Shown here in pieces: positions 1 to 64,000 of a DNA stretch of 64,000 bases; the first letter of the stretch is position 1, and each line of letters starts with the position of its first letter. Under the pieces are notes generated by a model. The model ran no database searches. It was not told the DNA's origin and saw only the letters and a list, made by a program, of their open reading frames with translations. The DNA is from Gelidibacter gilvus (GTDB lineage: Bacteria > Bacteroidota > Bacteroidia > Flavobacteriales > Flavobacteriaceae): NCBI RefSeq assembly GCF_004115975.1, contig NZ_SDDZ01000011.1:1-64000 (forward strand). Direction: 5' to 3'. A program made the position numbers and the translations under genes.

Positions 1-96
1 TGGTATAATACAAAAAGAATCCATTCAAGCTTGGATTATTTAACACCACTTGAAATGGAACTTAAATTAAAACACATTATCAAAAATGCGGCCTAA
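1..96 (+). mobile_element. C-terminal end of IS3-family transposase (cut by window edge)
   Basis: Frame 1 is open from the first base to a TAA at 94-96 and encodes the signature tail of an IS3/IS150-type OrfB integrase: WYNTKRIHSSLDYLTPLEME, the YNxxRxHSSLxYxTPxE pattern of the rve core domain. Only the last 31 residues lie in the window, so whether the transposase is intact cannot be judged. The stop codon abuts the next coding fragment, so the IS end lies close to this point. Family assignment rests on the motif alone. Confidence 0.8.
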
Positions 97-307
97 AAAA
101 TTAGTCCCATTTTTATTAGGTAGTCCAGTAATCGCTTATGCACTTATCACGAAAAATGTTTGGTCTATAACAATTCCATTATTTCTATTTAGCTTTTTTG
201 CATTTTACAATGCCCCTAAACTTGACAAATATTTAAAAAAAAAATATGGCAATGAATATGAAGAATATGCAAAAATGACAAAAATGCTAATTCCATTTAT
301 ATATTGA
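97..307 (+). pseudogene. Truncated isoprenylcysteine methyltransferase-like membrane protein
   Basis: An open frame runs on from the IS end to 307. It encodes about 70 residues with one or two hydrophobic segments followed by KYGNEYEEYAKMTKMLIPFIY-like text. That resembles the C-terminus of ICMT/NnrU-type membrane methyltransferases, where FGxEYxxYxxxxxRxIP is usual. The formal ATG at 86 lies inside the IS reading frame, so the original N-terminus has probably been lost by IS insertion or deletion. It could be expressed as a short chimera, but I read it as a fragment. Confidence 0.45.
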
Positions 308-326
308 CAATTAAAAACAACGAACC

Positions 327-347
327 GCTAACAAAGACGTTTGTAGC
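327..347. repeat. Imperfect palindrome with one unpaired base
   Basis: GCTAACAAA and TTTGTAGC pair around a GACG loop, leaving one extra A unpaired. A comparable element sits at 7525-7544. Such short palindromes after small genes resemble recombination or structural sites in cassette-like regions, but no true attC core site is present. Confidence 0.35.
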
Positions 348-350
348 ATT

Positions 351-385
351 CAATGACCATTTTCAAACTCATGTATTGTAGAAGT
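351..385 (+). promoter_or_regulatory. Putative ECF-type promoter box before the sigma gene
   Basis: The stretch contains CAATGACC, then TTTTCAAACTC, then ATGTATTGTAGAAGTA. Nearly the same arrangement recurs at 947-980 ahead of the next gene. Two matching boxes before a sigma gene and its neighbour are what an autoregulated ECF regulon would show. The assignment is inference from this local repetition. Confidence 0.4.
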
Positions 386-393
386 AAAAACAA

Positions 394-945
394 TTGAAAG
401 AAGAGCAGCTAATAAATGAAATTAAAGAAAACCCTAGCCAGTTTCGCTTGGTCTATGACGGGCATTATCAAAAAATATTCAACTACTGCTTTAAACGGAC
501 AAAAGACTTTGATGCCTCAAAGGACATTGCATCTGAAACATTTCTTAAAGCATTTATTAACATAAATAAATTCAGGTGGAAGGGTGTTTCGTTACAAAGT
601 TGGCTTTATAGAATTGCTACTAATGAAATCAATCTTCATTATCGTTCAAAAAAATACCACCCTACATTGCTAACTGAAATCGGAAATTCTCAACCAGTTT
701 TATCAAAACAATCAGATTTACTAAAAGAAAAAAAAGATGCCGAACATGAAATGGAAAGGCATAAAGATTTTACTAAAGTGCAAGAGGAAATAGCTAAGCT
801 GCCCATAAAATACCAAGAAGTGATTACTTTAAAACACCCTGAACAGCTGAAAATCAAAGACATAAGCAGTATCCTTGACAAACCAGAAGGAACTATCAAA
901 TCGCTTTTATCGAGAGGATTAAATCTTCTTAAGCAGCAACTTTAG
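394..945 (+). CDS. ECF-type RNA polymerase sigma factor
   Basis: 183 residues, matching ECF sigma-70 size. Region 2 lies at about residues 17-90, with FNYCFKRTKDFDASKDIASE and a following FLKAF and SWLYRIATN typical of regions 2.1-2.4. Region 4 lies at about 130-183 (KLPIKYQEVITL, then a helix-turn-helix ending GTIKSLLSRG). The start is a TTG at 394; no in-frame ATG lies upstream before a stop. A membrane protein follows 58 bp downstream (from its predicted start) and may be its anti-sigma partner. A shared upstream box suggests autoregulation. Its regulon cannot be read from the sequence. Confidence 0.88.
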   Translation: MKEEQLINEIKENPSQFRLVYDGHYQKIFNYCFKRTKDFDASKDIASETFLKAFININKFRWKGVSLQSWLYRIATNEINLHYRSKKYHPTLLTEIGNSQPVLSKQSDLLKEKKDAEHEMERHKDFTKVQEEIAKLPIKYQEVITLKHPEQLKIKDISSILDKPEGTIKSLLSRGLNLLKQQL

Positions 946-946
946 T

Positions 947-980
947 GCAACCTTTTCCAACTCTATGTATTATAAGTATA
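947..980 (+). promoter_or_regulatory. Putative ECF-type promoter box before the membrane protein gene
   Basis: GCAACC at 947-952 is followed by TTTTCCAACTC and ATGTATTATAAGTA, closely matching the box at 351-385 before the sigma gene. If this is a promoter, the ATG codons at 965 and 980 lie inside it and cannot be the start of the following gene, which favours the ATG at 1004 or 1013. Confidence 0.42.
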
Positions 981-1003
981 TGAAGAACAAAAAACGTAAA
1001 ATT

Positions 1004-1456
1004 ATGAATATCATGGAGAACATAGAACAGCCATCATGTGATGTTAGTAATCACCAGAGAGAATTTAGATTGACATTATTAAATACGAAGAAATCAGCCA
1101 TGACAGGCGCTATATTATTGGTGCTACCATTTTTATTTCTAAGTGGGGTTGTTTTAAAGCATTATATGCGAATTGACTTTGGCATTCTGACTTCAGTATA
1201 TGAATGGATTGGAATGATTGATGAGGAATATGGCGACAATTCTATTCTAAATTGGATCATAAGGATTTCACTAACCATCGGTCCGTTAGTCGCTATTGCC
1301 TTAAATTTATTGGCAGTCACGCATGCCCGAATAGAAAAAGCAAGTAGAGGGCTGGTATTATCGTTCAAAATGAAATGGCTTAATTGGTTGGTCATTTTGA
1401 TTTGTTCAGGCGTATTCGCAATATTCTTTCTCTATTTTGTAGTTGAAAATGGCTAA
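1004..1456 (+). CDS. Small membrane protein, possible anti-sigma partner
   Basis: About 150 residues from ATG 1004; in-frame ATGs at 965, 980 and 1013 are alternatives. The protein has a soluble N-terminal stretch of about 35 residues and three hydrophobic segments (roughly residues 34-54, 82-104 and 125-146). It follows the ECF sigma factor on the same strand behind a matching promoter box, so a membrane anti-sigma role is plausible. I see no recognised anti-sigma motif such as a zinc-binding HxxxCxxC, and the function is inferred only from position. Confidence 0.6.
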   Translation: MNIMENIEQPSCDVSNHQREFRLTLLNTKKSAMTGAILLVLPFLFLSGVVLKHYMRIDFGILTSVYEWIGMIDEEYGDNSILNWIIRISLTIGPLVAIALNLLAVTHARIEKASRGLVLSFKMKWLNWLVILICSGVFAIFFLYFVVENG

Positions 1457-1503
1457 CTCCAATAAAGAAAATCGTGCTACACCGGCTATAGTTCATTGCT
1501 TCT

Positions 1504-1523
1504 GACTTTCCTCGCGGAAAGTC
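1504..1523. repeat. Perfect 8-bp stem hairpin in spacer
   Basis: GACTTTCC and GGAAAGTC pair perfectly around a TCGC loop. It sits in the gene-free stretch 1457-1657. No U-run follows, so it is not a classical terminator; it looks like a structural element of the cassette-like spacer. Confidence 0.4.
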
Positions 1524-1614
1524 CTCGCATACAAACCCGCAACTATTCTTATACATAAACGTTTGCGCGAACATTGACGCAAAAAATAAGCCGTTAAAAA
1601 ATTAATCAGATTTG

Positions 1615-1622
1615 TATCTTTG
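1615..1622 (+). promoter_or_regulatory. Bacteroidota -7 element (TATCTTTG)
   Basis: TATCTTTG matches the TAnnTTTG consensus of Bacteroidota primary sigma promoters and lies 36 bp before the ATG at 1658. The -33 element is weak. Confidence 0.4.
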
Positions 1623-1657
1623 ATAATCACTAAGTTTCTAAAATAGTATTTCGATTA

Positions 1658-2179
1658 ATGGATTTTGAAGATTGGGAAGATGATAGGATTCTTTTTGAAA
1701 AAGAAGATTGGGTTGGTTTACTTAAACTAAGAGAAGATAGGGCAAAAAATCAACCTTCCGATTTATATGCACAACAAAGGTTTGCAGAAATTCTTAACAT
1801 AAGTAAGAAACACAAAAAAGCCTTAGACTTAATAACACCTCTATATCAAAAAAATCATAAATCTGGATTTGGAGTTCACGAAATAATTAACGCGCTTTAT
1901 GGACTTGGAAAATCTGAAAATGATTTTAATTGGATATCAAAAATTAATGTCTTAAACCTTGATCCTATCACTCTGGAATTATGCGTTGATTATTTAAAAC
2001 CAAAACGGAAAACAATAAATATTATTGAAATATATAATGAATTAATAATGAATGCAGATTATTGTAATTTCGATGAACAGAGGTTAGCTGAATTCTTGGT
2101 TAATCATCCCGAAAAATTCGATATAAAAAAAGATAGCGAGTATTTTTTGGACATTCGATTGAAAATCAAAAGAAAATGA
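1658..2179 (+). CDS. Hypothetical protein, helical repeat-like
   Basis: 173 residues, very rich in charged residues, starting MDFEDWEDDR. It reads as paired helices (for example LYAQQRFAEILNISKKHKKA then LDLITPLYQKN), which resembles a TPR fold. No signal peptide or membrane segment. It stands alone between hairpin-containing spacers and has its own -7 element. I do not recognise the family and assign no function. Confidence 0.65.
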   Translation: MDFEDWEDDRILFEKEDWVGLLKLREDRAKNQPSDLYAQQRFAEILNISKKHKKALDLITPLYQKNHKSGFGVHEIINALYGLGKSENDFNWISKINVLNLDPITLELCVDYLKPKRKTINIIEIYNELIMNADYCNFDEQRLAEFLVNHPEKFDIKKDSEYFLDIRLKIKRK

Positions 2180-2344
2180 AAAAGCCTGCTTGCAAAAACA
2201 TTTAAAATAATTGCTAGTATTCGCCTACTTGAACATTCCTGCGGAATTTTCACAAGCTCGGCCATTTTTTCTAATTTAGGTGTTTATCCCAAATAACTAT
2301 TATATAAAACCGGTACTGCAAGCTTAATAAATTTCCTAACACAC

Positions 2345-2776
2345 ATGAAACCGACTAAAAAGGAAATAGAAGAAATTGCTGATAACCTAGATTGCGGGAT
2401 GAGATGTTTTTATAATCTTAAATCGGGTGAGATTAAGACAATACCCAATTTTGATAGCTGGATAGATGCTGACAAAGAAACCTGGGATGACGTATCAAAT
2501 GAGATTGATGAAAATTGGAGTGATTATATTGAGTTTACAGGATTTGAATCTCATGAATCTTTTAAACTGATGGTTGATTTTGCAGAGAGCGTAGATGACA
2601 CAAGATTACAGAACAAATTGATTTATGCATTAAACAGACTAAAGCCATTTCAGAACTTTAAGTGGCAAATTGATAATTCAACAGGGTATCGACAAAACTG
2701 GTTTGATTTTAAAAAAATGCGTTATATTCAATGGGTTCAAAACCAGATTGATTTAAACAATAAAGATTTTGAATAG
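2345..2776 (+). CDS. UPF0158 family protein
   Basis: 143 residues. The N-terminal half (IADNLDCGMRCFYNLKSGEI), the acidic WxDxxxExWDDV stretch and the C-terminal LKPFQNFKWQID followed by RQNWFDFK are hallmarks of UPF0158, a family of unknown function often found in accessory regions. Length agrees with the family. The stop overlaps the TTG start of the next gene by 8 bases, so the two are probably co-translated. Confidence 0.75.
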   Translation: MKPTKKEIEEIADNLDCGMRCFYNLKSGEIKTIPNFDSWIDADKETWDDVSNEIDENWSDYIEFTGFESHESFKLMVDFAESVDDTRLQNKLIYALNRLKPFQNFKWQIDNSTGYRQNWFDFKKMRYIQWVQNQIDLNNKDFE

Positions 2777-3164
2777 TACCGATTTAGATAAAGATGTAAA
2801 AAGACTCGTTCATGAAAATGTGTATGACAAAGGATTTTTCAGCGTTGTGGATATACTTTTGCAACAAAATTACTTGACTAACAAAGATTATGATGACTGG
2901 CGATTTGGACGGGTTGATTATCTTGAAAAAGTGTGCAAAATTAATTTAGTCAAACTGACTTTGATAAATAAGTTGATTATGAAATATTCCACTGAATTGG
3001 ATTTGAAAAGCTCATGGACTGGATACAATCAATATGGCAAAGGAATAAATCGTCGTTTAAGATTTAGTAAATCAGGAGATAAAACTATTGAAGACAGTTA
3101 TGCAACGCATTATATTGATAAAGAAAGGATGATTGAATTAAATGAAAAGTCTGCCATTAATTGA
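2769..3164 (+). CDS. Hypothetical protein translated with UPF0158 neighbour
   Basis: 131 residues, with a TTG start at 2769 inside the end of the upstream gene. It is soluble and mixed charge, with DWRFGRVDYLEKVCKINL near the middle and a C-terminal YATHYIDKERM. That pattern recurs in small accessory proteins, but I cannot name the family. The overlap with the UPF0158 gene suggests a two-gene unit. Confidence 0.6.
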   Translation: MNSTDLDKDVKRLVHENVYDKGFFSVVDILLQQNYLTNKDYDDWRFGRVDYLEKVCKINLVKLTLINKLIMKYSTELDLKSSWTGYNQYGKGINRRLRFSKSGDKTIEDSYATHYIDKERMIELNEKSAIN

Positions 3165-3545
3165 GTAGACAGGTAACAATTTAATATTGTCACTGCGCCT
3201 CTAACACCACCGTAAGTACGAGTCTCGTAACCGCGTACCTGCGGGCATGTACAGCAATTGAACTTTGAGTTTTGTTAATGTAATCTACCATAGGTCTATA
3301 CCCTTTTTGCCTGAGCATATAACCTTAGCATAGAAAGAGGATTGAAAAAACATATACCTATCTAAAATCTTTTTTTTTTAATGTCCTAAAGTTAATATGC
3401 AATTCGATCGACTTAATTAATACAGTTTTTTAAGCTCTGGTCTATACCTCAGAGCCAAGCCAAGTGGTGTGAACCGAATATTTATTGGCAGTAGTTCTTA
3501 TTCTATTCAATAATTCTTAAGTCAATAAACTTAGAAATCACGACT
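3165..3545. other. Gene-free spacer
   Basis: About 380 bp with no convincing ORF. It contains short imperfect inverted repeats (around the GTACGAG and CGCGTAC words at 3215-3240). GCTCTGGTCTAT at 3434 is shared with the spacer at 6847. It resembles the other hairpin-rich spacers of this small-gene region. Confidence 0.5.
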
Positions 3546-3549
3546 ATAT

Positions 3550-3587
3550 ATTGTATATTTACAGTCGTATAGACATAAATATACAAT
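3550..3587. promoter_or_regulatory. Operator of the Xre/RES toxin-antitoxin operon
   Basis: A perfect 12-bp inverted repeat, ATTGTATATTTA at 3550-3561 and its complement at 3576-3587, is separated by 14 bp. It ends one base before the antitoxin ATG. The left arm overlaps a near-consensus TATATTTA -7 element, so binding by the Xre antitoxin would block its own promoter, the usual autoregulation of type II systems. Confidence 0.65.
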
Positions 3588-3588
3588 T

Positions 3589-4095
3589 ATGGATGTAAAG
3601 CTAAAATTAGAAGATTCAAATAAAAAGAAAGGTGTAGCAGCAACAACTAGGGCTGTTAGAAAAGGAAGAAACCCCATTAGTCTCACTAAATTCTCACCGT
3701 CTTGGGTTGTTGATAACGCTAAAGATGCCCCAGGATTTCAAATGGAATTAATAAGTCGCATTAGAGAAGGCGTGAAGAAAACAGACTGGAAGCAATTAAT
3801 ACATTATACGGGTTCTACTGAAAAAGAGTTTGAGCATATACTTCCAGCATCCATTAGTAGCATGCAAAAGAAAGCTGTTTATGGAAAAGAAACGTCAGAG
3901 CGAATATACGAACTGGCGAGATTATTCGGAATCGGTTATGAGGTTTTTGATTCTAAAGAAGACTTTAAGAAATGGTTAATGACTCCCGCCAGGACCCTTG
4001 GGGGTAGAATTCCATTTGAACTGCTTGATAGTAGTTTTGGCTTTGAAATGGTTGAAAATGAAATTATTAGAATTCAATACAATGTTTATAGCTAA
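3589..4095 (+). CDS. Xre/MbcA/ParS-type antitoxin (RES partner)
   Basis: 168 residues. The N-terminal part (about 55-120) is the Xre-like helix-turn-helix region. The C-terminal 50 residues contain LGGRIPFELLDSSFG, the signature of the ParS/MbcA toxin-binding domain (formerly DUF2384). The TAA stop shares its last base with the toxin ATG, so the pair is translationally coupled. A perfect inverted repeat directly upstream is the expected operator. In known systems this protein binds and neutralises the RES toxin and represses the operon. Confidence 0.85.
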   Translation: MDVKLKLEDSNKKKGVAATTRAVRKGRNPISLTKFSPSWVVDNAKDAPGFQMELISRIREGVKKTDWKQLIHYTGSTEKEFEHILPASISSMQKKAVYGKETSERIYELARLFGIGYEVFDSKEDFKKWLMTPARTLGGRIPFELLDSSFGFEMVENEIIRIQYNVYS

Positions 4096-4565
4096 TGATT
4101 GTATATCGAGTTGCAAATGTGAAATATAAAGATTTAACACTTTCTGGAATAGGAGCTGAAAAAGTTGGTGGCAGATGGAACAAAGTTGGAACACGAGCTG
4201 TTTATTGTTCAGAAAATATTTCATTAGCGCTGCTTGAGTATTATGTTCACTCTGAAAATATTGCGTATTTGCCAAAGAAAATATTAATTGCGAAAATTCA
4301 ATTTCCAGATGATTTTGCTTTAGAAGAATTAAAAGAGATGCCGGAAAGATGGAACCAATACCCATATTCTTCCAAAACAACAGAAATATTTACAGATTTA
4401 GCAAAAGACAGAAATATTTTTGCATTACGAGTACCATCCACTATTGTCGGATTAGAATCGAATATTATCTTAAATCCCTTATATAAAGAATTTGGGAAAG
4501 TAGAAGTTATTGAGTTTATTGATTTACCTATTGATGAAAGACTTACAAAAGTTAAACGAGGATAA
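4095..4565 (+). CDS. RES-domain toxin
   Basis: 156 residues. RES-domain features are visible: an early R in VYRVA, then AEKVGGRWNKVGTRAVYCSE, containing the conserved R and Y/S positions, and an aliphatic-rich C-terminus ending in FIDLPIDERL. Characterised RES toxins deplete NAD+ when freed from their antitoxin. Length is typical. It is coupled by one base to the Xre antitoxin. A 14-bp palindrome at 4603-4616 follows the gene. Confidence 0.85.
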   Translation: MIVYRVANVKYKDLTLSGIGAEKVGGRWNKVGTRAVYCSENISLALLEYYVHSENIAYLPKKILIAKIQFPDDFALEELKEMPERWNQYPYSSKTTEIFTDLAKDRNIFALRVPSTIVGLESNIILNPLYKEFGKVEVIEFIDLPIDERLTKVKRG

Positions 4566-4602
4566 AATTAGATAAATTAAAAAATGTAATCATTCTGGAC
4601 GA

Positions 4603-4616
4603 GTCAGAATTCTGAC
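4603..4616. repeat. 14-bp perfect palindrome after toxin gene
   Basis: GTCAGAATTCTGAC lies 38 bp after the RES stop codon. It is too short and lacks a U-run, so terminator function is uncertain. Confidence 0.35.
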
Positions 4617-5169
4617 TTACATAATTTAATTTATTGCATACAGTATCCATACTTTATCCGTACACTGTCCATTCTTTATCTATAGGGTTAGGTTAGTTGA
4701 ATGGCAGAGTGATTTCAGAGTGATTTCATCATCCAGTTTCTATGATATTTAGTTAGATGAGCGTGATCGGCTTATGGTTGCAATTTCAAAACTAAAACAC
4801 TATGCTTATACTTCTCTATAAACCAAAATCTTATGAATACTAAAAGACCAAAAGGAATTAAAATACATCCTAGCAGGCTTCTTACCAAAACTACAAAATC
4901 AGACTCCAAAGTATTATTTCCAAAGAAACCGAACAGTAAGAAATAGGATGATAAAGACGTTAACCCTCTCTTTGATGTGAAATTAATTCATATTTTTAGA
5001 CTTAAAGACTTTTCGGAATCATTAACTAAAAATCTATGAAAAAAGAATTGAGCTCTACAAAAGCAGGTAACTTATTACTTAAAGACTTTACTGAATAGAA
5101 CCGTTAATAAATCTTGTCTTTTATGTACTTCAATGCTTTGGTGTCCCAGGTTTTTTTTACCACACAATA

Positions 5170-5400
5170 GCTGGAAATGTAACAACTTCAATATCTATAA
5201 CTCGGCAATTGAATTCTTTCGCACTTTTTTCCAAATCCGAAATAACGTCTTTATTTAAATTCGAAAATGGCGAAATATACGCTCTCAACAAATTGTGTGA
5301 TTTTCTGAAACCCCAATAACTTATCTAAGCCATTGTCGGTGCTTTCACCAACAAAGTCAATCGACAGTACAAACACAAACAAATAAATTCAACATAGTCC
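5170..5400 (-). pseudogene. Degraded coding remnant, family unknown
   Basis: In the otherwise gene-free stretch 4566-5713, the minus strand shows two adjoining protein-like frames. One reads VLSIDFVGESTDNGLDKLLG upstream. The next frame reads FSNLNKDVISDLEKSAKEFN and ends in PAIVW before a stop. The switch of frame near 5275-5290 and flanking stops indicate decay. Short ORFs at 4832 (37 codons) and 5035 (20 codons) on the + strand are not convincing. I cannot identify the parent family. Confidence 0.3.
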
Positions 5401-5713
5401 AACGTATTAAGATAAAGAAGAGTCTCTTTTATTCCAGCGCTCTGGGTAATCAAAAAAAAACAAAGGACCATAATGAATTTATATCCTATACCCGACACAG
5501 TATTAAAGAAGGTAGACGCCGTTGTTGCAAAATCCCAAAAGCGGCGAAATAAAATATGTTATACTACTTTCTCATGGTAAAGTAATGACTGCCCGCATCG
5601 TCAAGTAAATAGAAAAAATAACTTATAATAATGATAGTTTCTTGACCCTGTTTTAGCTTCTTTAATCACTATCAAGCTACAATAGTAACGAGGTATTAGT
5701 TGTTGGTTTTTGC

Positions 5714-6640
5714 TCAAGACATTTTAGTACTTAGAATTATGTCCTGAATGTTTACATTATGTTTAATTAAGTCTGAAATTTTTGACTGATTAAATAAAAA
5801 TATAGCAATTTTTTTATCTTGATTTCTTATCTTGTTTTTATTGAACATTACATTCCTAAGCTCCAACATATTATATATTAATCTGCTACAGAATCTGGTC
5901 ATTTCAAAATCTCTTTCTGGATCAAATAATTTTGTTTTAATCATTGTCTCATTTTCTTTATCATTAAACTTTTGGTAAGATACAGAGTTACTTAAGTCAA
6001 ACTCTAATTCTTCTTTTAAAGTTTCAGGATTAATAAATTTAATGCTCTCATAATTTGGAAAAGCTCTCATTGTATGTTTATATGCATTGTATTCATCTCT
6101 ATCGTAAAAGTCGATGGCTAATTCTTTAATTGCCACCTTTATAGCGTCTACACTTTCACTAACGTCATTTAGGTATTTTTCACCAAATGTTTCCTTAGAA
6201 AAAGTTCCAGGAAAAAATATATATTGTCCTACAGTAACTTTATATCCATAAAAATTTATCTCTTGATCAAGAATATTTAACTTCATCTCACCTTTTGCGA
6301 TGTATTCTATTTTTTTATAATTTTGTGACCATTTGGATTGAACTATTTGTCGAACTATTTTACTATTGTCAGGTATAATTCCCCTATTTGGGAGAAAGGC
6401 AAAAAAGAATTCGAAAAAGGTTTCTAATGCATGAAAATAATTTTGTCTTAAGTCAGCTTGAATGATAAATTTCGTATTCTTAGTAAGTGAGACCTTAACA
6501 TCTTCGTAATCAACCTCACTATCTTTAAGTGTTTCATTTACAGAGTCTAAAGATAATAACATGTTTTTTAAATATATAGCTCTAACTTCATGATACTCTT
6601 TCACATATGAGTTATAAAATGTTTCCGGTTTAGTTTCCAA
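5714..6640 (-). CDS. Hypothetical protein, 308 residues
   Basis: A soluble 308-residue protein with no signal peptide or membrane helix. It is rich in K, E, D and aromatic residues and mostly helical in appearance. Patterns include ALETFFEFFFAFLPNRG near residue 72 and a C-terminal ELRNVMFNKNKIRNQDKK. Very AT-rich codon use and isolation between gene-free spacers suggest an acquired gene. No family is recognised. Confidence 0.65.
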   Translation of the reverse strand: METKPETFYNSYVKEYHEVRAIYLKNMLLSLDSVNETLKDSEVDYEDVKVSLTKNTKFIIQADLRQNYFHALETFFEFFFAFLPNRGIIPDNSKIVRQIVQSKWSQNYKKIEYIAKGEMKLNILDQEINFYGYKVTVGQYIFFPGTFSKETFGEKYLNDVSESVDAIKVAIKELAIDFYDRDEYNAYKHTMRAFPNYESIKFINPETLKEELEFDLSNSVSYQKFNDKENETMIKTKLFDPERDFEMTRFCSRLIYNMLELRNVMFNKNKIRNQDKKIAIFLFNQSKISDLIKHNVNIQDIILSTKMS

Positions 6641-6895
6641 TAGTATTTTGTTTAAAGATTACAGCTAACTTGTATAAACATAACACAAAGTGACACAGGA
6701 ATCCCCCTATCTATCCATGTAATTTCTGTTTTTCATTCTCACATGTTTAAATTTGATATTTAAAATATCACTCCGAGATTATTGGGAACTAAAGTAAGTT
6801 ATACACATATACTACAAACCAACTGGCTACGTCAACACAGTATTCCGCTCTGGTCTATCGGACGACCGAATTCTTAGTTATTAGCAGAAGTCTTT

Positions 6896-7501
6896 CTATT
6901 TAAATTCGATGTTGATTATAAAATAATGAGGAATTTTAAAATGCTCTCCAAGTTTTTCAGGTTCTATATTGGATTGTGCAACTTCACAATATGAACCTGA
7001 TCCATCTTTATGAATTGTTGGTGTGATAATCGCAAAAATTGCGTTCTTTTTGTTAATATCTAAATTTAGCTCTGACTTACTTCCAAAAAAATCTTTTAAT
7101 GCATATTTTTCAGATTCTTCATACAATTTAAAAAATGATTTTTTACTTCCAAATCTTGGACCTCTAATGTATGTTTTTAATTTTCCATCAGTCATTTTGA
7201 AAAAAAACTTAAGGGATTCATTATCCGAACCAATTTTAAAATAATCACTTTCCGCACCATTAAATAAAATTGAAGTATTTTCTAATTTTCCATTTTTGTA
7301 TTCTTCGAGACTTATAACAAAAGATTTACTCTTTATGCTTTCGCCTTCAAAATTCAGTTTCTCGATATAAATATTTTCGAAATCAATTATATCTTGGATT
7401 TCTCTGTTTTCACTTCCATAATTGTTAGTCATTTTGATTGTATTTTGTGCAAACACAAAATTTGTAATTATTAATAGTGGTAATAGAATTTTGATCTTCA
7501 T
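6896..7501 (-). CDS. Secreted hypothetical protein
   Basis: 201 residues from the ATG at 7501; a 17-codon upstream extension would bury the signal peptide. MKIKILLPLLIITNFVFAQ is a clear Sec signal peptide with cleavage after the alanine-glutamine. The mature part is about 180 residues, probably beta-rich (alternating short hydrophobic runs), with a single cysteine near the C-terminus. No lipobox. Family unknown. A palindrome lies 24 bp upstream of the start. Confidence 0.65.
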   Translation of the reverse strand: MKIKILLPLLIITNFVFAQNTIKMTNNYGSENREIQDIIDFENIYIEKLNFEGESIKSKSFVISLEEYKNGKLENTSILFNGAESDYFKIGSDNESLKFFFKMTDGKLKTYIRGPRFGSKKSFFKLYEESEKYALKDFFGSKSELNLDINKKNAIFAIITPTIHKDGSGSYCEVAQSNIEPEKLGEHFKIPHYFIINIEFK

Positions 7502-7524
7502 ATGGTTTTTTGTTCTTAGATTTC

Positions 7525-7544
7525 TGCTAACGCATTTACAAGCA
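7525..7544. repeat. Imperfect palindrome upstream of the secreted protein gene
   Basis: TGCT and AGCA bracket AACGCATTTACA; on the minus strand it reads TGCTTGTAAATGCGTTAGCA, resembling the element at 327-347 in its GTTAGC end. A spacer element of unknown role. Confidence 0.3.
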
Positions 7545-7639
7545 TCACACATACCTAATCAATTCCATAATGGAGAGATGGTGTACGTCAAGTTGTCTTG
7601 TATAGCTATAATAGGATTTAATCATTAATCTGTATAGCT

Positions 7640-7744
7640 ATTTCAGGACGGGTCATAGTTATTTTAGGACGGGTCACAAATTATAGGTATAGCGTATCAA
7701 CGCCATGGATACTCCATGGATACTCCATGGATACTCCATGGATA
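7640..7744. repeat. Cluster of short direct and tandem repeats
   Basis: Two copies of ATTTnAGGACGGGTCA (7640-7655 and 7661-7676) lie 21 bp apart. A tandem array of an 11-bp unit, CCATGGATACT, follows: three full copies and one partial at 7703-7744. The array contains four NcoI-type CCATGG palindromes. The spacer 7553-7946 holds no gene. Confidence 0.75.
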
Positions 7745-7946
7745 GTGCACGAAGAGTGTATGATAGGAAAAAGGCTATTACAAACCACCACTACCCTATC
7801 TCAATTTTCAGTTTACCACAAAAAAATAAAAGTTTTATTCTTTTGTTTTAACCATCTGTTTAATATGTTTTAGTAAATTAATATAGCAAATACTTTAAGC
7901 CTCTAGCAATAGAATGTCTTTGAGTTTATAATTTTTAAATTCTAAT

Positions 7947-8450
7947 TTACGCTTTGTAGTAAACTTCCTTCCTCCCAACCTTTTCTCCAGTCTTTACTAA
8001 TTCATCTTGTTTCAAGTTTCTCATAACCCCAGCAATGGCTGTTGATGTTATTAATTGATCAATTGCATTAATTCTTAATAATTCAGTTTTAATGTCCGCA
8101 ACCGTTTTACCACCTTTAAGAAAATTGGAGTTTACTATATTCTCCCTAATTCTCGCAGTTAATCTTGTAGCTTCCTTTCGTTCCCCAGATAGTTCTTTCT
8201 TAGGTTTCAGTGGTATTTTAAAATCTATTAAAGTTTCAAGAGGATACTGAACAGATTTTGCATATTCAACGTATAAGTCGATATTTTTAGCTTCACCCTT
8301 TTCAATCTTTATAATAGAACTTTTTGAAATCTCTGTCATAAAAATAATGTCCTCAATTGAAAGATATTTTCCCAAGCGATAAAATTTAAGTTTGAGACCT
8401 AAATTCTCCCTATAATTGGAAGGATTATTTGTAATAGACTTATTTCCCAT
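7947..8450 (-). CDS. Putative Xre-family transcriptional regulator
   Basis: 167 residues. Residues 14-75 read as a helix-turn-helix of the Xre/cI type: LGLKLKFYRLGKYLSIEDI, then EISKSSIIKIEKGEA, then YAKSVQYPLETLI. The C-terminal half (95-165) resembles a small winged helix, with KTGEKVGRKEVYYKA as its wing. It may control neighbouring accessory genes or the divergent promoter at 8492. No partner toxin is adjacent. Confidence 0.65.
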   Translation of the reverse strand: MGNKSITNNPSNYRENLGLKLKFYRLGKYLSIEDIIFMTEISKSSIIKIEKGEAKNIDLYVEYAKSVQYPLETLIDFKIPLKPKKELSGERKEATRLTARIRENIVNSNFLKGGKTVADIKTELLRINAIDQLITSTAIAGVMRNLKQDELVKTGEKVGRKEVYYKA

Positions 8451-8491
8451 AGTATTTTATTAATGTTTTTTAGTATTTATTTAGAAACTTA

Positions 8492-8522
8492 TTTGCATTT
8501 AAAAGGATTTTGTTTATATTTG
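8492..8522 (+). promoter_or_regulatory. Full-consensus Bacteroidota promoter facing a gene-free region
   Basis: TTTG at 8492-8495, a 19-bp spacer and TATATTTG at 8515-8522 match the TTTG-N19-TAnnTTTG consensus exactly. It points away from the minus-strand regulator and into about 940 bp without a convincing gene. Confidence 0.6.
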
Positions 8523-9459
8523 TTTTAGCGAATTGATATTAGGCCTTTATGAGGCATGTTACTACGATGATTTCTCGAGTCAGAACGACCAATTTAACCT
8601 TCGAGAGAATCGTGAAATCGCTCCATGTCAAAAAGTTTTTTACTTTTGCATACGGCATGCGAGCGGTTCTCACGTTAACTTTAGAAGGTAACTTTATAAT
8701 CGAAAGATTTAAAGTAGGGCTTGGTCGCCCTTGACTCTAAAGTGTGAGACCGCTCCTTGCTTTTTATGCAGGTAATCTTCATACTTCCGAAACATCGTTC
8801 CATAATTTCAATTGTGAGAACGATTTTTTGTTTCTAGCCAGTAGCTCCCCACTACGTTCTGAAAGGAAAACGGCTTCAAAAAAAATCATACTTACAACAG
8901 GTAATGCAATGTTAGGGTGTATTAAGCCCAAACATTACAAAATCCAAAACCGCCTAGGTTTCCTTTTTTGGAAGAAACCCAGATTGGTGCTCATTTTATA
9001 AATCGACAGTTTAAAAATAGCATCAATCTTAACGTTTTCCAAATATTTTGAGGTTTTACCTAAAATATAGGATAGAAAGGGCTTTTATAAAACAGTACAA
9101 ACAATTTAAAACCAAAACACGCATGAAAAATCAATTGTGACCAAGCCTAAACCTCATCATTGAGATACGCTACAACTGGAGTTTGCAACAAAAACCTCGC
9201 TATCGCCAATTGCAAACTCTAAATCCCTAAGAACATGGCAGCACTACAAAAGGCAGTGCCATATAGCGAAAATGTTAGAATTAGTCTTTGGGATAGCTGC
9301 CGCTATGCAAAAAAACATATGCGGCAACTTCCTAATTTAACTTTAAAAAAAATGGAGCCTATGCACATATAGTTGTTACAAAAAACCTCCCTACAAATGT
9401 TGGCACAATCGTTCAGGAGGTCAAATTAAACTAAGTATAACAATTAATCTTACAAATTT
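8523..9459. other. Gene-free stretch with repeated motifs and hairpins
   Basis: ORFs of 61 and 85 codons here look like chance frames. The motif GTGA-A-CGCTCC occurs near 8610 and at 8744-8756, and a related GTGAGAACG near 8815. Arms at 8661-8673 (GAGCGGTTCTCAC) and 8744-8755 (GTGAGACCGCTC) pair with one bulge across a 70-nt loop. A further hairpin lies at 9296-9327 (GCTGCCGCTATG against CATATGCGGC). The upstream promoter makes a structured transcript or long leader possible. Confidence 0.35.
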
Positions 9460-9969
9460 ATGACATTAAAACGTATAACCCAACGTAGGCGCCTTCTATT
9501 GTGTTTTTTTCCTGTGGCAATTGCCACTTCCTATCCCCCACTAATAGCCAATAGCACAACGGCGCTTGCGTTTTTCACAAATAAATCCATCCAACAAAAT
9601 GGAGCTTACAGGACCATAACAGATGAACATGGATTGCCAGTAGCTGGGGCCACGGTAATAATGAAAAGTACCAACCGTGGCGCCGTCACTGCCCTTGACG
9701 GAAACTACATGTGCTGTAAGGCCATAGAAAATACACTTTACGGAAAGCGTAATATCAACCATGTATTAGAGCATGATACGCAAAAGGTTTATGGGATGGT
9801 CATCAATACCGGCTACTACAACACTACAGATCGTGAAAAGACCGGAATATTGCGACTAATCCCACCAAGTGAGCAATTAGATTTAGTCTTTGGGAAAGGG
9901 CTGCTGTTTACCGGATTTTTGCTAACAACCCAGTGGCCCCTCTTCCCTATTAAAATCTGTTGCCTATGA
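9460..9969 (+). pseudogene. Decayed N-terminus of a SusC-like TonB-linked protein
   Basis: The 169-codon frame carries two patches clearly related to the intact SusC downstream. One is ITDEHGLPVAGATVIMKSTN-like text of the carboxypeptidase-regulatory domain (compare VTDGHLPISGATVLIKSTT). The other is NTGYYNTTDREKTG (compare NAGYYSTTDREKTG). Sequence between and after these patches no longer matches, and plug and barrel are absent. It is a truncated, decayed paralogue or duplication scar 134 bp upstream of susC. Confidence 0.7.
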
Positions 9970-10018
9970 TATAAAAACTATAAAAAATCCCTGATGCCGT
10001 TACAACATAAATCGGCAT

Positions 10019-10060
10019 AAAAAAAGCCCGCTCCCAGTTTACCACGACATCGGAGCAGGC
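10019..10060 (-). terminator. Intrinsic terminator on the strand opposite susC
   Basis: Read on the minus strand, GCCTGCTCC (10060-10052) pairs with GGAGCGGGC (10034-10026), nine pairs with one U-G. It is followed directly by seven T (10025-10019). No minus-strand gene lies upstream, because susC occupies 10103-13105 on the other strand, so it would end a transcript antisense to the susC 5' region. Confidence 0.55.
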
Positions 10061-10102
10061 CAAAAGTTAAAATTAATCTATCACTTTAACCATTACAAAA
10101 CT

Positions 10103-13100
10103 ATGACAATAAATCATAAATCAGTAAGGTGGCGGCATATTTTTGTCTGCTGTCACTTCTTCCTTAGTATTTCCATGACCCTTTCTGCCCAAGACCTCTT
10201 GGTCTCTGGCCAGGTTACCGATGGGCACTTGCCCATATCTGGTGCCACTGTACTTATCAAAAGCACCACCAAAGGTGTTGTATCTGACTTTGATGGGCGT
10301 TACAGCATTACCGCCAAACCAACGGACACGCTTCAAATCTCATATTTGGGATATACAACACTTACCATTCCCATTCAAAACCGCAGTACTATAAATGTTA
10401 TCTTAAAGGAAGATGCCACCGCATTGGGAGAGGTACAAATTAATGCCGGGTATTACAGCACTACCGATAGGGAGAAAACGGGGAGTATTGCGCGGATTAC
10501 GGCTAAGGATATTGAATTGCAGCCGGTGAATAATCCCTTAGGCGCCATGCAAGGCTATATGTCAGGAGTAAATATTGTTCAAAATACAGGTGTGCCTGGA
10601 GGAGGATTCAACGTTGAAGTCCGCGGTAAAAACTTCATCAATGGGGTTTCCGATCCGCTGTTTATTGTAGACGGAGTTCCTTTTGGATCCCAGTCCCTAG
10701 GAGATTTCCAGGTTTCCGGCGAGATCTTTAGTGGGAACATCAGTCCGCTAAATTCAATTAATCCCAACGATATAGAAAGTATTGAGGTGCTCAAGGATGC
10801 CGATGCCACGGCCATCTATGGATCCCGCGGAGCCAATGGCGTGGTGCTTATCACTACCAAGAAGGGAAGAGCTGGGAAAACTCGTTTCGATGCTCATCTA
10901 AGTACTTCAATTGGCAAGGTTTCCAATTTCTTGGATCTGTTGAATACCAAACAGTACCTGGAGATTCGAAGAGAAGGTATTGATAACGATGGTGTTGGGC
11001 TTATGCTGGAAAGTTCCTTATATGATTTCTTCTGGCCTGATATCAAACTATGGGACAATGACCGCTATACCGATTGGCAAAAGGAACTTATTGGGGGCAC
11101 AGCCTATCGAAACAATGCACAGCTTTCAGTTTCAGGAGGTAGTGCACAAAATCAATTTCTAATTAGTGGTGGCTACCATAATGAAACTACTGTATTTCCA
11201 GGGGATTCCAAATATAGAAAGGCCAGTATCCACAGCAATTTTACCCATCAGTCCAATGATAATCGTTTTAAAATTAACCTATCAACCAATTATGCTTATG
11301 AGAACAACCTTATGCCCCAAGCGGATTTTACGGCTAAGGCTTATTCATTAGAGCCCAATGCCCCAGCACTTTATGATGATCAGGGAAACCTCAATTGGGA
11401 GAACAATACTTGGGAAAACCCACTGGCCTCTCTAGAGGAACGTTTTGAGGCGACATCAAAGAATCTTATCACCAATGCCATGATTTCATATACGATCCTG
11501 CCAGATATGGAACTACGGTCAAGTATGGGCCTTAGCAGTTACCAATTTGACACTTACCGCACGATGCCGAGTTCTGCAAGAAATCCAGGATATGGCTTGA
11601 CACCACAAAGCTATTCTTATCTTACTTCTAATAACTCTCAAAGGGAGTCTTGGATCGTAGAGCCACAGATAAACTGGCAGAAGAAATGGGATAAGCTTTC
11701 ATTAAATATCCTCATAGGAAGCACTTTCCAGCAGGAGAGCACGGAAAAGCTCATATTAAGGGGACGTGGTTTTCCGAATAATGAACTATTGCTCAATATC
11801 GCAGCGGCACAAGAGATACAGGCCGTTTCTAACTTGGATAGCGAGTACAGTTATATCGCGATTTTCGGACGAATCAACCTAAAGGTATTGGATCGCTATA
11901 TTATTAACTTAACAGGTAGAAGAGACGGCTCCTCCCGGTTTGGCCCAGGCAAACAGTTCGGAAATTTTGGAGCTCTGGGCATGGCTTGGCTTTTTTCGGA
12001 AGAGACTTTTTTGAAAAATAGTTCCATTTTAAGTTTTGGCAAATTACGGGCGAGTTATGGTACTACTGGAAGTGACAATATAGGAGACTATCGTTTTTTA
12101 GACACCTACACAGTCACTGGAAGTAATTACGACGGAATTACTCTAGTGAAGCCAACAGGTATTTTTAATCCTTTATTCGGTTGGGAAGAAAACCAAAAAC
12201 TGGAGACTGCACTCGAACTAGGCTTTTTCAAGGATCGATTATTAATGAACACTTCTTGGTACAAAAACCGATCTTCCAATCAATTGGTAGGAATCCCGTT
12301 AGCAGCCACCACTGGGTTCTCTGAACTGACAGGAAATTTTGATGCCATAGTGGAGAACTCAGGTCTTGAGTTGGACTTACTTACGGTCAATATGAGATCG
12401 GAAACATTCAAATGGTCTACAAACTTTAATTTAACCATTCCCAAAAATAAGCTTGTCGCCTTTGATGGGTTGGAAGCCTCCACTTTTGCCAACCGTTATG
12501 TAATTGGGAAACCCTTAACCATTTTAAAGCTCTACCATGCTCTAGGCGTTGATCCAAAAACTGGGCTTTATCAGTTCAGAGATTATGACGGCGACGGGAA
12601 TTACAGCAGCATCGGAGACCGGCAATGGGTAGAGGACTTAACCCCTAGATGGTATGGCGGTTTTGGTAACTCTCTTAGCTTTGGAAATGTCACTTTTGAT
12701 GTCTTCTTCCAGTTCAAAAAACAAAAGGCCTACAATACAGTCCGTTTTGATGCTACTCCTGGATTTAAAAAAAACACCTCCGTTGAACTCTATAATCGAT
12801 GGCAACAGGCCGGAGATCAGAACCCCTTCCAAAGGGCTTCCGCTGGAATGGCAGGTGGCCAAGATCTTGGTGCATTGCAGCAGGAGAGCAGTGCATCAGT
12901 GTCCGATGCATCCTTTATCCGGTTGCGAAATATTTCACTGAATTATAAGATTCCTTATCTGATCAATAAGTCAGAAGTAAACGTTTATTTGCAAGGGCAG
13001 AATCTTTGGACCTTAACCAACTATATTGGACCAGACCCGGAACAACCCAATCCCCGCCTGCCACCATTGCGACAGATTACCCTAGGAGTCCAACTTGTTT

Positions 13101-13105
13101 TTTAA
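10103..13105 (+). CDS. SusC/RagA-family TonB-linked outer membrane protein
   Basis: 1000 residues. Signal peptide 1-29 ends in TLSAQ. A carboxypeptidase-regulatory-like domain covers about 33-105 (VSGQVTDGHLPISGATV, then DFDGRYSI). The plug covers about 110-255 with PLFIVDGVPFG (185-195) and IEVLKDADATAIYGSRGANG (about 227-246), the signature of SusC proteins. The rest is a 22-strand-type barrel ending in QLVF. With the SusD lipoprotein that follows it would form a lidded TonB-dependent importer. The neighbouring secreted metalloprotease, and the absence of glycan enzymes, favour oligopeptides over glycans as substrate, as known for RagAB. The start has no good -7 element, and a long leader is likely. 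Confidence 0.95.
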   Translation: MTINHKSVRWRHIFVCCHFFLSISMTLSAQDLLVSGQVTDGHLPISGATVLIKSTTKGVVSDFDGRYSITAKPTDTLQISYLGYTTLTIPIQNRSTINVILKEDATALGEVQINAGYYSTTDREKTGSIARITAKDIELQPVNNPLGAMQGYMSGVNIVQNTGVPGGGFNVEVRGKNFINGVSDPLFIVDGVPFGSQSLGDFQVSGEIFSGNISPLNSINPNDIESIEVLKDADATAIYGSRGANGVVLITTKKGRAGKTRFDAHLSTSIGKVSNFLDLLNTKQYLEIRREGIDNDGVGLMLESSLYDFFWPDIKLWDNDRYTDWQKELIGGTAYRNNAQLSVSGGSAQNQFLISGGYHNETTVFPGDSKYRKASIHSNFTHQSNDNRFKINLSTNYAYENNLMPQADFTAKAYSLEPNAPALYDDQGNLNWENNTWENPLASLEERFEATSKNLITNAMISYTILPDMELRSSMGLSSYQFDTYRTMPSSARNPGYGLTPQSYSYLTSNNSQRESWIVEPQINWQKKWDKLSLNILIGSTFQQESTEKLILRGRGFPNNELLLNIAAAQEIQAVSNLDSEYSYIAIFGRINLKVLDRYIINLTGRRDGSSRFGPGKQFGNFGALGMAWLFSEETFLKNSSILSFGKLRASYGTTGSDNIGDYRFLDTYTVTGSNYDGITLVKPTGIFNPLFGWEENQKLETALELGFFKDRLLMNTSWYKNRSSNQLVGIPLAATTGFSELTGNFDAIVENSGLELDLLTVNMRSETFKWSTNFNLTIPKNKLVAFDGLEASTFANRYVIGKPLTILKLYHALGVDPKTGLYQFRDYDGDGNYSSIGDRQWVEDLTPRWYGGFGNSLSFGNVTFDVFFQFKKQKAYNTVRFDATPGFKKNTSVELYNRWQQAGDQNPFQRASAGMAGGQDLGALQQESSASVSDASFIRLRNISLNYKIPYLINKSEVNVYLQGQNLWTLTNYIGPDPEQPNPRLPPLRQITLGVQLVF

Positions 13106-13124
13106 ACACAAAATAAAAAGAATC

Positions 13125-14561
13125 ATGAGAATTTTGAAAATTATAAAATCTGGGCATATGACCCATCGAAGAGCATTTGCAGGAATGAACCGATTACTCC
13201 TGTTTACCTTTCCTTTTTTTTTAAGCTTGATCTGGCTCGGTTGTTCCGACTTTATAAACGTAGATCCCCCAAAGAACAATTTGATTTCTGTGACGGTCTT
13301 CAAGGATCCCGCCACTGTGGAATCCGCAATGGCAAACCTCTATTATAGTATGCGGGAACAAGGCATGACATCGGGATCCTTTGGACTTACCCCTGTTTTA
13401 AGCATATATGGTGATGAGCTTGACTATTACGGCTTCAACGCAGACCAGACTCAATTGTACAACCATAATCACAGTGCGGACAACAATGTCCTATGGGGTT
13501 GGTGGCAACAAGCATACTATTTAATTTATGGAGCTAATGATATTATCAGGGGGGTTGAAAGTTCGAATGACCTGAGCGTAGATGAAAAAAAAGCCTTCCA
13601 CGGACAAGCTCTTTTTGTCCGTGGCTATGTCCACAGTCTGCTGGTGTCCCTCTTCGGGGATGTGCCATATGTAAATAGTACGAATTATCGGGAGAATAAC
13701 ACAGTAGCTCGAATGGCCGAAGAAAAGGTTTATGATAGCATCATAAGGGACTTAACTGATGCCGTGGAATTATTGGAAGGAATAGAGCCGATCTCTAAAA
13801 GACGTATATGGCCAGACCGTTATGTAGCGAAGGCCTTATTGGCAAGGATGTACCTCTATACCGAAAACTGGGAAATGGCTACTTCCACGGCCTCCGAACT
13901 TATCGATCATTTCCCATTGGAGACCAATTTATCCAATACTTTTCTGAAGGGCTCCCCTGAAACTATCTGGCAACTAGCGGCGGATGAAAATTTTCCAAAT
14001 AACACAAGGGAGGCTGGAACGTTGATCATCCAGACCGTTCCTGGTCAAACTTACGCTTTGACCGATGCCCTCTTGGCATCATTTGAAAACGGAGACTTGC
14101 GATATGATAATTGGATCGGGAATGTATCGGATTCCAATAACACAACTACTTTGTACTATCCTCATAAGTATAAGGCTGGAGTCAATGAAAAGGAATCCCT
14201 TGAGTATTCCATCCTTTTCAGATCAGCAGAGCAGGTTTTGATAAGGTCGGAGGCACGAGCTCATATGGGTAATCTTACCGGGTCACAAACCGATCTCAAT
14301 AGCATACGCAACCGTGCTGGGTTAAGTAATACCACAGTCACCACGGCACACGGACTTTTGGAGGCTATCCAAAGGGAAAGACGTGTGGAACTGTTCGCTG
14401 AACAGGGACATCGATGGTTCGATCTTAAACGGACGGCAAATGCTGGAAGAGCATTGACCGACCTAAAACCAAATTGGCAGGAAACTGATATATTACTCCC
14501 CATTCCAGAAGCCGAGCTGGAGATTAATCCCAATTTGTTGCCACAAAATCCAGGATATTGA
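13125..14561 (+). CDS. SusD/RagB-family substrate-binding lipoprotein
   Basis: 478 residues from ATG 13125; codons at 13095, 13158 and 13185 are alternatives. The hydrophobic segment before LGC-SDF (cysteine 40 of this start) is a lipoprotein signal, with an unusual tryptophan at position -3. The mature part shows the SusD TPR scaffold, and the C-terminal RRVELFAEQGHRWFDLKR motif is diagnostic. It lies 19 bp after susC and would cap the SusC barrel and bind substrate at the cell surface. Confidence 0.93.
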   Translation: MRILKIIKSGHMTHRRAFAGMNRLLLFTFPFFLSLIWLGCSDFINVDPPKNNLISVTVFKDPATVESAMANLYYSMREQGMTSGSFGLTPVLSIYGDELDYYGFNADQTQLYNHNHSADNNVLWGWWQQAYYLIYGANDIIRGVESSNDLSVDEKKAFHGQALFVRGYVHSLLVSLFGDVPYVNSTNYRENNTVARMAEEKVYDSIIRDLTDAVELLEGIEPISKRRIWPDRYVAKALLARMYLYTENWEMATSTASELIDHFPLETNLSNTFLKGSPETIWQLAADENFPNNTREAGTLIIQTVPGQTYALTDALLASFENGDLRYDNWIGNVSDSNNTTTLYYPHKYKAGVNEKESLEYSILFRSAEQVLIRSEARAHMGNLTGSQTDLNSIRNRAGLSNTTVTTAHGLLEAIQRERRVELFAEQGHRWFDLKRTANAGRALTDLKPNWQETDILLPIPEAELEINPNLLPQNPGY

Positions 14562-14643
14562 AAACCACAACATAGTCGACGGATGCCTATATTCTAAGAA
14601 CCTCCGATCAATTGACACGATAAATCAAATTCAAAAAGACTCC

Positions 14644-16953
14644 ATGAAAAATGTTATTTGCTTCTACTTCATTCTACTATTTGTACCAGGTCACGCCAAC
14701 AATCATCCAAAAAGGATAGCACACCAAGAGACATCTGATGTGGCCTTGGAAAAATCACCTTTTTTAACCTCCTCCATCAAGGAAGACCAACTCTACCTGA
14801 ATATACCTGACCAATTATTGGACACCCCCATGTTGTTTACATGTTATGACCGTATGCGACGCAGCTTCATGCAAGTAGCTTGGACAAAACATAACGATAG
14901 AATATTGTTGAAACAACTAGCAATTCTCTCAACTTCTGGAATTATAATACCGCTCAAAGAAGGACTTGTCCAAATGGATAATGTTCTAGCCATATTTCCC
15001 ATTGAGAAAACAAATATTAGGACGGGGATCCAACGTATTAACATCACACAGTTTACGTTGAACCAAGAATTGGAATGGCCACAAATGTGGGGGGTATCCT
15101 TTGGGAGTCCTTTACCGCAATTGTCCGTATTACTTGATGTGAAGAACATGGATGGAGAGGTACTGATCAAAATCCGACGAGGCATGGTCAAGAGCAAAAC
15201 CAAGGTTTCAGTCCCAATTTTTTTTGGTTTCTCTGCTTTACCGCCGCCTATGAAGTCAAGAAGGTTCGATTATCGCATGGGTTTTCATCCCGATGAAAAT
15301 GAAATGAACAGATTCGGTTTGAAAAACACTGTGGCTAACATTACTCGCTGGCGTTTGGAAAAGAAGTACCCAAATCAAAAAATCAGTATTCCTATAAAAC
15401 CCATCACCTTTTTAATCTCCCCTGATGTGCCCAAGAAATGGAGACCCTATCTGAGAGCCGGGATAAAGGAATGGTTACCAGCATTTGAATCGGCGGGGTT
15501 CAAGGATGCCATTGCAGTCAAGGAAGTGGACAGTCTAGATGATTGGCAAGCTCATAGTATCCATTCGAATGTTGTATACTGGAATCAAGAAAAATCCTTT
15601 AGAAGCTCGGAATATAAAGATTATGGCGGTACCTTGAGCCATATTATCGATCTAAGAACCGGAGAAATCTTACGAGGTGATATTTTTATGGGAGGTTCGG
15701 AGCAATCCGTATCGGAAGAATACTTTGTTAGGGCAGCACCTTTAGATATAAACGCACAGAAATTCCCCTTTCCTGATGCATTAATTGGGCAATTATTCCA
15801 AGTGATAGCTGCACATGAAGCCGGCCATGTGTTCGGTATAACCGATGCCAATTTTGGTGAATACCATTATCCTTGGGACAAAATGAACGATATCCCATGG
15901 CTACAGACTATGGGGCATACTCCTAGTATCATGAATTATACCAGAGCCAACAACATACCACAACCCGAGGATAGTATTCCGCCATCCCTGTTACTCCAAC
16001 GTGTGGGGCCTGTAGACAGGTACAATATCCAGTGGGCTTATACTGAATTTCCAGATGGGACCGAATCACAAGTAGAAGAGGCCACTTTAGAACAAATGAT
16101 ACGATGGCAGGATTCTATTCCCTGGTACAGGTTCAACATCAACCAAATGGAGGTTATCGGTCCAAATGCCTCAAATGAAGTCGTCGAGACCAATGATCCC
16201 ATAAAAAGCACCAAATTGGCCTTTAAGAATATAGAACGTGTCATAGCACTATTGCCTAAGGTGACCAACGATCAAAAGGACAATGACCTTCTAGAACGAT
16301 TATATAATAAGTCGGTTCATCTTTGGTACAACCATATGCTTCATGTATCGACCTTAATTGGGGGATACGATATCCATTATAAATCCTTAGCCCAATCTGG
16401 CAGCCGATATGTCCCCATACCGTGGGAGGACCAAATGAAAGCCCTTGATTTTCTTTTGAATTATGCTTTTGATCCCCCTGTGTGGTTGACTGAACCGGAC
16501 TTTCATGTAAGGACAAATTACACAACATTTTCTGACCAAACTTTGCTATATCAACAGAAGTTGGTCATAGAGATGCTATTGGCTCGTAGGGTGAAACGAA
16601 TGGAATACTTAGAACAGGACGGGAACCAAAAAGGCCTGGTCAACACTTATATCCAAAAGTTTCAAGACGGTCTGTTCAAAGAGCTGAAAAGGGATTTTGG
16701 TTATGTGGATCGAAGGAAACAGGAAATTCAAATAACTTATATTGATAATATTGGCATGATCTTAGAGCAGAAAAAATCAGGAATAGATATCCAATCAAGA
16801 TTTTTTGTACATTCTGATTATTCCAGAGGAATTTTAACACAACAACTCCTTGCTTTGAAAGTTGACATAGAAAAGGGCATAAAAAGAAACAGTAAAGCGC
16901 AGACTTTGGGGCATTGGCAATTGTGTCTCAAAAAAATCAAAACAATTTTGTAA
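14644..16953 (+). CDS. Secreted zinc-dependent metalloprotease (DUF5117/DUF4953 type)
   Basis: 769 residues with a signal peptide (residues 1-18). The N-terminal part (about 45-200) resembles the DUF5118/DUF5117 region, and the C-terminal part from about 390 resembles DUF4953, as in Bacteroidota metalloproteases encoded beside SusCD pairs. The catalytic motif is H391-E-A-G-H395-V-F-G398-I-T-D401, so Asp occupies the place of the usual third histidine ligand, and SIMNYTRANNIPQPED follows with the Met-turn-like methionine. It is third in the susC-susD operon, 82 bp after susD. A role in processing peptides for the importer is inferred. Confidence 0.85.
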   Translation: MKNVICFYFILLFVPGHANNHPKRIAHQETSDVALEKSPFLTSSIKEDQLYLNIPDQLLDTPMLFTCYDRMRRSFMQVAWTKHNDRILLKQLAILSTSGIIIPLKEGLVQMDNVLAIFPIEKTNIRTGIQRINITQFTLNQELEWPQMWGVSFGSPLPQLSVLLDVKNMDGEVLIKIRRGMVKSKTKVSVPIFFGFSALPPPMKSRRFDYRMGFHPDENEMNRFGLKNTVANITRWRLEKKYPNQKISIPIKPITFLISPDVPKKWRPYLRAGIKEWLPAFESAGFKDAIAVKEVDSLDDWQAHSIHSNVVYWNQEKSFRSSEYKDYGGTLSHIIDLRTGEILRGDIFMGGSEQSVSEEYFVRAAPLDINAQKFPFPDALIGQLFQVIAAHEAGHVFGITDANFGEYHYPWDKMNDIPWLQTMGHTPSIMNYTRANNIPQPEDSIPPSLLLQRVGPVDRYNIQWAYTEFPDGTESQVEEATLEQMIRWQDSIPWYRFNINQMEVIGPNASNEVVETNDPIKSTKLAFKNIERVIALLPKVTNDQKDNDLLERLYNKSVHLWYNHMLHVSTLIGGYDIHYKSLAQSGSRYVPIPWEDQMKALDFLLNYAFDPPVWLTEPDFHVRTNYTTFSDQTLLYQQKLVIEMLLARRVKRMEYLEQDGNQKGLVNTYIQKFQDGLFKELKRDFGYVDRRKQEIQITYIDNIGMILEQKKSGIDIQSRFFVHSDYSRGILTQQLLALKVDIEKGIKRNSKAQTLGHWQLCLKKIKTIL

Positions 16954-17019
16954 AGTTTTCGACAAATTCTGGTGGATTGCTCCTGATGTTCGTTCAAAAG
17001 GAGGTATGAATTAGTGAAA

Positions 17020-17044
17020 AAGGTGCCTTTAAACAAGGCACCTT
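17020..17044. terminator. Bidirectional terminator between converging operons
   Basis: AAGGTGCCTT (17020-17029) and AAGGCACCTT (17035-17044) form a perfect 10-bp stem with a 5-nt loop. On the minus strand the stem runs into TTTTTC, which makes a good terminator for the DUF6520-like gene; it can also stop transcripts of the metalloprotease operon. Confidence 0.8.
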
Positions 17045-17072
17045 CTGAATACTGGGAATTGAAACCTTCTCC

Positions 17073-17321
17073 TTAAGGCTTCATCAATTTCATGCTATTG
17101 AAATCGGGTGCTGCATACAATTGCTGCCCCAAGAAACTACATGCATTAGCTCCTCCAGTAAAGCATTCATCCCCCACTGTAGTGTGTTCCCAGTTTGTGG
17201 TTCCCGGGATATTGTAATAGGCATCCCGTTCCACAACTATTCTTTCAGTGGCAAATGCCAATCCAACAGCCATCAACATGACAAAGACTGGCATTACGCT
17301 TTTAAAAACTTTAGTTTTCAT
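17073..17321 (-). CDS. Small secreted two-cysteine protein (DUF6520-like)
   Basis: 82 residues. Residues 1-25 (MKTKVFKSVMPVFVMLMAVG then LAFAT) form a signal peptide. The mature part of about 57 residues holds exactly two cysteines, C53 and C61, and a DAYYNIPG patch after the cleavage site. The layout matches the flavobacterial DUF6520 family, whose function is unknown. It lies 77 bp downstream of a MauE/DoxX-like membrane protein on the same strand and converges on the SusCD-protease operon. A disulfide-bonded secreted peptide is the simplest reading; signalling, toxin or scavenging roles are open. Confidence 0.75.
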   Translation of the reverse strand: MKTKVFKSVMPVFVMLMAVGLAFATERIVVERDAYYNIPGTTNWEHTTVGDECFTGGANACSFLGQQLYAAPDFNSMKLMKP

Positions 17322-17398
17322 AATACTTAAATTTATAAATTATGATCTACTCTGTTTTACAGGTTTTCGATCTTCCCCTGTCACTACGTAGTAATATT

Positions 17399-17836
17399 TT
17401 AATTGAAATTATATTCCTGTTTCCTTTGAATTAGAATTCCGAGTAAGGCGATCACAATAAAAAAACCATTAAAAATTAAATGTCCCTTCCACCCCAACGC
17501 TTCCAATACACCGCCACATGAACATGGGATGTCAGCTGAAAAATATAATATCATGGTGATATAAACTGTAAACAGCAGCATTAGAGTTAAGGATAGATAC
17601 AGGCCTAATAGTCGTGTTTTTGTAAAGGCCAACAATAGAGCAGCAACAATTTCAGAAGTAATTACTCCCCATGGGACCCAATCGAAAAATCCGCTCAATA
17701 AGGAAGACTGACCAATTTGTGTTTCAAAGGTTTTAAAATCCAAAAGCTTACTCACCGCAGCATACACAAACAACAGAATGAACAGTAAACTGAACATCCA
17801 CGGTATTTTTTTAGTAAAGGATTCTGGAACTCTCAT
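17399..17836 (-). CDS. MauE/DoxX-family redox-associated membrane protein
   Basis: 145 residues with four membrane segments (about 12-30, 53-71, 76-99 and 119-136). A C105-S-C107-G-G motif follows the third helix and a conserved GWKGHLIFN leads into the fourth, the pattern of MauE, which supports disulfide formation in methylamine dehydrogenase. Here no amine dehydrogenase genes occur, and the obvious candidate client is the two-cysteine secreted protein encoded next to it. A 10-bp palindrome (17383-17392) lies in the gap to that gene. Regulation by the PAS-AraC gene upstream on the same strand is likely. Confidence 0.85.
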   Translation of the reverse strand: MRVPESFTKKIPWMFSLLFILLFVYAAVSKLLDFKTFETQIGQSSLLSGFFDWVPWGVITSEIVAALLLAFTKTRLLGLYLSLTLMLLFTVYITMILYFSADIPCSCGGVLEALGWKGHLIFNGFFIVIALLGILIQRKQEYNFN

Positions 17837-17937
17837 ACCATTTGATTTGATATGGTAAAGTTCGGGACATCTATTTGATTATAAGGGAGGAAATTTTGTA
17901 GAAAAGGGATTAAAAAAATGAAGTAATTAATAAAACC

Positions 17938-18912
17938 CTAATCATTATTTATCTTGCGCATCACGCTTGGCGAATGCCCATAGGTGTTTTTGAACGATCT
18001 TGAGAAATGCGGCAAACTTTTGAAACCGGTCATTTCGGCAATACTTTTGAAGGGTCGATCGCTGTAGAGCACCATCATCAAGGCCTTCCTCAGACGCTCC
18101 TCAATCAAAAACTTATGGACCGTAGTGCCGTATAACTCCTTGAATCCATACTTGAGCTTAAATTCGTTGGTTCCAAGTTGTAGTGCAAATTCTTTAAGCG
18201 GTGGAAAGTCATCCTTTAGATTTGTAAGAATCATGTCATGGCCCATTTTGATCTTTTGAATATCCTCCAAACTCAATCGTACTTTTGACTTCTTCAGTAA
18301 AGCTATCCTGTCTTTTACAGACCTCCTTTTTTCATTAAGCTTTCCTTTATTGATCTTACCAGAAATCCCAGATTGAAGTTTCTTTTGATAATTGGTGTGG
18401 TGAATGACGGTGATAAGTGTCCGATAGCCTTGTGCATTTTTATAATATCTTGAGACATATACAGTTTTAGGTATCTCAAGGCCGTCTTTGGATTTGAATA
18501 CCAAGTCGACGGACGTATCATAGGCGCGCCTCTTTTCATTCTGCTGAAAAACTTTTTCCCATTTTTTGACAGAACCCTCCGTTAAAAGTGCTTCAAAAGG
18601 TCGGTCAATGATATTCCTTTTACGTCGCGATAAGGTTTTACAAGCTATCTTATTTACCATCTCGACCATTCCATGTTCATTAATGATAAAACTCATTTGG
18701 ACAACATCCAAAATTGCAGCATCCCGATTGGCATAACCCTGATGGACCAAAACGTCTTGAAACTCTTCTGCCAAAACATTAAAACCAATAATAAAGGACT
18801 CAAGAATGTCATTATGTTTTGAACGTTTGATTCTTTGGTAATAACTTCCTGATAACATCTTTAAAAGCATCACTCTAAGTGAAGATAGTCTCTGTTCTAT
18901 ATGTTCTTCCAT
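17938..18912 (-). CDS. PAS-domain AraC-family transcriptional regulator
   Basis: 324 residues. A helical N-terminus (1-65) precedes a PAS-like sensor at about 66-170 (VVQMSFIINEHGMVEMVNKI, later a strand ending TVIHHTNYQKK). A charged linker follows. The AraC double helix-turn-helix covers about 230-320 (LALQLGTNEFKLKYGF-like first HTH, FKSIAEMTGFKSLPHFSRSF second). It lies upstream of the MauE-like and DUF6520-like genes on the same strand, making it their probable regulator and possibly that of the convergent susCD operon. The signal sensed is unknown. Confidence 0.85.
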   Translation of the reverse strand: MEEHIEQRLSSLRVMLLKMLSGSYYQRIKRSKHNDILESFIIGFNVLAEEFQDVLVHQGYANRDAAILDVVQMSFIINEHGMVEMVNKIACKTLSRRKRNIIDRPFEALLTEGSVKKWEKVFQQNEKRRAYDTSVDLVFKSKDGLEIPKTVYVSRYYKNAQGYRTLITVIHHTNYQKKLQSGISGKINKGKLNEKRRSVKDRIALLKKSKVRLSLEDIQKIKMGHDMILTNLKDDFPPLKEFALQLGTNEFKLKYGFKELYGTTVHKFLIEERLRKALMMVLYSDRPFKSIAEMTGFKSLPHFSRSFKNTYGHSPSVMRKINND

Positions 18913-18933
18913 GGTAACAAGCTTTTAAAAAGT

Positions 18934-19299
18934 TTACCTAAACCTGTTCAAATATTTAACAGCCTCTTCACTGTTCAAAAATGATTTTGTAGGTATGGTA
19001 GGCGAATTTGTTGTTAAATATATGTCGGATAACATTTCTGAAACTGGAGAATCAACAACAAATGCGACAGCTTTAACGAAAGCAGACCCTTCTAATGATA
19101 AATATGAACGTGAGGCTTTATCTATTCCCTGTATAGCTCGAATATCACATAGTACGGGCATAAATTGTCCTGCCTGTAACATAAGTCGATCCTTCACAAT
19201 ATGAACCGCTTGTGAAACGTCCAGATCAATATTTTTGTATATGACATGTACTATTCCATCAACTATCTTATACGTTGCATAATCGTTTTCATGTAACAT
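18934..19299 (-). CDS. STAS-like small signalling protein
   Basis: 121 residues from ATG 19299 (a longer frame upstream lacks protein-like sequence). The pattern of a short beta hairpin (YATYKIVDGIVHVIYKNID), helix, strand (MPVLCDIRAIQGIDK) and helix resembles STAS or SpoIIAA-like domains of Bacteroidota. No catalytic motif. It sits just upstream of the PAS-AraC regulator on the same strand with a 21-bp gap, so it may act in the same signal path. A TAATTTTG -7-like element is found 30 bp before the start. Confidence 0.6.
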   Translation of the reverse strand: MLHENDYATYKIVDGIVHVIYKNIDLDVSQAVHIVKDRLMLQAGQFMPVLCDIRAIQGIDKASRSYLSLEGSAFVKAVAFVVDSPVSEMLSDIYLTTNSPTIPTKSFLNSEEAVKYLNRFR

Positions 19300-19508
19300 A
19301 ATTAAGCATTTTTTAAAAACTGGCAAACTCAAAATTACATAATATGCTATTGCTTTACTTAACCTATCAGGAGGGAGAATTGGCAAATCAGGATTAAAAA
19401 TTTGCCTAAAACGGATGAATGTTTGATTAATCGGGATTATAGTTAGGTTAAATCCTACAATTTCCCGCAAAAGATATTAAATTTTATCCCACCAAACAAA
19501 TTAGACTC

Positions 19509-19733
19509 ATGGCAAAAATACAACACAACAATTTTTTAGACTCTGTAAATGATGCTTTTACAGATTCTAGTAATAAAGATGCACTTTATTTATTTGCAAA
19601 AAGAGCAATCCGTACAGAGAGAAATATTAATGTTAAAAACAAAAAACTAGACGCCATCGTTGATGAAAAAACACCTAAATACAGACAAGACACTTACACC
19701 CTAGAACTTTTGGGTTTACGAGAATATAAATAA
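19509..19733 (+). CDS. Small hypothetical protein next to RteC
   Basis: 74 residues, charged, no signal peptide, ending LELLGLREYK. It precedes the RteC gene by 23 bp on the same strand, so it may be the first gene of the mobile element. No family recognised; it could be a chance frame, though the spacing and composition look genuine. Confidence 0.45.
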   Translation: MAKIQHNNFLDSVNDAFTDSSNKDALYLFAKRAIRTERNINVKNKKLDAIVDEKTPKYRQDTYTLELLGLREYK

Positions 19734-19756
19734 TCAACGACATCAGTTTGTAAGGC

Positions 19757-20596
19757 ATGAAATACCAAGAATTAATATCGGAATACCAGATGCACCTAGA
19801 TGCGTTGGAATCCCGTACGGAAGATATTTTATATAAAGCAGAGCATGGCATTTCAAGAACTGAAAAATTCATTAAACTGTTACGCCAAAAAGTATTGGAA
19901 TTGGGGTTTAACAATACGGAAGAGGAAATTTCCTTTTTTAAACATGTTAAACCCCAAATTTTCAGCAAACTCATCTATTATGTTAAACTATTCAATATTG
20001 AAAGCAAACGTCCAAGGAGCAGTTCTAAATTCCAGATCAAATATCTCAATGCCCACATTAACAAACTGCAGGTCTACTTTAATGACAATTTGGATTTCTA
20101 TCATTATTACCGCAGAGGAGCCACCACACTTGATGCCGAATATTTCATTCGGGGCAAGGCAGATCTCCGATCGCCCACAGAGTCATATCACTTTTTCGTA
20201 GATGATCAGTTCGCTACTTCTCAGGATACCACCGTTGCGATGATCATGGCTTATGATATGCTCATCGTGTATTTACAACAGGAAATTGAAAAATTAGAAA
20301 CAAATAACAATACTTACCAAAACGCAATGAAAAATTCAACTTCAAAACTTTTTTGGACTGGAAGTAAAACGGAACTTATTGAGTTGATCTACGCACTGCA
20401 AATTAGTGGAGCAATCAACAGTGGTACCGTGGACATTAAGGAACTGGCATCCGTATTTGAGCAATTGTTCAACGTTGAACTTGGTAATTACTACCATACT
20501 TTTATGGAAATAAGAGCAAGAAAATCGAGCAAGACCAAATTCATGGACAAGCTAACGGATTCCCTTAACAGGCGGTTCGAAGATTCAGATGAATGA
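19757..20596 (+). CDS. rteC: RteC-domain regulator of conjugative element
   Basis: 279 residues. The N-terminal MKYQELISEYQMHLDALE and the central RSSSKFQIKYLNAHINKLQ with FHYYR-like and DQFATSQDT patches match the RteC family of CTnDOT-type elements. In CTnDOT, RteC activates the excision operon by binding upstream of its promoter. Here it precedes an excisionase-like HTH gene by 272 bp, and inverted repeats in that gap could be its target. Length is in the family range. This marks the left part of the conjugative element. Confidence 0.85.
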   Translation: MKYQELISEYQMHLDALESRTEDILYKAEHGISRTEKFIKLLRQKVLELGFNNTEEEISFFKHVKPQIFSKLIYYVKLFNIESKRPRSSSKFQIKYLNAHINKLQVYFNDNLDFYHYYRRGATTLDAEYFIRGKADLRSPTESYHFFVDDQFATSQDTTVAMIMAYDMLIVYLQQEIEKLETNNNTYQNAMKNSTSKLFWTGSKTELIELIYALQISGAINSGTVDIKELASVFEQLFNVELGNYYHTFMEIRARKSSKTKFMDKLTDSLNRRFEDSDE

Positions 20597-20751
20597 TCCA
20601 TAGTTCATCCCAACTTGGGTGTTTCCATTCCATTCATTTTTCTATAATTTTTAGTGTAATTTCAAGGTACAACCATTGCCTTTTCAATCTTTCCTTAACC
20701 AAAACAATTCAAATTTAATTACAATAAAACTGTCCCACCTCTGGATTGACT

Positions 20752-20768
20752 ATTGATGATTCATCAAT
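20752..20768. promoter_or_regulatory. 17-bp palindrome, possible regulator site
   Basis: ATTGATGA-T-TCATCAAT is a perfect palindrome located about 100 bp before the excisionase-like gene and downstream of rteC. It is a candidate binding site for RteC or the HTH protein; this is inference from position. Confidence 0.4.
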
Positions 20769-20781
20769 AATACCCATCAAA

Positions 20782-20857
20782 TTTGTAGAACAAAAGTCAA
20801 ATCAAGTCAGGGGCTATCAAACTGATTGAAAGCAATGCGATAGTCCCTTTCTACAAA
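20782..20857 (+). promoter_or_regulatory. Nested stem-loop leader before the excisionase-like gene
   Basis: Outer arms TTTGTAGAA (20782-20790) and TTCTACAAA (20849-20857) pair perfectly. Inside them GGGGCTATC (20810-20818) pairs with GATAGTCCC (20839-20847) with one G-U. The structure ends 11 bp before the ATG at 20869. It could be an attenuator-like mRNA leader, as leaders regulate CTnDOT operons, or a protein-binding site. Confidence 0.5.
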
Positions 20858-20868
20858 ACCATGTTATT

Positions 20869-21153
20869 ATGCCAACATCAATCCTTACCACCGATGATCT
20901 TCGAGAATTCAAAATTGAATTGCTTGACGATATTAAAAACCTTTTAACAAAACAGTCTAAAGGGAAACTGAAACGCTACCTCAAATCTTCTGAGGTTATG
21001 GATCTACTACAGGTCAGTCCAGGCACGCTACAAAATCTTCGCATTAATGGCACCCTCCCCTACACTAAGATCGGCGGCATCATCTATTACGATGCTGAAG
21101 AAATCCAAGATATTTTGACCGCCAACCGCGTACAACACACTCTAAATTCTTAG
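20869..21153 (+). CDS. Excisionase-like helix-turn-helix protein
   Basis: 94 residues. The C-terminal half, SSEVMDLLQVSPGTLQNLRI followed by GTLPYTKIGGIIYYDAEEI, is the MerR/HTH_17 fold of excisionases and small regulators of Bacteroidota mobile elements. The N-terminal 40 residues are helical. It is 3 bp before the next gene, with which it forms an operon. Likely a recombination directionality or regulatory factor; no integrase is nearby. Confidence 0.78.
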   Translation: MPTSILTTDDLREFKIELLDDIKNLLTKQSKGKLKRYLKSSEVMDLLQVSPGTLQNLRINGTLPYTKIGGIIYYDAEEIQDILTANRVQHTLNS

Positions 21154-21156
21154 GTC

Positions 21157-21909
21157 ATGAACTATATAAAGCTACTCAATGCGGCTTTTGAAAAGTTCTT
21201 TTTTGATGAGCGGCTCAATCCGACCCATATCAGTTTATATATGGCACTGTTTCAGGAATGGAACAGCAGCCGCTTTTCCAATGAGTTCTACATAAACCGC
21301 CGAGACCTCATGTTTGCCTCTAAAATAGGCTCAAAATCCACATACCACCGCTGTATCTTGGAACTTCATACTTGGGAATATCTTCATTACTTTCCTTCCA
21401 AAAACCCTTATAAGGGCAGTAAGATCATGATGACCATTATCGAGACAACTGATGAAACTGTCTCGGATCAGTACAGTCCCATATTGGAACAGGTTGCAGA
21501 ACAGTACCGTCCCAGACGTGAACCAGTAATGGGACAGCACCATCCCAAAAACAGACAAGTGGTGTACTCAACCAGTCCCATCAATGGACAAGCCCTGGTA
21601 TCTACTATAAACAATACCAAACAAGTAAACACTATAAAACAACCAAAGGGCTGGCAGGCCGTTATTAATTTTTTTTTAGAAAAAAGTTTTACTGCTGATG
21701 AAGGAAAAAAATTCTTCGAGCATTATGAAAATCGGAAGTGGCGAACAGGCGATGGAAAAGAAATTAGAGACTGGCGTGCCTTAGCCACAAATTGGATGGA
21801 CAGAAGTGAATTATTCAACGATCAAAACAAGACAAACGTAAAAACACCGTCCCAATTCAAGGACAACTTGCGAACTACCAAAACCAAAGACTATGGACAA
21901 CCCCTCTAA
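21157..21909 (+). CDS. Replication-initiation-like protein of conjugative element
   Basis: 250 residues. The N-terminal half looks like a winged helix (LNPTHISLYMALFQEWNSSR, then a KIGSKSTYHRCILELH recognition region). The C-terminal half contains a DnaD/DnaB_2-like helix set (FLEKSFTADEGKKFFEHYEN then DWRALATNWMDRS). This two-domain layout occurs in phage and ICE replication proteins paired with a DnaC-like loader, and a loader gene overlaps its end by 17 bp. Function inferred from layout. Confidence 0.6.
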   Translation: MNYIKLLNAAFEKFFFDERLNPTHISLYMALFQEWNSSRFSNEFYINRRDLMFASKIGSKSTYHRCILELHTWEYLHYFPSKNPYKGSKIMMTIIETTDETVSDQYSPILEQVAEQYRPRREPVMGQHHPKNRQVVYSTSPINGQALVSTINNTKQVNTIKQPKGWQAVINFFLEKSFTADEGKKFFEHYENRKWRTGDGKEIRDWRALATNWMDRSELFNDQNKTNVKTPSQFKDNLRTTKTKDYGQPL

Positions 21910-22555
21910 AATTACTGAAGGCGGCGTGGAATACTCGCTGGGTAAATTTGATGGCAAGAGCTTACTCTACGACTTCCCAAAAATTTTGATCTATCTTGAT
22001 GCCAAGGGAAAAATGCTTTTTGGACAAAAATTTAGGGTCTATGACGAAGACAGGGAGATTCTTTTAAAGCTCTGTTACTATTTTATCAGAGACAAAGAAA
22101 ACTGTGCTAGCTACGGAATTGATGTGGACAAGGGCATTCTTCTTTCAGGCCCGGTAGGCTCAGGAAAGACTACCTTAATGAAATTACTGCGCCATCTTGT
22201 TCCCCTACAACGTCCTTATGAAATGATACCCAGCAGGAATGTGACCTTTAGCTTTAACCATCTTGGTTACAGAACTATCGAAGATTATGGCAATGCCAAA
22301 TTTTTCTGTTTTGATGATTTGGGTGTGGAGCCACCTGGACGGTTTTATGGCAAGGATCTCAATGTGATGGGCGAAGTCCTTCTATCGCGCTATGAATTAT
22401 TTTTACAGACCAATAAAAAATTAAAAACTCACGCTACCACTAATCTTAGTGCAGATGAACTCGAAGAACGTTATGGACATCGCGTGCGCAGTCGAATGAG
22501 GGAGCTGTTCAACCTGATTGCTTTTGATGAGGCCACAGGAGACAAGAGAAAGTAA
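21893..22555 (+). CDS. DnaC-like AAA+ helicase loader
   Basis: 220 residues. Walker A is G86-P-V-G-S-G-K-T93, Walker B is FFCFDDLGVE, and an arginine-rich sensor region follows (RYGHRVRSRMREL). These are features of DnaC/IstB-type ATPases. The start overlaps the preceding replication-like gene by 17 bp. Probably loads the host helicase during element replication. An IstB role is unlikely because no IstA transposase is present. Confidence 0.78.
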   Translation: MDNPSKITEGGVEYSLGKFDGKSLLYDFPKILIYLDAKGKMLFGQKFRVYDEDREILLKLCYYFIRDKENCASYGIDVDKGILLSGPVGSGKTTLMKLLRHLVPLQRPYEMIPSRNVTFSFNHLGYRTIEDYGNAKFFCFDDLGVEPPGRFYGKDLNVMGEVLLSRYELFLQTNKKLKTHATTNLSADELEERYGHRVRSRMRELFNLIAFDEATGDKRK

Positions 22556-22659
22556 TTCAACGAATGAAATACTTACACAAAAAAATCATTTCTGAAATAA
22601 ATTGTTTTATGATTCCTCTCAAATTCTTAGTTAACTCTAAAAATAGATCTTTCATACAT

Positions 22660-23298
22660 TTATTGTTTTTGAATCGCTTGTAAAATCACTATTGCGGTCA
22701 ATTGGATATTATTATTTCTTGAAAAATAGCTGCTCTCGTCCCCATTGCTCAAAAAGCCCAACTCCAAAAGCAAAGTAGGACAATAGTCCTTTGTCTCCCT
22801 CAACACTTGAAAATTTGCAAACTTCACACCCCTACTTACAAAACCCAATTTCTTTTTAAACTCATTTTGAAATTCAAATGCAAACCAAGTTGCACCATCA
22901 GAATGGATTGATTTCATATTGGTAACATAAACTTCAATCCCTCTAGCGTTTGGATTGTTAGCGTGATTGCAATGCAAAGAGATAAACACGTCTACCTTCA
23001 AAGCCTTGGCTAATTTAGTTCTGTCCGATAAGGAAATAAATGTATCAGAATATCTTGTCAAATAGATATCAATTGGCAACTCTAATTGTTCATTAAGCTT
23101 CAAAATTTCTAAAGCAATATCCAGTACAACATCTTTTTCCTTTAAGCCATTTATTCCGATGGCACCAGAATCTTTTCCACCATGCCCTACATCAATTAAA
23201 ATTCGTTTTTGGATTGCAGTTTCCTGACCAAAAATGAATGACATTATTAGAAGCAAAATTGCGAAGCTGACGTTTTTTAAAGCTTTTTTCATTTTCAA
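22660..23298 (-). CDS. N-acetylmuramoyl-L-alanine amidase (Amidase_3)
   Basis: 212 residues with a signal peptide (FAILLLIMSFIFGQ). The Amidase_3 zinc ligands are visible: H39 in LIDVGHGGKDSGA, E54 in LKEKDVV, and H110 in DVFISLHCNHA. The catalytic glutamate near residue 183 lies in LLLELGFLSN. It would cut the peptide stem from peptidoglycan in the periplasm. Located opposite the tra operon inside the conjugative element, it may help the secretion channel cross the wall. Confidence 0.88.
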   Translation of the reverse strand: MKMKKALKNVSFAILLLIMSFIFGQETAIQKRILIDVGHGGKDSGAIGINGLKEKDVVLDIALEILKLNEQLELPIDIYLTRYSDTFISLSDRTKLAKALKVDVFISLHCNHANNPNARGIEVYVTNMKSIHSDGATWFAFEFQNEFKKKLGFVSRGVKFANFQVLRETKDYCPTLLLELGFLSNGDESSYFSRNNNIQLTAIVILQAIQKQ

Positions 23299-23481
23299 AT
23301 TTCAGATTATCAACGGCTTGTGTTCAAAAACCCATATGATTTGATGCCAATTGACACCAACGGAAATCAAACAGAACCAAAGAATATTATTTTATTAAAT
23401 CATTGATTTTCAATGTTTTATAAACAAATATATGTAAATTTCGAATAACGAAAACGCATCAAAAATCTAAACTTTTTTGTT

Positions 23482-23769
23482 ATGAAAAAATCAATCTATT
23501 TAGCAACTTTTGTTTCGCTGTTGTCCACGTCGCTTTTTGCACAAATTGGTGGCATTGAAGATTCCGTCAATGATGTTTCTACAACCATCCGAACAATTTT
23601 CCCGATCATCCTTGGGGTCATCTTCCTTGTAGGCTTCCTGTTTAATGCTGGACATTTTTTTGGAGAAAATGCAGATCTCAAAAAAGGAATTACCCGTGTG
23701 CTCGTATTTGTCCTCATTGCAGGAGCTGTCGTCGGTATTTTCACTTATCTCATAGGAATCGTAGTCTAA
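23482..23769 (+). CDS. traE: Conjugative transposon TraE-like protein (DUF4134)
   Basis: 95 residues: signal peptide (1-20, ending SLFAQ), a short periplasmic stretch and two membrane helices (about 36-56 and 72-93). This is the DUF4134/TraE family, considered the VirB2-like pilin of CTnDOT-type systems. It is first in the tra operon, 31 bp before the VirB3-like gene. Confidence 0.85.
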   Translation: MKKSIYLATFVSLLSTSLFAQIGGIEDSVNDVSTTIRTIFPIILGVIFLVGFLFNAGHFFGENADLKKGITRVLVFVLIAGAVVGIFTYLIGIVV

Positions 23770-23800
23770 CTCTATAAGAGAGATTTAATTTTCAAGCGGT

Positions 23801-24085
23801 ATGAAAACATTTGAGATCTATAAAAACATCAGGAAAAGGGCGGTCATTTCTGGTCTGCCCATTTCCCTCTTTGCCCTAATGATGGTGGCCGTACTTGTGT
23901 CTCTATTGGTCATTATCTTCTCCTTCAGCTTCACTATGATAATCGGCATACTGATTTTCAATGCTGTATTGTATGTCACATTGATTCGGATAACCAATAC
24001 CCCGCAACTCTTTCAGATGACCAAGGTCTTTCCAAGTATCATCAGTAACAAAAGAAATTCAAGCTTTGATTATGAACAAGATTAA
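23801..24085 (+). CDS. traF: Conjugative transposon TraF-like protein (DUF4133)
   Basis: 94 residues with two adjacent membrane helices (about 23-43 and 45-66) and a short polar tail. Matches DUF4133, the VirB3-like inner membrane component. It overlaps the traG start by 20 bp, an arrangement typical of VirB3-VirB4 pairs. Confidence 0.82.
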   Translation: MKTFEIYKNIRKRAVISGLPISLFALMMVAVLVSLLVIIFSFSFTMIIGILIFNAVLYVTLIRITNTPQLFQMTKVFPSIISNKRNSSFDYEQD

Positions 24086-26474
24086 CCTTTCGGCATATCA
24101 ACCCATAACAGATATTCAGGACAATATCATTTTTGCCAACAATGGCAACGTAGTCCTGTGCTATGAAGGGACTTTACCAGAAATCTATTCACTTTCTGAA
24201 AAGGATTTTGAGGATATGCATGGTGCATGGTTTCAGGCTTTAAAATCGCTGCCTATTGGTACTGTGGTTCACAAACAGGATATTTACCTCAAGAAATCTT
24301 ATGTATCAGACAAACTTCCGAATACAACATTTTTAGAGAAAGCCACACATGGTCATTTCAAAGGTCGCGAGTATATCGAACACAAATGTTACCTATTCTT
24401 TATTCTGACCAAGAGCAAAACCCTCAATAATCCAAAATATGTCAATCCTTTCCGAAAAATCTCAAAGGGGATTGTACAGGAACTGGATGACACTATTAAA
24501 AGTTTTGCCAACGCCGTAAACGACTCCGTTTCATATATAAACAATAGCCGAAAAATGACATTCCTTCCCCTTAGTCCGGAAGAGATCTTACAACTTACAA
24601 GTAGCTATTTCAACGGCTTTAATGAAGGTTTCGATACTGACATATTACTGGATAAAAAAAGCGTTACAATTGGCGAGAACCATTTTGACGCCCTGGCCAT
24701 CAATAGCGAACTGTGCTTTGGCGAAAGTGTACAGAGCAGCAAGACCAATGAGAGATTCACTTCTGACGATTTTGTATTTCATCAAGGGTTTATTGATGGT
24801 TTAGGGCTTACGCTTAATGAGAACCACATTGTGAACCAAATCCTGTATTTGGATGACAAACAAAAATGGCGCAAACTGCTCGATAAGAAAATTGAGGAAC
24901 TAAATAAAAGTTCCAATTTTGGCTCACAGAACAAAGTCGTACTAGGAAAGATTCAGCACATCCTTGACCAAATCAATGCGGATGACAGCTCGCGTATCAT
25001 CCGTGGTCATCTCAATATTATGTATTGGGCGAAGGAACTGAAAGAACTGGACAGAATAACCTCAAAGATTAAAACGGAATTCAAGGAACTGGACATTATC
25101 CCCTACTATCCAAGAGGCGAAGAACGCAAGAATTACATTCTGAACAGTTACTGTTGCTTCTCATCAAATTTTTCAAATAACGATCTCTACGTTACCGATT
25201 TGAAGCACGCCTTGTGTTTGTTCATCAATAATACCAATTATAAATCGGATGCCACAGGAATCATCTTTAACGACCGTCAATATAATATTCCTGTCCTAAA
25301 AGATGTTTGGGACGACCGAAAGAAACGTATCAAAGCACGAAACTTTGCCATTTTCGCTCCTACCGGCGAGGGCAAATCCTTTTTGGCCAATAATATTCTG
25401 CGTCAATATTTTGAAAGTGGCGTCCGTTTGGTCATCATCGACCTCGGTGGCTCCTACACCAAATTCGCTAAACTTTATCCTGAACAGTATACCGTACTTC
25501 GTTATGAGAGTGGAAAGAATTTGGGTATTAATCCATTCTACATCAGCGATATATCTGACCTGGCACCAGAACGTCTCGAAGACCTATCGGTATTCCTGTT
25601 TGAATTGTTTGCTTCGGACTTAAAAGTGACCAAGGCACAATCGGTTTCCGTTAAAAAAATATTGCGTCACTATTATGATAGCACTTCAGAAAACCATTGT
25701 TTGGAAGGCTTTTACAATTTTATAGAAAAGAACCAGGAAGATCTTCTGGACACCCTTAAAATCCATCCCGACTATTTTAATGTCACAAGCTTTTTACACG
25801 TCATGTCTGAATACGTTGGAGATGGCCTCTATAGTTTTCTTTTTGAGGTCAGCGAAGACCAGACCTATAAAATCGAGGATAAACGCTTAATCATTTTTGA
25901 ACTCGATGAAGTCAAGGATAACAAGGAAATCCTGTCCGTAATGTTGAAACTTATTAAATCAGCGATCCAACGAACCATATGGAAAAATCGAGCTGAGAAA
26001 GGCATTATCCTGTTCGATGAATTTGCCAAACAATTAAAGTTCGATAACGTTCTGGAAAGTGTAGAATTCTATTACCAGGCCATACGTAAACAAAACGGTG
26101 CCATTGGCATTATTCTGCAATCCATCAATCAACTTCCAAATAACTCAGTATCTGCAAGCATCCTTGAAAACACACAGGTCATTTACAGTCTGAACAATGA
26201 AAAAGGATATACTGAACTGGTTAAACGGCTCAATCTTTCCAGCCACGATTTGAACCAGTTAAAATCCATCAAAAACAATTTTTCCGGTGCACGAAAATAT
26301 ACTGAGATGTTCATCAAAATCGGAAAGGAAAGCAACATTTTCAGACTCGAAGTCCCCAAGGAGGTTTATGCCGCCTATCTAACCGACGGACAGGAAAACG
26401 CGGCCATAATGGCCATTTATGAAAAGACCAATAATATGGAATTGGCTATAAAGGAATTCACTTCTAAATCCTAA
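24066..26474 (+). CDS. traG: TraG-family conjugation ATPase (VirB4-like)
   Basis: 802 residues. The N-terminal 350 residues are the VirB4/TraG cap domain. The ATPase domain has Walker A A431-P-T-G-E-G-K-S438 and Walker B ending D651-E652 (IILFDEFAKQ). A downstream VSASILENTQVIYSLNNEKG is characteristic of TraG proteins of Bacteroidota conjugative transposons. It powers pilus assembly and DNA transfer at the inner membrane. The start overlaps traF by 20 bp; traI follows 4 bp after the stop. Confidence 0.93.
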   Translation: MIMNKINLSAYQPITDIQDNIIFANNGNVVLCYEGTLPEIYSLSEKDFEDMHGAWFQALKSLPIGTVVHKQDIYLKKSYVSDKLPNTTFLEKATHGHFKGREYIEHKCYLFFILTKSKTLNNPKYVNPFRKISKGIVQELDDTIKSFANAVNDSVSYINNSRKMTFLPLSPEEILQLTSSYFNGFNEGFDTDILLDKKSVTIGENHFDALAINSELCFGESVQSSKTNERFTSDDFVFHQGFIDGLGLTLNENHIVNQILYLDDKQKWRKLLDKKIEELNKSSNFGSQNKVVLGKIQHILDQINADDSSRIIRGHLNIMYWAKELKELDRITSKIKTEFKELDIIPYYPRGEERKNYILNSYCCFSSNFSNNDLYVTDLKHALCLFINNTNYKSDATGIIFNDRQYNIPVLKDVWDDRKKRIKARNFAIFAPTGEGKSFLANNILRQYFESGVRLVIIDLGGSYTKFAKLYPEQYTVLRYESGKNLGINPFYISDISDLAPERLEDLSVFLFELFASDLKVTKAQSVSVKKILRHYYDSTSENHCLEGFYNFIEKNQEDLLDTLKIHPDYFNVTSFLHVMSEYVGDGLYSFLFEVSEDQTYKIEDKRLIIFELDEVKDNKEILSVMLKLIKSAIQRTIWKNRAEKGIILFDEFAKQLKFDNVLESVEFYYQAIRKQNGAIGIILQSINQLPNNSVSASILENTQVIYSLNNEKGYTELVKRLNLSSHDLNQLKSIKNNFSGARKYTEMFIKIGKESNIFRLEVPKEVYAAYLTDGQENAAIMAIYEKTNNMELAIKEFTSKS

Positions 26475-26478
26475 TACT

Positions 26479-27111
26479 ATGAAAAACACAATGAAAATTC
26501 TGGAAAATTGTAACAATAGAAAGGTTGTGGGTATAACAAAAACAGCAACGCTGATAATCATACTCATTATCTCTTTTTTATTGCCTGCACGCGCTGCGTG
26601 CCAGGGAATGCCCACGTATGACAACACCAATTTTATCAGCTTGGTAAAACAACTGATAGAATCCGGGAAGCAGACCGCAAACATTATCAAGACCGTTGAG
26701 TTTTTAAAAACTCAAAAAGATAACATTGAAAAGGTCAACGATGTGGTTAGGCAATTAAAAGCAGTTCGCGAAATTGGAAGGAACAACCAACGACTAATTA
26801 ATGTGATGCAAAATGACCTGAGAGACATTTTAGGCAGTCCTTTTATAAAACCTGATGAAGTATCAAGAGTGTCGCAATCATTCACTTCGATTGTTGAAAA
26901 CTCTTTAAATACACTCGATTTTATAGACGAAATTCTATCGAGCGATTATCTGAAAATGACCGATGCGGAACGTACAGCAATTCTAAATGAAAAAGAACTG
27001 GAATCTAGGGAGATGGTAGCCAATATTACCACCAAAACAAAACGCTACAAGGATATCATTTCATTCAGAAAAATGCAGGACAAAATCAATAACCGCGAAA
27101 CCGAATATTAG
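26479..27111 (+). CDS. Conjugal transfer TraI-like protein (VirB5-like, DUF4141)
   Basis: 210 residues. A long N-terminal extension leads into a signal segment (LIIILIISFLLPARA). The mature protein is almost entirely helical and coiled-coil (FLKTQKDNIEKVNDVVRQLK). This matches the DUF4141/TraI proteins between TraG and TraJ. No enzymatic motif; note it is not the relaxase that bears the name TraI in F-plasmids. TraJ starts two bases after the stop. Confidence 0.75.
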   Translation: MKNTMKILENCNNRKVVGITKTATLIIILIISFLLPARAACQGMPTYDNTNFISLVKQLIESGKQTANIIKTVEFLKTQKDNIEKVNDVVRQLKAVREIGRNNQRLINVMQNDLRDILGSPFIKPDEVSRVSQSFTSIVENSLNTLDFIDEILSSDYLKMTDAERTAILNEKELESREMVANITTKTKRYKDIISFRKMQDKINNRETEY

Positions 27112-27113
27112 AG

Positions 27114-27956
27114 ATGACCGCAACTTTCATTTTAGGAATAGGATTGGAATATATCGATACTGTTTTCCAAACGATACAGAATAGTAGTTTCTCACAATAT
27201 ACCATTGCAGGAATGAAGACACTTGCCGTCTTGTTTTTTTTGGTCAATATTCTCAAAAAATATAATGAGGGTGTTGCCGATAAGGACGGCTATTCGTGGG
27301 GATTGACCCCAGGAGAACTTGCGAAAAATTTTGCAATAGTAATATTGGTCATCTTCTCAACGCAAGTATTAGGTTTCTTTGATGGTATTCTGGTCGCAAT
27401 TGAAGGTCAATACCGTGCCACCGCACCTGCACTACTGCCCTTACAGATGCAGGATCTTCCATTAGAAGAAGATATAAATCTTTTTGATGCCGCAAAAAAC
27501 GCAATGATATTACTTTATGAAGCATTAATAACTCCACTATATGGTTTCAAGATATTGGCTTTTATAGTAAGTCTCTTTCTTTGGATTTTGGATTTATTTA
27601 TTTACCCACTTTTCTTGGCAGAACGCTATTTTCTATTGGGTATTATGCAAGCGTTTTTTCCATTGGTCATTAGTTTGGCCGTATTTGAAAAATTCAGATC
27701 GCTTGCTTATTCATTTTTCAAGTTATATGCGGCGGTTTATATGCTGGTGCCAGCATTCTTTTTGGTCAACATATTTATCAATGCCATTTATACGGAGATC
27801 AATACCAATTTTTGGCCTAACCTGTTTGGAACTGATGCAGGACAAGGCTTTTTTGCTCCAGTGGTACAGCTGGGCTCAGTTTTTTTTATAGTATTTCTAA
27901 AATTCAAATTATACAGCCGTGCCACATCGTTCACGCTCAGATTGTTTAATAGCTAA
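27114..27956 (+). CDS. traJ: Conjugative transposon TraJ protein (VirB6-like)
   Basis: 280 residues with about six to seven hydrophobic helices. The SWGLTPGELAKNFAIVILVI segment near residue 60 and FFPLVISLAVFEKFRS near 180 are typical of TraJ. It is a polytopic inner membrane channel component in known systems. It sits in the conserved order TraI-TraJ-TraK. Confidence 0.85.
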   Translation: MTATFILGIGLEYIDTVFQTIQNSSFSQYTIAGMKTLAVLFFLVNILKKYNEGVADKDGYSWGLTPGELAKNFAIVILVIFSTQVLGFFDGILVAIEGQYRATAPALLPLQMQDLPLEEDINLFDAAKNAMILLYEALITPLYGFKILAFIVSLFLWILDLFIYPLFLAERYFLLGIMQAFFPLVISLAVFEKFRSLAYSFFKLYAAVYMLVPAFFLVNIFINAIYTEINTNFWPNLFGTDAGQGFFAPVVQLGSVFFIVFLKFKLYSRATSFTLRLFNS

Positions 27957-27966
27957 TCCAATTCAA

Positions 27967-28590
27967 ATGAAAACTCCGTATAGAAATATCTATGAGATCC
28001 TAAAATTAAACCGACTCATCGTTTTAGCCGTTATTGTTTGTACATTATTATCCAGCACCTTTTCACTTTGGATGGCTTTTACTACCAATAAAAATGCGCT
28101 CAATAGTGCGTTTGCCATAAATACCAATGGAAGTATCATTCCGTTGAAGCTTGTTTCTCAGAAGGAAAATTTCGCTGTAGAAGCATTGGCACATTTAGAG
28201 CAGTTCCACAATTACTTCTATAATATTGATGCAAGCAACTATGAACGAAATTTAAAAAAAGCCCTTTGGCTAGGGAATAGTTCTGTGGACAACCTCTATC
28301 GTCAGAAAAAAGCGGATGGTGTCTATAACCGATTATTACAATACTCGTTGGTTCAAAAAGTTCTCAGAATTGATACCGATCTAAATGAAGCTGATGGAAA
28401 ATATAGTTTCACGACGACCACCATTTTTGAAATCAACAGAGGCGTCATTACAGACACTTATGAATTGGTCTCCACAGGAAAACTGATCATAGTTGACCGA
28501 AACTTCCCCAACAATCCACATGGACTATTGATTACCGATTACTTCGAAAGCACACTAAAAAAAATTCAAAATGAAAATAGAAAAAAATAA
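27967..28590 (+). CDS. traK: Conjugative transposon TraK protein (VirB8-like)
   Basis: 207 residues from ATG 27967; the longer frame from 27919 overlaps traJ and lacks a sensible start. One N-terminal membrane anchor (about 16-38) is followed by a periplasmic domain with LEQFHNYFYNIDASNYERNL, a TraK hallmark. It overlaps traM by 20 bp. Confidence 0.85.
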   Translation: MKTPYRNIYEILKLNRLIVLAVIVCTLLSSTFSLWMAFTTNKNALNSAFAINTNGSIIPLKLVSQKENFAVEALAHLEQFHNYFYNIDASNYERNLKKALWLGNSSVDNLYRQKKADGVYNRLLQYSLVQKVLRIDTDLNEADGKYSFTTTTIFEINRGVITDTYELVSTGKLIIVDRNFPNNPHGLLITDYFESTLKKIQNENRKK

Positions 28591-29500
28591 AATAGTCTTT
28601 GCAGCAGTGTTGGCTGTGATTTTCATTTTCCTAATTTCCTATTCAATGATGATTATGGGAGATGACAAAAGTGAAAATGAGAACCTTAAGCAAACCTTGA
28701 TCCCAGATTTGAAAGAAAACCAAAAACAGTATGATTCAAAATTGGATGCCATTAATGACCTTAAAGAGATACGCGAGACCAACGCACCTAGCATCTATAA
28801 TGAAAAACTGATTGATTCCTTGGGCTTTTACGATGCCCACTTACCACAACGCGAAAAAGAACGCATTGTAGATAGTATTTACAACTCAGGTAAAATCCAG
28901 TACTCCGAGAAACGCTATCAAAACTTCGGAAAAGATAAAGTGACTCAAATTGAAAAAAAACAAATTGATTCCGTCGAAATTAAGACTGAACAAAAAATTC
29001 AAGCCAAAGAACTTGGATTGGAACATCAATTGTTTTTTGCCGCTTCGCCAAAGCCAAATGATAGTGCCACACTGGGCCATACCGACGAGAGTATTTATGT
29101 CGTTGTAGATGGCGATCAAATTGTAAAGGCCAAGACGCGATTAAGAATGCGTCTGATGAAAGCAGCAACAATCAACAATAGACTGATGCCAAAGAATACA
29201 CACGTCTTTGGATTTATCAGCTTTCAGCCCAATCGCGCTTTGATTAACATTGAGAATATCGACCATCATCCCACAAAGCTCAAAGCTTTCGATTTGCAAG
29301 ATGGCAGTGAAGGCATTTATGTCGAAAATAATTTCCGCGCTGAAGCCACCGATGAAGTTTTGAATGATATAATTGGCGATATCAACATTCCATCAGTTCC
29401 TCAAGTCAGTGGAATTACTAAGGTTCTAAAACGCAACAATCGAAGCGTAAAAGTGACTGTACTGAATAATTACAAATTAATTCTAAAACCAATGCCATAG
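28571..29500 (+). CDS. traM: Conjugative transposon TraM protein (VirB10-like)
   Basis: 309 residues: a single N-terminal membrane helix (8-28), a charged linker of about 100 residues, and a C-terminal domain with RLRMRLMKAATINNRLMPKN and NTHVFGFISFQPNRALINIE, typical of TraM. VirB10-type proteins span the periplasm and link inner and outer membrane rings. Confidence 0.88.
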   Translation: MKIEKNKIVFAAVLAVIFIFLISYSMMIMGDDKSENENLKQTLIPDLKENQKQYDSKLDAINDLKEIRETNAPSIYNEKLIDSLGFYDAHLPQREKERIVDSIYNSGKIQYSEKRYQNFGKDKVTQIEKKQIDSVEIKTEQKIQAKELGLEHQLFFAASPKPNDSATLGHTDESIYVVVDGDQIVKAKTRLRMRLMKAATINNRLMPKNTHVFGFISFQPNRALINIENIDHHPTKLKAFDLQDGSEGIYVENNFRAEATDEVLNDIIGDINIPSVPQVSGITKVLKRNNRSVKVTVLNNYKLILKPMP

Positions 29501-29529
29501 GCCTAATTTATCTTTTAAATCTGACTCTT

Positions 29530-30384
29530 ATGAAAAACTATATGATTATTTCAGCGCTTCTAATTTGCATGTTTGTACCACAACTTTGCTCTGCACAAGA
29601 TTCAATGCAAGCATCCCAAGTTCTGGATACTATTTATGCCAATGACACCAAAAACGTTGCACTATTTTTTCCTGAACCCATTAGACAAGGAATAACTGGA
29701 TCAGAGAATTTTGTATTTACATACAATCGTGAAAATGAACAGTATTTTGGATTGCTCCAGGCAAAACCGGGTAAAGAAAGTAATCTTCTGGTTATCAATA
29801 GAAACGGTTCCGTTTTTTCGTATATTGTAAAGTATAAAGCAAAACTTTCAAAGCTCAATTATTTCATTCCAATCTCCAGTAGTATTGGGAATGAAAAACC
29901 AAAAGTGAAGGATTCGATTTATATTGAAACCGCTGAGAAAAGTGTTGATTACGGTAAGTATTATTATGAAAAGTTCTGTAGTTATCTTCTTGATAGAAAC
30001 CAGCGCATCGGACGGATTAAGAATGAAACAGAAGATATTGTCTTAAGTGTTGAGAATATTGTTTTTGATAAAGAAGAACTCTATTTCGTAATCCAAATTG
30101 AGAATACTTCTAGTTTGGATTACGACTTAAATTTTTTGAAACTCTCGATTGAAACACGTCAAAAAGGAAAAAGGAAATCGTTGCAACGTCTATATAAAGA
30201 ACCTATTTTAAAATATAATCTACCATCTAAAATCAGAGAAAACGAAACGGTAAGATTCGTGTATGTTATGTCTAAGTTCTCCTTATCCAATAACCGCAGG
30301 GTCATTTTAGAACTGAACGAAAAAGATGGGGAACGCAATATTGAATTGAAAATATCACACAGATTTATTAATAATCCAAATTAA
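29530..30384 (+). CDS. traN: Conjugative transposon TraN protein (VirB9-like, DUF4138)
   Basis: 284 residues with a signal peptide ending in LCSAQ (residue 23). The beta-rich body begins with DTIYANDTKNVALFFPEPIR and VFTYNRENEQYFGLLQAKPG, the typical start of TraN/DUF4138. It would form the outer membrane part of the secretion channel. A lipoprotein gene follows 7 bp later. Confidence 0.85.
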   Translation: MKNYMIISALLICMFVPQLCSAQDSMQASQVLDTIYANDTKNVALFFPEPIRQGITGSENFVFTYNRENEQYFGLLQAKPGKESNLLVINRNGSVFSYIVKYKAKLSKLNYFIPISSSIGNEKPKVKDSIYIETAEKSVDYGKYYYEKFCSYLLDRNQRIGRIKNETEDIVLSVENIVFDKEELYFVIQIENTSSLDYDLNFLKLSIETRQKGKRKSLQRLYKEPILKYNLPSKIRENETVRFVYVMSKFSLSNNRRVILELNEKDGERNIELKISHRFINNPN

Positions 30385-30391
30385 TAGTAAT

Positions 30392-30757
30392 ATGAAAAAA
30401 ATCGCCATTTGCTCACTCGTCCTCCTATTTATTTCATGTTCTCAAACAACGAGTCTTTCGCCTAATGAAACTGCCAAAGTAGTTGCAGAAAGCTTTTATC
30501 ACGGGGACAAAACAACACTCAAAAAACATACAACTTCTGATGGCTATGCAAACTTTGTAAGCATTCAGGAAATGTTTGCTCAGGATAAAAATTCGAAATC
30601 AGATTTTAAGATTATCGATGAAGTAACAGATGGCGGCGTGTCTTGGGTAAAATATTCCACAGCCTACGATCCAAAACCTGGCGTCTTTAAATTAGTGCAG
30701 GAAGATGGTCAATGGAAGGTTACTCATAATGGACCTCAAGATAAGGGACCTTTTTAA
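30392..30757 (+). CDS. DUF4878-like lipoprotein at the end of the tra operon
   Basis: 121 residues. Lipoprotein signal with cysteine 16 in LLFISCSQT. The mature domain (ETAKVVAESFYHGD, later WVKYSTAYDPKPGVFKLVQE and GQWKVTHN) resembles DUF4878/NTF2-like lipoproteins. Here it takes the place where TraO, TraP and TraQ are found in CTnDOT. Role unknown; outer membrane anchoring of the apparatus is possible. Confidence 0.7.
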   Translation: MKKIAICSLVLLFISCSQTTSLSPNETAKVVAESFYHGDKTTLKKHTTSDGYANFVSIQEMFAQDKNSKSDFKIIDEVTDGGVSWVKYSTAYDPKPGVFKLVQEDGQWKVTHNGPQDKGPF

Positions 30758-30792
30758 AAAAGAATTTTTACGTTAAACTCTGTTAAATCCTA

Positions 30793-30987
30793 TCAATATT
30801 GATTTGCCAATAACCCTGTGTCCCTCCGTGACGTATAGAACCCTTTCGTCTTAAGCGCATTTATATGTTTGTCAACAGGAGATTCATTAATACCTAAAGC
30901 CTCAGCTATTTCGGTATAGGTAATGGTTGTATTATTTGCAATAAGTTTAAGAACTTCTTTCCGTCTTTTAGTTAGAGTTTTAATCAC
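30793..30987 (-). CDS. Winged-helix fragment, 64 residues
   Basis: From a GTG at 30987 the frame encodes RRKEVLKLIANNTTITYTEI followed by a recognition helix (GINESPVDKHINALKTKGF). This is the helix-turn-helix found at the C-terminus of AlbA/Fic-type regulators. The expected end (a GYW-like wing) is replaced by RRDTGLLANQY, and no N-terminal domain lies upstream. Probably a remnant at the junction of tra operon and restriction cargo. Confidence 0.4.
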   Translation of the reverse strand: MIKTLTKRRKEVLKLIANNTTITYTEIAEALGINESPVDKHINALKTKGFYTSRRDTGLLANQY

Positions 30988-31099
30988 ATCAATGGCAACA
31001 CTAGCTAAACCAACTATTACAGCACCTTAAAAGATAAGTTCCCTTTTGCATTCTATACGATTGGTTTCGATCATAGGAATTTATTTAATGTTTTAGCTT

Positions 31100-33748
31100 T
31101 TACATTCCACTTATCAATTCCTTTGCTTTGTCCAAAGGGTAAGCGCCGCTCACTTCTTTTTTATCGAAAATCATAAAATAGGAAAAATTATGACCAGCTT
31201 GTTTTTCCCATTCATTACCCAGTCGGCACTTGCCTTCACTATCAGAACCGTCTAAATGGTCGCCCTTGGATTCGATCAATATCGTTCTGCCAGATTTAGT
31301 CTGCAATATAAAATCAGGATAATGGTTTGCTTTGAATCCATTGATGTAAAATCCTTTTCCTTTGTCCAGATTCCTGTGCCAAAATGCAATATTTGAGGCT
31401 GTTCCAATTTCCATGATAACGCGCTCTTCAAAATTATTCATCGTGCCTTCCTTTTCATACAAAGAATTTCCAATAGAAGAACCTGTAGCTCCTGGAACAA
31501 TTTCCTTCTTTAATTTCCAGTTGTCTTTAGCTGTTATGCGTTTTGATTTAATTAAATCCATAAATCGAGTTTCGGCATAACTATCCGAAAGCTCTCTGAT
31601 TTTAGATTTTATTTTGTCTGTATAACTCCACTTTCTAACCAAAATATCACGCATCTGTTCGGCGTTCATTGAATTTAAAATTCGTCCAACATATATTTTG
31701 ATTTCCTGATCTGGAATGGGATACATATTCCCAATTATTTGTAATATCTGATGAGTGATATCGCTTATTTGGGCATCTTTGGGTTTTGCCAAAATGTAAT
31801 CAGCAATAGGATCCTTTACTTGGCTTTCTTCAATCTTTACCCAATCAGGCGCATAGTTATCTTTTACTGTTTCTGTTAAATCTACCTTATATAAATCTGA
31901 AGATATTCGATCAAAATCGATTTTGATATCTTCGTTTGAAAGTTTAAAATCTTTCAATAAAGATTCTCTATTTAACAGTTCTTGATCTGTACCAAAAATA
32001 TCACTTGCAGTTACTTTTAGAAAAAACTGGGGAAAATCAATCTTTTCTATAAATTCCTTATTGGCCTCCTTTATGCGATAGCGTTTTACTTTATCTCCCA
32101 TTTCCTGAAACATGTTTTCGTCTATAGGTTGTTTTTCTTGCTCCTTTAGTTGCTTTTCTAACTCGGCGTTCTGTTCTGCCGCCATTGTTTCTATTTCGGT
32201 AATTACAGAAGTATCTTCAATATCATCTTCATCGAGATTAGGATTATAGGAAATTCGACTCTTATCAATAATTTCTTCCTGTTCTTCTCCCGGAACTTCT
32301 GGATGTTGTTCTGGAAACAAAAAGGATTCAACAGGATCTATAACTTTCGCTTCCCTTTCTTCTTCAGTCATTCTATCAACAGCGCGATGTTCGTTGCCGC
32401 TAAAACCAGAAGCCTTTAAACCATCAACAATACTTTGTAAGGTTTCATTAAACTTTGCAGATGCTGTCAATACATAAGAAAGGTTAAGTTGGAAAGCCTT
32501 GTGCTTTTGTACGTACGGTTGACGCAAAACACGACCCAAAATCTGCTCAACATCCACAGCACTCGATTTGTCAGCCAATGAAGCCAGAATGTATGCAAAT
32601 GGACAATCCCAGCCTTCTTTTAAAGCATTTATTGTGATGATATAGCGCACTTCACATGATCTATCCGATAAGTCAACTCCTTTTAACTCGTCAATATTGG
32701 CCGTTTTAATCTTTATATGATTCTCTGGTATACCTAATCCTAATAATTGTTCTTTTAATTTTTCAAAAGTCGTATTGTCGTCTTTTGTTTTTGGTTGTGC
32801 TTGGAACAAAACAATCGGTCTAATATATTTTCCGCCTTCAGCTTCTTCACTTTTAGCTAGATTCTCCAACTTACGCTGCAAATGCAACGCATTATTGATG
32901 ACCTCTGTTTTATCGTGATTGTTATAAACGATTACAGGGAGCTTGACCATATGTTCCTTTTTTAATTCTATGGCCGGAACTAAACTGACAATATTGCTAT
33001 TGGCTTTTCGGGTTGCTGTTAAATCCAAAATAAAGGATGGATTTAAATTTTTGAGCATATCTACACTTAAATCACTTTCCGCATTGTGACTTTCATCAAC
33101 TACTAATACAGGATTTAAACTTCTAATTACATTGATAAGCGCAGTATCGTCAACATCTTCTAAAAGGTGCTTTCTGTTCGCGTATTGTGGCACAAAAGAT
33201 TCCAATTGACCATTTTCCTGATACACCTTTCTGTCCTCTTTGTTTTTTGCGCGTAAGCTTGCAAAACTCAAAACGAAAATGCTTAATTGCTCCTTTACAA
33301 CTGTGGGATTAAAATTTGAGCCTTGCAACAAATCTTCCTTTTGGTAAATGGCAACTTTGTGATTGAATAGGGCATTCAACTTTTGACGGTAAGGGTGCTC
33401 TGGATTGGATAAGGCATTCACAGTTTGCTGTAATAAATTACTCCAGGGCACTAACCAGATGACGGCTTTTGTTTGTGAAGTATCGTAAGCTGAAAAAATG
33501 GAATGCAAGGCATTAACTGCTATGAAGGTTTTTCCTCCTGCTGTTGGCACTTTAATACAAACATGAGCGGCCTTTGGAATGTTATTTTTATAGGGTTGCA
33601 TACCTGTATTATCCAACGGATTATACGGGCCTATTTTATCCTCCCAATAGGTATTGAAGGCCGTCGCCACATTTTTATGCTCTTGAACGTATTCTAAATA
33701 TTCTTCAAGATTATCTATTACTTTTTGCTGGAACCCTTTTAATTCCAT
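31100..33748 (-). CDS. Type III restriction endonuclease subunit (Res)
   Basis: 882 residues. SF2 helicase motifs: Walker A VPTAGGKTF (68-75), DESH 218-221, DLTATRK, and QILGRVLRQ as motif VI. The C-terminal PD-(D/E)XK nuclease has D812 (YPDFIL) and E826-S-K828 (IESKGD). In known type III systems Res works only in complex with Mod. It starts 3 bp after the rhuM-like gene stop, in an operon order HTH, mod, rhuM, res. All motifs look intact although its mod partner is disrupted. Confidence 0.92.
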   Translation of the reverse strand: MELKGFQQKVIDNLEEYLEYVQEHKNVATAFNTYWEDKIGPYNPLDNTGMQPYKNNIPKAAHVCIKVPTAGGKTFIAVNALHSIFSAYDTSQTKAVIWLVPWSNLLQQTVNALSNPEHPYRQKLNALFNHKVAIYQKEDLLQGSNFNPTVVKEQLSIFVLSFASLRAKNKEDRKVYQENGQLESFVPQYANRKHLLEDVDDTALINVIRSLNPVLVVDESHNAESDLSVDMLKNLNPSFILDLTATRKANSNIVSLVPAIELKKEHMVKLPVIVYNNHDKTEVINNALHLQRKLENLAKSEEAEGGKYIRPIVLFQAQPKTKDDNTTFEKLKEQLLGLGIPENHIKIKTANIDELKGVDLSDRSCEVRYIITINALKEGWDCPFAYILASLADKSSAVDVEQILGRVLRQPYVQKHKAFQLNLSYVLTASAKFNETLQSIVDGLKASGFSGNEHRAVDRMTEEEREAKVIDPVESFLFPEQHPEVPGEEQEEIIDKSRISYNPNLDEDDIEDTSVITEIETMAAEQNAELEKQLKEQEKQPIDENMFQEMGDKVKRYRIKEANKEFIEKIDFPQFFLKVTASDIFGTDQELLNRESLLKDFKLSNEDIKIDFDRISSDLYKVDLTETVKDNYAPDWVKIEESQVKDPIADYILAKPKDAQISDITHQILQIIGNMYPIPDQEIKIYVGRILNSMNAEQMRDILVRKWSYTDKIKSKIRELSDSYAETRFMDLIKSKRITAKDNWKLKKEIVPGATGSSIGNSLYEKEGTMNNFEERVIMEIGTASNIAFWHRNLDKGKGFYINGFKANHYPDFILQTKSGRTILIESKGDHLDGSDSEGKCRLGNEWEKQAGHNFSYFMIFDKKEVSGAYPLDKAKELISGM

Positions 33749-33751
33749 ATC

Positions 33752-34741
33752 CTAGTTTTTCAATTTCTTGATTTGTCTATCAAAATCAGAAATGATTTTT
33801 TGGGTCTTGTTAAATTGGTCGTATTCCTTTCCTGCTTTGGAAATAGCTTGCTTATGCGACTTTGTTCTTTTGCCTTCTAAAATTTTAAACTCATTGAAGT
33901 TTAAAATTTTATCTACACTAGTTGCTAAACCTTCCATCGTAAAGGTGTTTTCGCGTTCTATCAAATTTTCTATGTAATCAAAATAACCTGTTACTGTGCG
34001 TTCCAATTGCTTAATCTCTTTTTCCTGCAAGTAATTTTTGGCTATGGTCGTATCTGTTTTTATGATTCTGCCTTCGGGAGCATTCTTCCAAGTGGTCAAA
34101 CCCATATTTTTTGTTGTGGCATTGGCATTTTTATAAATAATTTCAGCTGCCGTATTTCCTGTAATGGCAAAATGAAACTTGTTTTGCACCATTGCATAAA
34201 AACTTTTAGTAATTTCAGATTGGGGATTGTAGTCTATACTACACTCTGCAAAAATATCAGTGATTTGCTGATAAATTCTGCGCTCACTGGCACGAATGGA
34301 ACGCACACGATCCAGTAACTCTCTAAAATAATCCTTTCCGAAAACTGCTTCGCCTTGTTTCAAACGATTGTCGTCTAAAACAAAACCTTTAATAATATAT
34401 TCTTTCAGGGTTTGGGTTGCCCAAATTCTAAACTGTGTGCCCCTTTGCGACTTTACGCGATACCCAACGGAAATAATGACATCAAGATTATAGAACTTAA
34501 CAGGTTTGTCTGAACCACTAATGTGCAAAATTTGCACATTGCTTTTTTCTTCGAGTTCTCCTTCATTAAAAACATTTCCAATATGTTTGGTAATCACACT
34601 TCTTTCTCGGTCGAAAAGTTGACTCATTTGTTCTTGAGTGAGCCAAATAGTTTCGTTTTCCAACAGTACCTTCAGTTTTACTTCTCCCTCTGGAGTAGTA
34701 TATAAAATAAAGTTATTTTGCTCGGGTATTAAATCACTCAT
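33752..34741 (-). CDS. RhuM-family protein in the restriction operon
   Basis: 329 residues. The text YTTPEGEVKLKVLLENETIW, then LTQEQMSQLFDRERSVITKH, then KFYNLDVIISVGYRVKSQRG is diagnostic of the RhuM family, whose N-terminal domain is a KilA-N/Bro-like DNA-binding fold. RhuM proteins often sit inside restriction operons, but their role there is not established. The C-terminal half is helical. Lies 3 bp before res. Confidence 0.85.
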   Translation of the reverse strand: MSDLIPEQNNFILYTTPEGEVKLKVLLENETIWLTQEQMSQLFDRERSVITKHIGNVFNEGELEEKSNVQILHISGSDKPVKFYNLDVIISVGYRVKSQRGTQFRIWATQTLKEYIIKGFVLDDNRLKQGEAVFGKDYFRELLDRVRSIRASERRIYQQITDIFAECSIDYNPQSEITKSFYAMVQNKFHFAITGNTAAEIIYKNANATTKNMGLTTWKNAPEGRIIKTDTTIAKNYLQEKEIKQLERTVTGYFDYIENLIERENTFTMEGLATSVDKILNFNEFKILEGKRTKSHKQAISKAGKEYDQFNKTQKIISDFDRQIKKLKN

Positions 34742-34804
34742 AAAATTCTTCAGATTTTTCAGTTGTTTCCAAAATGGAAATATCTCAATTTATAAACTCT
34801 AGTT

Positions 34805-36453
34805 CTAAAACTTCGTGATATCTCTCGGTATCTTTTTGAATATGATGTTGTTTTTTGCCATAAATTCTTTTGGCAATAAACAATTATCTGCATAAATAAG
34901 ATATTGCTCGCCTTTTGTCTTTATAAGTTCGAGTGCATCAAAATCCAATGTTGTTAGCTTGTTCTTCTCGTAAATGAAATAATAAACGGTATCCTCTTTT
35001 ACACCTAATTCATATTTGTTTAGGTCTATTTTAGAATTATAGGCTGTGCGCGTTTCTGAAAACCAAATGTACTCGCGTATTTTTTCAGTGTCCACTTGCT
35101 CATTTAAATTTTGGTCAGCATCAAAAAGTGGCAAACCCAGTTCGTAATAATCAAACGCTCCGCCAGTTCCTTCCACTTTTTTAGTGTCTTTTCCGAAACC
35201 TTTGGTTACACGCTTCACTCTTTCGGCAGTAATGGTATTGGCATAATCTTCCATTTCTACTAAAATGAATTTTCTATGTCCACCATCCTGCTTGTTTAAG
35301 TTTAAAACTGAGTGTGCAGTTGTACCAGAGCCTGCAAAAGAATCTAGGATTATTGAGTTTTTAGTTGTTGATTGTTGTACTATATATTCAATAAAATCAC
35401 TTGATTTCGGTGTTTCAAAAACTTTTTTAGAAAATATTTTTTTTAACTCTAAAGTTCCAGATTCTGCAGAAAATTCTGAACCGTGCCAAAAAGATTTAGG
35501 TTTTATTCTTTTTTCAATTCCGTCCTTATTTAAATAGTCTTTTTGAAAAACATCAAATTCATTTCTTGTTTTGACTATTTTAATTTCTAACTCATCAATT
35601 CTTTTGAGTAAGGTTTCTTTTCCCCATCTCCAAATGCCACTTTCTCCATTTGAAAGCTTTGGTAAAATCTCTATAAGCTCATCTTTCTTTTCGAGACTTA
35701 TAGTATTGGTCAGTTCGTTATAATAAATTGGATAAAACAAATTTGGTCTGTCAATTTGCCTAGCATTACTACCACGCTTTCTTAAACCCAAATGTCTATA
35801 TTTTCCAATTTTGTCCTCTAACTTGTACTCTTTTGAATATTCCTCTGGTAATGAAACACCTTCTGTTATAAACTTACCCTTTTGATAGATAATCAGATTT
35901 TCATGCGCTGTGGCAATGTATTTATCATCACTTCTACCTTTAAAATTATTTACCACTGCTATATTTGATATAAAGTTTCGAATTCCAAATATCTCATCAC
36001 ACATCAACTTCAGATTTGCCTGTTCATTATCATCAATGCTTATAAAAATCGCACCATCGTCCGCTAAAAATTTATGAAGTAACTGCAAACGTGGATACAT
36101 CATGCACAACCACTTATCATGTCTTGTTAAATCTTCCCCGTCTTTACCAACTACTTGGCCTAACCATTTTTTAATTTTTGGATGGTTTACATTATCGTTA
36201 TATACCCAGCCTTCATTACCCGTGTTGTAAGGAGGATCAATATAAATGCACTTTACTTTGCCTTCATATTCTGGCAAAAGACTTTTGAGAGCTTCTAAAT
36301 TATCGCCGTGAATTATTTTATTGCCGCTTTAGGTTGGTTCGTCCTGTTCTCCTTTATCAGATGTAAACCATATTTGTGTTCTAAAATTCGATAAGGCACA
36401 TCAAGATGATGGCTTATCACTTTATCTTTTCCTATCCAATTGAGTGTTGGCAT
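34805..36453 (-). pseudogene. Type III DNA methyltransferase (mod), 5' end broken
   Basis: The body (34805-36277) encodes an N6-adenine methylase with DPPY in CIYIDPPYNTG and LDSFAGSGTTAHS for AdoMet binding. Upstream, the expected start lies at ATG 36453: MPTLNWIGKDKVISHHLDVP, YRILEHKYG. That frame runs out at a TAA at 36313-36315. The homologous continuation FTSDKGEQDEPT then SGNKIIHGDNLEALKSL lies in another frame, with the shift near 36365-36372, and is interrupted by a TAA at 36329-36331. So there is one frameshift and one nonsense codon. A TTG at 36277 could start a product lacking about 58 residues. Probably inactive or truncated. Confidence 0.75.
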
Positions 36454-36460
36454 ATAACTA

Positions 36461-36655
36461 TTATTCTTTATTTGAGATTATCAATTCTTTTACATCTACG
36501 TCTAAAATATTCGCGATGTCCATCAAGGTTTCCAATCGTGGTTGCTGGCGGTTTTGAGCATAAGCGTTAACCATATTATAACTCTTGCCAAGCTTTTCAG
36601 CCAGCCAAGTTTGTTTTATGCCCTTCTGTTCCAATACTTCCTTAATTCGATTCAT
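36461..36655 (-). CDS. Xre-type controller of the restriction operon
   Basis: 64 residues from the ATG at 36655. It is a complete small HTH: IKEVLEQKGIKQTWLAEKLG, SYNMVNAYAQNRQQP, LDVDVKELI. It ends 7 bp before the mod start and resembles controller proteins placed at the front of restriction operons. Confidence 0.8.
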   Translation of the reverse strand: MNRIKEVLEQKGIKQTWLAEKLGKSYNMVNAYAQNRQQPRLETLMDIANILDVDVKELIISNKE

Positions 36656-36868
36656 TTTAGAACTTATTTTTTCAGCTACCAAAATAGTCAAGTTAATTTA
36701 TATATCTCAAAAAATTGTGTAAAAAGTGTGAATGGAGGGTTTTGTTTAGAATATGCAGTTTAGTAAAGAACTGATGTAGGAAACAAAAGTTGAATAGAAA
36801 ATTTGTGAGGATCTTTTAAAAAAAATCATATTTCTAACAATAGCTTATTTCTTATCTTAAAAATGGTT

Positions 36869-38083
36869 TTATTTTTTGTAGAAATGAAAAGTGATTATTT
36901 CCAAATTTACTTTTTTATCTTTGTCTTGAGGTAAATGAAACTCATATGAAAATGAAGATTCGCCATTGTCTCCAATATATCGTGAATAATAATCGTGGTT
37001 TATAATATCTGTTTTTATAATATTTAACACATTAGTAAAGTCTTTATTCTCTACAAAAATTATGACTGCCACTTTCGAATCTCTCCAGGTTAAATATCTA
37101 TCAAACAATTGTGATATCGCCTTGAGGAATTCCGAACTACCGTGCCAAAATTTACACTCTGCAATATATAGATTTGTACCATCGTCTGCATATTTTAATA
37201 CGATATCTGCTTTACCACCACTATTAAAAGTTTCTCCAGTTGCCGTTGCACCAGTATACCTAGTTTCAAGTATGAATAAGAATTGGTCTCTTAATCCTTC
37301 TTCGTTTTTCCCAATATATAAGGCGGGTTTTTTCTCCATACTTTTTCCAGAATCGTAAACAACTTTTAAAACGTCATCATACATCTCTTTACTCATTGAT
37401 GGTACAGAGTTGAATTCTGTATTTTTTGAAACAATAGGTTGTTTTATTATTTTCTTTTTTATTGTAGGTGCTGAAAATATAGATTGTGTATCTGCATTAA
37501 TTTTTACGTTAATAGCCGCATAAAAATCATTTTCTTCTTTATACTTATTTTTCTCATGAAGAAATATTGTCCGGATATTATCTTCAAAAGTCACATTTGA
37601 TTGAATAACATTTTCATTGACTGCATTTAGATTAGTAAAAGCTTCGCAATAGCAAGAAGCTCTCACTTTTTTAAATTCCACTGCATCCTGTTTAAAGATT
37701 TTTATTTGAAATGAAACAGTTTTATATGAGCTATTGACATCTATATCATAACTAGAATAAGTATATGGATTTGGTTTAACGGCAAATAAATCTGCACTAC
37801 CTTCGAAATGATATGTTATTCTGAAAGTCCAAAAATTTGTCATAAATTCTCTCCCAAACATATCTCTTTGAATTTCTTGAGAATTTATAGGATTAGAAAC
37901 TTCTTCTGTATCAAGAAGAATCTTTAACGGTTCAAGACGATAATTTTCTATAATGTAATTAATGTATTCATTTTCATCAACTTTCAAAATATAATCTTTC
38001 CCCTTTTTGTTTATTTCTTCAATTATTGATTGTGTATAGATTCTTGAAAATTCCATCCAAGATATATTTGAAAATGAATCCAT
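36869..38083 (-). CDS. Putative PD-(D/E)XK nuclease, family unknown
   Basis: 404 residues. The C-terminal third carries a restriction-like fold pattern: E261/E262 in GKNEEGLRDQFL, D293 in GGKADIVLKYAD, E309-C-K311 in LYIAECKFWHG, and Q325 in AISQLFDRYLTWRD. The N-terminal 230 residues match nothing I recognise. It stands alone upstream of the restriction operon inside the conjugative element, with its own AT-rich flanks. Likely a defence or mobile-element nuclease; the target and any partner are unknown. Confidence 0.65.
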   Translation of the reverse strand: MDSFSNISWMEFSRIYTQSIIEEINKKGKDYILKVDENEYINYIIENYRLEPLKILLDTEEVSNPINSQEIQRDMFGREFMTNFWTFRITYHFEGSADLFAVKPNPYTYSSYDIDVNSSYKTVSFQIKIFKQDAVEFKKVRASCYCEAFTNLNAVNENVIQSNVTFEDNIRTIFLHEKNKYKEENDFYAAINVKINADTQSIFSAPTIKKKIIKQPIVSKNTEFNSVPSMSKEMYDDVLKVVYDSGKSMEKKPALYIGKNEEGLRDQFLFILETRYTGATATGETFNSGGKADIVLKYADDGTNLYIAECKFWHGSSEFLKAISQLFDRYLTWRDSKVAVIIFVENKDFTNVLNIIKTDIINHDYYSRYIGDNGESSFSYEFHLPQDKDKKVNLEIITFHFYKK

Positions 38084-38312
38084 TCTGACAGTTTTGTTTA
38101 AATTTTTAGCAGCGTGAGTAAAGAGGATTGCAATTCAGCCAATATTGCCCATATATATAATGTTAATCTGATTTATTCACTACAAAATAGCTCCGATTCA
38201 ATTTGGAATTAATTTCTTGATTTGAGTTTTAAGATATTAATTATATAATTATTAGATCTATAGAGAAATTTAATAATAGTAGCTAAGCTTAAAGATCAAT
38301 CTATTTAAACTT

Positions 38313-39893
38313 CTATCCAAATATTGATTTAGCTTCCCTATATATCCGTTCAAAATTATCTTCTAAATCGGCATATGAAAATTCCTTAGTGTCTGTTGGT
38401 AATTCCCTCTGAATGTTCTGCAATTTAAACTGTAACCTTTTGTCCTTCCCATCCGCATAAGTAATAAACTCCCCTTGCTTCAATCGAAAAAAAACATCAG
38501 CCCTAATTTTCGGAATTTCTTTTTCTCCAGTAGTCACACGCGTATCAAAATCCAGATTATAGCCCCGACTCACGCTTTTTGTTGGGTCTTTGACAATCTC
38601 AAAAAAACGTTCATAATATTTAGCGGTGTCAGGATCATTGACCTTGCCAAAAAACTGGTAGGACAGGTTGCTTAATATTGCTTTACTTGCCTTATCGCCG
38701 TACATCATATCATTTTGGATCTTGTCTTGCATCACATAGATCGTTGAAATGTTATAGCTCCGCAGTGTCGCAGGAATCCGGTGCATATTCAATAAGCGAA
38801 TGGTAGGGGCTTCTTCCATCAGTAAGAAGGACGCTTTAGAATTTCGAACGCTCATTTGTTTGGTAATCGTGTGAATGATTGTTGCAATAACAGGCGAATA
38901 CGAAGTTTCAAATTTCGGATTATTTACTATTGAAATCACGCAGGGATTTTCTGGACTATTAATATTCAAAGGGACTTCATCTACTGACAATGCCATAAAG
39001 ATGCGCTGTGTACTAATGCGTTTCAATGCATTGGCCAAGGTGCTTTTAACACCTGCCGTCTGCCGTTCAGAATCCTTGCCACTGATAAACGCATCTGCCA
39101 TGGCCCTTGATGTGGTATTGGTTTCCAAGAACTTGATAAGGCTTTCGGTATTTAAGTATTGATATACCGCAATCAAATGAGGCAGCGTGCAGAATTTGGG
39201 ATAATCCGTTTTTAATTTCCAGATCAATCCACCAATCAATCCTTCTGCAGCATCATTGAAGAATTTTGTGGTACCAGAAGCTCCGGATTCTCTTTGTTCC
39301 AAAAGATTCTCAATCAGTACCCGCGACACCTCATTGACGCTCTCCTCGTTCTCTAGATAGCGTGGCGCAATAGGATTTACCCTATGGATGATTCTATCGA
39401 AGGAAATGATCTTAAATGGGATGTTGCCATTTTTGAAAAGCGGATACGCCATTTCCGTCAATTCAAAATCTTTGTAATCGTGAATGATGCCACAAAAACT
39501 CTCTTTCCGGAAGTGTTTCAGAAAACCATAGACCACGCTCTCGGTTTTACCGCTTCCGGCAGAACCGATAACTGACGCCCCTCGTTTGATGTTGTCGAGT
39601 TTGAAGTTTCCTTTGTCCGTGGCAAAGTTGACCTGATATTTGAGATTACCATTTACAGGAACGTCCGTTTTATGCAAGAACACATACATGACTATGTTAA
39701 CTAATAGCAATGGACAAATTAAATAGAGTGCTAATAAAATGAGTTGGATTTCATCTTTCAGAAAAAAGACAAAAGCACTAAGGATTAGAAAATTGATAAT
39801 AAATGCATATCTGCTTATCCGATACATGCCATAGAAAATGCTACTGGTCAAACCAATAATTAAAAGTGTCGATAAGAGATTGTTCAGATGCAT
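38313..39893 (-). CDS. Type IV coupling protein (VirD4/TraG-like, MobC)
   Basis: 526 residues. Two N-terminal membrane segments (about 7-48 and 50-72) precede an ATPase domain with Walker A G110-S-A-G-S-G-K-T117 and Walker B SFLLMEEAP. TSTIYVMQD-like and KASKAILSNLSYQFFGK patches are typical of coupling proteins. It would dock the relaxosome to the secretion channel. It follows the relaxase gene by 10 bp. Confidence 0.9.
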   Translation of the reverse strand: MHLNNLLSTLLIIGLTSSIFYGMYRISRYAFIINFLILSAFVFFLKDEIQLILLALYLICPLLLVNIVMYVFLHKTDVPVNGNLKYQVNFATDKGNFKLDNIKRGASVIGSAGSGKTESVVYGFLKHFRKESFCGIIHDYKDFELTEMAYPLFKNGNIPFKIISFDRIIHRVNPIAPRYLENEESVNEVSRVLIENLLEQRESGASGTTKFFNDAAEGLIGGLIWKLKTDYPKFCTLPHLIAVYQYLNTESLIKFLETNTTSRAMADAFISGKDSERQTAGVKSTLANALKRISTQRIFMALSVDEVPLNINSPENPCVISIVNNPKFETSYSPVIATIIHTITKQMSVRNSKASFLLMEEAPTIRLLNMHRIPATLRSYNISTIYVMQDKIQNDMMYGDKASKAILSNLSYQFFGKVNDPDTAKYYERFFEIVKDPTKSVSRGYNLDFDTRVTTGEKEIPKIRADVFFRLKQGEFITYADGKDKRLQFKLQNIQRELPTDTKEFSYADLEDNFERIYREAKSIFG

Positions 39894-39903
39894 AGCTCTA
39901 AAA

Positions 39904-40935
39904 TTAGATCCCGATGGAACTTGATTTGATGGCGACTTCTACTCCACGTCGCAATCCTTTAAATATTTTCATTGCTAATTGTCCTTGTGTAACCGGAATG
40001 CTCGGCATCATCGGAACACCTGCTTTGCCCATAATTTTGAACGCTAATGCTTTTTCATTGGTAGGCAATTTCATCAGCGCGGCAAAGTAGATCTTTGGAT
40101 TCTTGATAAAATCCTTTCTCGCTTGATAGGTCTCCGCGAAGTTTCGATGGTATCCAAAAGTCTTATCGAACGTCTTTTCTGCTTTCTCAAAAAAACTGTC
40201 CCGATCGAATCCACGCTTGACGGACTTCCCATTCAATTCCACATTGGATGTTTTATATTTGCTTCCCGGGGACAAGCTGAATCTGTTGGACGCATCCTTT
40301 CGGCTCACGATGATATGGATATGACTTTGACTTCCCTCCTTTTGCATTCCCTGAACGATCCGTTTACCTGCCTGTTGGTGTGGCGTTTCCCTTTCCAATT
40401 TTGTTATTTCTGTCTTTTTTTCTTTAACATTCCCTGCCATCGTACCATTTTCAATTTTGCGGATGTCGGTTTTAAGCTGTAATATTTTCGTGGCAAAAGG
40501 TTGGTTTTCCTTAACCTGGACGTCTGATCCTTTAAATGTGCGTTGATGCTCAATTTTAGCATAGTATTTTATATCATCAATAGTGATCGGACGGCCGTTG
40601 ATTTCACGATTAAAAGAGGTGACATAATCCTTCATCAGTTCACGGGTGTACTTTTTTAAATCCTCATTGTTGTGCTCTAATTTTCCCAATTCATATTTAG
40701 AGGGACTGACCGTTATGGAATAGAATCTTGGTTCCGTCTTTTCCAATTTGGCCGTATTGCCGTCGATTTCCCTAATCACTTCTTCTGCTGAAATTTCATT
40801 GTCATACTGATTAAAAAAACATTCCATGTCTTCCTGGTCCAAACCTTGATTCTCTTTCTCCAGATAACCCACGAAATCCGCTGAACTTTTAGAATAGCTC
40901 CCGCCCATTTTTTGGGGTGTAATGGTTATATACAT
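39904..40935 (-). CDS. Relaxase/mobilisation protein MobB (DUF5712)
   Basis: 343 residues. N-terminal MYITITPQKMGGSYSKSSAD and a central metal-binding HIH (H205, H207) in SQSHIHIIVSRKD, with an earlier H130 in AKIEHQRTFKG, match the DUF5712 relaxase family of Bacteroidota elements. It should nick at oriT and pilot the strand. An upstream BtgA-like protein gene lies 11 bp away, and the coupling protein follows. Confidence 0.85.
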   Translation of the reverse strand: MYITITPQKMGGSYSKSSADFVGYLEKENQGLDQEDMECFFNQYDNEISAEEVIREIDGNTAKLEKTEPRFYSITVSPSKYELGKLEHNNEDLKKYTRELMKDYVTSFNREINGRPITIDDIKYYAKIEHQRTFKGSDVQVKENQPFATKILQLKTDIRKIENGTMAGNVKEKKTEITKLERETPHQQAGKRIVQGMQKEGSQSHIHIIVSRKDASNRFSLSPGSKYKTSNVELNGKSVKRGFDRDSFFEKAEKTFDKTFGYHRNFAETYQARKDFIKNPKIYFAALMKLPTNEKALAFKIMGKAGVPMMPSIPVTQGQLAMKIFKGLRRGVEVAIKSSSIGI

Positions 40936-40946
40936 AGTTCAATAAT

Positions 40947-41348
40947 TTAAAGTTCTTTGGTGGTATTTCTTTTCTCCTCAAAACTGTCCCCTTTCTTTTC
41001 TTCCCTAAATTTCTTCTCTAAAATCAAGGATTTATTTTTGGGCTCTTCTGCTTGAAAAAGCGATTCCAACATGGCCATGGTCGGTTTGGTTTGGGTCTTT
41101 TCAATATCCCGCTGAATGGCAATAATGGCATTCATTCGTTTCAACAAATTAGTCTCAACGGTATTTAAATTAACCGCAATAGTTCTACCTGATGGACCAA
41201 ATTTTTCCTTAGGTGAGATCTCATTATAGAGGAAAAAATCGAGCATCGTAGCCATGGCTTCGGTATGTGATTTAAAGTGCGTTCTTGAAAATTCCTGAAA
41301 ACGTTTGGCGGTATCCCGCTTAATCCTGATAGTGATGAAAGAGTCCAT
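40947..41348 (-). CDS. BfmA/BtgA-family mobilisation protein
   Basis: 133 residues. The N-terminal FITIRIKRDTAKRFQEFSRT resembles a ribbon-helix-helix region, followed by a helical segment (VETNLLKRMNAIIAIQRDIE). This is the BtgA family, a relaxosome accessory protein that binds oriT. First gene of the mob operon, directly beside the candidate oriT. Confidence 0.82.
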   Translation of the reverse strand: MDSFITIRIKRDTAKRFQEFSRTHFKSHTEAMATMLDFFLYNEISPKEKFGPSGRTIAVNLNTVETNLLKRMNAIIAIQRDIEKTQTKPTMAMLESLFQAEEPKNKSLILEKKFREEKKGDSFEEKRNTTKEL

Positions 41349-41365
41349 TTATTTCGCTTTTTTAT

Positions 41366-41612
41366 GCATTTGACGTAAATCCATCCCAGTTTACAGGTGG
41401 TTTCGGGGCATTTGACGCAAATTGATGAAATCTAAGAAATTAATACATTTTCAAGTAATTGAAAATCAATGATTTATAAACGAAAAGGAACATGTAACGT
41501 GGCTCTGCCCGTTACCCTCTTGCTATTCCTTTTCGTCCCGCCAAAGCGGGACAAAATTTCATACAATCTGGCCAAAAAGCCAATTGCCTTTTTCGGAATT
41601 TTCAAAATTCCG
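41366..41612. other. Candidate oriT with direct and nested inverted repeats
   Basis: Direct repeats GCATTTGACGTAAAT (41366-41380) and GCATTTGACGCAAAT (41408-41422) are followed by nested inverted repeats. Outer arms CGAAAAGGAA (41481-41490) and TTCCTTTTCG (41526-41535) enclose inner arms GTAACG (41494-41499) and CGTTAC (41510-41515). Next come a hairpin GTCCCGC-CAAA-GCGGGAC (41535-41552) and a near-palindrome CGGAATTTT-C-AAAATTCCG (41594-41612). It lies directly upstream of the btgA-mobB-mobC operon, where oriT is expected. Confidence 0.55.
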
Positions 41613-41740
41613 ATATGTAATTTAAGATGGATACGGTTATCAGCGAAAGTCAAAAATGGATAACCATATAAAAATATAGGTACTGAATTTCAGTGAAATA
41701 AAGATACGTTTTTTTTTTGAACTCAAATTAATTATACGCA

Positions 41741-41765
41741 AAAACACCTCCAAAATTTAGAGGTG
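41741..41765 (-). terminator. Intrinsic terminator after the 65-residue gene
   Basis: On the minus strand, CACCTC (41765-41760) pairs with GAGGTG (41750-41745) and is followed by TTTTT. It lies 23 bp after the stop of the gene at 41788-41985. Confidence 0.7.
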
Positions 41766-41787
41766 CTTAATACTTATCTATAAAAAA

Positions 41788-41985
41788 TTAGATGTTGAAT
41801 TTAAAGGTATAAGAATATAGATTTCGTAATGCCTCTTCCTCTGTCGTCGTTTCAAAACAAGTATAATTTTCTCTTACGTACTGGCGAATACTATCACCAA
41901 ATTTTCGTTCCACATCTTTTTTAGAAATTTCTAAAAGTCGGTTTTGAGCTTCTTCGCTCAAGTTTGTAAAATTGAGATATACCAA
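41788..41985 (-). CDS. Small hypothetical protein of conjugative element
   Basis: 65 residues, acidic and soluble, LSEEAQNRLLEISKKDVERK being the clearest helical stretch. It follows the DUF6876-like gene by 11 bp and has a terminator after it, so it is the last gene of the ssb operon. Function unknown. Confidence 0.6.
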   Translation of the reverse strand: MVYLNFTNLSEEAQNRLLEISKKDVERKFGDSIRQYVRENYTCFETTTEEEALRNLYSYTFKFNI

Positions 41986-41996
41986 GGCATGAAATT

Positions 41997-42377
41997 TTAG
42001 TATTCGCTTGGCAACATCAGCGTGCCATTTACAAAAAACAACCGCAGTTCATCCAGTGGAAAATCTGTAGCATGATAGCTGTGTTTTTCTAAAATGTTAT
42101 CGTTGCCATCGGTGTAGATAATTTCAGCTTCGTAACCTGAAAAAGCCTGTTTTTCCTTGGACAGTCTTTTGAAGTCTATGGTTACAAATTCGCTTCGATT
42201 CATCAAACTTTTTGCAATTACAGAGGTGTCCGTAATGAGCCAAAAACAATCTGCTATATTGGCTAGATATTTAAGTCCATCAGTAAAACGTGTTCTTATT
42301 AATGGAATCGAATAGAACATTTCCGTCCCGTGAAAATGTTGCAATCCTTCTTTGATTTCTTTAACTTGTGCTTTCAT
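41997..42377 (-). CDS. DUF6876-like protein
   Basis: 126 residues. The order GLQHFHGTEMFYSIPLIRTR, then GLKYLANIADCFWLITD, and a C-terminal LPLDELRLFFVNGTLMLPSE-like end is the pattern of DUF6876 proteins, common in Bacteroidota mobile elements and of unknown function. It lies downstream of ssb behind a strong hairpin. Confidence 0.7.
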   Translation of the reverse strand: MKAQVKEIKEGLQHFHGTEMFYSIPLIRTRFTDGLKYLANIADCFWLITDTSVIAKSLMNRSEFVTIDFKRLSKEKQAFSGYEAEIIYTDGNDNILEKHSYHATDFPLDELRLFFVNGTLMLPSEY

Positions 42378-42404
42378 ATTAGATTTTATTAAGTGTTATA
42401 TTAG

Positions 42405-42441
42405 ATAAGAGAGCGCTACTTTCCCAGAGACGCTCTCTTAT
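42405..42441. terminator. Strong 11-bp hairpin between ssb and DUF6876-like gene
   Basis: ATAAGAGAGCG (42405-42415) and CGCTCTCTTAT (42431-42441) pair perfectly across a 15-nt loop. No U-run follows on the minus strand, so it may attenuate or protect mRNA rather than fully terminate. Confidence 0.55.
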
Positions 42442-42452
42442 ATTTTCAAGGA

Positions 42453-42797
42453 TTATTGATCATTCTTACTTCCCAACAAAAGAATTTCTCTTGCCTCTAC
42501 TTCCGTTACATAGCGCTGACTGCCGTCATCAGTGGTATAGGTCCGGGTTCTCAACTTTCCACTAACCCCAATTTCCTTACCCTTATCTACATATTTTTCA
42601 ATAATTTCAGCCGTCTTTCCCCAAGCTACTACCGTGTGCCACTCTGTAGCTTGCGTTTTCTCTCCTTTGGCATTCTTGTAATGTTCGTTTGTTGCCAATG
42701 AAAAACGGGCTACTTTCTTACCGCTTTCAAGGTTCGTAATGGTTGGCTCCTGTCCAACATTTCCAATTAACTGTACATGATTTTTTAAAGTGCTCAT
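42453..42797 (-). CDS. ssb: Single-stranded DNA-binding protein
   Basis: 114 residues. OB-fold signature: NHVQLIGNVGQEPTITNLES, KVARFSLATNEHYKN, TEWHTVVAWGKTAEI, IGVSGKLRTRTYTTDDG. It lacks the acidic C-terminal tail of chromosomal SSB (the end is LLLGSKNDQ), as is common for element-encoded copies. Probably coats transferred single-stranded DNA. Confidence 0.92.
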   Translation of the reverse strand: MSTLKNHVQLIGNVGQEPTITNLESGKKVARFSLATNEHYKNAKGEKTQATEWHTVVAWGKTAEIIEKYVDKGKEIGVSGKLRTRTYTTDDGSQRYVTEVEAREILLLGSKNDQ

Positions 42798-42830
42798 AAT
42801 AAAAGAATTAAAGATTAATTAAAATACGAC

Positions 42831-42989
42831 CTAAACCCCGCCAGAATGAATTCTCGGGCTGGCATTCAGGCAGTTTGCGTTTCTATTTTTCTGAATTGAT
42901 TTACTTATTATATCTTGAGCGTTTTCCTTTTTTGTTTTTTTTGGTGTCGCTTCCTTTTTGATATTTTTGTAAGATTTCATAAGTTTCAT
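42831..42989 (-). CDS. Possible lysine-rich small protein before ssb
   Basis: 52 codons from ATG 42989 (ATG 43007 also possible): MKLMKSYKNIKKEATPKKTK and a polar C-terminus. It ends 33 bp before the ssb start on the same strand. The longer frame to 43118 runs into repeat sequence and is not credible. May be a real small basic protein or a chance frame. Confidence 0.3.
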   Translation of the reverse strand: MKLMKSYKNIKKEATPKKTKKENAQDIISKSIQKNRNANCLNASPRIHSGGV

Positions 42990-43072
42990 TTTAAATTTAC
43001 TTCCCATAGCGCCCTCGCTGTTTCCTTTTTTTGTTGCTGGTACATTTTTAATATTTGGAATTGATGAGGACT

Positions 43073-43262
43073 TATAAAAAAGAGAGAGGTACGAGCCTGG
43101 TTTATGCAGTCCGTTCAAGTTCCAAATGTTGGTATTTTGCTTTCAAAAAAAGGGAGGGACGGCGAGGGTGCGGATGAAAAACTAAAGGCTTATGTGACGT
43201 ATTAAAATGTTGGAAGCGGTGCCAAATTATAAATGGAATTCCGATGTGGCGGACGCTGTTTC
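43073..43262 (+). repeat. Leader of dispersed repeat, copy 1 (direct repeat of 45868-46054)
   Basis: About 190 bp matching 45868-46054 at most positions. Shared words include TTTATGCAGTCC, TTCCAAATGTTGGTATTTT, GAGGGTGCGGATG, AAAGGCTTATGTGA and GGCGGACGCT. It brackets, with the second copy, the block 43263-45867. The 94-codon frame at 43207-43491 starts inside this repeat and is not recognised. Confidence 0.75.
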
Positions 43263-43550
43263 ACACTGTTTAGACAAGGATTTAAAACAATTGATTTTAG
43301 AAATGAGTGTGCAAACCAATATTTTCCCAAAAGACAATGCTGCAATTGACATTTTAAAGGAAGTGAAATTGCTAACAAACTTAATAATAAGGACAATTCC
43401 TATTTTTCCAAATACCTCAAACTACTCGTTGAAAACACTTCAATTAGTATTCGAAAAGAACACAATTAAATACCATACATTTTTCAAATAGACCATTGTT
43501 TAGGTTATTCATTGTATATTTTTGTGACGTAAAATAAAAATAGGCACAAA

Positions 43551-44005
43551 ATGAAAAATATCTTTCTTCTCGGTTTTTTCTGACACTCTATAGTTGCCAA
43601 CCAAAATTGGATGACCATTCAAAAGAATTGAAAAATTAAATTGACACCCTAAAAAGTGAACTATCAGAAAGCTAAACACCGGGATTTGGGGAATTTAAGG
43701 GCAATATTCAAGTGCACCATTCCAAGTTATGGCCTGCGGGCGAAAATAAAAATTGGAAATTGGCAGATTTTGAAATAAACAAAATCAAAGAAGAATTGAA
43801 AGACATACAAAAATATGAAACCAACCGACCAGAAAGTGAAATGACACCAATGATTAATCCTGCATTGGACAGCGTATCCAAGGCTTTACAAAAACAGAAC
43901 TTGGTGCATTTTAAAAGTAGCTTCAATTTTCTCACCAAAACCTGTGATAATTGTCATCGAGAAACAAAACACGAGTTCCAGACATGCACATTTTTAGCAA
44001 TCTAA
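43551..44005 (+). pseudogene. Decayed heme-binding (CxxCH) lipoprotein-like gene
   Basis: ATG 43551 begins a lipoprotein-like signal (MKNIFLLGFF) interrupted by TGA after 10 codons. Other frames continue with stops (SCQPKLDDHSKELKN then a stop). From 43712 the frame is open with HHSKLWPAGENKNWKLADFE and a cytochrome-c-type heme motif C-D-N-C-H near 43946 in LTKTCDNCHRETKHEF. The end (QTCTFLAI) looks truncated. Several stops and frame changes mark it as decayed, although 43712-44005 alone is open. Confidence 0.6.
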
Positions 44006-44027
44006 AGTTCAAAACAAATTAATAATT

Positions 44028-44459
44028 ATGTTTCAAAAAATTCTAAAAACTAACCAATCAAAAACTACCTTTCTCATCCGACTGATGGTGGGCTCCGTTT
44101 TCCTATCTGAAGGCATTCAAAAATTTCTGTTTCCTGCAATTCGGGGAGCAGGACGATTTAAAAAAATAGGACTTCCATCACCAGAATTTCTTGGCACGTT
44201 TGTCGGCACGTTTGAGATTGTTTGCGGTGCATTGATTTTAATTGGCTTACTCACAAGGTTGGCGAGTATTTCCACGCTTGTTATTATGATAGTGGCAATA
44301 GCAACCACAAAATCAGAAGTTTTAGTTAATGATGGATTTTGGGCAATGATGCACGGAAGCCGAACCGATTGGGCAATGTTTATAGGAAGTCTGTTTTTGA
44401 TTATCAAGGGAAGTGGTAAATTTTCAGTGGATTGGTATATAGGAAATAAGAAAAAATGA
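44028..44459 (+). CDS. DoxX-family membrane protein
   Basis: 143 residues, four membrane segments. LIRLMVGSVFLSEGIQKFLF and GTFEIVCGALILIGLLTRLA are typical of DoxX/DUF417-like proteins. Ends four bases into the start of the permease gene (ATGA overlap), so the two are coupled. The physiological role of such DoxX proteins is not defined. Confidence 0.82.
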   Translation: MFQKILKTNQSKTTFLIRLMVGSVFLSEGIQKFLFPAIRGAGRFKKIGLPSPEFLGTFVGTFEIVCGALILIGLLTRLASISTLVIMIVAIATTKSEVLVNDGFWAMMHGSRTDWAMFIGSLFLIIKGSGKFSVDWYIGNKKK

Positions 44460-45721
44460 AAAATTTGGATGATAAAGGACTTTTAAGATCACTTACTTTA
44501 AAAGATGCAGTAGGCGTTGGTTTAGGAGCAATAATCGGTGCGGGTATTTTTGTAGTAACAGGAATTGCGGCTGGAGTTTCGGGTCCTGCCTTTATTGTTG
44601 GTCTTTTAGTCGCAGGAATTATTGCCACTTTTAATGCCTTAAGTTCTGCGCAATTAGCATCCAAATATCCCCATTCGGGCGGAACTTACGAATATGGATA
44701 TATCTTGATAAATCCTGCTTTTGGATTTTCCGCAGGATGGATGTTTCTAGTGAGTAAGCTTGCAGGGGCAGGTTTTGTTGCCCTAGGCTTTGGCGGCTAT
44801 TTCTACCAATTGATGCCGATCGCCTCTCCAATGACATTTTCTGTTTTAGCTGTTATTCTTCTGACAGTAGCCAATTATTTTGGCATTAAGAAAGCGGGGA
44901 ATTTAAATCTTGCGATTGTTACTATAACTTTCCTTTCACTTATATATTTGGCATTTAGTGGTATCCCTGAAGTGAATTTCGAAAACTTCAAACCCTTTGC
45001 TCCATTTGGTATTTCAGGAATTGCAGAAGCCGCTGCACTTTTGTTTTTTGCCTTTACAGGCTATGGAAGAATTGCGACACTTGCCGAAGAAGTAACGGAT
45101 CCCAAGAAAACGATCCCAAAAGTGATTATTATTACCATAGTAACGGCCATACTTCTTTATAGTGTAATTTCTGTGGTAGCTATAGGGGTTGTAGGCACCC
45201 AAAGTATGGCAAGCAGTACTTCTCCTTTGCAAGTTGTTGCAGATGCTTTAAACACTCCTGAAATCAGTAGTATTATAACTATTGGCGCGTCTACTGCCAT
45301 GTTAGGTGTATTGTTGAGTCAAATATTGGGAATTAGCAGAGTGATGTTAGCCATGGGTAGAAGGAATGACTTACCTCCAATTTTTAAAAAGATACACGAA
45401 AAGTATCGGGTTCCACATATTGGAATACTTTTCACAGGTTTAATAATTTTGATACTTACCCTTATAGGTTCGTTCGAATTTATTGTTAGAGCTGCGACTT
45501 TTACTATTCTACTCTACTATAGCATTACAAATATAGCGGCAATCAAACAGCCGAAGAAAGATAGAATGTATGGCAGATTAATTCCAATATTAGGCTTAAT
45601 CGGATGCTTAGCAATGTCCGCTTCCCTGCCTTTAATTGTAGTATTTTCGGGTATTGGATTACTTTTAACAGGGTTCGTGATAAGGTTTTTATTTCATAGA
45701 ATATATGGCAGACAAGAATAA
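44456..45721 (+). CDS. APC-family amino acid permease
   Basis: 421 residues, about 12 membrane helices. The TM1 motif GLGAIIGAGIFV and TM6-region FFAFTGYGRIATLAEEVTDP identify the amino acid-polyamine-organocation superfamily. The length is at the short end of APC transporters. Substrate cannot be read. Coupled to the DoxX-like gene by a 4-bp overlap. Confidence 0.9.
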   Translation: MKNLDDKGLLRSLTLKDAVGVGLGAIIGAGIFVVTGIAAGVSGPAFIVGLLVAGIIATFNALSSAQLASKYPHSGGTYEYGYILINPAFGFSAGWMFLVSKLAGAGFVALGFGGYFYQLMPIASPMTFSVLAVILLTVANYFGIKKAGNLNLAIVTITFLSLIYLAFSGIPEVNFENFKPFAPFGISGIAEAAALLFFAFTGYGRIATLAEEVTDPKKTIPKVIIITIVTAILLYSVISVVAIGVVGTQSMASSTSPLQVVADALNTPEISSIITIGASTAMLGVLLSQILGISRVMLAMGRRNDLPPIFKKIHEKYRVPHIGILFTGLIILILTLIGSFEFIVRAATFTILLYYSITNIAAIKQPKKDRMYGRLIPILGLIGCLAMSASLPLIVVFSGIGLLLTGFVIRFLFHRIYGRQE

Positions 45722-45867
45722 AAAACCTTGTTTTTCCAACCATAACTTTCCAGTTATCCTTGATTTCCCAATAACACCTTTTATTATCTTCGAATTTGGT
45801 TTGTTTTTCTGCTTCATTATAAACTAAAAAAAAACTTAAACAGATTTAATACAAAATTATTGAGGGC

Positions 45868-46054
45868 TTAAAAAAAAGAGCGAGGTATGAGTCTAATTTA
45901 TGCAGTCCTTTCAATTTCCAAATGTTGGTATTTTACTGTCAAAAAAAGGTTGGGCAGTGAGGGTGCGGATGTTGATATAAAGGCTTATGTGAAGTATGGA
46001 AATATAAGGGGCGGCACCAAATTAATAAATGGATTTTTTTTTGGCGGACGCTAT
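45868..46054 (+). repeat. Leader of dispersed repeat, copy 2
   Basis: Imperfect direct copy of 43073-43262, ending at the shared GGCGGACGCT word and running straight into a full repeat unit. The stretch 45722-46599 holds no gene. Confidence 0.75.
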
Positions 46055-46216
46055 TCTCAATTTTTGCTCGGGAATGAAATGTTCCTGCCCGGCGAAGCGG
46101 GAAGGATTAATGGAATGGAAGCTGAAATTGGGGATTGTGTCCAAGACTTTGTTAGGGAAGCTCTTTTCCCGGAATGGAGCTATTTTGCGGAATGGAGCGG
46201 CAATGGGCTGAATGGA
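46043..46216 (+). repeat. Dispersed structured repeat, diverged full unit
   Basis: Begins GCGGACG. It includes CCCGGCGAAGCGGG, GTGTCCAAGACTTT, CCCGGAATGGAGC and ends GGCAATGGGCTGAATGG, following the same order of landmarks as the unit at 55963-56146. Confidence 0.65.
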
Positions 46217-46250
46217 TTATGAAGATGATTTGATCTTTTTCAGCCAGATT

Positions 46251-46365
46251 TAAGCGGACGTGACTTCAAGGTTGAAGATTGGAATGGAATTTGACCGCTT
46301 CCCGACTTTTTTCGGGAGTGAGCGGGCAAGTGAAATGGAAATCGGAGGCTTTGGAGTTACGACAT
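46251..46365 (+). repeat. Dispersed structured repeat, 5' part
   Basis: AAGCGGACG, GACCGCTTCCCGA-CTTTTT-TCGGGAGTGAGCGGGC and AATGGAAATCGGAGGCTTTG are present; the 3' landmarks are missing. The CCGCT/AGCGG and CCCGA/TCGGG pairs form a nested hairpin. Confidence 0.75.
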
Positions 46366-46599
46366 AATTATTACTTTTAAATTGGTGAAGTTGAAAAATT
46401 AAAATAACTTTACCCCTTTTTAACTAATTTTTAAATAAATAAATAAATAATCCTAGAGGCAGAGCCGTCGAGGTATTCAAAGGAAGAAAGTTTTAACATG
46501 TAATGAAAACCATCCGTTTTCAAACATTTTCTAACACCTCCGATGCAGAGCATAGGGGAATTCTAAATATTAAATCTACAACAGACTCCCGCCCATTAT

Positions 46600-49437
46600 A
46601 TGATGACTAAAATATTGATTTTAGAAAGCGCTACTAACGATCTTAATTTTATTTGTTTTGAACTAGATCGTTCTGGTTTCAACTATACAACTATAAACAT
46701 CAAATTAATTGATGAATTTGAAAATGCTGTTCATAACTACAATCCCGACATCATACTATCTGGATATTCTTTAATGAACGATAACGGGCAAGAAGTATTA
46801 AAAATCTGTGATAGATGTTACCCATTAATCCCTTTAATCCTGATTGCAGATCACATAGAAATTGAAAATTGTGTTGCACTCATTAAAAATGGTGTGTCGG
46901 ATATTATATTGAAACAAAACATCGCTTCTCTAGGTCAAAAGATTTCCACAACTTTAAAAACTACTCGCGCGGATACTCTACCTAATCAATGTGAAGAAAA
47001 TCTTAATGATAAATCAATATATCGCAGCTTAATTGAGAATAGTGAAGATGCTATTTTGCTTACGGAAAAAGACGGAAAAATCCTTGAAGCGAATAATTCC
47101 GCCTGCCAAATTTTTAAAATGACAGAAGAGGAGTTTTATATATTTGGAAGATTCAGTCTTGTTGACCATAATGATCCATCTTTATTAGCACTTATAGAAG
47201 AGCGTAATCTTACGGGCGTTGCAAAAGATGAACTTACTTTTAACCGAAAGGATGGCAGTTCTTTTACAGGCGAAATAACTTCAGTAGTATTTAAGGACAT
47301 CTGGGGTCATGAAATGACTTCCATCAAAATTAAAGATTTAACTCAATATAAAAAAGCGGAAAAACAGTTAGCAAAAACAGCGGCAGAATTACAAGAAACC
47401 GTAAATAGCCTGAATAAAATAATGAACGCCTCAATGGATTTAATTTTTTCCGTTGATGCAGACAAAAAAATTGTACAGATAAACTCAGCCTGCAACAGCA
47501 CTACGGGATATGAAACACAGGAATTAGTAGGTAAAAGTTATATTGATTTCATACATAATGAAGATAAAGAAATAATATTTAATGCTGATCAAAATGTTAG
47601 GAATGGCAATCCTATTAAAACATTCGAAGCCAGAGTTATCCATAAAAATGGAACTACTATTTACATTTTACTGAGTGCTCAGTGGGATGAAGATGATAAA
47701 CTGATTTATTGTACAGCTAAGGACATTACCGAGAAAACAAAATTAGAGAAGGCGTATAAAGTAGAAAGGGAAAGATTTTTGGATCTATACAATCTTGCGC
47801 CAGCTTGTATGGGGCTTCTTAAAGGGCCTAACCATATACATGAACTTACAAATTCACTGTATTTAAAATTCATCAATAAAAAAGATGTCATAGGTAAATC
47901 CATACTTGAGGTCATGCCAGAAATGGAGGATCAAGGGATTATAGGCTTGTTGGACTCGGTTTATAATACAGGTGTGCCATTTATAGCAAATGAAATGCTG
48001 ATCCAATTAGATAGTAATAATAACGGATTACTCGTTCAAACCTACATGAATTTTATATATCAGGCGCACAGAAAGTCTGATGGCAAAATTGACGGTATTT
48101 TTGTATTTGCGATAGATGTAACTGAACAGGTATTATCACGTATTAAAATCGAAGAAAGTGAAAAAATGTATCGCCAATTGATAAGTGAACTGCCTGTAGC
48201 CGCCTACTCATGCGATGCAGACGGAAAAATATCATTTTTCAATAAGGCAGCGGCTATTCTTTGGGACACAGAACCGAAAATAGGAGAGGATTCTTTTTGT
48301 GGCTTCTCCAAGATGTTAGATGAGGATGGACAGACCATACCTTTGCACTTATCCCCGATGGCTATTTCTTTAAACGAAGGTAGAATAGTGTCTGGCCGGT
48401 CTGGTACTGTCGAACGCGCAAGTGGAGAAAGACGTTACGTGCTTCCTCATGTTGTTCCTTACATAGATTCATCAGGGAAAGTTACAGGGGCTGTAAATGT
48501 CGTCACAGATATCACTGAAATAAAAGTTGCACAAATTGCATTGGAGCTCCGTAACTCAGAACTCGCATTTCAAAATCAAGAGAAAGAAAAACGAGCCGCC
48601 GAATTAAGTATTGCCAACAAGGAACTTGCTTATCAAAATAAGGAAAAAGAAAATAGAGCCAACGAATTGGTCATTGCCAACCAAGAACTTGCCTTTCAAA
48701 ATGATGAAAAAGAAAAACGAGCAAAAGAATTAATTCTGATTAATATAGAGCTTCATAAAAGCAATAAAGAGTTAGATCGTTTTGTATACAGCATTTCTCA
48801 TGATTTAAGAAGCCCTTTAACTTCCGTACAAGGGCTTGTTTCAATTATTGAAGAGGAGAGTGAAGAACCCAGCACGCTAAAACATGTTGAGATGATCAAG
48901 AATAGTATTAATCGGCTTGATGAATTTGTTAAAAAAATTCTAATTTATTCACGTAACGATCGCACAGATTTAGAATTGGAAATAATACCAGTCAAGAAAA
49001 CCATTTTAAATATTATCGCTTCTCTTCAGAATATGAAGCAGGCAAAAGACATTCATTTTGAAATTGAGGTCCAAGAGTTGTCCCCATTTTGTACTGATAA
49101 ATTACGGTTTAATACGATAGTAGAAAATTTAATTTCTAATGCTATTAAGTATCATAAACCTCGCAGTAGTGATAGGTTCATTAAAGTGAAAGCTGTTGCG
49201 CATAAAGAAATGATGCAATTAGAAATAGTTGATAATGGAATAGGAATTCCGTTAATGTACAAGGAAAAAATATTTGATATGTTTTTTAGAATATCAAGTA
49301 AATCAGAAGGTTCAGGAATCGGCCTATATATAGTAAAAGATACCATCGAAAAACTAGAAGGCTCCATTAAGGTCATTTCGCAAAAACAAGCCGGCACAAC
49401 TTTTGAAATAAATCTTAAAAATTATAAAAAATGTTAG
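46600..49437 (+). CDS. Multi-PAS sensor histidine kinase with degenerate receiver
   Basis: 945 residues, no membrane segment. Residues 1-115 resemble a response-regulator receiver, but the site expected to hold the phospho-acceptor Asp reads DIILSGYSL (G55). Four PAS-like domains follow at about 140-255, 265-385, 395-510 and 520-640. Three tandem 22-residue coiled-coil repeats of the ELAFQNQEKEKRAAELSIAN type fill 650-720. The HisKA box has H734 in SISHDLRSPLTS; the ATPase ends with DNGIGIP and GSGIGLYIVK. It overlaps its response regulator gene by 7 bp. It phosphorylates, presumably, that partner; the signal is unknown. Confidence 0.9.
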   Translation: MMTKILILESATNDLNFICFELDRSGFNYTTINIKLIDEFENAVHNYNPDIILSGYSLMNDNGQEVLKICDRCYPLIPLILIADHIEIENCVALIKNGVSDIILKQNIASLGQKISTTLKTTRADTLPNQCEENLNDKSIYRSLIENSEDAILLTEKDGKILEANNSACQIFKMTEEEFYIFGRFSLVDHNDPSLLALIEERNLTGVAKDELTFNRKDGSSFTGEITSVVFKDIWGHEMTSIKIKDLTQYKKAEKQLAKTAAELQETVNSLNKIMNASMDLIFSVDADKKIVQINSACNSTTGYETQELVGKSYIDFIHNEDKEIIFNADQNVRNGNPIKTFEARVIHKNGTTIYILLSAQWDEDDKLIYCTAKDITEKTKLEKAYKVERERFLDLYNLAPACMGLLKGPNHIHELTNSLYLKFINKKDVIGKSILEVMPEMEDQGIIGLLDSVYNTGVPFIANEMLIQLDSNNNGLLVQTYMNFIYQAHRKSDGKIDGIFVFAIDVTEQVLSRIKIEESEKMYRQLISELPVAAYSCDADGKISFFNKAAAILWDTEPKIGEDSFCGFSKMLDEDGQTIPLHLSPMAISLNEGRIVSGRSGTVERASGERRYVLPHVVPYIDSSGKVTGAVNVVTDITEIKVAQIALELRNSELAFQNQEKEKRAAELSIANKELAYQNKEKENRANELVIANQELAFQNDEKEKRAKELILINIELHKSNKELDRFVYSISHDLRSPLTSVQGLVSIIEEESEEPSTLKHVEMIKNSINRLDEFVKKILIYSRNDRTDLELEIIPVKKTILNIIASLQNMKQAKDIHFEIEVQELSPFCTDKLRFNTIVENLISNAIKYHKPRSSDRFIKVKAVAHKEMMQLEIVDNGIGIPLMYKEKIFDMFFRISSKSEGSGIGLYIVKDTIEKLEGSIKVISQKQAGTTFEINLKNYKKC

Positions 49438-49832
49438 ATCCTAAATCAAAATTTGAAAGAGTCATGCTTATTGACGACAATACTATTGACCTTTATATAA
49501 CGGCTCGACTTATGACTAAATATAATTTCGGAGAGGAAATCGACCAATACTCATCTGCCAAGAAAGCTTTGGAGTTTTTGCAGGAAAAGCAAAACGATTT
49601 TACAAAATGGCCCCAAATAATTTTCTTAGACATATATATGCCAGGAATGTCGGGATTCGAATTTATGGCAGAATATAATAACTTATCATCTCAATTGAAA
49701 AAATTCTGCAAAGTCTACATGATTTCTTCCTCTATTGATGAAAATGATATAAAGCGAGCAAAAAATGATGTAAATGTGGTTGATTTCCAGGTAAAAAGTT
49801 TAACAAAAGAATTTCTAAACAGTATTATATGA
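49431..49832 (+). CDS. Single-domain response regulator
   Basis: 133 residues, receiver only. Acidic pair D15-D16 (MLIDDNTID), phospho-acceptor D67 (IIFLDIYMPGMSG), and K122 in FQVKSLTKE. No output domain, so it acts as a phosphorelay shuttle or by protein contact. The start lies within the kinase gene end (7-bp overlap). Confidence 0.9.
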   Translation: MLDPKSKFERVMLIDDNTIDLYITARLMTKYNFGEEIDQYSSAKKALEFLQEKQNDFTKWPQIIFLDIYMPGMSGFEFMAEYNNLSSQLKKFCKVYMISSSIDENDIKRAKNDVNVVDFQVKSLTKEFLNSII

Positions 49833-50095
49833 TTCTCAAAATTAATTTGACTTATTTTATTAGTAAAAAGATACTCTATTTATCACTAGTCTTAACATAA
49901 AAAAATACGTCTTTCCCCTACCAATACTCCGAACAATTATCAACAAAAGAGCGCTTGCCTTTCCAATTATCATTTTATTTTCCACGCCATCCGAAATTAT
50001 TCAAAATGCTCATACTAGCAAAAATTGGATCAAGTCAAAAAGTCATGACGTAACCAAAGACAAAAGAACTTTGGTGCAAGTATTTCCAGGCTCTC

Positions 50096-50305
50096 AGAGT
50101 CACTATTAGCTATTGCCAATTTATTCCTTCCCGAAGTGCTACTGACCTGTTTTTATCTTAAAAATCATCAGGCAAAAAACGAAGAACTCCATTTTTATTT
50201 TACAGAACAAAACAAGCTTCCTGATAGGAATGGTGGTTCGAAGCTTCATGCCAAAGATTTCTTCTCAGAGGCTACTCAGGATTTTCTCATACGTGGAAAG
50301 CGTTT
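50096..50305 (+). mobile_element. ISAon1-type transposase remnant joined to repeat
   Basis: The frame reads LLAIANLFLPEVLLTCFYLK, then EELHFYFTEQNKLP, then KDFFSEATQDFLIRGKR. This resembles the N-region of ISAon1-family transposases, which read LPE-LxxYFEL ... HLYFEExN ... IQDFPIRGK. Directly after GKR the sequence changes into the 3' part of the dispersed repeat (GCAATGGAACTTTTCGCGG). No start or downstream transposase domain remains. The rest of 49833-50095 holds nothing I recognise. Confidence 0.5.
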
Positions 50306-50357
50306 TGCTCGCAATGGAACTTTTCGCGGAATGGAGGGGAATGGGCTGAGCGGGTTA
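50305..50357 (+). repeat. Dispersed structured repeat, 3' fragment
   Basis: CGCAATGGAACTTTTCGCGG and GGGGAATGGGCTGAGCGG correspond to the 3' landmarks of the unit. It follows the transposase remnant without a gap. Confidence 0.65.
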
Positions 50358-50390
50358 AAAATTAATATTGTTCTTTTTCAGCCAGATTCA

Positions 50391-50573
50391 AGCGGACGAA
50401 ACTTCAATGCTGTAGATTGGAATGGCGTTTGACCGCTTTCCAATTTTTATCGGGAATGAGCGGGCAAGTGGAATGGAAATCGGAAGCTTTGGAGTTGGGT
50501 CCAAGACTTTCCAAGGAAGCGCTTTGCCCGCAATGGAGCTTTTCGCGGAATGAAGGGGAATGGGCTGAGTGGG
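50391..50573 (+). repeat. Dispersed structured repeat, full unit
   Basis: All landmarks in order: AGCGGACGAAACTTCAA, GACCGCTTTCC, TCGGGAATGAGCGGGCAAG, AATCGGAAGCTTTGGAGTTG, GTCCAAGACTTTCC, AAGCGCTTTGCCCG, CTTTTCGCGGAATG, GGGGAATGGGCTGAGTGG. Confidence 0.85.
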
Positions 50574-50608
50574 TTTTTATTACGGATTATTGTTATTTAG
50601 ACGGATCT

Positions 50609-50790
50609 AAGCGGACGAAACTTCAAAGTTGTAGATTGAAATGGAGTTTGACCGCTTCCCGACTTTTTTCGGGAATGAGAGGGCAAGTGAAATGGAAATC
50701 GGAAGCTTTGGGGTTGGGTCCAAGACTTTTTTAATGAAGCGCTTTGTCCGGAATGGAGCTTTTCGCGGAATGTAGGGGAAAGTGCTGAAA
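50609..50790 (+). repeat. Dispersed structured repeat, full unit
   Basis: Starts 36 bp after the previous unit with AAGCGGACGAAACTTCAA and runs to GGGGAAAGTGCTGA. Contains the nested hairpin CCGCT-T-CCCGA-CTTTTT-TCGGG. Confidence 0.85.
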
Positions 50791-50827
50791 GAGATATATT
50801 ATTGTAGCGGATTTTTAGAAGGTTTTA

Positions 50828-50914
50828 AAGCGGACGTAACTTCAAAGATGAAGATGGGAACGACGTTTGACCGCTTCCCGATATTTCTCGGGAATAGGCA
50901 GACAAGTGAAATTG
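50828..50914 (+). repeat. Dispersed structured repeat, 5' part
   Basis: AAGCGGACGTAACTTCAA and GACCGCTTCCCGATATTTCTCGGGAAT are present. The sequence diverges after GACAAGTGAAATTG. Third partial or full unit in tandem at this site. Confidence 0.75.
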
Positions 50915-51045
50915 AACAACCCAAAATAAGAGAAAAAAAAATTGATTTCCTTCTTTCTTCTGTGATGTGATTTGATGTGAACAATAAAACAAAAATTATA
51001 ATTTCTCACGAATCATTACAAATAAAAAAAACTATTTTTAAGCCC

Positions 51046-51053
51046 TATATTTG
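51046..51053 (+). promoter_or_regulatory. Bacteroidota -7 element of the AraC regulator gene
   Basis: TATATTTG matches TAnnTTTG exactly, 16 bp before the ATG at 51070. The -33 region is A-rich without a clear TTTG. Confidence 0.5.
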
Positions 51054-51069
51054 AAGTCAATTTTAAGGA

Positions 51070-52182
51070 ATGAAAGAAGTATATGCACTACCAATTATAG
51101 CAATCGTTTCGTGCGTTATTAGTCTTCTACTTGCGTTTTTTTTACTTTCTGTAAAATCAAATAATAGAATCAGCAACAGACTATTCGCTACCTTTTTAAT
51201 TTTAAGCGCAATAGATTTAAGCGGGTGGTTTCAATACTTATTTTTTTCTGGGCTGTCAAATTTTGGGATGGCAAAAAGTATGTTTTCCTTTCTACAAATG
51301 CCTGTTCTTTACTTCTATGTTTTATCTGTTTGTTATTCAGATTTTAAATTAAAAGCAAAACATTTACTACACGCAATTCCTTTTGTGATTGCTAACTTGG
51401 TGATGATTCCCAGATTTTATGCCGTAAATACTGAGAGTAAATATGCCCTTTTCGAAAATTACAATCGCATTTGGGAAATTATTTATATCCATATTTCCAT
51501 CGAGCTGCAATTCATTATTTATATTACTTTCATCTTCGTTATTCTAAACAGATACAAGAAAATCTATCAGCAAAATTTCTCGGACACAAGTTCAAAAGCA
51601 TTCCTTTGGCTATTTCAATTCACCTTAGCTTCTGCAATAATCCATAGTGTTGTTTTGGTGAAAAATATTCTGAAATATACAGATAGAGGCAAAACCTTCG
51701 ATTCTGTGCAGCTTTTGGTTAGTGTTTTAGCCTTGATTGTAATCTGTTGGTATGTTTTTAAAGCCTTAAAATATCCAGAATTATTTAACGGAGTAGATTC
51801 AAAAACGCAACTTGTTACAACTTCCATCGATAAAAAAACTGTTATAAGATCTGAAGAAATTAATCAACTCACTTCTTATATGGAAACAGAAAAACCTTAT
51901 TTAAATCCGTCATTATCAATCCGGAATTTAGCGCAAGAACTGAATATGAATTCCAGGGATTTATCCATTTTAATTAATCAAAGACTTAATCAGCATTTTT
52001 TTGATTTTGTAAATGAATACCGCATAAAAGAAGCGATGAATATTTTGAAGAATCCGAATAAAAAAGATGTTACCATTTTGGAAATTCTATATGAAGTTGG
52101 ATTTAACTCTAAATCTTCCTTTAACTCTGCCTTTAAAAAACACACCGGAAAAACACCAACCGAGTATAAAAAACTAGCTTAG
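51070..52182 (+). CDS. Membrane-anchored AraC-family regulator
   Basis: 370 residues. Residues 1-225 hold six or seven membrane helices. The cytoplasmic C-terminus (about 265-370) is an AraC double HTH: LNPSLSIRNLAQELNMNSRD and LEILYEVGFNSKSSFNSAFK, ending HTGKTPTEYKK. Such regulators are common beside outer membrane receptors. It is followed, in the same direction, by a TonB-type barrel gene, its probable target. Confidence 0.9.
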   Translation: MKEVYALPIIAIVSCVISLLLAFFLLSVKSNNRISNRLFATFLILSAIDLSGWFQYLFFSGLSNFGMAKSMFSFLQMPVLYFYVLSVCYSDFKLKAKHLLHAIPFVIANLVMIPRFYAVNTESKYALFENYNRIWEIIYIHISIELQFIIYITFIFVILNRYKKIYQQNFSDTSSKAFLWLFQFTLASAIIHSVVLVKNILKYTDRGKTFDSVQLLVSVLALIVICWYVFKALKYPELFNGVDSKTQLVTTSIDKKTVIRSEEINQLTSYMETEKPYLNPSLSIRNLAQELNMNSRDLSILINQRLNQHFFDFVNEYRIKEAMNILKNPNKKDVTILEILYEVGFNSKSSFNSAFKKHTGKTPTEYKKLA

Positions 52183-52220
52183 GGTCAACGCCTTAACGTA
52201 AAGTCGAACGCTTGTAAAAT

Positions 52221-52260
52221 AAAGTCGAACTCATTTGTTGATATAAATGAGTTCGACTTT
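52221..52260. terminator. 16-bp perfect hairpin between regulator and receptor genes
   Basis: AAAGTCGAACTCATTT (52221-52236) pairs perfectly with 52245-52260 across 8 nt. A further direct copy of AAAGTCGAAC lies at 52200-52209. No long U-run follows, so it may be terminator, attenuator or a dimer-binding operator for the AraC protein. Confidence 0.55.
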
Positions 52261-52325
52261 GCGTTTTCGGTCGTGTAAACTGCTTTGCTATCGCACTTTT
52301 GTTTCATCAAACTAAAACACACAAG

Positions 52326-54710
52326 ATGAAAACAAAATTGAAAACACTCGCCTACTTTATTCTACTACTATTTCCAACTATTTTTTATGCGCAAACAATC
52401 ACAGGAAAAGTAATAGACAAAACAGATGCAGTTGCATTTGCAAATGTTACAATTACAAATAGCAACAATGAAATAGTTACAGGGACAACAACTAACGAAA
52501 ATGGTTTCTTTCTCGTAAAAGTAGATTCAGGAAGTTATAAGTTAACAATAAGCTTTATTGGATATACAGGTGTTGAAGAAGCTATTTCCATAGAAAAAGA
52601 TATAGATCTAGGCACAGTTTTGTTACAAGAAGATGCAGAATCTTTAAACGAAGTTGTTCTTAAAGTTGAAAAAAGAATGATAGAACGAAAGATTGATAGA
52701 TTGGTTTTTAATGTGGAACAAAGTATGGCTGCCACGGGAGGAAATGGATTGGATGTTGTAAAAATCACTCCCGGAGTTCATGTTCAAAATGGCAGTATAG
52801 AAATTCTAGGGAAAGGTGTCACTCAAATAATGATCAATGGTAGAATCTCTCCTTTGCAAGGTGAAGAGTTAGCAAGTTTTCTAAGCGGAATCTCGGCAAG
52901 CGATATTCAAAAAATAGAAGTGATTACAAATCCACCAGCAAAATATGAAGCTTCTGGTAATGGAGGCCTAATCAATATCATTCTAAAGAAAGGAATTCAA
53001 GATTCTTGGAAAAACTCAACCACAATTTCTTACAACCAAAACAAATACAATTTTTCAACAATCAGTAATAATTTCTTTTACAATAAAGGAAATCTTTCTT
53101 TTTCTGGAAGTGTAAATGCGACCAAAGGAAGTATTGAAAATGCAGAAGGCATATTAATAGATTATCCCACTAACAATTGGGATATTGATGTAGATTCAGA
53201 AATTGGAAAAGACGAGCTTTCAGGTCGACTTTTAATGGATTATGAACTTACTCCAAAAACAACTTTTGGCTTACAGTATTTAGGAAATGCTACAAAACCT
53301 ACCATAGATGGCACAACAACCTCTATCGTATTCGACAATGACAACAATTTAGAAAAAACACTTGTTAACCAAGGAGATAACATCGTTGATAATAAAAATC
53401 ATAGCTTAAATTTTCATGCGGTGACGCAATTGGATTCAATAGGCAAAAGCTTTTCTGTTGATGCTGATTATTTTATATTCAATTCAGAAAATAGTCGCGA
53501 TTTCTTTACGGAAGAATTCAATAATACTGGCGTTTCTCAAGGAATAAATTCTGCAGCTTTAAATATTGCCAATCAAGAAATAGAGAATTTTAGCTCTAAA
53601 ATTGATATAGATTTCCCGTTGGAAAAAGTTAATCTTTCCTACGGAGTAAAAGCAAGTTTTACGAAGACAAAAAGTGATGTTTTATACTTTGACACGCTTA
53701 CAGGAACGCCTATTTTAGATTTAGACAGATCTAATGAATTTAATTACCAAGAAGATGTTTTAGCTGGGTATATTTCTGGAAACACTAATTTAAGTGAAAA
53801 ATTAAAAATGCAATTTGGTCTGCGTTTGGAAGACACTAAAACTAGAGGAATTAATGCTGAAATGAATAAAGAAACAATCAACAAATACACAAAACTCTTT
53901 CCAACGCTTTATTTTTCATATGCATTAAATGAAAAGAATGATTTTGGATTTTCTTACGGAAGACGAATTAACAGACCCAATTTCAGAAGTCTTAATCCGT
54001 TTCGGTTTTATATAAATTCAAATAGCTATAGTGTTGGAAATCCATTTTTACAGCCATCATTTTCAGATAATTTCGAGCTTTCCCATTCGTATAAAAAGAA
54101 CTTAACCTCAAAAGTATTTTTAAGTGTTACCACAGATGGTTCTGGTACCGTTTTCACTTCCGATGCAGAAAACCAAACGCAAATAATTACCAGAGAAAAT
54201 TATTATAAACAATACAATTACGGATTAACAGAAAGCTTTTCGTTCAATAAGCTCGCTTGGTTTAAAAGTGAAAACAGCTTTAATCTTTTAGGATACTACA
54301 CAACATTTACTAAGGATTTTGGTGCTACCCCAAAAAACGGACTTCAAGTTTACGTAACATCGAACAACACATTTTCATTGAGTGAACAAACAAAATTACA
54401 GGTGAATTCGTATTATAGTTCTCAGCACAACCGAGGTTTATTTAGTGTTGGTGAAATGTTTGATTTATCTTTTGGGCTTCAACACAGCTTTAAAAATAAC
54501 CTGAAAATGTCCTTATTATTTAGTGATGTCTTTAATACAGCAAGTCTAAAAGATTATGTGTCTACAATTAACGGAATTGAGCAAATTTACAGACAAAATG
54601 AAAGTTCAAGAAATGTTAGAATTTCACTTTCTTATGATTTTGGAAACAAAAAGGTAAACGTAAAAAACAGAAAATTTGGAAATGATGAAGAACAAAAGAG
54701 AAGTAATTAA
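52326..54710 (+). CDS. TonB-dependent receptor-like outer membrane beta-barrel protein
   Basis: 794 residues from ATG 52326. Signal peptide ends in IFYAQ (residue 23). A carboxypeptidase-regulatory-like domain covers about 24-100 (ITGKVIDKTDAVAFANVTIT). A plug-like region covers about 115-220 (DVVKITPGVHVQNGSIEILG, VMINGR-type text reading IMINGRISPL). The rest is an OMP_b-brl_3-type barrel with RRINRPNFRSLNPF. No SusD partner. The family often lies beside sensor-regulator genes; substrate unknown. Confidence 0.88.
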   Translation: MKTKLKTLAYFILLLFPTIFYAQTITGKVIDKTDAVAFANVTITNSNNEIVTGTTTNENGFFLVKVDSGSYKLTISFIGYTGVEEAISIEKDIDLGTVLLQEDAESLNEVVLKVEKRMIERKIDRLVFNVEQSMAATGGNGLDVVKITPGVHVQNGSIEILGKGVTQIMINGRISPLQGEELASFLSGISASDIQKIEVITNPPAKYEASGNGGLINIILKKGIQDSWKNSTTISYNQNKYNFSTISNNFFYNKGNLSFSGSVNATKGSIENAEGILIDYPTNNWDIDVDSEIGKDELSGRLLMDYELTPKTTFGLQYLGNATKPTIDGTTTSIVFDNDNNLEKTLVNQGDNIVDNKNHSLNFHAVTQLDSIGKSFSVDADYFIFNSENSRDFFTEEFNNTGVSQGINSAALNIANQEIENFSSKIDIDFPLEKVNLSYGVKASFTKTKSDVLYFDTLTGTPILDLDRSNEFNYQEDVLAGYISGNTNLSEKLKMQFGLRLEDTKTRGINAEMNKETINKYTKLFPTLYFSYALNEKNDFGFSYGRRINRPNFRSLNPFRFYINSNSYSVGNPFLQPSFSDNFELSHSYKKNLTSKVFLSVTTDGSGTVFTSDAENQTQIITRENYYKQYNYGLTESFSFNKLAWFKSENSFNLLGYYTTFTKDFGATPKNGLQVYVTSNNTFSLSEQTKLQVNSYYSSQHNRGLFSVGEMFDLSFGLQHSFKNNLKMSLLFSDVFNTASLKDYVSTINGIEQIYRQNESSRNVRISLSYDFGNKKVNVKNRKFGNDEEQKRSN

Positions 54711-54904
54711 GGAACTTGGCTTCTTGAAAGAAACAACTGATTTTAACTCAAGCCCTGAAATAGGAAAGCCAAATTTAGTCGAATAATTTGACTCTCATAA
54801 AACAACTAAATGGCATCAAGTTGATGGTTCCGTCATAAAATGACCGAATGCAACCCCGACCACATACGGTAAATCAGAATCTTTGCAGTTGTGTCCACGA
54901 TATT

Positions 54905-54966
54905 CAAGTGAAGCTCTTTTATCGGAATGACGCTTTTAGCGGAATGCAGGGGAAAGTGCTGGACGA
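54905..54966 (+). repeat. Dispersed structured repeat, 3' fragment
   Basis: GTGAAGCTC, ATCGGAATG, TTTTAGCGGAATGCAGGGG and AAAGTGCTG match the 3' end of the unit. The stretch 54711-55002 has no gene. Confidence 0.55.
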
Positions 54967-55002
54967 GAAATAAGAACTATATTTTGTTCTTGGCAGGATT
55001 TA

Positions 55003-55210
55003 AAGCGGACGAAACTTCAAAGTTGTAGAATAAAATGCTTGTGCTGAGCTAAGCCGAAGTAGAGTTTGACCGCTTCCCGACTGTTTTCGGGAGTGAGCGG
55101 GCAAGTGAAATGGAAATCGGAAGCTTTGGACTTGGGTTGAAGACTTTTTAGTGAAGGGCTTTGCCCGTAGTGGAGCTTTTCGCGGAATGGACTGGCAATG
55201 GGCTGAGTGA
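55003..55210 (+). repeat. Dispersed structured repeat, full unit with small insertion
   Basis: All landmarks from AAGCGGACGAAACTTCAA to GGCAATGGGCTGAGTGA. A roughly 25-bp insertion (CTTGTGCTGAGCTAAGCCGA) lies between the first two landmarks, which makes this copy longer. Confidence 0.8.
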
Positions 55211-55258
55211 TATATCTGCTTATGTTCCAACTCAGATTAAGGGTTATTATGTACTTAC

Positions 55259-55300
55259 CCTCTTTTTGAGATCCTCTTTTTGAGATCCTCTTTTTGAGAT
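55259..55300. repeat. Tandem repeat, three copies of 14 bp
   Basis: CCTCTTTTTGAGAT is repeated three times without mismatch, followed by a partial fourth copy (CCTCTCTTTAT). Confidence 0.9.
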
Positions 55301-55329
55301 CCTCTCTTTATATTTAATGAAATAAAAGT

Positions 55330-55360
55330 AGTCATCTCACTTTCGGTTAATGAGATGACT
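55330..55360 (-). terminator. Intrinsic terminator of the H1-like gene
   Basis: AGTCATCTCA (55330-55339) and TGAGATGACT (55351-55360) form a perfect 10-bp stem with an 11-nt loop. On the minus strand it is followed by a T-rich run. Located 7 bp after the stop of the gene at 55368-55544. Confidence 0.75.
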
Positions 55361-55367
55361 ATTTTGT

Positions 55368-55544
55368 TTATTTTTTGGAATCAGCAATCGAGACTTTACG
55401 GAATTCTTTTAATGATTTTTCCAAGGCTAATGACAGTTTTCTTGCCCTTGTTCCTGCAGCTTTGTTTCCACTTTCTAATTGCATTTTAGCATCACTTTCA
55501 AATGACTCAAAAGTGTTTTTCATGTTTTCAATAAGTTCTTTCAT
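55368..55544 (-). CDS. Histone H1-like (Hc1-type) small protein
   Basis: 58 residues from the ATG at 55544: MKELIENMKNTFESFESDAK, then a middle reading LESGNKAAGTRARKLSLALE and a lysine-rich end. The NKAAGxRARK motif and size match the H1-like chromatin proteins common in Bacteroidota. A clean terminator follows. It lies between units of the dispersed repeat. Confidence 0.85.
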   Translation of the reverse strand: MKELIENMKNTFESFESDAKMQLESGNKAAGTRARKLSLALEKSLKEFRKVSIADSKK

Positions 55545-55747
55545 AAGATTTAAATTTTATTTAAAGACGAAAATATAGTTATTCATTGTAAACACACCTA
55601 TCATTCACATAAAAATACGACTACAAGTCGCTACTTTAAAGGTTTCCTTTATACTTTTCTAACCTTTCTCGGAAAATAATATTAACTGATGGCCGAAGTT
55701 TCGCTTAGCCTTTGGACTACTTAAACGAATTCTTAGTAGGATTAAAT

Positions 55748-55918
55748 TCAGAGGTAACTTCAAAGAGGAAAATGAGAACGACGTTGGACTGCTTCCTGAT
55801 CTTCACGGGAATGAAAAGACAAGAGGGATGAAATCATATACTTTAGAGTTTGGTCTAAGACTTTTTAATGAAGCGCTTTGCCCGGAAAGGAGCTTTTCGC
55901 GAAATGCAGGGAAATGTG
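55748..55918 (+). repeat. Dispersed structured repeat, diverged unit
   Basis: AGGTAACTTCAAAG, ACGGGAATGA, TTTGGTCTAAGACTTTTTAATG, AAGCGCTTTGCCCGGAA and GAGCTTTTCGCG are recognisable; the first hairpin is partly lost. Confidence 0.65.
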
Positions 55919-55962
55919 CTTCGCGTGTTAGGACAACGGATTGTTCTCGTTTAGCCGGGTTT

Positions 55963-56146
55963 AGGCGGACGAAACTTCAAAGTTGTAGATTGAAATGGAG
56001 TTTGACCGCTTCCCGACTTTTTTCGGGAATGAGTGGGCAAGTGGAATGGAAATCGGAAGCTTTGGAGTTGGGTCCAAGACTTTCCAAGGAAGCGCTTTGC
56101 CCGGAATGGAGCTTTTCGCGGAATGGAGTGACAATGGGCTGAGTGG
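55963..56146 (+). repeat. Dispersed structured repeat, best full unit
   Basis: Carries all landmarks: GGCGGACGAAACTTCAA, GACCGCTTCCCGA-CTTTTT-TCGGGAATGAGTGGGC, AATCGGAAGCTTTGGAG, GTCCAAGACTTTCC, AAGCGCTTTGCCCGGAATGG, CTTTTCGCGGAATGG, CAATGGGCTGAGTGG. It makes a useful reference copy of about 184 bp. Confidence 0.88.
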
Positions 56147-56280
56147 TATTCGTACTTAAATCCTATAAATAACAAGTATATTCCCCTCTCAAAATTTTAT
56201 CCATATTATTTCCTTTGTTAAGTATCGTAATATCAGAGAAGATACCTGGGTTCAATATAGACACATACAATTATTATCGA

Positions 56281-56995
56281 TCATTCTATCATCACAGTTA
56301 TCTTACTTGATTGCCTTTCAACATACAGGTTATTAACCAAAGTCATGATGATTGCTTTCAGTGGCGTAGCCAAAAAAACTCCCCAAAAAACCTGCTAAAA
56401 CATCCATTGCTAATCGACTGAAAGTTAGTAATCGTGGTGGCACACCCACCATTTTTTTCAGGGTCAATGGTTGAATTACGGTACTTTGAATAATTTGAGT
56501 AATAGTTTAAAGGCCTATAATTAATAAGACTGTTTGCGATTCTTGTATCACAGCTAGAAGAGCGACTGGAACTAAAGTTATTATGAAACCAAAATTAGGA
56601 ATGAAATTCAGCAACTCCGCAACCAATGTTAAAGTTAATACAAGTGGTATTAATAATAGCAACAGACCCAATCCGTTTAAAACGGGAATAAATAACTATA
56701 GACTGGAAGTCAATAGTTTTAATTGGCAGACTAAAAGTCTGCTTCGTGAAATAATTAATGAAACTCAGAATACAATACGCAATAAATTCGTGTACCCGCC
56801 TGAACGGACGGGCAGGTTCGTGGCTAAAATATTTATAGAAACTAAAGTAACTGCAATGAAATTGCAGGGTTTTAACCTTCAACTTGATAATAAAAAAATC
56901 CAAGTTAGACCTTTGAGCCAACTACGCAAAAGATCATTCAACCGATTCCACAATTCAGCCGCTTTCTGTCGGTCTTAAAATGGTACTAAGTGAAT
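56281..56995 (-). pseudogene. AI-2E-family transporter, decayed and interrupted
   Basis: The minus strand carries pieces of an AI-2E/PerM-type permease in shifting frames. In order they are ELWNRLNDLLRSWLKG (near 56910), LNGLGLLLLLIPLVLTLTLV with AELLNFIPNFGF (56590-56690), and LVPVALLAVIQESQTVLLII, followed by a stop. Then come STVIQPLTLKKMVGVPPRLL and finally KAIIMTLVNNLYVERQSSK, ending at 56281. At least two frameshifts and a stop are present, the N-terminal half of the gene is missing, and an insertion of roughly 150-170 bp splits WLKG from GLGLL. Confidence 0.7.
56726..56867. mobile_element. Small hairpin-ended insertion in the AI-2E pseudogene
   Basis: Located exactly where the AI-2E reading frame is broken. 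One end is GCAGACT-AAA-AGTCTGC (56726-56742), the other CTGCAAT-GAA-ATTGCAG (56851-56867), both perfect 7-bp hairpins with 3-nt loops. The middle has TTCGTG words flanking a GC-rich ACCCGCC to GGGCAGG stretch. Hairpins at each end recall IS200/IS605-derived non-autonomous elements. No ORF inside. Confidence 0.4.
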
Positions 56996-57145
56996 AATTC
57001 CGAATGAAGATGAAAAATATTTGATTGTGGCACTTGCTTTTCCAAAATCCCAATAGTTTGTTGCGTATTCAAAACTCTAAGTCCCATTCAGTGAAATTTC
57101 CATGTCAAAAACTATCTAAAATGAATGTTTGGTTTGAATAAAACG

Positions 57146-58345
57146 TTATGGGTTTAACGTAATTATAAATTCTGTTCCTTTATTTACTTCACTCTTCACA
57201 CTTATTGTTCCACCTAATTTTTCCACTTGCACTTTTACCATATAGAGTCCCATTCCTTTTCCTTCCGCCTGATCGGCATGAAAGCGTTTGTATAGGCCGA
57301 ACATGTCAACACCACTTTTATTAAGATCTACTCCCAACCCATTATCCGTAAGTGTGAGCATAGTTTTTTCTTTGACCGATTTACTTTTAACTGTGATTTC
57401 TAATGGTACATCCTGCCGCCTGTATTTTATACTATTTGAAATGAGGTTATATAAAATGCTGTACATATAACTTTTAATCGTGAACATTTTATCCACTTGA
57501 CTGAAATCTAGTTCAAAATGTACCTGTTCTTTTTCAAGAACATTAGCGATGCTGTCTTGAACATCTCTGACAATTCTAGAAAAATAAATATGCTCCTTTT
57601 TATCGTTTAATTGTTTTCCCATACTTAAGATAACATTCAAATCAATAATTACTTCATCTAATCTTTCCGCAGAGGTAGTTAAAGCATTCATCATAAATTC
57701 CCTTTCGTCTTCTCTAAGATCCTTATCATTAACCAATGCGGTCAGACTAATAATATTTGCAACAGGTGATCTTATGTCATGAGAAATTATGTTGGAAAAG
57801 TGCTCGTGGTCTTTATTGCGTTGAACCAAATCTGCCGTCATCTTTTCTTTAAGGGCTTCCTCCTGCTTTTCCTTAGTAACATCTCTAAAAACAAGTACCA
57901 CACCCATTATATTTCCTTTTATATCGAAAATGGGTGCACAACTGTCGTTAATTGAATATTCTTTTTTTTTATTGCGCGAAATCAACACCGTATCCGGGTC
58001 TATATTTAATGATTTCCCCGTTCTAAGAACTGTTTTAACAAGATTATCTCCTTCTTCCCTTGTTAAATTATCCACTATATGAAACACCTCAGATATTGGT
58101 TTATTTTCCGCGTCTTCAAATTTCCATCCGGTCAGTTTCTCTGCAACGGGGTTCATAAGTATAATATCCCCCTCCATATCTGTCGCAATTACCGCATCAC
58201 CAATACTTTGTAGTATAACTGACTGTCGTTCTTTATCAAATTGTAGTGCGGTACTAATAGGTTTTGGCATTACATTCTTATCCAATAAAATAGTTTTATG
58301 GTCTTCATTGATCGGCTTTCCATTTAAAAATTGTTTACTGTTCAT
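57146..58345 (-). CDS. PAS-domain histidine kinase
   Basis: 399 residues, soluble. One PAS domain at about 42-158 (SIGDAVIATDMEGDIILMNP, PAC end GVVLVFRDVTKEKQ). HisKA has H189 in FSNIISHDIRSPVANI. The ATPase covers about 290-398 with LISNSIKYR (N box), DNGLGVD and GKGMGLYMVK. No receiver and no adjacent regulator gene on the same strand. The signal is unknown. Confidence 0.9.
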   Translation of the reverse strand: MNSKQFLNGKPINEDHKTILLDKNVMPKPISTALQFDKERQSVILQSIGDAVIATDMEGDIILMNPVAEKLTGWKFEDAENKPISEVFHIVDNLTREEGDNLVKTVLRTGKSLNIDPDTVLISRNKKKEYSINDSCAPIFDIKGNIMGVVLVFRDVTKEKQEEALKEKMTADLVQRNKDHEHFSNIISHDIRSPVANIISLTALVNDKDLREDEREFMMNALTTSAERLDEVIIDLNVILSMGKQLNDKKEHIYFSRIVRDVQDSIANVLEKEQVHFELDFSQVDKMFTIKSYMYSILYNLISNSIKYRRQDVPLEITVKSKSVKEKTMLTLTDNGLGVDLNKSGVDMFGLYKRFHADQAEGKGMGLYMVKVQVEKLGGTISVKSEVNKGTEFIITLNP

Positions 58346-58629
58346 GATAAAAAAATTTAATTTGAAGTCCTATACAAGAATTTCTCCTAAAAAACTATGC
58401 TGCAAAGATTCACAGTTCATCGAAGAAATGTATTATACAAATTGCTCAATAAGTTGTATAAATTTCGTATTTTCCTGAAAAACATATTTAATAAATCTTT
58501 ACTTGAATAGATAAGATTATAAGTTTTTTAAGGATTATTTAGATTTGTATCATTCTATAAACAACTATCTTTCATTATAATATTAATACGGTTTTAATAG
58601 TATTTACAGCCGTTACTAATGCTACATAA

Positions 58630-59190
58630 ATGAAGTTATACATTAAATACATGGTAAGCTTAAGGTGTAAGCTTATGGTGAAGTACGAATTGGAAAAACT
58701 GGGATTAGACTATACTCAAATCGATCTTGGTGTTATCGATATTAAAGAAGGAATTACTGATGATCTGAAGCAACAACTGAAGGTTAATTTAGCCGAATCT
58801 GGTCTGGAATTATTGGACGACAAAAAAAGCATTCTCGTAGATAAAATAAAAAACATGATTATTGTGATGGTTCATTTTTCAGATGAAGTGCCAAAAGTCA
58901 ATTATTCGGTATATATAAGTGAAATGTTAGGCTATGATTATAAGTATCTTTCAGTTTTATTTTCTGAAGCCCAAGGCGAAACTATACAAGACTTTATCAT
59001 TAAGCATAAAATAGAAAGGGCTAAAGAGTTGATCCTTTATGATGAACTGAATCTTACCGAAATATCTCATATTCTACATTACAGTAGCGTGGCCCACTTA
59101 TCTAGTCAGTTTAAAAAAGTCACAGGTCATACCCCTACTTATTACAAGTTAATTGGTGCAAAGAGAAAATGTAATCTAGAAAATCTGTAA
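58630..59190 (+). CDS. AraC-type regulator with short N-terminal domain
   Basis: 186 residues. The N-terminal 90 residues (MKLYIKYMVSLRCKLMVKYE, then a LDYTQIDLG-type strand) form a small domain common in Bacteroidota AraC proteins. The C-terminal HTH covers about 95-180: ISEMLGYDYKYLSVLFSEAQ and EISHILHYSSVAHLSSQFKK, ending TGHTPTYYK. A TAGATTTG -7-like element lies at 58540. Divergent from the PAS kinase. Confidence 0.85.
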   Translation: MKLYIKYMVSLRCKLMVKYELEKLGLDYTQIDLGVIDIKEGITDDLKQQLKVNLAESGLELLDDKKSILVDKIKNMIIVMVHFSDEVPKVNYSVYISEMLGYDYKYLSVLFSEAQGETIQDFIIKHKIERAKELILYDELNLTEISHILHYSSVAHLSSQFKKVTGHTPTYYKLIGAKRKCNLENL

Positions 59191-59319
59191 CATTTGTAAT
59201 CTTTAATCTCACTTTTGTAACATATAACAGATTGAAATTCTGATATTTATAGGGGTGCAATTAAACACTGGTCAACACATCTTAAAATAATTATAAAAAG
59301 TAAATTAAATGAGAAACAA

Positions 59320-59532
59320 ATGATTGAATCTTTCAAAATAAACGGTGATTGGGACTAGCAGTCAAGTGCGCTCAGAACAAAATATCCAACACTTTCCAGT
59401 GAATATGTGAAATTCGAAATAGGTGAAGAAGGAGAGTTATTTAAAAGATTAGAAAACCGGTTGGGCAAAACCCGAAATCAAGTGATTGGTATTTTAAATA
59501 ACATTCATAAAGACGTTATTGAAGTTGCATAA
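59320..59532 (+). pseudogene. CsbD-like small stress protein gene with internal stop
   Basis: 71 codons: MIESFKINGDWD, a TAG at 59356-59358, then QSSALRTKYPTLSSEYVKFE and a tail GELFKRLENRLGKTRNQV. This resembles Bacteroidota CsbD-like proteins (NWxxxKxxLKxKYxxLTxxDL ... EELxxRLxxKxGKTR). Only one in-frame stop disrupts it, and a textbook terminator follows at 59555-59590. Otherwise 59191-59794 is gene-free. Confidence 0.5.
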
Positions 59533-59554
59533 TTGATTTAAAAATGTCGGAGTT

Positions 59555-59590
59555 AAAAAGAACAGAATCATAATATACTGTTCTTTTTTT
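59555..59590 (+). terminator. Intrinsic terminator
   Basis: AAAAAGAACAG (59555-59565) and CTGTTCTTTTT (59578-59588) form an 11-bp perfect stem running into a T-tract, 22 bp after the CsbD-like frame. Confidence 0.85.
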
Positions 59591-59794
59591 ATGCACTGTT
59601 TAAATAAGTGAAGTGTATAAGTAACACAAAATCTTAAACTTGCTGTTATAGTGGCAAAACAAACACTAGATTATAAAATGGCTAAATATTTTTTCATTTT
59701 ATTTCATCATGATTTTTTTATTTTAGAACTTGTGTGGTATTGGAAGTGGAGTTAACAACATCAACACATTTGTAACAATATATTTTAAATCTTC

Positions 59795-60181
59795 TTATAG
59801 GTCTTTAACTGCTTCAAGAATTTGTGCAGAAAGATTGTTTATATCCGTTGGCTTATTGAGATAACTTGATGCGCCAAGGATGTGAAATTCCTTGATAGTT
59901 TCTTCCGAGAAGGAAGTGGAATACATAATGACAGGAATATGTTTGAGACTCGCATCTCTTTTCAACTGCCTCAAACACTCGCGACCATCAAGGCGTGGCA
60001 TGTTGATGTCAAGAAAAATATAATGTGGTAATTGTTCTGCAGTTCTCAAAAGATCAATTGCCTCTTCACAGCCATTTGCCTCCATACATTCTGCAGAATT
60101 GGGCATATTTATTACGACTTCATTAAAAAAGAATCTATCATCTGAGTCATCATCAATAATCATAAAATATGTGGTCTCCAT
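59795..60181 (-). CDS. Single-domain response regulator
   Basis: 128 residues from ATG 60181 (a 26-residue upstream extension overlaps the kinase gene and is not receiver-like). D11-D12 acidic pair, phospho-acceptor D58 in YIFLDINMPRLDG, and K110 in SYLNKPTDI. It starts 13 bp after the CheBR-kinase gene stop on the same strand, so it is the probable phosphotransfer partner. Confidence 0.9.
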   Translation of the reverse strand: METTYFMIIDDDSDDRFFFNEVVINMPNSAECMEANGCEEAIDLLRTAEQLPHYIFLDINMPRLDGRECLRQLKRDASLKHIPVIMYSTSFSEETIKEFHILGASSYLNKPTDINNLSAQILEAVKDL

Positions 60182-60194
60182 GGTTTTATTTTTA

Positions 60195-63100
60195 TTATGA
60201 TTGTTTAAAAGGGAGTATGACATGAAACGATGCCCCACTATGTTCTTTTGCATCTGCAAAAGTTAATCCGTAATGATTTTCAATAATTTTTTTTGTGATT
60301 GCTAAACCAATGCCCGTGCCTACATAATCTTCATTAGTGTGCAACCGTTGGAATATGGTAAATATTTTTTCGGAATATTTTTGCTCAAATCCAATGCCAT
60401 TGTCGTTCACGATAATTTCAACATAAGAAATTGAGGGATTTAAACTCGAATATTTTTTAATTTGCTTTTCTGAAAGCGTGTGCGATGTAATGGTGATAAG
60501 TGGTGGCACATCTTCTCTTGAAAATTTAAGTGCGTTGCTAATGAGGTTGTAAAAAAGCTGATTCATTTGCAAAGGGATGGTATCGATGGTTGGGAGATCA
60601 CTAAATTTTAATTGGGCTTTCTTTTCCTCAAACTGCAATTCAAAATCGTTTATAATATTTTCTACAGTTATATTTAAATCAGTTTGTTCATAAACTTTTT
60701 CGTGCTCCAACAAGCTCGAATAATTTAATAGGTCACGGATAAGCGATGTCATACGAGAAGACGCATTTTCTATTTTGTCGAGATATGATTTTGCTTCTTT
60801 GCTCAACTCCTCTTTATGATTTAACTGTAAACGCTTGGAAAAGGTTAAAATTTTCCGCAATGGTTCTTGCAAATCATGGCTGGCAATATGGGCAAACTGG
60901 TCTAATTGTTTGTTGGTTTGCTCTAATTCTTCGTTTGTTTTTTTGAGTTCAGTGGTTCGTTCTTTTACTTTAGTTTCTAATTCTTCTGAAAATGTTTTTA
61001 GTTTTTCTTCTGCAATTCTTCTGTCAGTGACATCTTCAATTGCCAGTAATATTAACTGCTCTGCCGTTCTTTTGTTTTTAATCTGTCGTGCGTTCATTAA
61101 CAGATTACGCTCCCCTACTTCGGGGATCTTAAGAATGATTTCGAAGTCTTCTATTTGGTCTTTTTGAGAAAGAACTTTTACGAGTAACGAGCGAAGCCTA
61201 TAATCATCAAACTGATGGTGCTGGATTTCATAAAACCATTTTTTTTCTGTTTCGTTTTCATCCACCTTAAATTTTTTATAAAAAGCAGCGTTTGCGGTTT
61301 TTATGCACAGGTCTTTATCCAGAACAATTAGCGGATGGAACATAGTGCTAACGATGCTGTCAGAATAGATACGGGCGGCACTCAGTTGCTCTTGCTTGTC
61401 AAACAACTCCTGGTTTACGATGATCAGTTCTTCATTAGTGGATTGCAGTTCCTCTTTGGATGTTTCCATTTCTTCATTCAAACTTTGCATCTCTTCATTG
61501 CTGCTCTGCAATTCTTCGTTGGCACTTTGTAGTTCTTCATTAGCGGCTTCCATGTCTTCGGTAATGGAGCGCATATCTTCACGATTGTAGGCCAATTCTT
61601 TTTCTAATTGTTCATTTCGCTTTATTGCGTCGTCAGCTTTTGTTTTTCCTGATGAAGCTGATTTATCTTCTTTCTCATTCGGAACTATCGTTTTCTCAAA
61701 ACGGATTAGGTAGTGCAGTTCAACGGTATCGGTAATCGGAATAATTTCTATATTAACCAAATACTGCTTTCCCTCATCATTTTCATCATTCTGGGAATTT
61801 CTGCCCATAGGAACATTCTCTTTGATTACTGCTGCCTGATTCTTTGTAACTTTGTGTATGGCGTTCCGTAATTCAAAACCTAAACCTTCGCGGGCCATTA
61901 GTAAAAGATTATGAGTGGGTTTCCCCTGTGGTGACTGAAGAAAAGATGTGATATCTCCATGTATGTGAACAATGTCCATTTGTTCGTTCACCACAACACT
62001 TGCAGGTGATTTAGAAATCATGATTGCCTCTGCACTTTTCCGAAAATCTGTTTGTGTGGCTTCCGGTTTGGTTACGGATTTAAATTTTCTTGTCGAAGCT
62101 TGTTCTTTTAATTCTGTGGCAATATGCCTAAAACGACCTGCTACCGGCTTACGCGAATAAACTTTCTCCTTTTTTGCGACGGATGCAAACAAATCAGAAG
62201 ATGCCCCTGTAGATTCAGATTTACCCAAGAGCAGAAATCCGTTTTCTTTAAGTGCGTAATGAAACGTGGCGAATGCTTTTTGTTGCAAAAATGTATCCAT
62301 GTAAATAAGCACATTACGACAACTGATTAAATCCATTTTAGCAAATGGAGGATCTTTTAAAAAATTGTGAGGTGCAATCACGCACATATCTCGAATGAGT
62401 TTGCTTACTTCATACCCATTATTAGTTTTTGTAAAATAATTTTCAAGCAACGATGCAGAAAGCGTTTCTACTTCGGCTTTGGTGTAGTTTCCTGACCGCG
62501 CTTTCTTAATTGCTTTTTCAGAAATATCGGAAGCGAAGATTTGAATTTTTGTTTGCTCGCGATCTTTATCTGGATTCAATCTCAAAAATTCCTGTAGGCA
62601 GATGGCAATCGAATAGGCTTCTTCACCTGTGGAACAACCTGCAACCCACATACGGATAGGAGCATCCGGATTTTTATTTTTGATAATGCAAGGGAAAACT
62701 TTTTCCGATAAGGTTTCAAAAGCTTTTGGGTCTCGGAAAAAAGAGGTTACCGGAATAAGCATATCCTGAAAAAGCGCATCCTGTTCGGCGTCATCAGTGC
62801 GTAAAAACTGCAAATAATTGTTAAGATTTTTCTTTTTAACAATGGCAATTCGTCTCGCGATGCGTCTTCGTAACGTCGGATCCTTATAATGGGTAAAATC
62901 AACACCACTACGCTGTCGAAGCAATGAAAGAATCTGTTTAAAAACTGATCCATCATCTTTGGGTTGTGGTTCTTCCTTCTTGTCAACATTATTTGTTATT
63001 TCCGTGCTGTTTATTTGCAAAAGATGTTCAGCAATTTTATCGGGAGCTAAAATAAAATCAACCACTCCTGCGTTGATGGCATTTTCTGGCATACCATCAT

Positions 63101-63605
63101 AAGCTGCTGATTCCATGTCCTGTGCTATGCTAATGCCTCCATATTCCTTGATGGATTTCAGACCTTCAGTTCCATCTTTACCTGTGCCTGATAATATGAC
63201 ACCTACTGCAAACTCTTTATGAACTTCAGCAAGAGATGTAAAGAAAATATCGATGGAGAGATTTAGAATTTTTTTATCGCGCGGCGTGAGTTGCAACACA
63301 CCATCTGTTGAGGTTAAAATTTTGTTGGAAGGGATGGTGTAAATATGGTCGGGTGCTAAATGGATGTCTTCAGTAATTTCATGCACAGGAATGCTGGTTA
63401 CCCGTTGTAAGATTTCTGGTAACATACTTTCGTGCTCTGGATCAAGATGTTGCACCAATACATACGCCATTCCAGAACTTTCGGGAATGGCTTTGAGTAA
63501 GCGCTTAAATGCTTCAAGACCTCCTGCACTCGCGCCAATGCCAACAATAGGAAAGTTCTGCACGGTGGCAGGCGGTTGAATCTCTATTTTTTTCTCTGAT
63601 GTCAT
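60195..63605 (-). CDS. CheB-CheR-PAS-histidine kinase fusion protein
   Basis: 1136 residues. CheB methylesterase at about 17-200 with triad S26 (GIGASAGGLEAF), H52 (QHLDPEHES) and D143 (SGTGKDGTEG). CheR methyltransferase at about 220-490 (DPTLRRRIARRI, VAGCSTGEEAYS, MDLISCRNVLIYMD). Then comes a PAS-like stretch and a long coiled coil of (A/S)NEELQS repeats at about 655-745, a PAS at about 750-870, HisKA (ASHDLQEPLRKI) and an ATPase at about 1010-1136 (DNGIGFEQ, GTGIGLAITK). No receptor or flagellar genes are near, so it is likely a non-chemotaxis signalling hub acting with the adjacent response regulator. Confidence 0.92.
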   Translation of the reverse strand: MTSEKKIEIQPPATVQNFPIVGIGASAGGLEAFKRLLKAIPESSGMAYVLVQHLDPEHESMLPEILQRVTSIPVHEITEDIHLAPDHIYTIPSNKILTSTDGVLQLTPRDKKILNLSIDIFFTSLAEVHKEFAVGVILSGTGKDGTEGLKSIKEYGGISIAQDMESAAYDGMPENAINAGVVDFILAPDKIAEHLLQINSTEITNNVDKKEEPQPKDDGSVFKQILSLLRQRSGVDFTHYKDPTLRRRIARRIAIVKKKNLNNYLQFLRTDDAEQDALFQDMLIPVTSFFRDPKAFETLSEKVFPCIIKNKNPDAPIRMWVAGCSTGEEAYSIAICLQEFLRLNPDKDREQTKIQIFASDISEKAIKKARSGNYTKAEVETLSASLLENYFTKTNNGYEVSKLIRDMCVIAPHNFLKDPPFAKMDLISCRNVLIYMDTFLQQKAFATFHYALKENGFLLLGKSESTGASSDLFASVAKKEKVYSRKPVAGRFRHIATELKEQASTRKFKSVTKPEATQTDFRKSAEAIMISKSPASVVVNEQMDIVHIHGDITSFLQSPQGKPTHNLLLMAREGLGFELRNAIHKVTKNQAAVIKENVPMGRNSQNDENDEGKQYLVNIEIIPITDTVELHYLIRFEKTIVPNEKEDKSASSGKTKADDAIKRNEQLEKELAYNREDMRSITEDMEAANEELQSANEELQSSNEEMQSLNEEMETSKEELQSTNEELIIVNQELFDKQEQLSAARIYSDSIVSTMFHPLIVLDKDLCIKTANAAFYKKFKVDENETEKKWFYEIQHHQFDDYRLRSLLVKVLSQKDQIEDFEIILKIPEVGERNLLMNARQIKNKRTAEQLILLAIEDVTDRRIAEEKLKTFSEELETKVKERTTELKKTNEELEQTNKQLDQFAHIASHDLQEPLRKILTFSKRLQLNHKEELSKEAKSYLDKIENASSRMTSLIRDLLNYSSLLEHEKVYEQTDLNITVENIINDFELQFEEKKAQLKFSDLPTIDTIPLQMNQLFYNLISNALKFSREDVPPLITITSHTLSEKQIKKYSSLNPSISYVEIIVNDNGIGFEQKYSEKIFTIFQRLHTNEDYVGTGIGLAITKKIIENHYGLTFADAKEHSGASFHVILPFKQS

Positions 63606-63768
63606 TGCTGTAAACGGTTCTTAAATAATCTTTATGAATTTGCAATTGTCCACGTTACCTGATTTTTTTGGATCAGTTAGTAGTATAACGGATGTTCAAA
63701 GTAAATCAAATTCGTTCGAATGGCTATCAGGATTCATCAAATTTTCTTTAATTTATATCTATTTAGTG

Positions 63769-63999
63769 TTATACCAGCGGAGTTATATAAGTGATTTTTT
63801 GCGAAGCATATAACACCTCTTTCATTTTGTCAACATGTTGCTGAATGTCCTCTGCCTTTTCGCGATAGCTCGTTGCCATTTTTAAGTATCCTTTTTTGCC
63901 ATTATCACTTTCCATTTTCTTCAATAGATTTCTACGCTCCTCCATAATGCGCAATGCAACCCACAAGGTTGACTCTAATATTTCACCTTGTTTGATCAC
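63769..63999 (-). CDS. CheB-associated helical protein (possibly 5'-truncated)
   Basis: 76 residues visible, from a GTG at 63999 at the very edge of the window; the true start may lie outside. ILESTLWVALRIMEERRNLL, then KMATSYREKAEDIQQHVDKM, reads as two long helices. Comparable small helical proteins are often encoded just before CheB/CheBR genes in Bacteroidota. Function unknown. Confidence 0.6.
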   Translation of the reverse strand: MIKQGEILESTLWVALRIMEERRNLLKKMESDNGKKGYLKMATSYREKAEDIQQHVDKMKEVLYASQKITYITPLV

Positions 64000-64000
64000 C

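Follow-up and report, generated by a model that had tools for sequence, protein, structure and literature searches.

A strand-specific stem-loop family next to ssb in MobB elements of Flavobacteriaceae: a candidate single-strand element of the leading region

The dispersed repeats of a 64,000-nt stretch of the Gelidibacter gilvus genome (positions 1 to 64,000 of contig NZ_SDDZ01000011.1, hereafter the window) are part of conjugative or mobilizable elements, and not an independent mobile repeat. The units and their leader are stable, strand-specific stem-loops in noncoding DNA (save for the 5' arm of the leader, which overlaps a possible small ORF), and their place and polarity relative to the gene of the MobB relaxase (DUF5712) are nearly fixed. 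The reading that we favour, and to which we give about an even chance, is that they are the leading-region single-strand element of flavobacterial MobB elements, acting like Frpo promoters or single-strand origins, and that this element was duplicated in Gelidibacter.

Units and leader: number, orientation and folding

As listed in Table 1, the window contains 10 units or fragments of an element of ~188 nt, between 46.0 and 56.2 kb and all on the + strand. The ten positions and the single orientation given in the original prediction were recovered with a covariance model (10 matches, all +, E from 5e-50 to 5e-7, starting at 46042, 46252, 50266, 50390, 50609, 50849, 54842, 55029, 55746 and 55963). 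The nhmmer bounds are 50295-50356, 50828-50916 and 54871-54966 for the partial units, and 55003-55213 for the unit that cmsearch begins at 55029. The family, first described as made of ~190-bp units, is real, with a unit length now corrected to about 188 nt and, in the tandem arrays, linkers of ~33 nt (copy spacing of 219). Beyond the window, further copies (67.4-67.7 and 95.3-95.7 kb) and weaker unit fragments (68.2, 72.2 and 105.1 kb) occur on the same contig, every one of them on the + strand; a second contig of the genome also bears copies. Between two arrays of the window stands a 58-aa ORF, presumably histone-H1-like though no tool labelled it so; the same arrangement was seen in loci L045 and L054.

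Table 1. Features located in the window
Feature	Coordinates	Strand	Evidence
Coupling protein (VirD4/TraG type, weak MobC match)	38313..39893	-	Pfam T4SS-DNA_transf 1.5e-13, TrwB_AAD_bind 4.5e-15
MobB relaxase (DUF5712)	39904..40935	-	PF18976 1.3e-112; NF041495 MobB_relaxase 405.7 bits, cut-off 200
MobA (BfmA/BtgA family mobilization protein)	40947..41348	-	NF041200 84.5 bits, cut-off 24
oriT candidate: inverted repeat GTAACG..CGTTAC, then conserved CCTCTTGCTATTCC	41494..41529	+	Conserved in the gap upstream of MobA
65-aa protein of the ssb operon	41788..41985	-	blastp
DUF6876 protein	41997..42377	-	PF21781 1.9e-31
Single-stranded DNA-binding protein	42453..42797	-	PF00436 4.2e-34
Small lysine-rich ORF (MGSK...; real start probably inside)	42831..43118	-	Overlaps 5' arm of leader hairpin
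Leader, one long imperfect hairpin	42935..43233	+	134 paired positions including mismatches, strand-neutral scoring; family covariation
Unit remnant, start only (TGGCGGACGCTG...)	43247..43262	+	Read from sequence; repeat family D7
Leader remnant without 5' arm	45855..46041	+	Repeat families D7/D8
Unit, A-type	46042..46219	+	Covariance model, 144.6 bits
Unit, 3' side truncated	46252..46361	+	nhmmer; covariance model, 85.8 bits
Unit fragment (3' hairpin)	50295..50356	+	nhmmer; covariance model
Unit, B-type	50390..50576	+	Covariance model, 190.8 bits
Unit, B-type	50609..50796	+	Covariance model, 197.1 bits
Unit fragment (5' part)	50828..50916	+	nhmmer; covariance model
Unit fragment (3' part)	54871..54966	+	nhmmer; covariance model
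Unit, B-type, short insertion	55003..55213	+	nhmmer; covariance model, 121.2 bits
58-aa ORF between two arrays	55368..55544	-	Read from sequence
Unit	55746..55930	+	Covariance model, 129.4 bits
Unit, B-type	55963..56150	+	Covariance model, 191.6 bits

Each unit consists of two hairpins, of ~115 and ~70 nt. The nested hairpin previously noticed near the unit start (CCGCT/AGCGG with CCCGA/TCGGG) is present, but it is the mere tip of the ~115-nt hairpin, and in B-type units only; A-type units, which usually come first, have a different tip, and the ~70-nt hairpin had been missed. Similarly, the two ~190-bp leaders do exist (at 43059 and 45855), but each represents the 3' portion of a longer hairpin, of ~300 nt, located upstream of ssb. 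The leader at 42935-43233 is complete, yet only the start of a unit comes after it.

Two-sided changes were found for 33 of the 53 pairs of the unit (0/500 shuffles), and for 42 of the 53 in a set of 78 distinct sequences, nearly all outside the training set of the model (one unit is shared, that of L095, at the same place as L024), whose alignment was fitted to the model. Before alignment, 7 of 55 full units were dropped by length, and columns with non-canonical or doubtful pairs were excluded from the model. Compensatory changes were also detected in the leader family (30 of the 33 type-i leaders listed, plus the window copy). Compensatory change in the stems is strong and bears out the structured family of the original prediction; its lack, named there as a refuting outcome, did not occur. 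The helices are G.U-rich, conserved purines occupy the internal loops, and one position per hairpin is T.T, G.T or G.G in all 81 covariance-model matches examined.

Position and polarity relative to MobB and ssb

The element is present in 85 of the 299 genomes sampled in the same family (Flavobacteriaceae). It occurs in 74 of the 236 genera sampled, and the copies therefore do not go back to a single local duplication history, which would have refuted the original prediction. Among the 150 units listed, 118 have a listed MobB gene no more than 20 kb away and 32 have none. Among those 118, all save one (117/118) are upstream of MobB and on the opposite strand, the exception being downstream and on the same strand as MobB; 77 of the 117 listed upstream units lie at 2.2-2.8 kb from the gene, and the 30 listed that are 3.5-15 kb upstream all share one strand. 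For 53 MobB loci the list gave no unit; leaving aside three at contig ends, the 50 examined yielded 11 further units (two of them weak), all upstream of MobB and on the opposite strand. No unit was detected in 39 of the 126 MobB loci examined, from which it follows that the unit is not indispensable.

MobB is usually followed, in this order, by MobA, a gap in which an oriT-like hairpin lies, the 65-aa protein, DUF6876, SSB, the leader and the unit. Among 71 loci (58 fetched, one per genome, out of 73, plus 13 earlier ones), SSB was found in 68, mostly between MobA and the unit, the 65-aa protein in 56 (blastp, E cut-off of 0.01), the DUF6876 protein in 42, and ORFs similar to the small lysine-rich one in 25 (blastp, E 0.01). 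The MobB and MobA of the window both exceed their model cut-offs, in keeping with a conjugative or mobilizable element of the MobB (NF041495) type; the coupling protein matches the NCBIfam MobC model at 3e-47, but its 161 bits fall well short of the cut-off, which is 900. The predicted fold of the DUF6876 protein is confident (pLDDT of 93.6) and has no match in the PDB at E <= 0.001; the model of the 65-aa protein is of moderate confidence (pLDDT of 79.9). PADLOC gave no match for these two proteins or for the small ORF.

The strand under selection and its possible role

Mean minimum free energies (RNA parameters) are lower for the + than for the - strand, i.e. -60 versus -42 kcal/mol for type A units and -55 versus -38 kcal/mol for type B. 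On the reverse complement, too, RNAalifold paired G.U more often than A.C (type A, 33:9; type B, 7:3), owing to the preference of its energy model for G.U; mismatches were therefore counted with strand-neutral scoring. The G.T:A.C counts were 382:33 for leader i (199:114 expected from composition), 85:19 for leader ii (68:50), 401:60 for hairpin 1 (295:163) and 83:6 for hairpin 2 (68:39); the asymmetry is weaker on the model-fitted alignment (474:119). Since G.T is far above A.C on the + strand, selection acts on that strand when it is single.

The + strand is probably the transferred one, as judged from the layout of the oriT-like hairpin only, which lies 5' of the conserved motif and on the same strand. 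Leaders were drawn from 65 of the 71 loci and oriT gaps from 63, of which 49 had the exact CCTCTTGCTA and enough preceding sequence. The candidate oriT hairpin has no G.T and no A.C mismatch in the 37 distinct copies among them, and it therefore provides no test of the strand.

In the model that we favour, the units would fold on the strand serving as template for the ssb operon which, going by the oriT layout, would be the transferred strand. Once this strand has entered the recipient, the neighbouring unit and the leader hairpin of ~300 nt would fold and recruit RNA polymerase or primase, leading to early expression of ssb, DUF6876 and the 65-aa protein and/or to priming of the complementary strand. 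In Gelidibacter, the unit would have been duplicated in tandem, and again among the cargo genes, with its polarity kept. Against this model, no promoter box was recognised within the hairpins, the units of the cargo region flank + strand genes, out of reach of a leftward promoter, and the many G.U-type pairs suit RNA no less than DNA.

The main rival is a non-coding RNA of the + strand, leader included, transcribed away from the ssb operon (e.g. an antisense regulator or a multi-hairpin protein-binding RNA). We regard it as rather unlikely, but it is the form in which the structured RNA of the original prediction may hold: the G.U-rich helices, the conserved purine loops, the fold energies and the mismatch asymmetry all agree with it. 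However, an independent RNA gene need not hold its polarity, as the 30 listed units 3.5-15 kb upstream of MobB do, and location next to ssb, within a conjugative element, suits single-stranded DNA better. The failure to recognise a promoter also stands against it, with the reservation that the scan had no power. The sole motif scanned was the Bacteroidota promoter consensus TAnnTTTG. In ssb-upstream regions it was found in 1 of 65 in sense (14.65 expected from shuffles) and in 7 of 65 in antisense. In control genes the figure was 34 of 241 in sense and the same in antisense; such an absence of difference means that nothing can be concluded from the scan.

A non-autonomous mobile repeat or a recombination (attachment) site is improbable, even though gene modules of the window are flanked by several direct copies in dispersed positions, and the 58-aa, presumably H1-like gene is enclosed by arrays three times over, in the window, in L045 and in L054. 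The near-fixed place and strand relative to MobB, for the listed and the further units alike, mean that insertion is not independent of gene context, and the mobile element first suspected is not borne out. In L059 and L055, moreover, the recombinase gene adjoins a tRNA gene with the array about 4 kb off (the L059 recombinase matches tyrosine-recombinase models below their cut-offs). As for attachment sites, tRNA and tmRNA genes stand apart from the arrays, and the array-distal sequence of L046 shares just one AT-rich 11-mer with the tmRNA-gene region. The proposed role as recombination substrate may simply follow from the presence of several direct copies. Double-stranded palindromes bound by a dimeric regulator, which an operon preceded by long inverted repeats could bring to mind, are more doubtful still, for they leave without reason both the G.T/A.C asymmetry and the T.T/G.T/G.G position of each hairpin (81/81 matches). 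Lastly, a riboswitch or attenuator, as a structured 5' leader on the ssb mRNA, would account for a location that in most loci immediately precedes ssb, but is hardly credible: that mRNA would be of the - strand, and the reading is contradicted by mismatch asymmetry and fold energies that point to the + strand.

Returning to the single-strand element, a bolder proposal, which we make tentatively and with the chances somewhat against it, is that of a new Bacteroidota class: a ~300-nt hairpin and a repeatable two-hairpin unit (with a conserved keto-keto mismatch and GGAATG internal-loop motif per hairpin) that would act on single-stranded DNA as it arrives and, without sigma70-like boxes, turn on ssb and the establishment genes for DUF6876 and the 65-aa protein, cargo modules being gathered between copies of same polarity. 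If the favoured reading is right, the element would mark the leading regions of these genomes, and hence candidate genes for establishment or anti-defence. Given its near-fixed place and strand and its presence in 85 of 299 sampled genomes, the question of gene expression or complementary-strand start from single-stranded DNA can be tested by deletion and inversion.

Comparison with known systems

Our literature searches found no description of the element, and no paper on gene expression or complementary-strand start in still single-stranded Bacteroidota conjugative elements (Frpo in flavobacteria; DUF5712); the main text of the Nature 2024 leading-region paper does not contain 'Bacteroid'. 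An Rfam 15 search of the window from 42 to 58 kb gave five matches, none with E under 0.55 and all scoring well short of the gathering scores, in agreement with the initial view that the repeats fit neither CRISPR, IS nor known REP. Like REP and CRISPR arrays, the units are repeated and palindromic, and stand in tandem with short linkers that are similar in length; they differ in being much longer, two-domain, bound to one gene neighbourhood and strand-specific. A CRISPR-like reading of the ~33-nt linkers was set aside because some of them, as read from the sequence, are alike at their 3' ends.

A search of plasmid DNA with the 50.3-50.9 kb array gave no match. The BfmA/BtgA model cut-off reached by the window MobA is a feature shared with the BtgA/BtgB mobilization systems of Bacteroides plasmids, and Bacteroides accounts for 53 of the 124 plasmid records matching the window MobB; all 124 matches are nevertheless less than 60% identical. 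The units resemble sso1 of ICEBs1, by description, in that both consist of stem-loops with a specific orientation, on the downstream side of oriT in an integrative and conjugative element; sso1 has three stem-loops and belongs to Bacillus (available text of PMC4595007), whereas for the units a single-strand-origin role is a prediction.

A published parallel in layout is with the Frpo/ssi sequences of the F leading region. According to the portions available of the two papers concerned, ssb is preceded there by Frpo2, which is 92% alike to Frpo1, ~5 kb away (PMC9849209), and in two other elements a Frpo-like sequence is immediately upstream of SSB (PMC11541004). The units differ by their phylum, by two hairpins plus a ~300-nt leader against the one stem-loop of Frpo, and by having no recognised -10/-35 boxes. 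What they have in common with Frpo as there described is a strand-specific, noncoding stem-loop placed upstream of an operon beside ssb, in several copies of the same polarity close together.

Structure of the repeat and its copies in the window

Covariance-model and profile searches delineated one family of ten units or fragments between 46.0 and 56.2 kb of the window, every one on the + strand, in keeping with the dispersed, single-orientation family of the original prediction. A full unit is about 188 nt long and, in tandem arrays, is separated from the next by a spacer of about 33 nt (copy spacing 219). Beyond the window, the same contig carries extra copies at 67.4-67.7 and 95.3-95.7 kb, and positions 68.2, 72.2 and 105.1 kb have weaker fragments; every one of these is on the + strand. 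More copies are present on a second contig of this genome (C39).

The unit folds as two hairpins, of about 115 and 70 nt. Among 48 aligned units, two-sided changes were found at 33 of the 53 pairs and 86.0% of the cells were paired; none of 500 shuffles reached any of five pairing measures, and shifting the partner by one column brought pairing down to 42-50%. A further 58 loci gave 81 matches, 78 of them distinct, in which two-sided changes affected 42 of the 53 pairs; this alignment was fitted to the model and has one unit in common with the training set. The compensatory changes initially put forward as a test of the stems are thus present in both sets.

Each hairpin has one position which avoids Watson-Crick pairing: among the 81 matches it is T.T, G.T or G.G in 66, 14 and 1 cases for hairpin 1, and in 57, 13 and 11 cases for hairpin 2. 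The same holds for 48/48 (hairpin 1) and 47/48 (hairpin 2) of the training units, the sole exception being one A.T. At least four GRAATG motifs occur in 56 of the 81 matches and, in the predicted folds, they oppose each other across the internal loop. Some units contain short palindromic insertions, REP-like in look, at the hairpin tips or in the internal loop (see table).

In the window, only the beginning of a unit follows the leader that adjoins the mob operon. At 45.9-46.4 kb there is a truncated leader with an array, and further arrays sit among cargo genes (by inspection, a histidine kinase and a response regulator, an AraC-type regulator and an outer-membrane receptor). This layout could have arisen through local duplication and decay within the leading region, plus homologous recombination between direct copies. 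A 58-aa cargo ORF, which we take to be H1-like, has arrays on either side in three cases: the window and two further loci, L045 and L054.

Distribution and gene context

The covariance-model search of Flavobacteriaceae suggested at the outset, run with a model from 48 units under strict filters (at most eight candidates scored per genome), found the element in 85 of 299 sampled genomes and 74 of 236 genera; the MobB relaxase (PF18976) was present in 83 of the 299. A phylum-wide sample gave a match in 10 of 296 genomes, eight of them in Flavobacteriaceae. One pattern match (locus L170) is in a contig labelled Oscillospiraceae, through chance, contamination or transfer.

Among the matches listed, 118 of 150 units were less than 20 kb from a listed MobB; 117 of these were upstream of it on the opposite strand (77 at 2.2-2.8 kb), the other one being downstream on the same strand. 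A listed unit was found at most 8 kb upstream for 76 of 129 MobB loci. Direct search of 50 of the 53 others added 11 matches, all upstream and of the same polarity, two of them weak (E 9e-5 and 2e-3), which gives a total of 87 of 126 MobB loci.

Gene order is nearly constant across 71 oriented loci picked for MobB and a nearby unit, the window being a special case. In these (blastp, E 0.01), MobA was found 71 times, SSB 68, the 65-aa protein 56, DUF6876 42 and a small lysine-rich ORF 25. Of 63 loci, 48 have a MobA-upstream gap of 389-471 bp. The gap contains a conserved inverted repeat, then CCTCTTGCTATTCC on the + strand, a candidate oriT; in some loci this motif is different or absent. With relaxases, it is usually the cleaved strand that bears the inverted repeat, on the 5' side of the nick. 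Should this layout be valid here, the + strand would be the transferred one, and the order of entry would be 65-aa gene, DUF6876, ssb, leader, unit and cargo. The confidently predicted fold of DUF6876 (pLDDT 93.6) had no match in the PDB at E <= 0.001, and the protein is a candidate for an establishment or anti-defence function. The mob genes of the window are adjoined by a type III restriction-modification pair and by protein matches to the PADLOC candidates PDC-S05 and PDC-S54.

Coordinates of features in the window and at the further loci L045, L055 and L056
Feature	Position	Strand	Remark
Type III restriction-modification pair; PDC-S05 and PDC-S54 matches	window 31100-38083
oriT candidate, inverted repeat + CCTCTTGCTATTCC	window 41494-41529	+	conserved in MobA-upstream gap
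DUF6876	window 41997-42377		ssb operon
Leader	window 42935-43233
58-aa ORF	window 55368-55544		bracketed by arrays
Palindromic insertion in unit	window about 55037-55061
Palindromic insertion in unit	within L055:2399-2586
Palindromic insertion in unit	within L056:8838-9027
AbiEi/AbiEii pair	L045:9168-10863	opposite to array	beside unit array with third leader form

Leader hairpins and the functional strand

The two extra leaders originally noticed are real, but what was described as about 190 bp is only the 3' part of a single imperfect hairpin of about 300 nt, which separates the ssb operon from the unit. The window leader has a strand-neutral score of 120 (200 shuffles: mean 38.6, maximum 84). 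In 31 aligned leaders, pairing is kept through both-side changes, in at least one sequence, at 17 of 58 predicted pairs. A second type, made of several hairpins, occurs at 30 of 65 loci. An AbiEi/AbiEii pair lies beside an array with a third leader form.

Mismatches in the hairpin arms were counted with a scoring that treats both strands alike, and read on the + strand. G.T was far above A.C in the single-hairpin leader (382:33 versus 199:114 from base composition), the second leader type (85:19 versus 68:50), hairpin 1 (401:60 versus 295:163) and hairpin 2 (83:6 versus 68:39); the model-fitted alignment of 81 matches gave 474:119. Since related loci are counted as independent, p-values are not meaningful here; all four elements nonetheless agree. 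The 37 distinct copies of the oriT hairpin have no G.T or A.C mismatch and are uninformative as to strand. Such an asymmetry on the + strand would arise neither from a double-stranded site nor from folding of the ssb mRNA; therefore, the functional single strand is the + strand, as DNA or RNA.

Proposed role and known parallels

As single-stranded DNA, leader and unit would fold on the incoming strand and, once folded, would start early transcription and/or complementary-strand synthesis. A + strand RNA is a serious rival, because G.U-rich helices fit RNA at least as well. A search for promoter boxes identified none, and the scan was without power. In titles and abstract openings of the open-access literature on Frpo in flavobacteria, DUF5712, Gelidibacter conjugative repeats, flavobacterial intergenic repeats, flavobacterial ICEs with SSB and oriT, and the Bacteroidetes leading region, the element is not described.

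The single-stranded DNA reading has published parallels. In the F plasmid, the stem-loop promoters Frpo1 and Frpo2, 92% alike and about 5 kb apart, express leading genes from single-stranded DNA, Frpo2 being upstream of ssb (PMC9849209); in two other elements, Frpo-like sequences are directly upstream of ssb (PMC11541004). ICEBs1 has, downstream of oriT, an orientation-specific single-strand origin made of stem-loops (PMC4595007). The flavobacterial element resembles the Frpo promoters and the ICEBs1 origin in its position, its strand and its type of structure, and it is on this likeness that we propose a single-strand role in the leading region.
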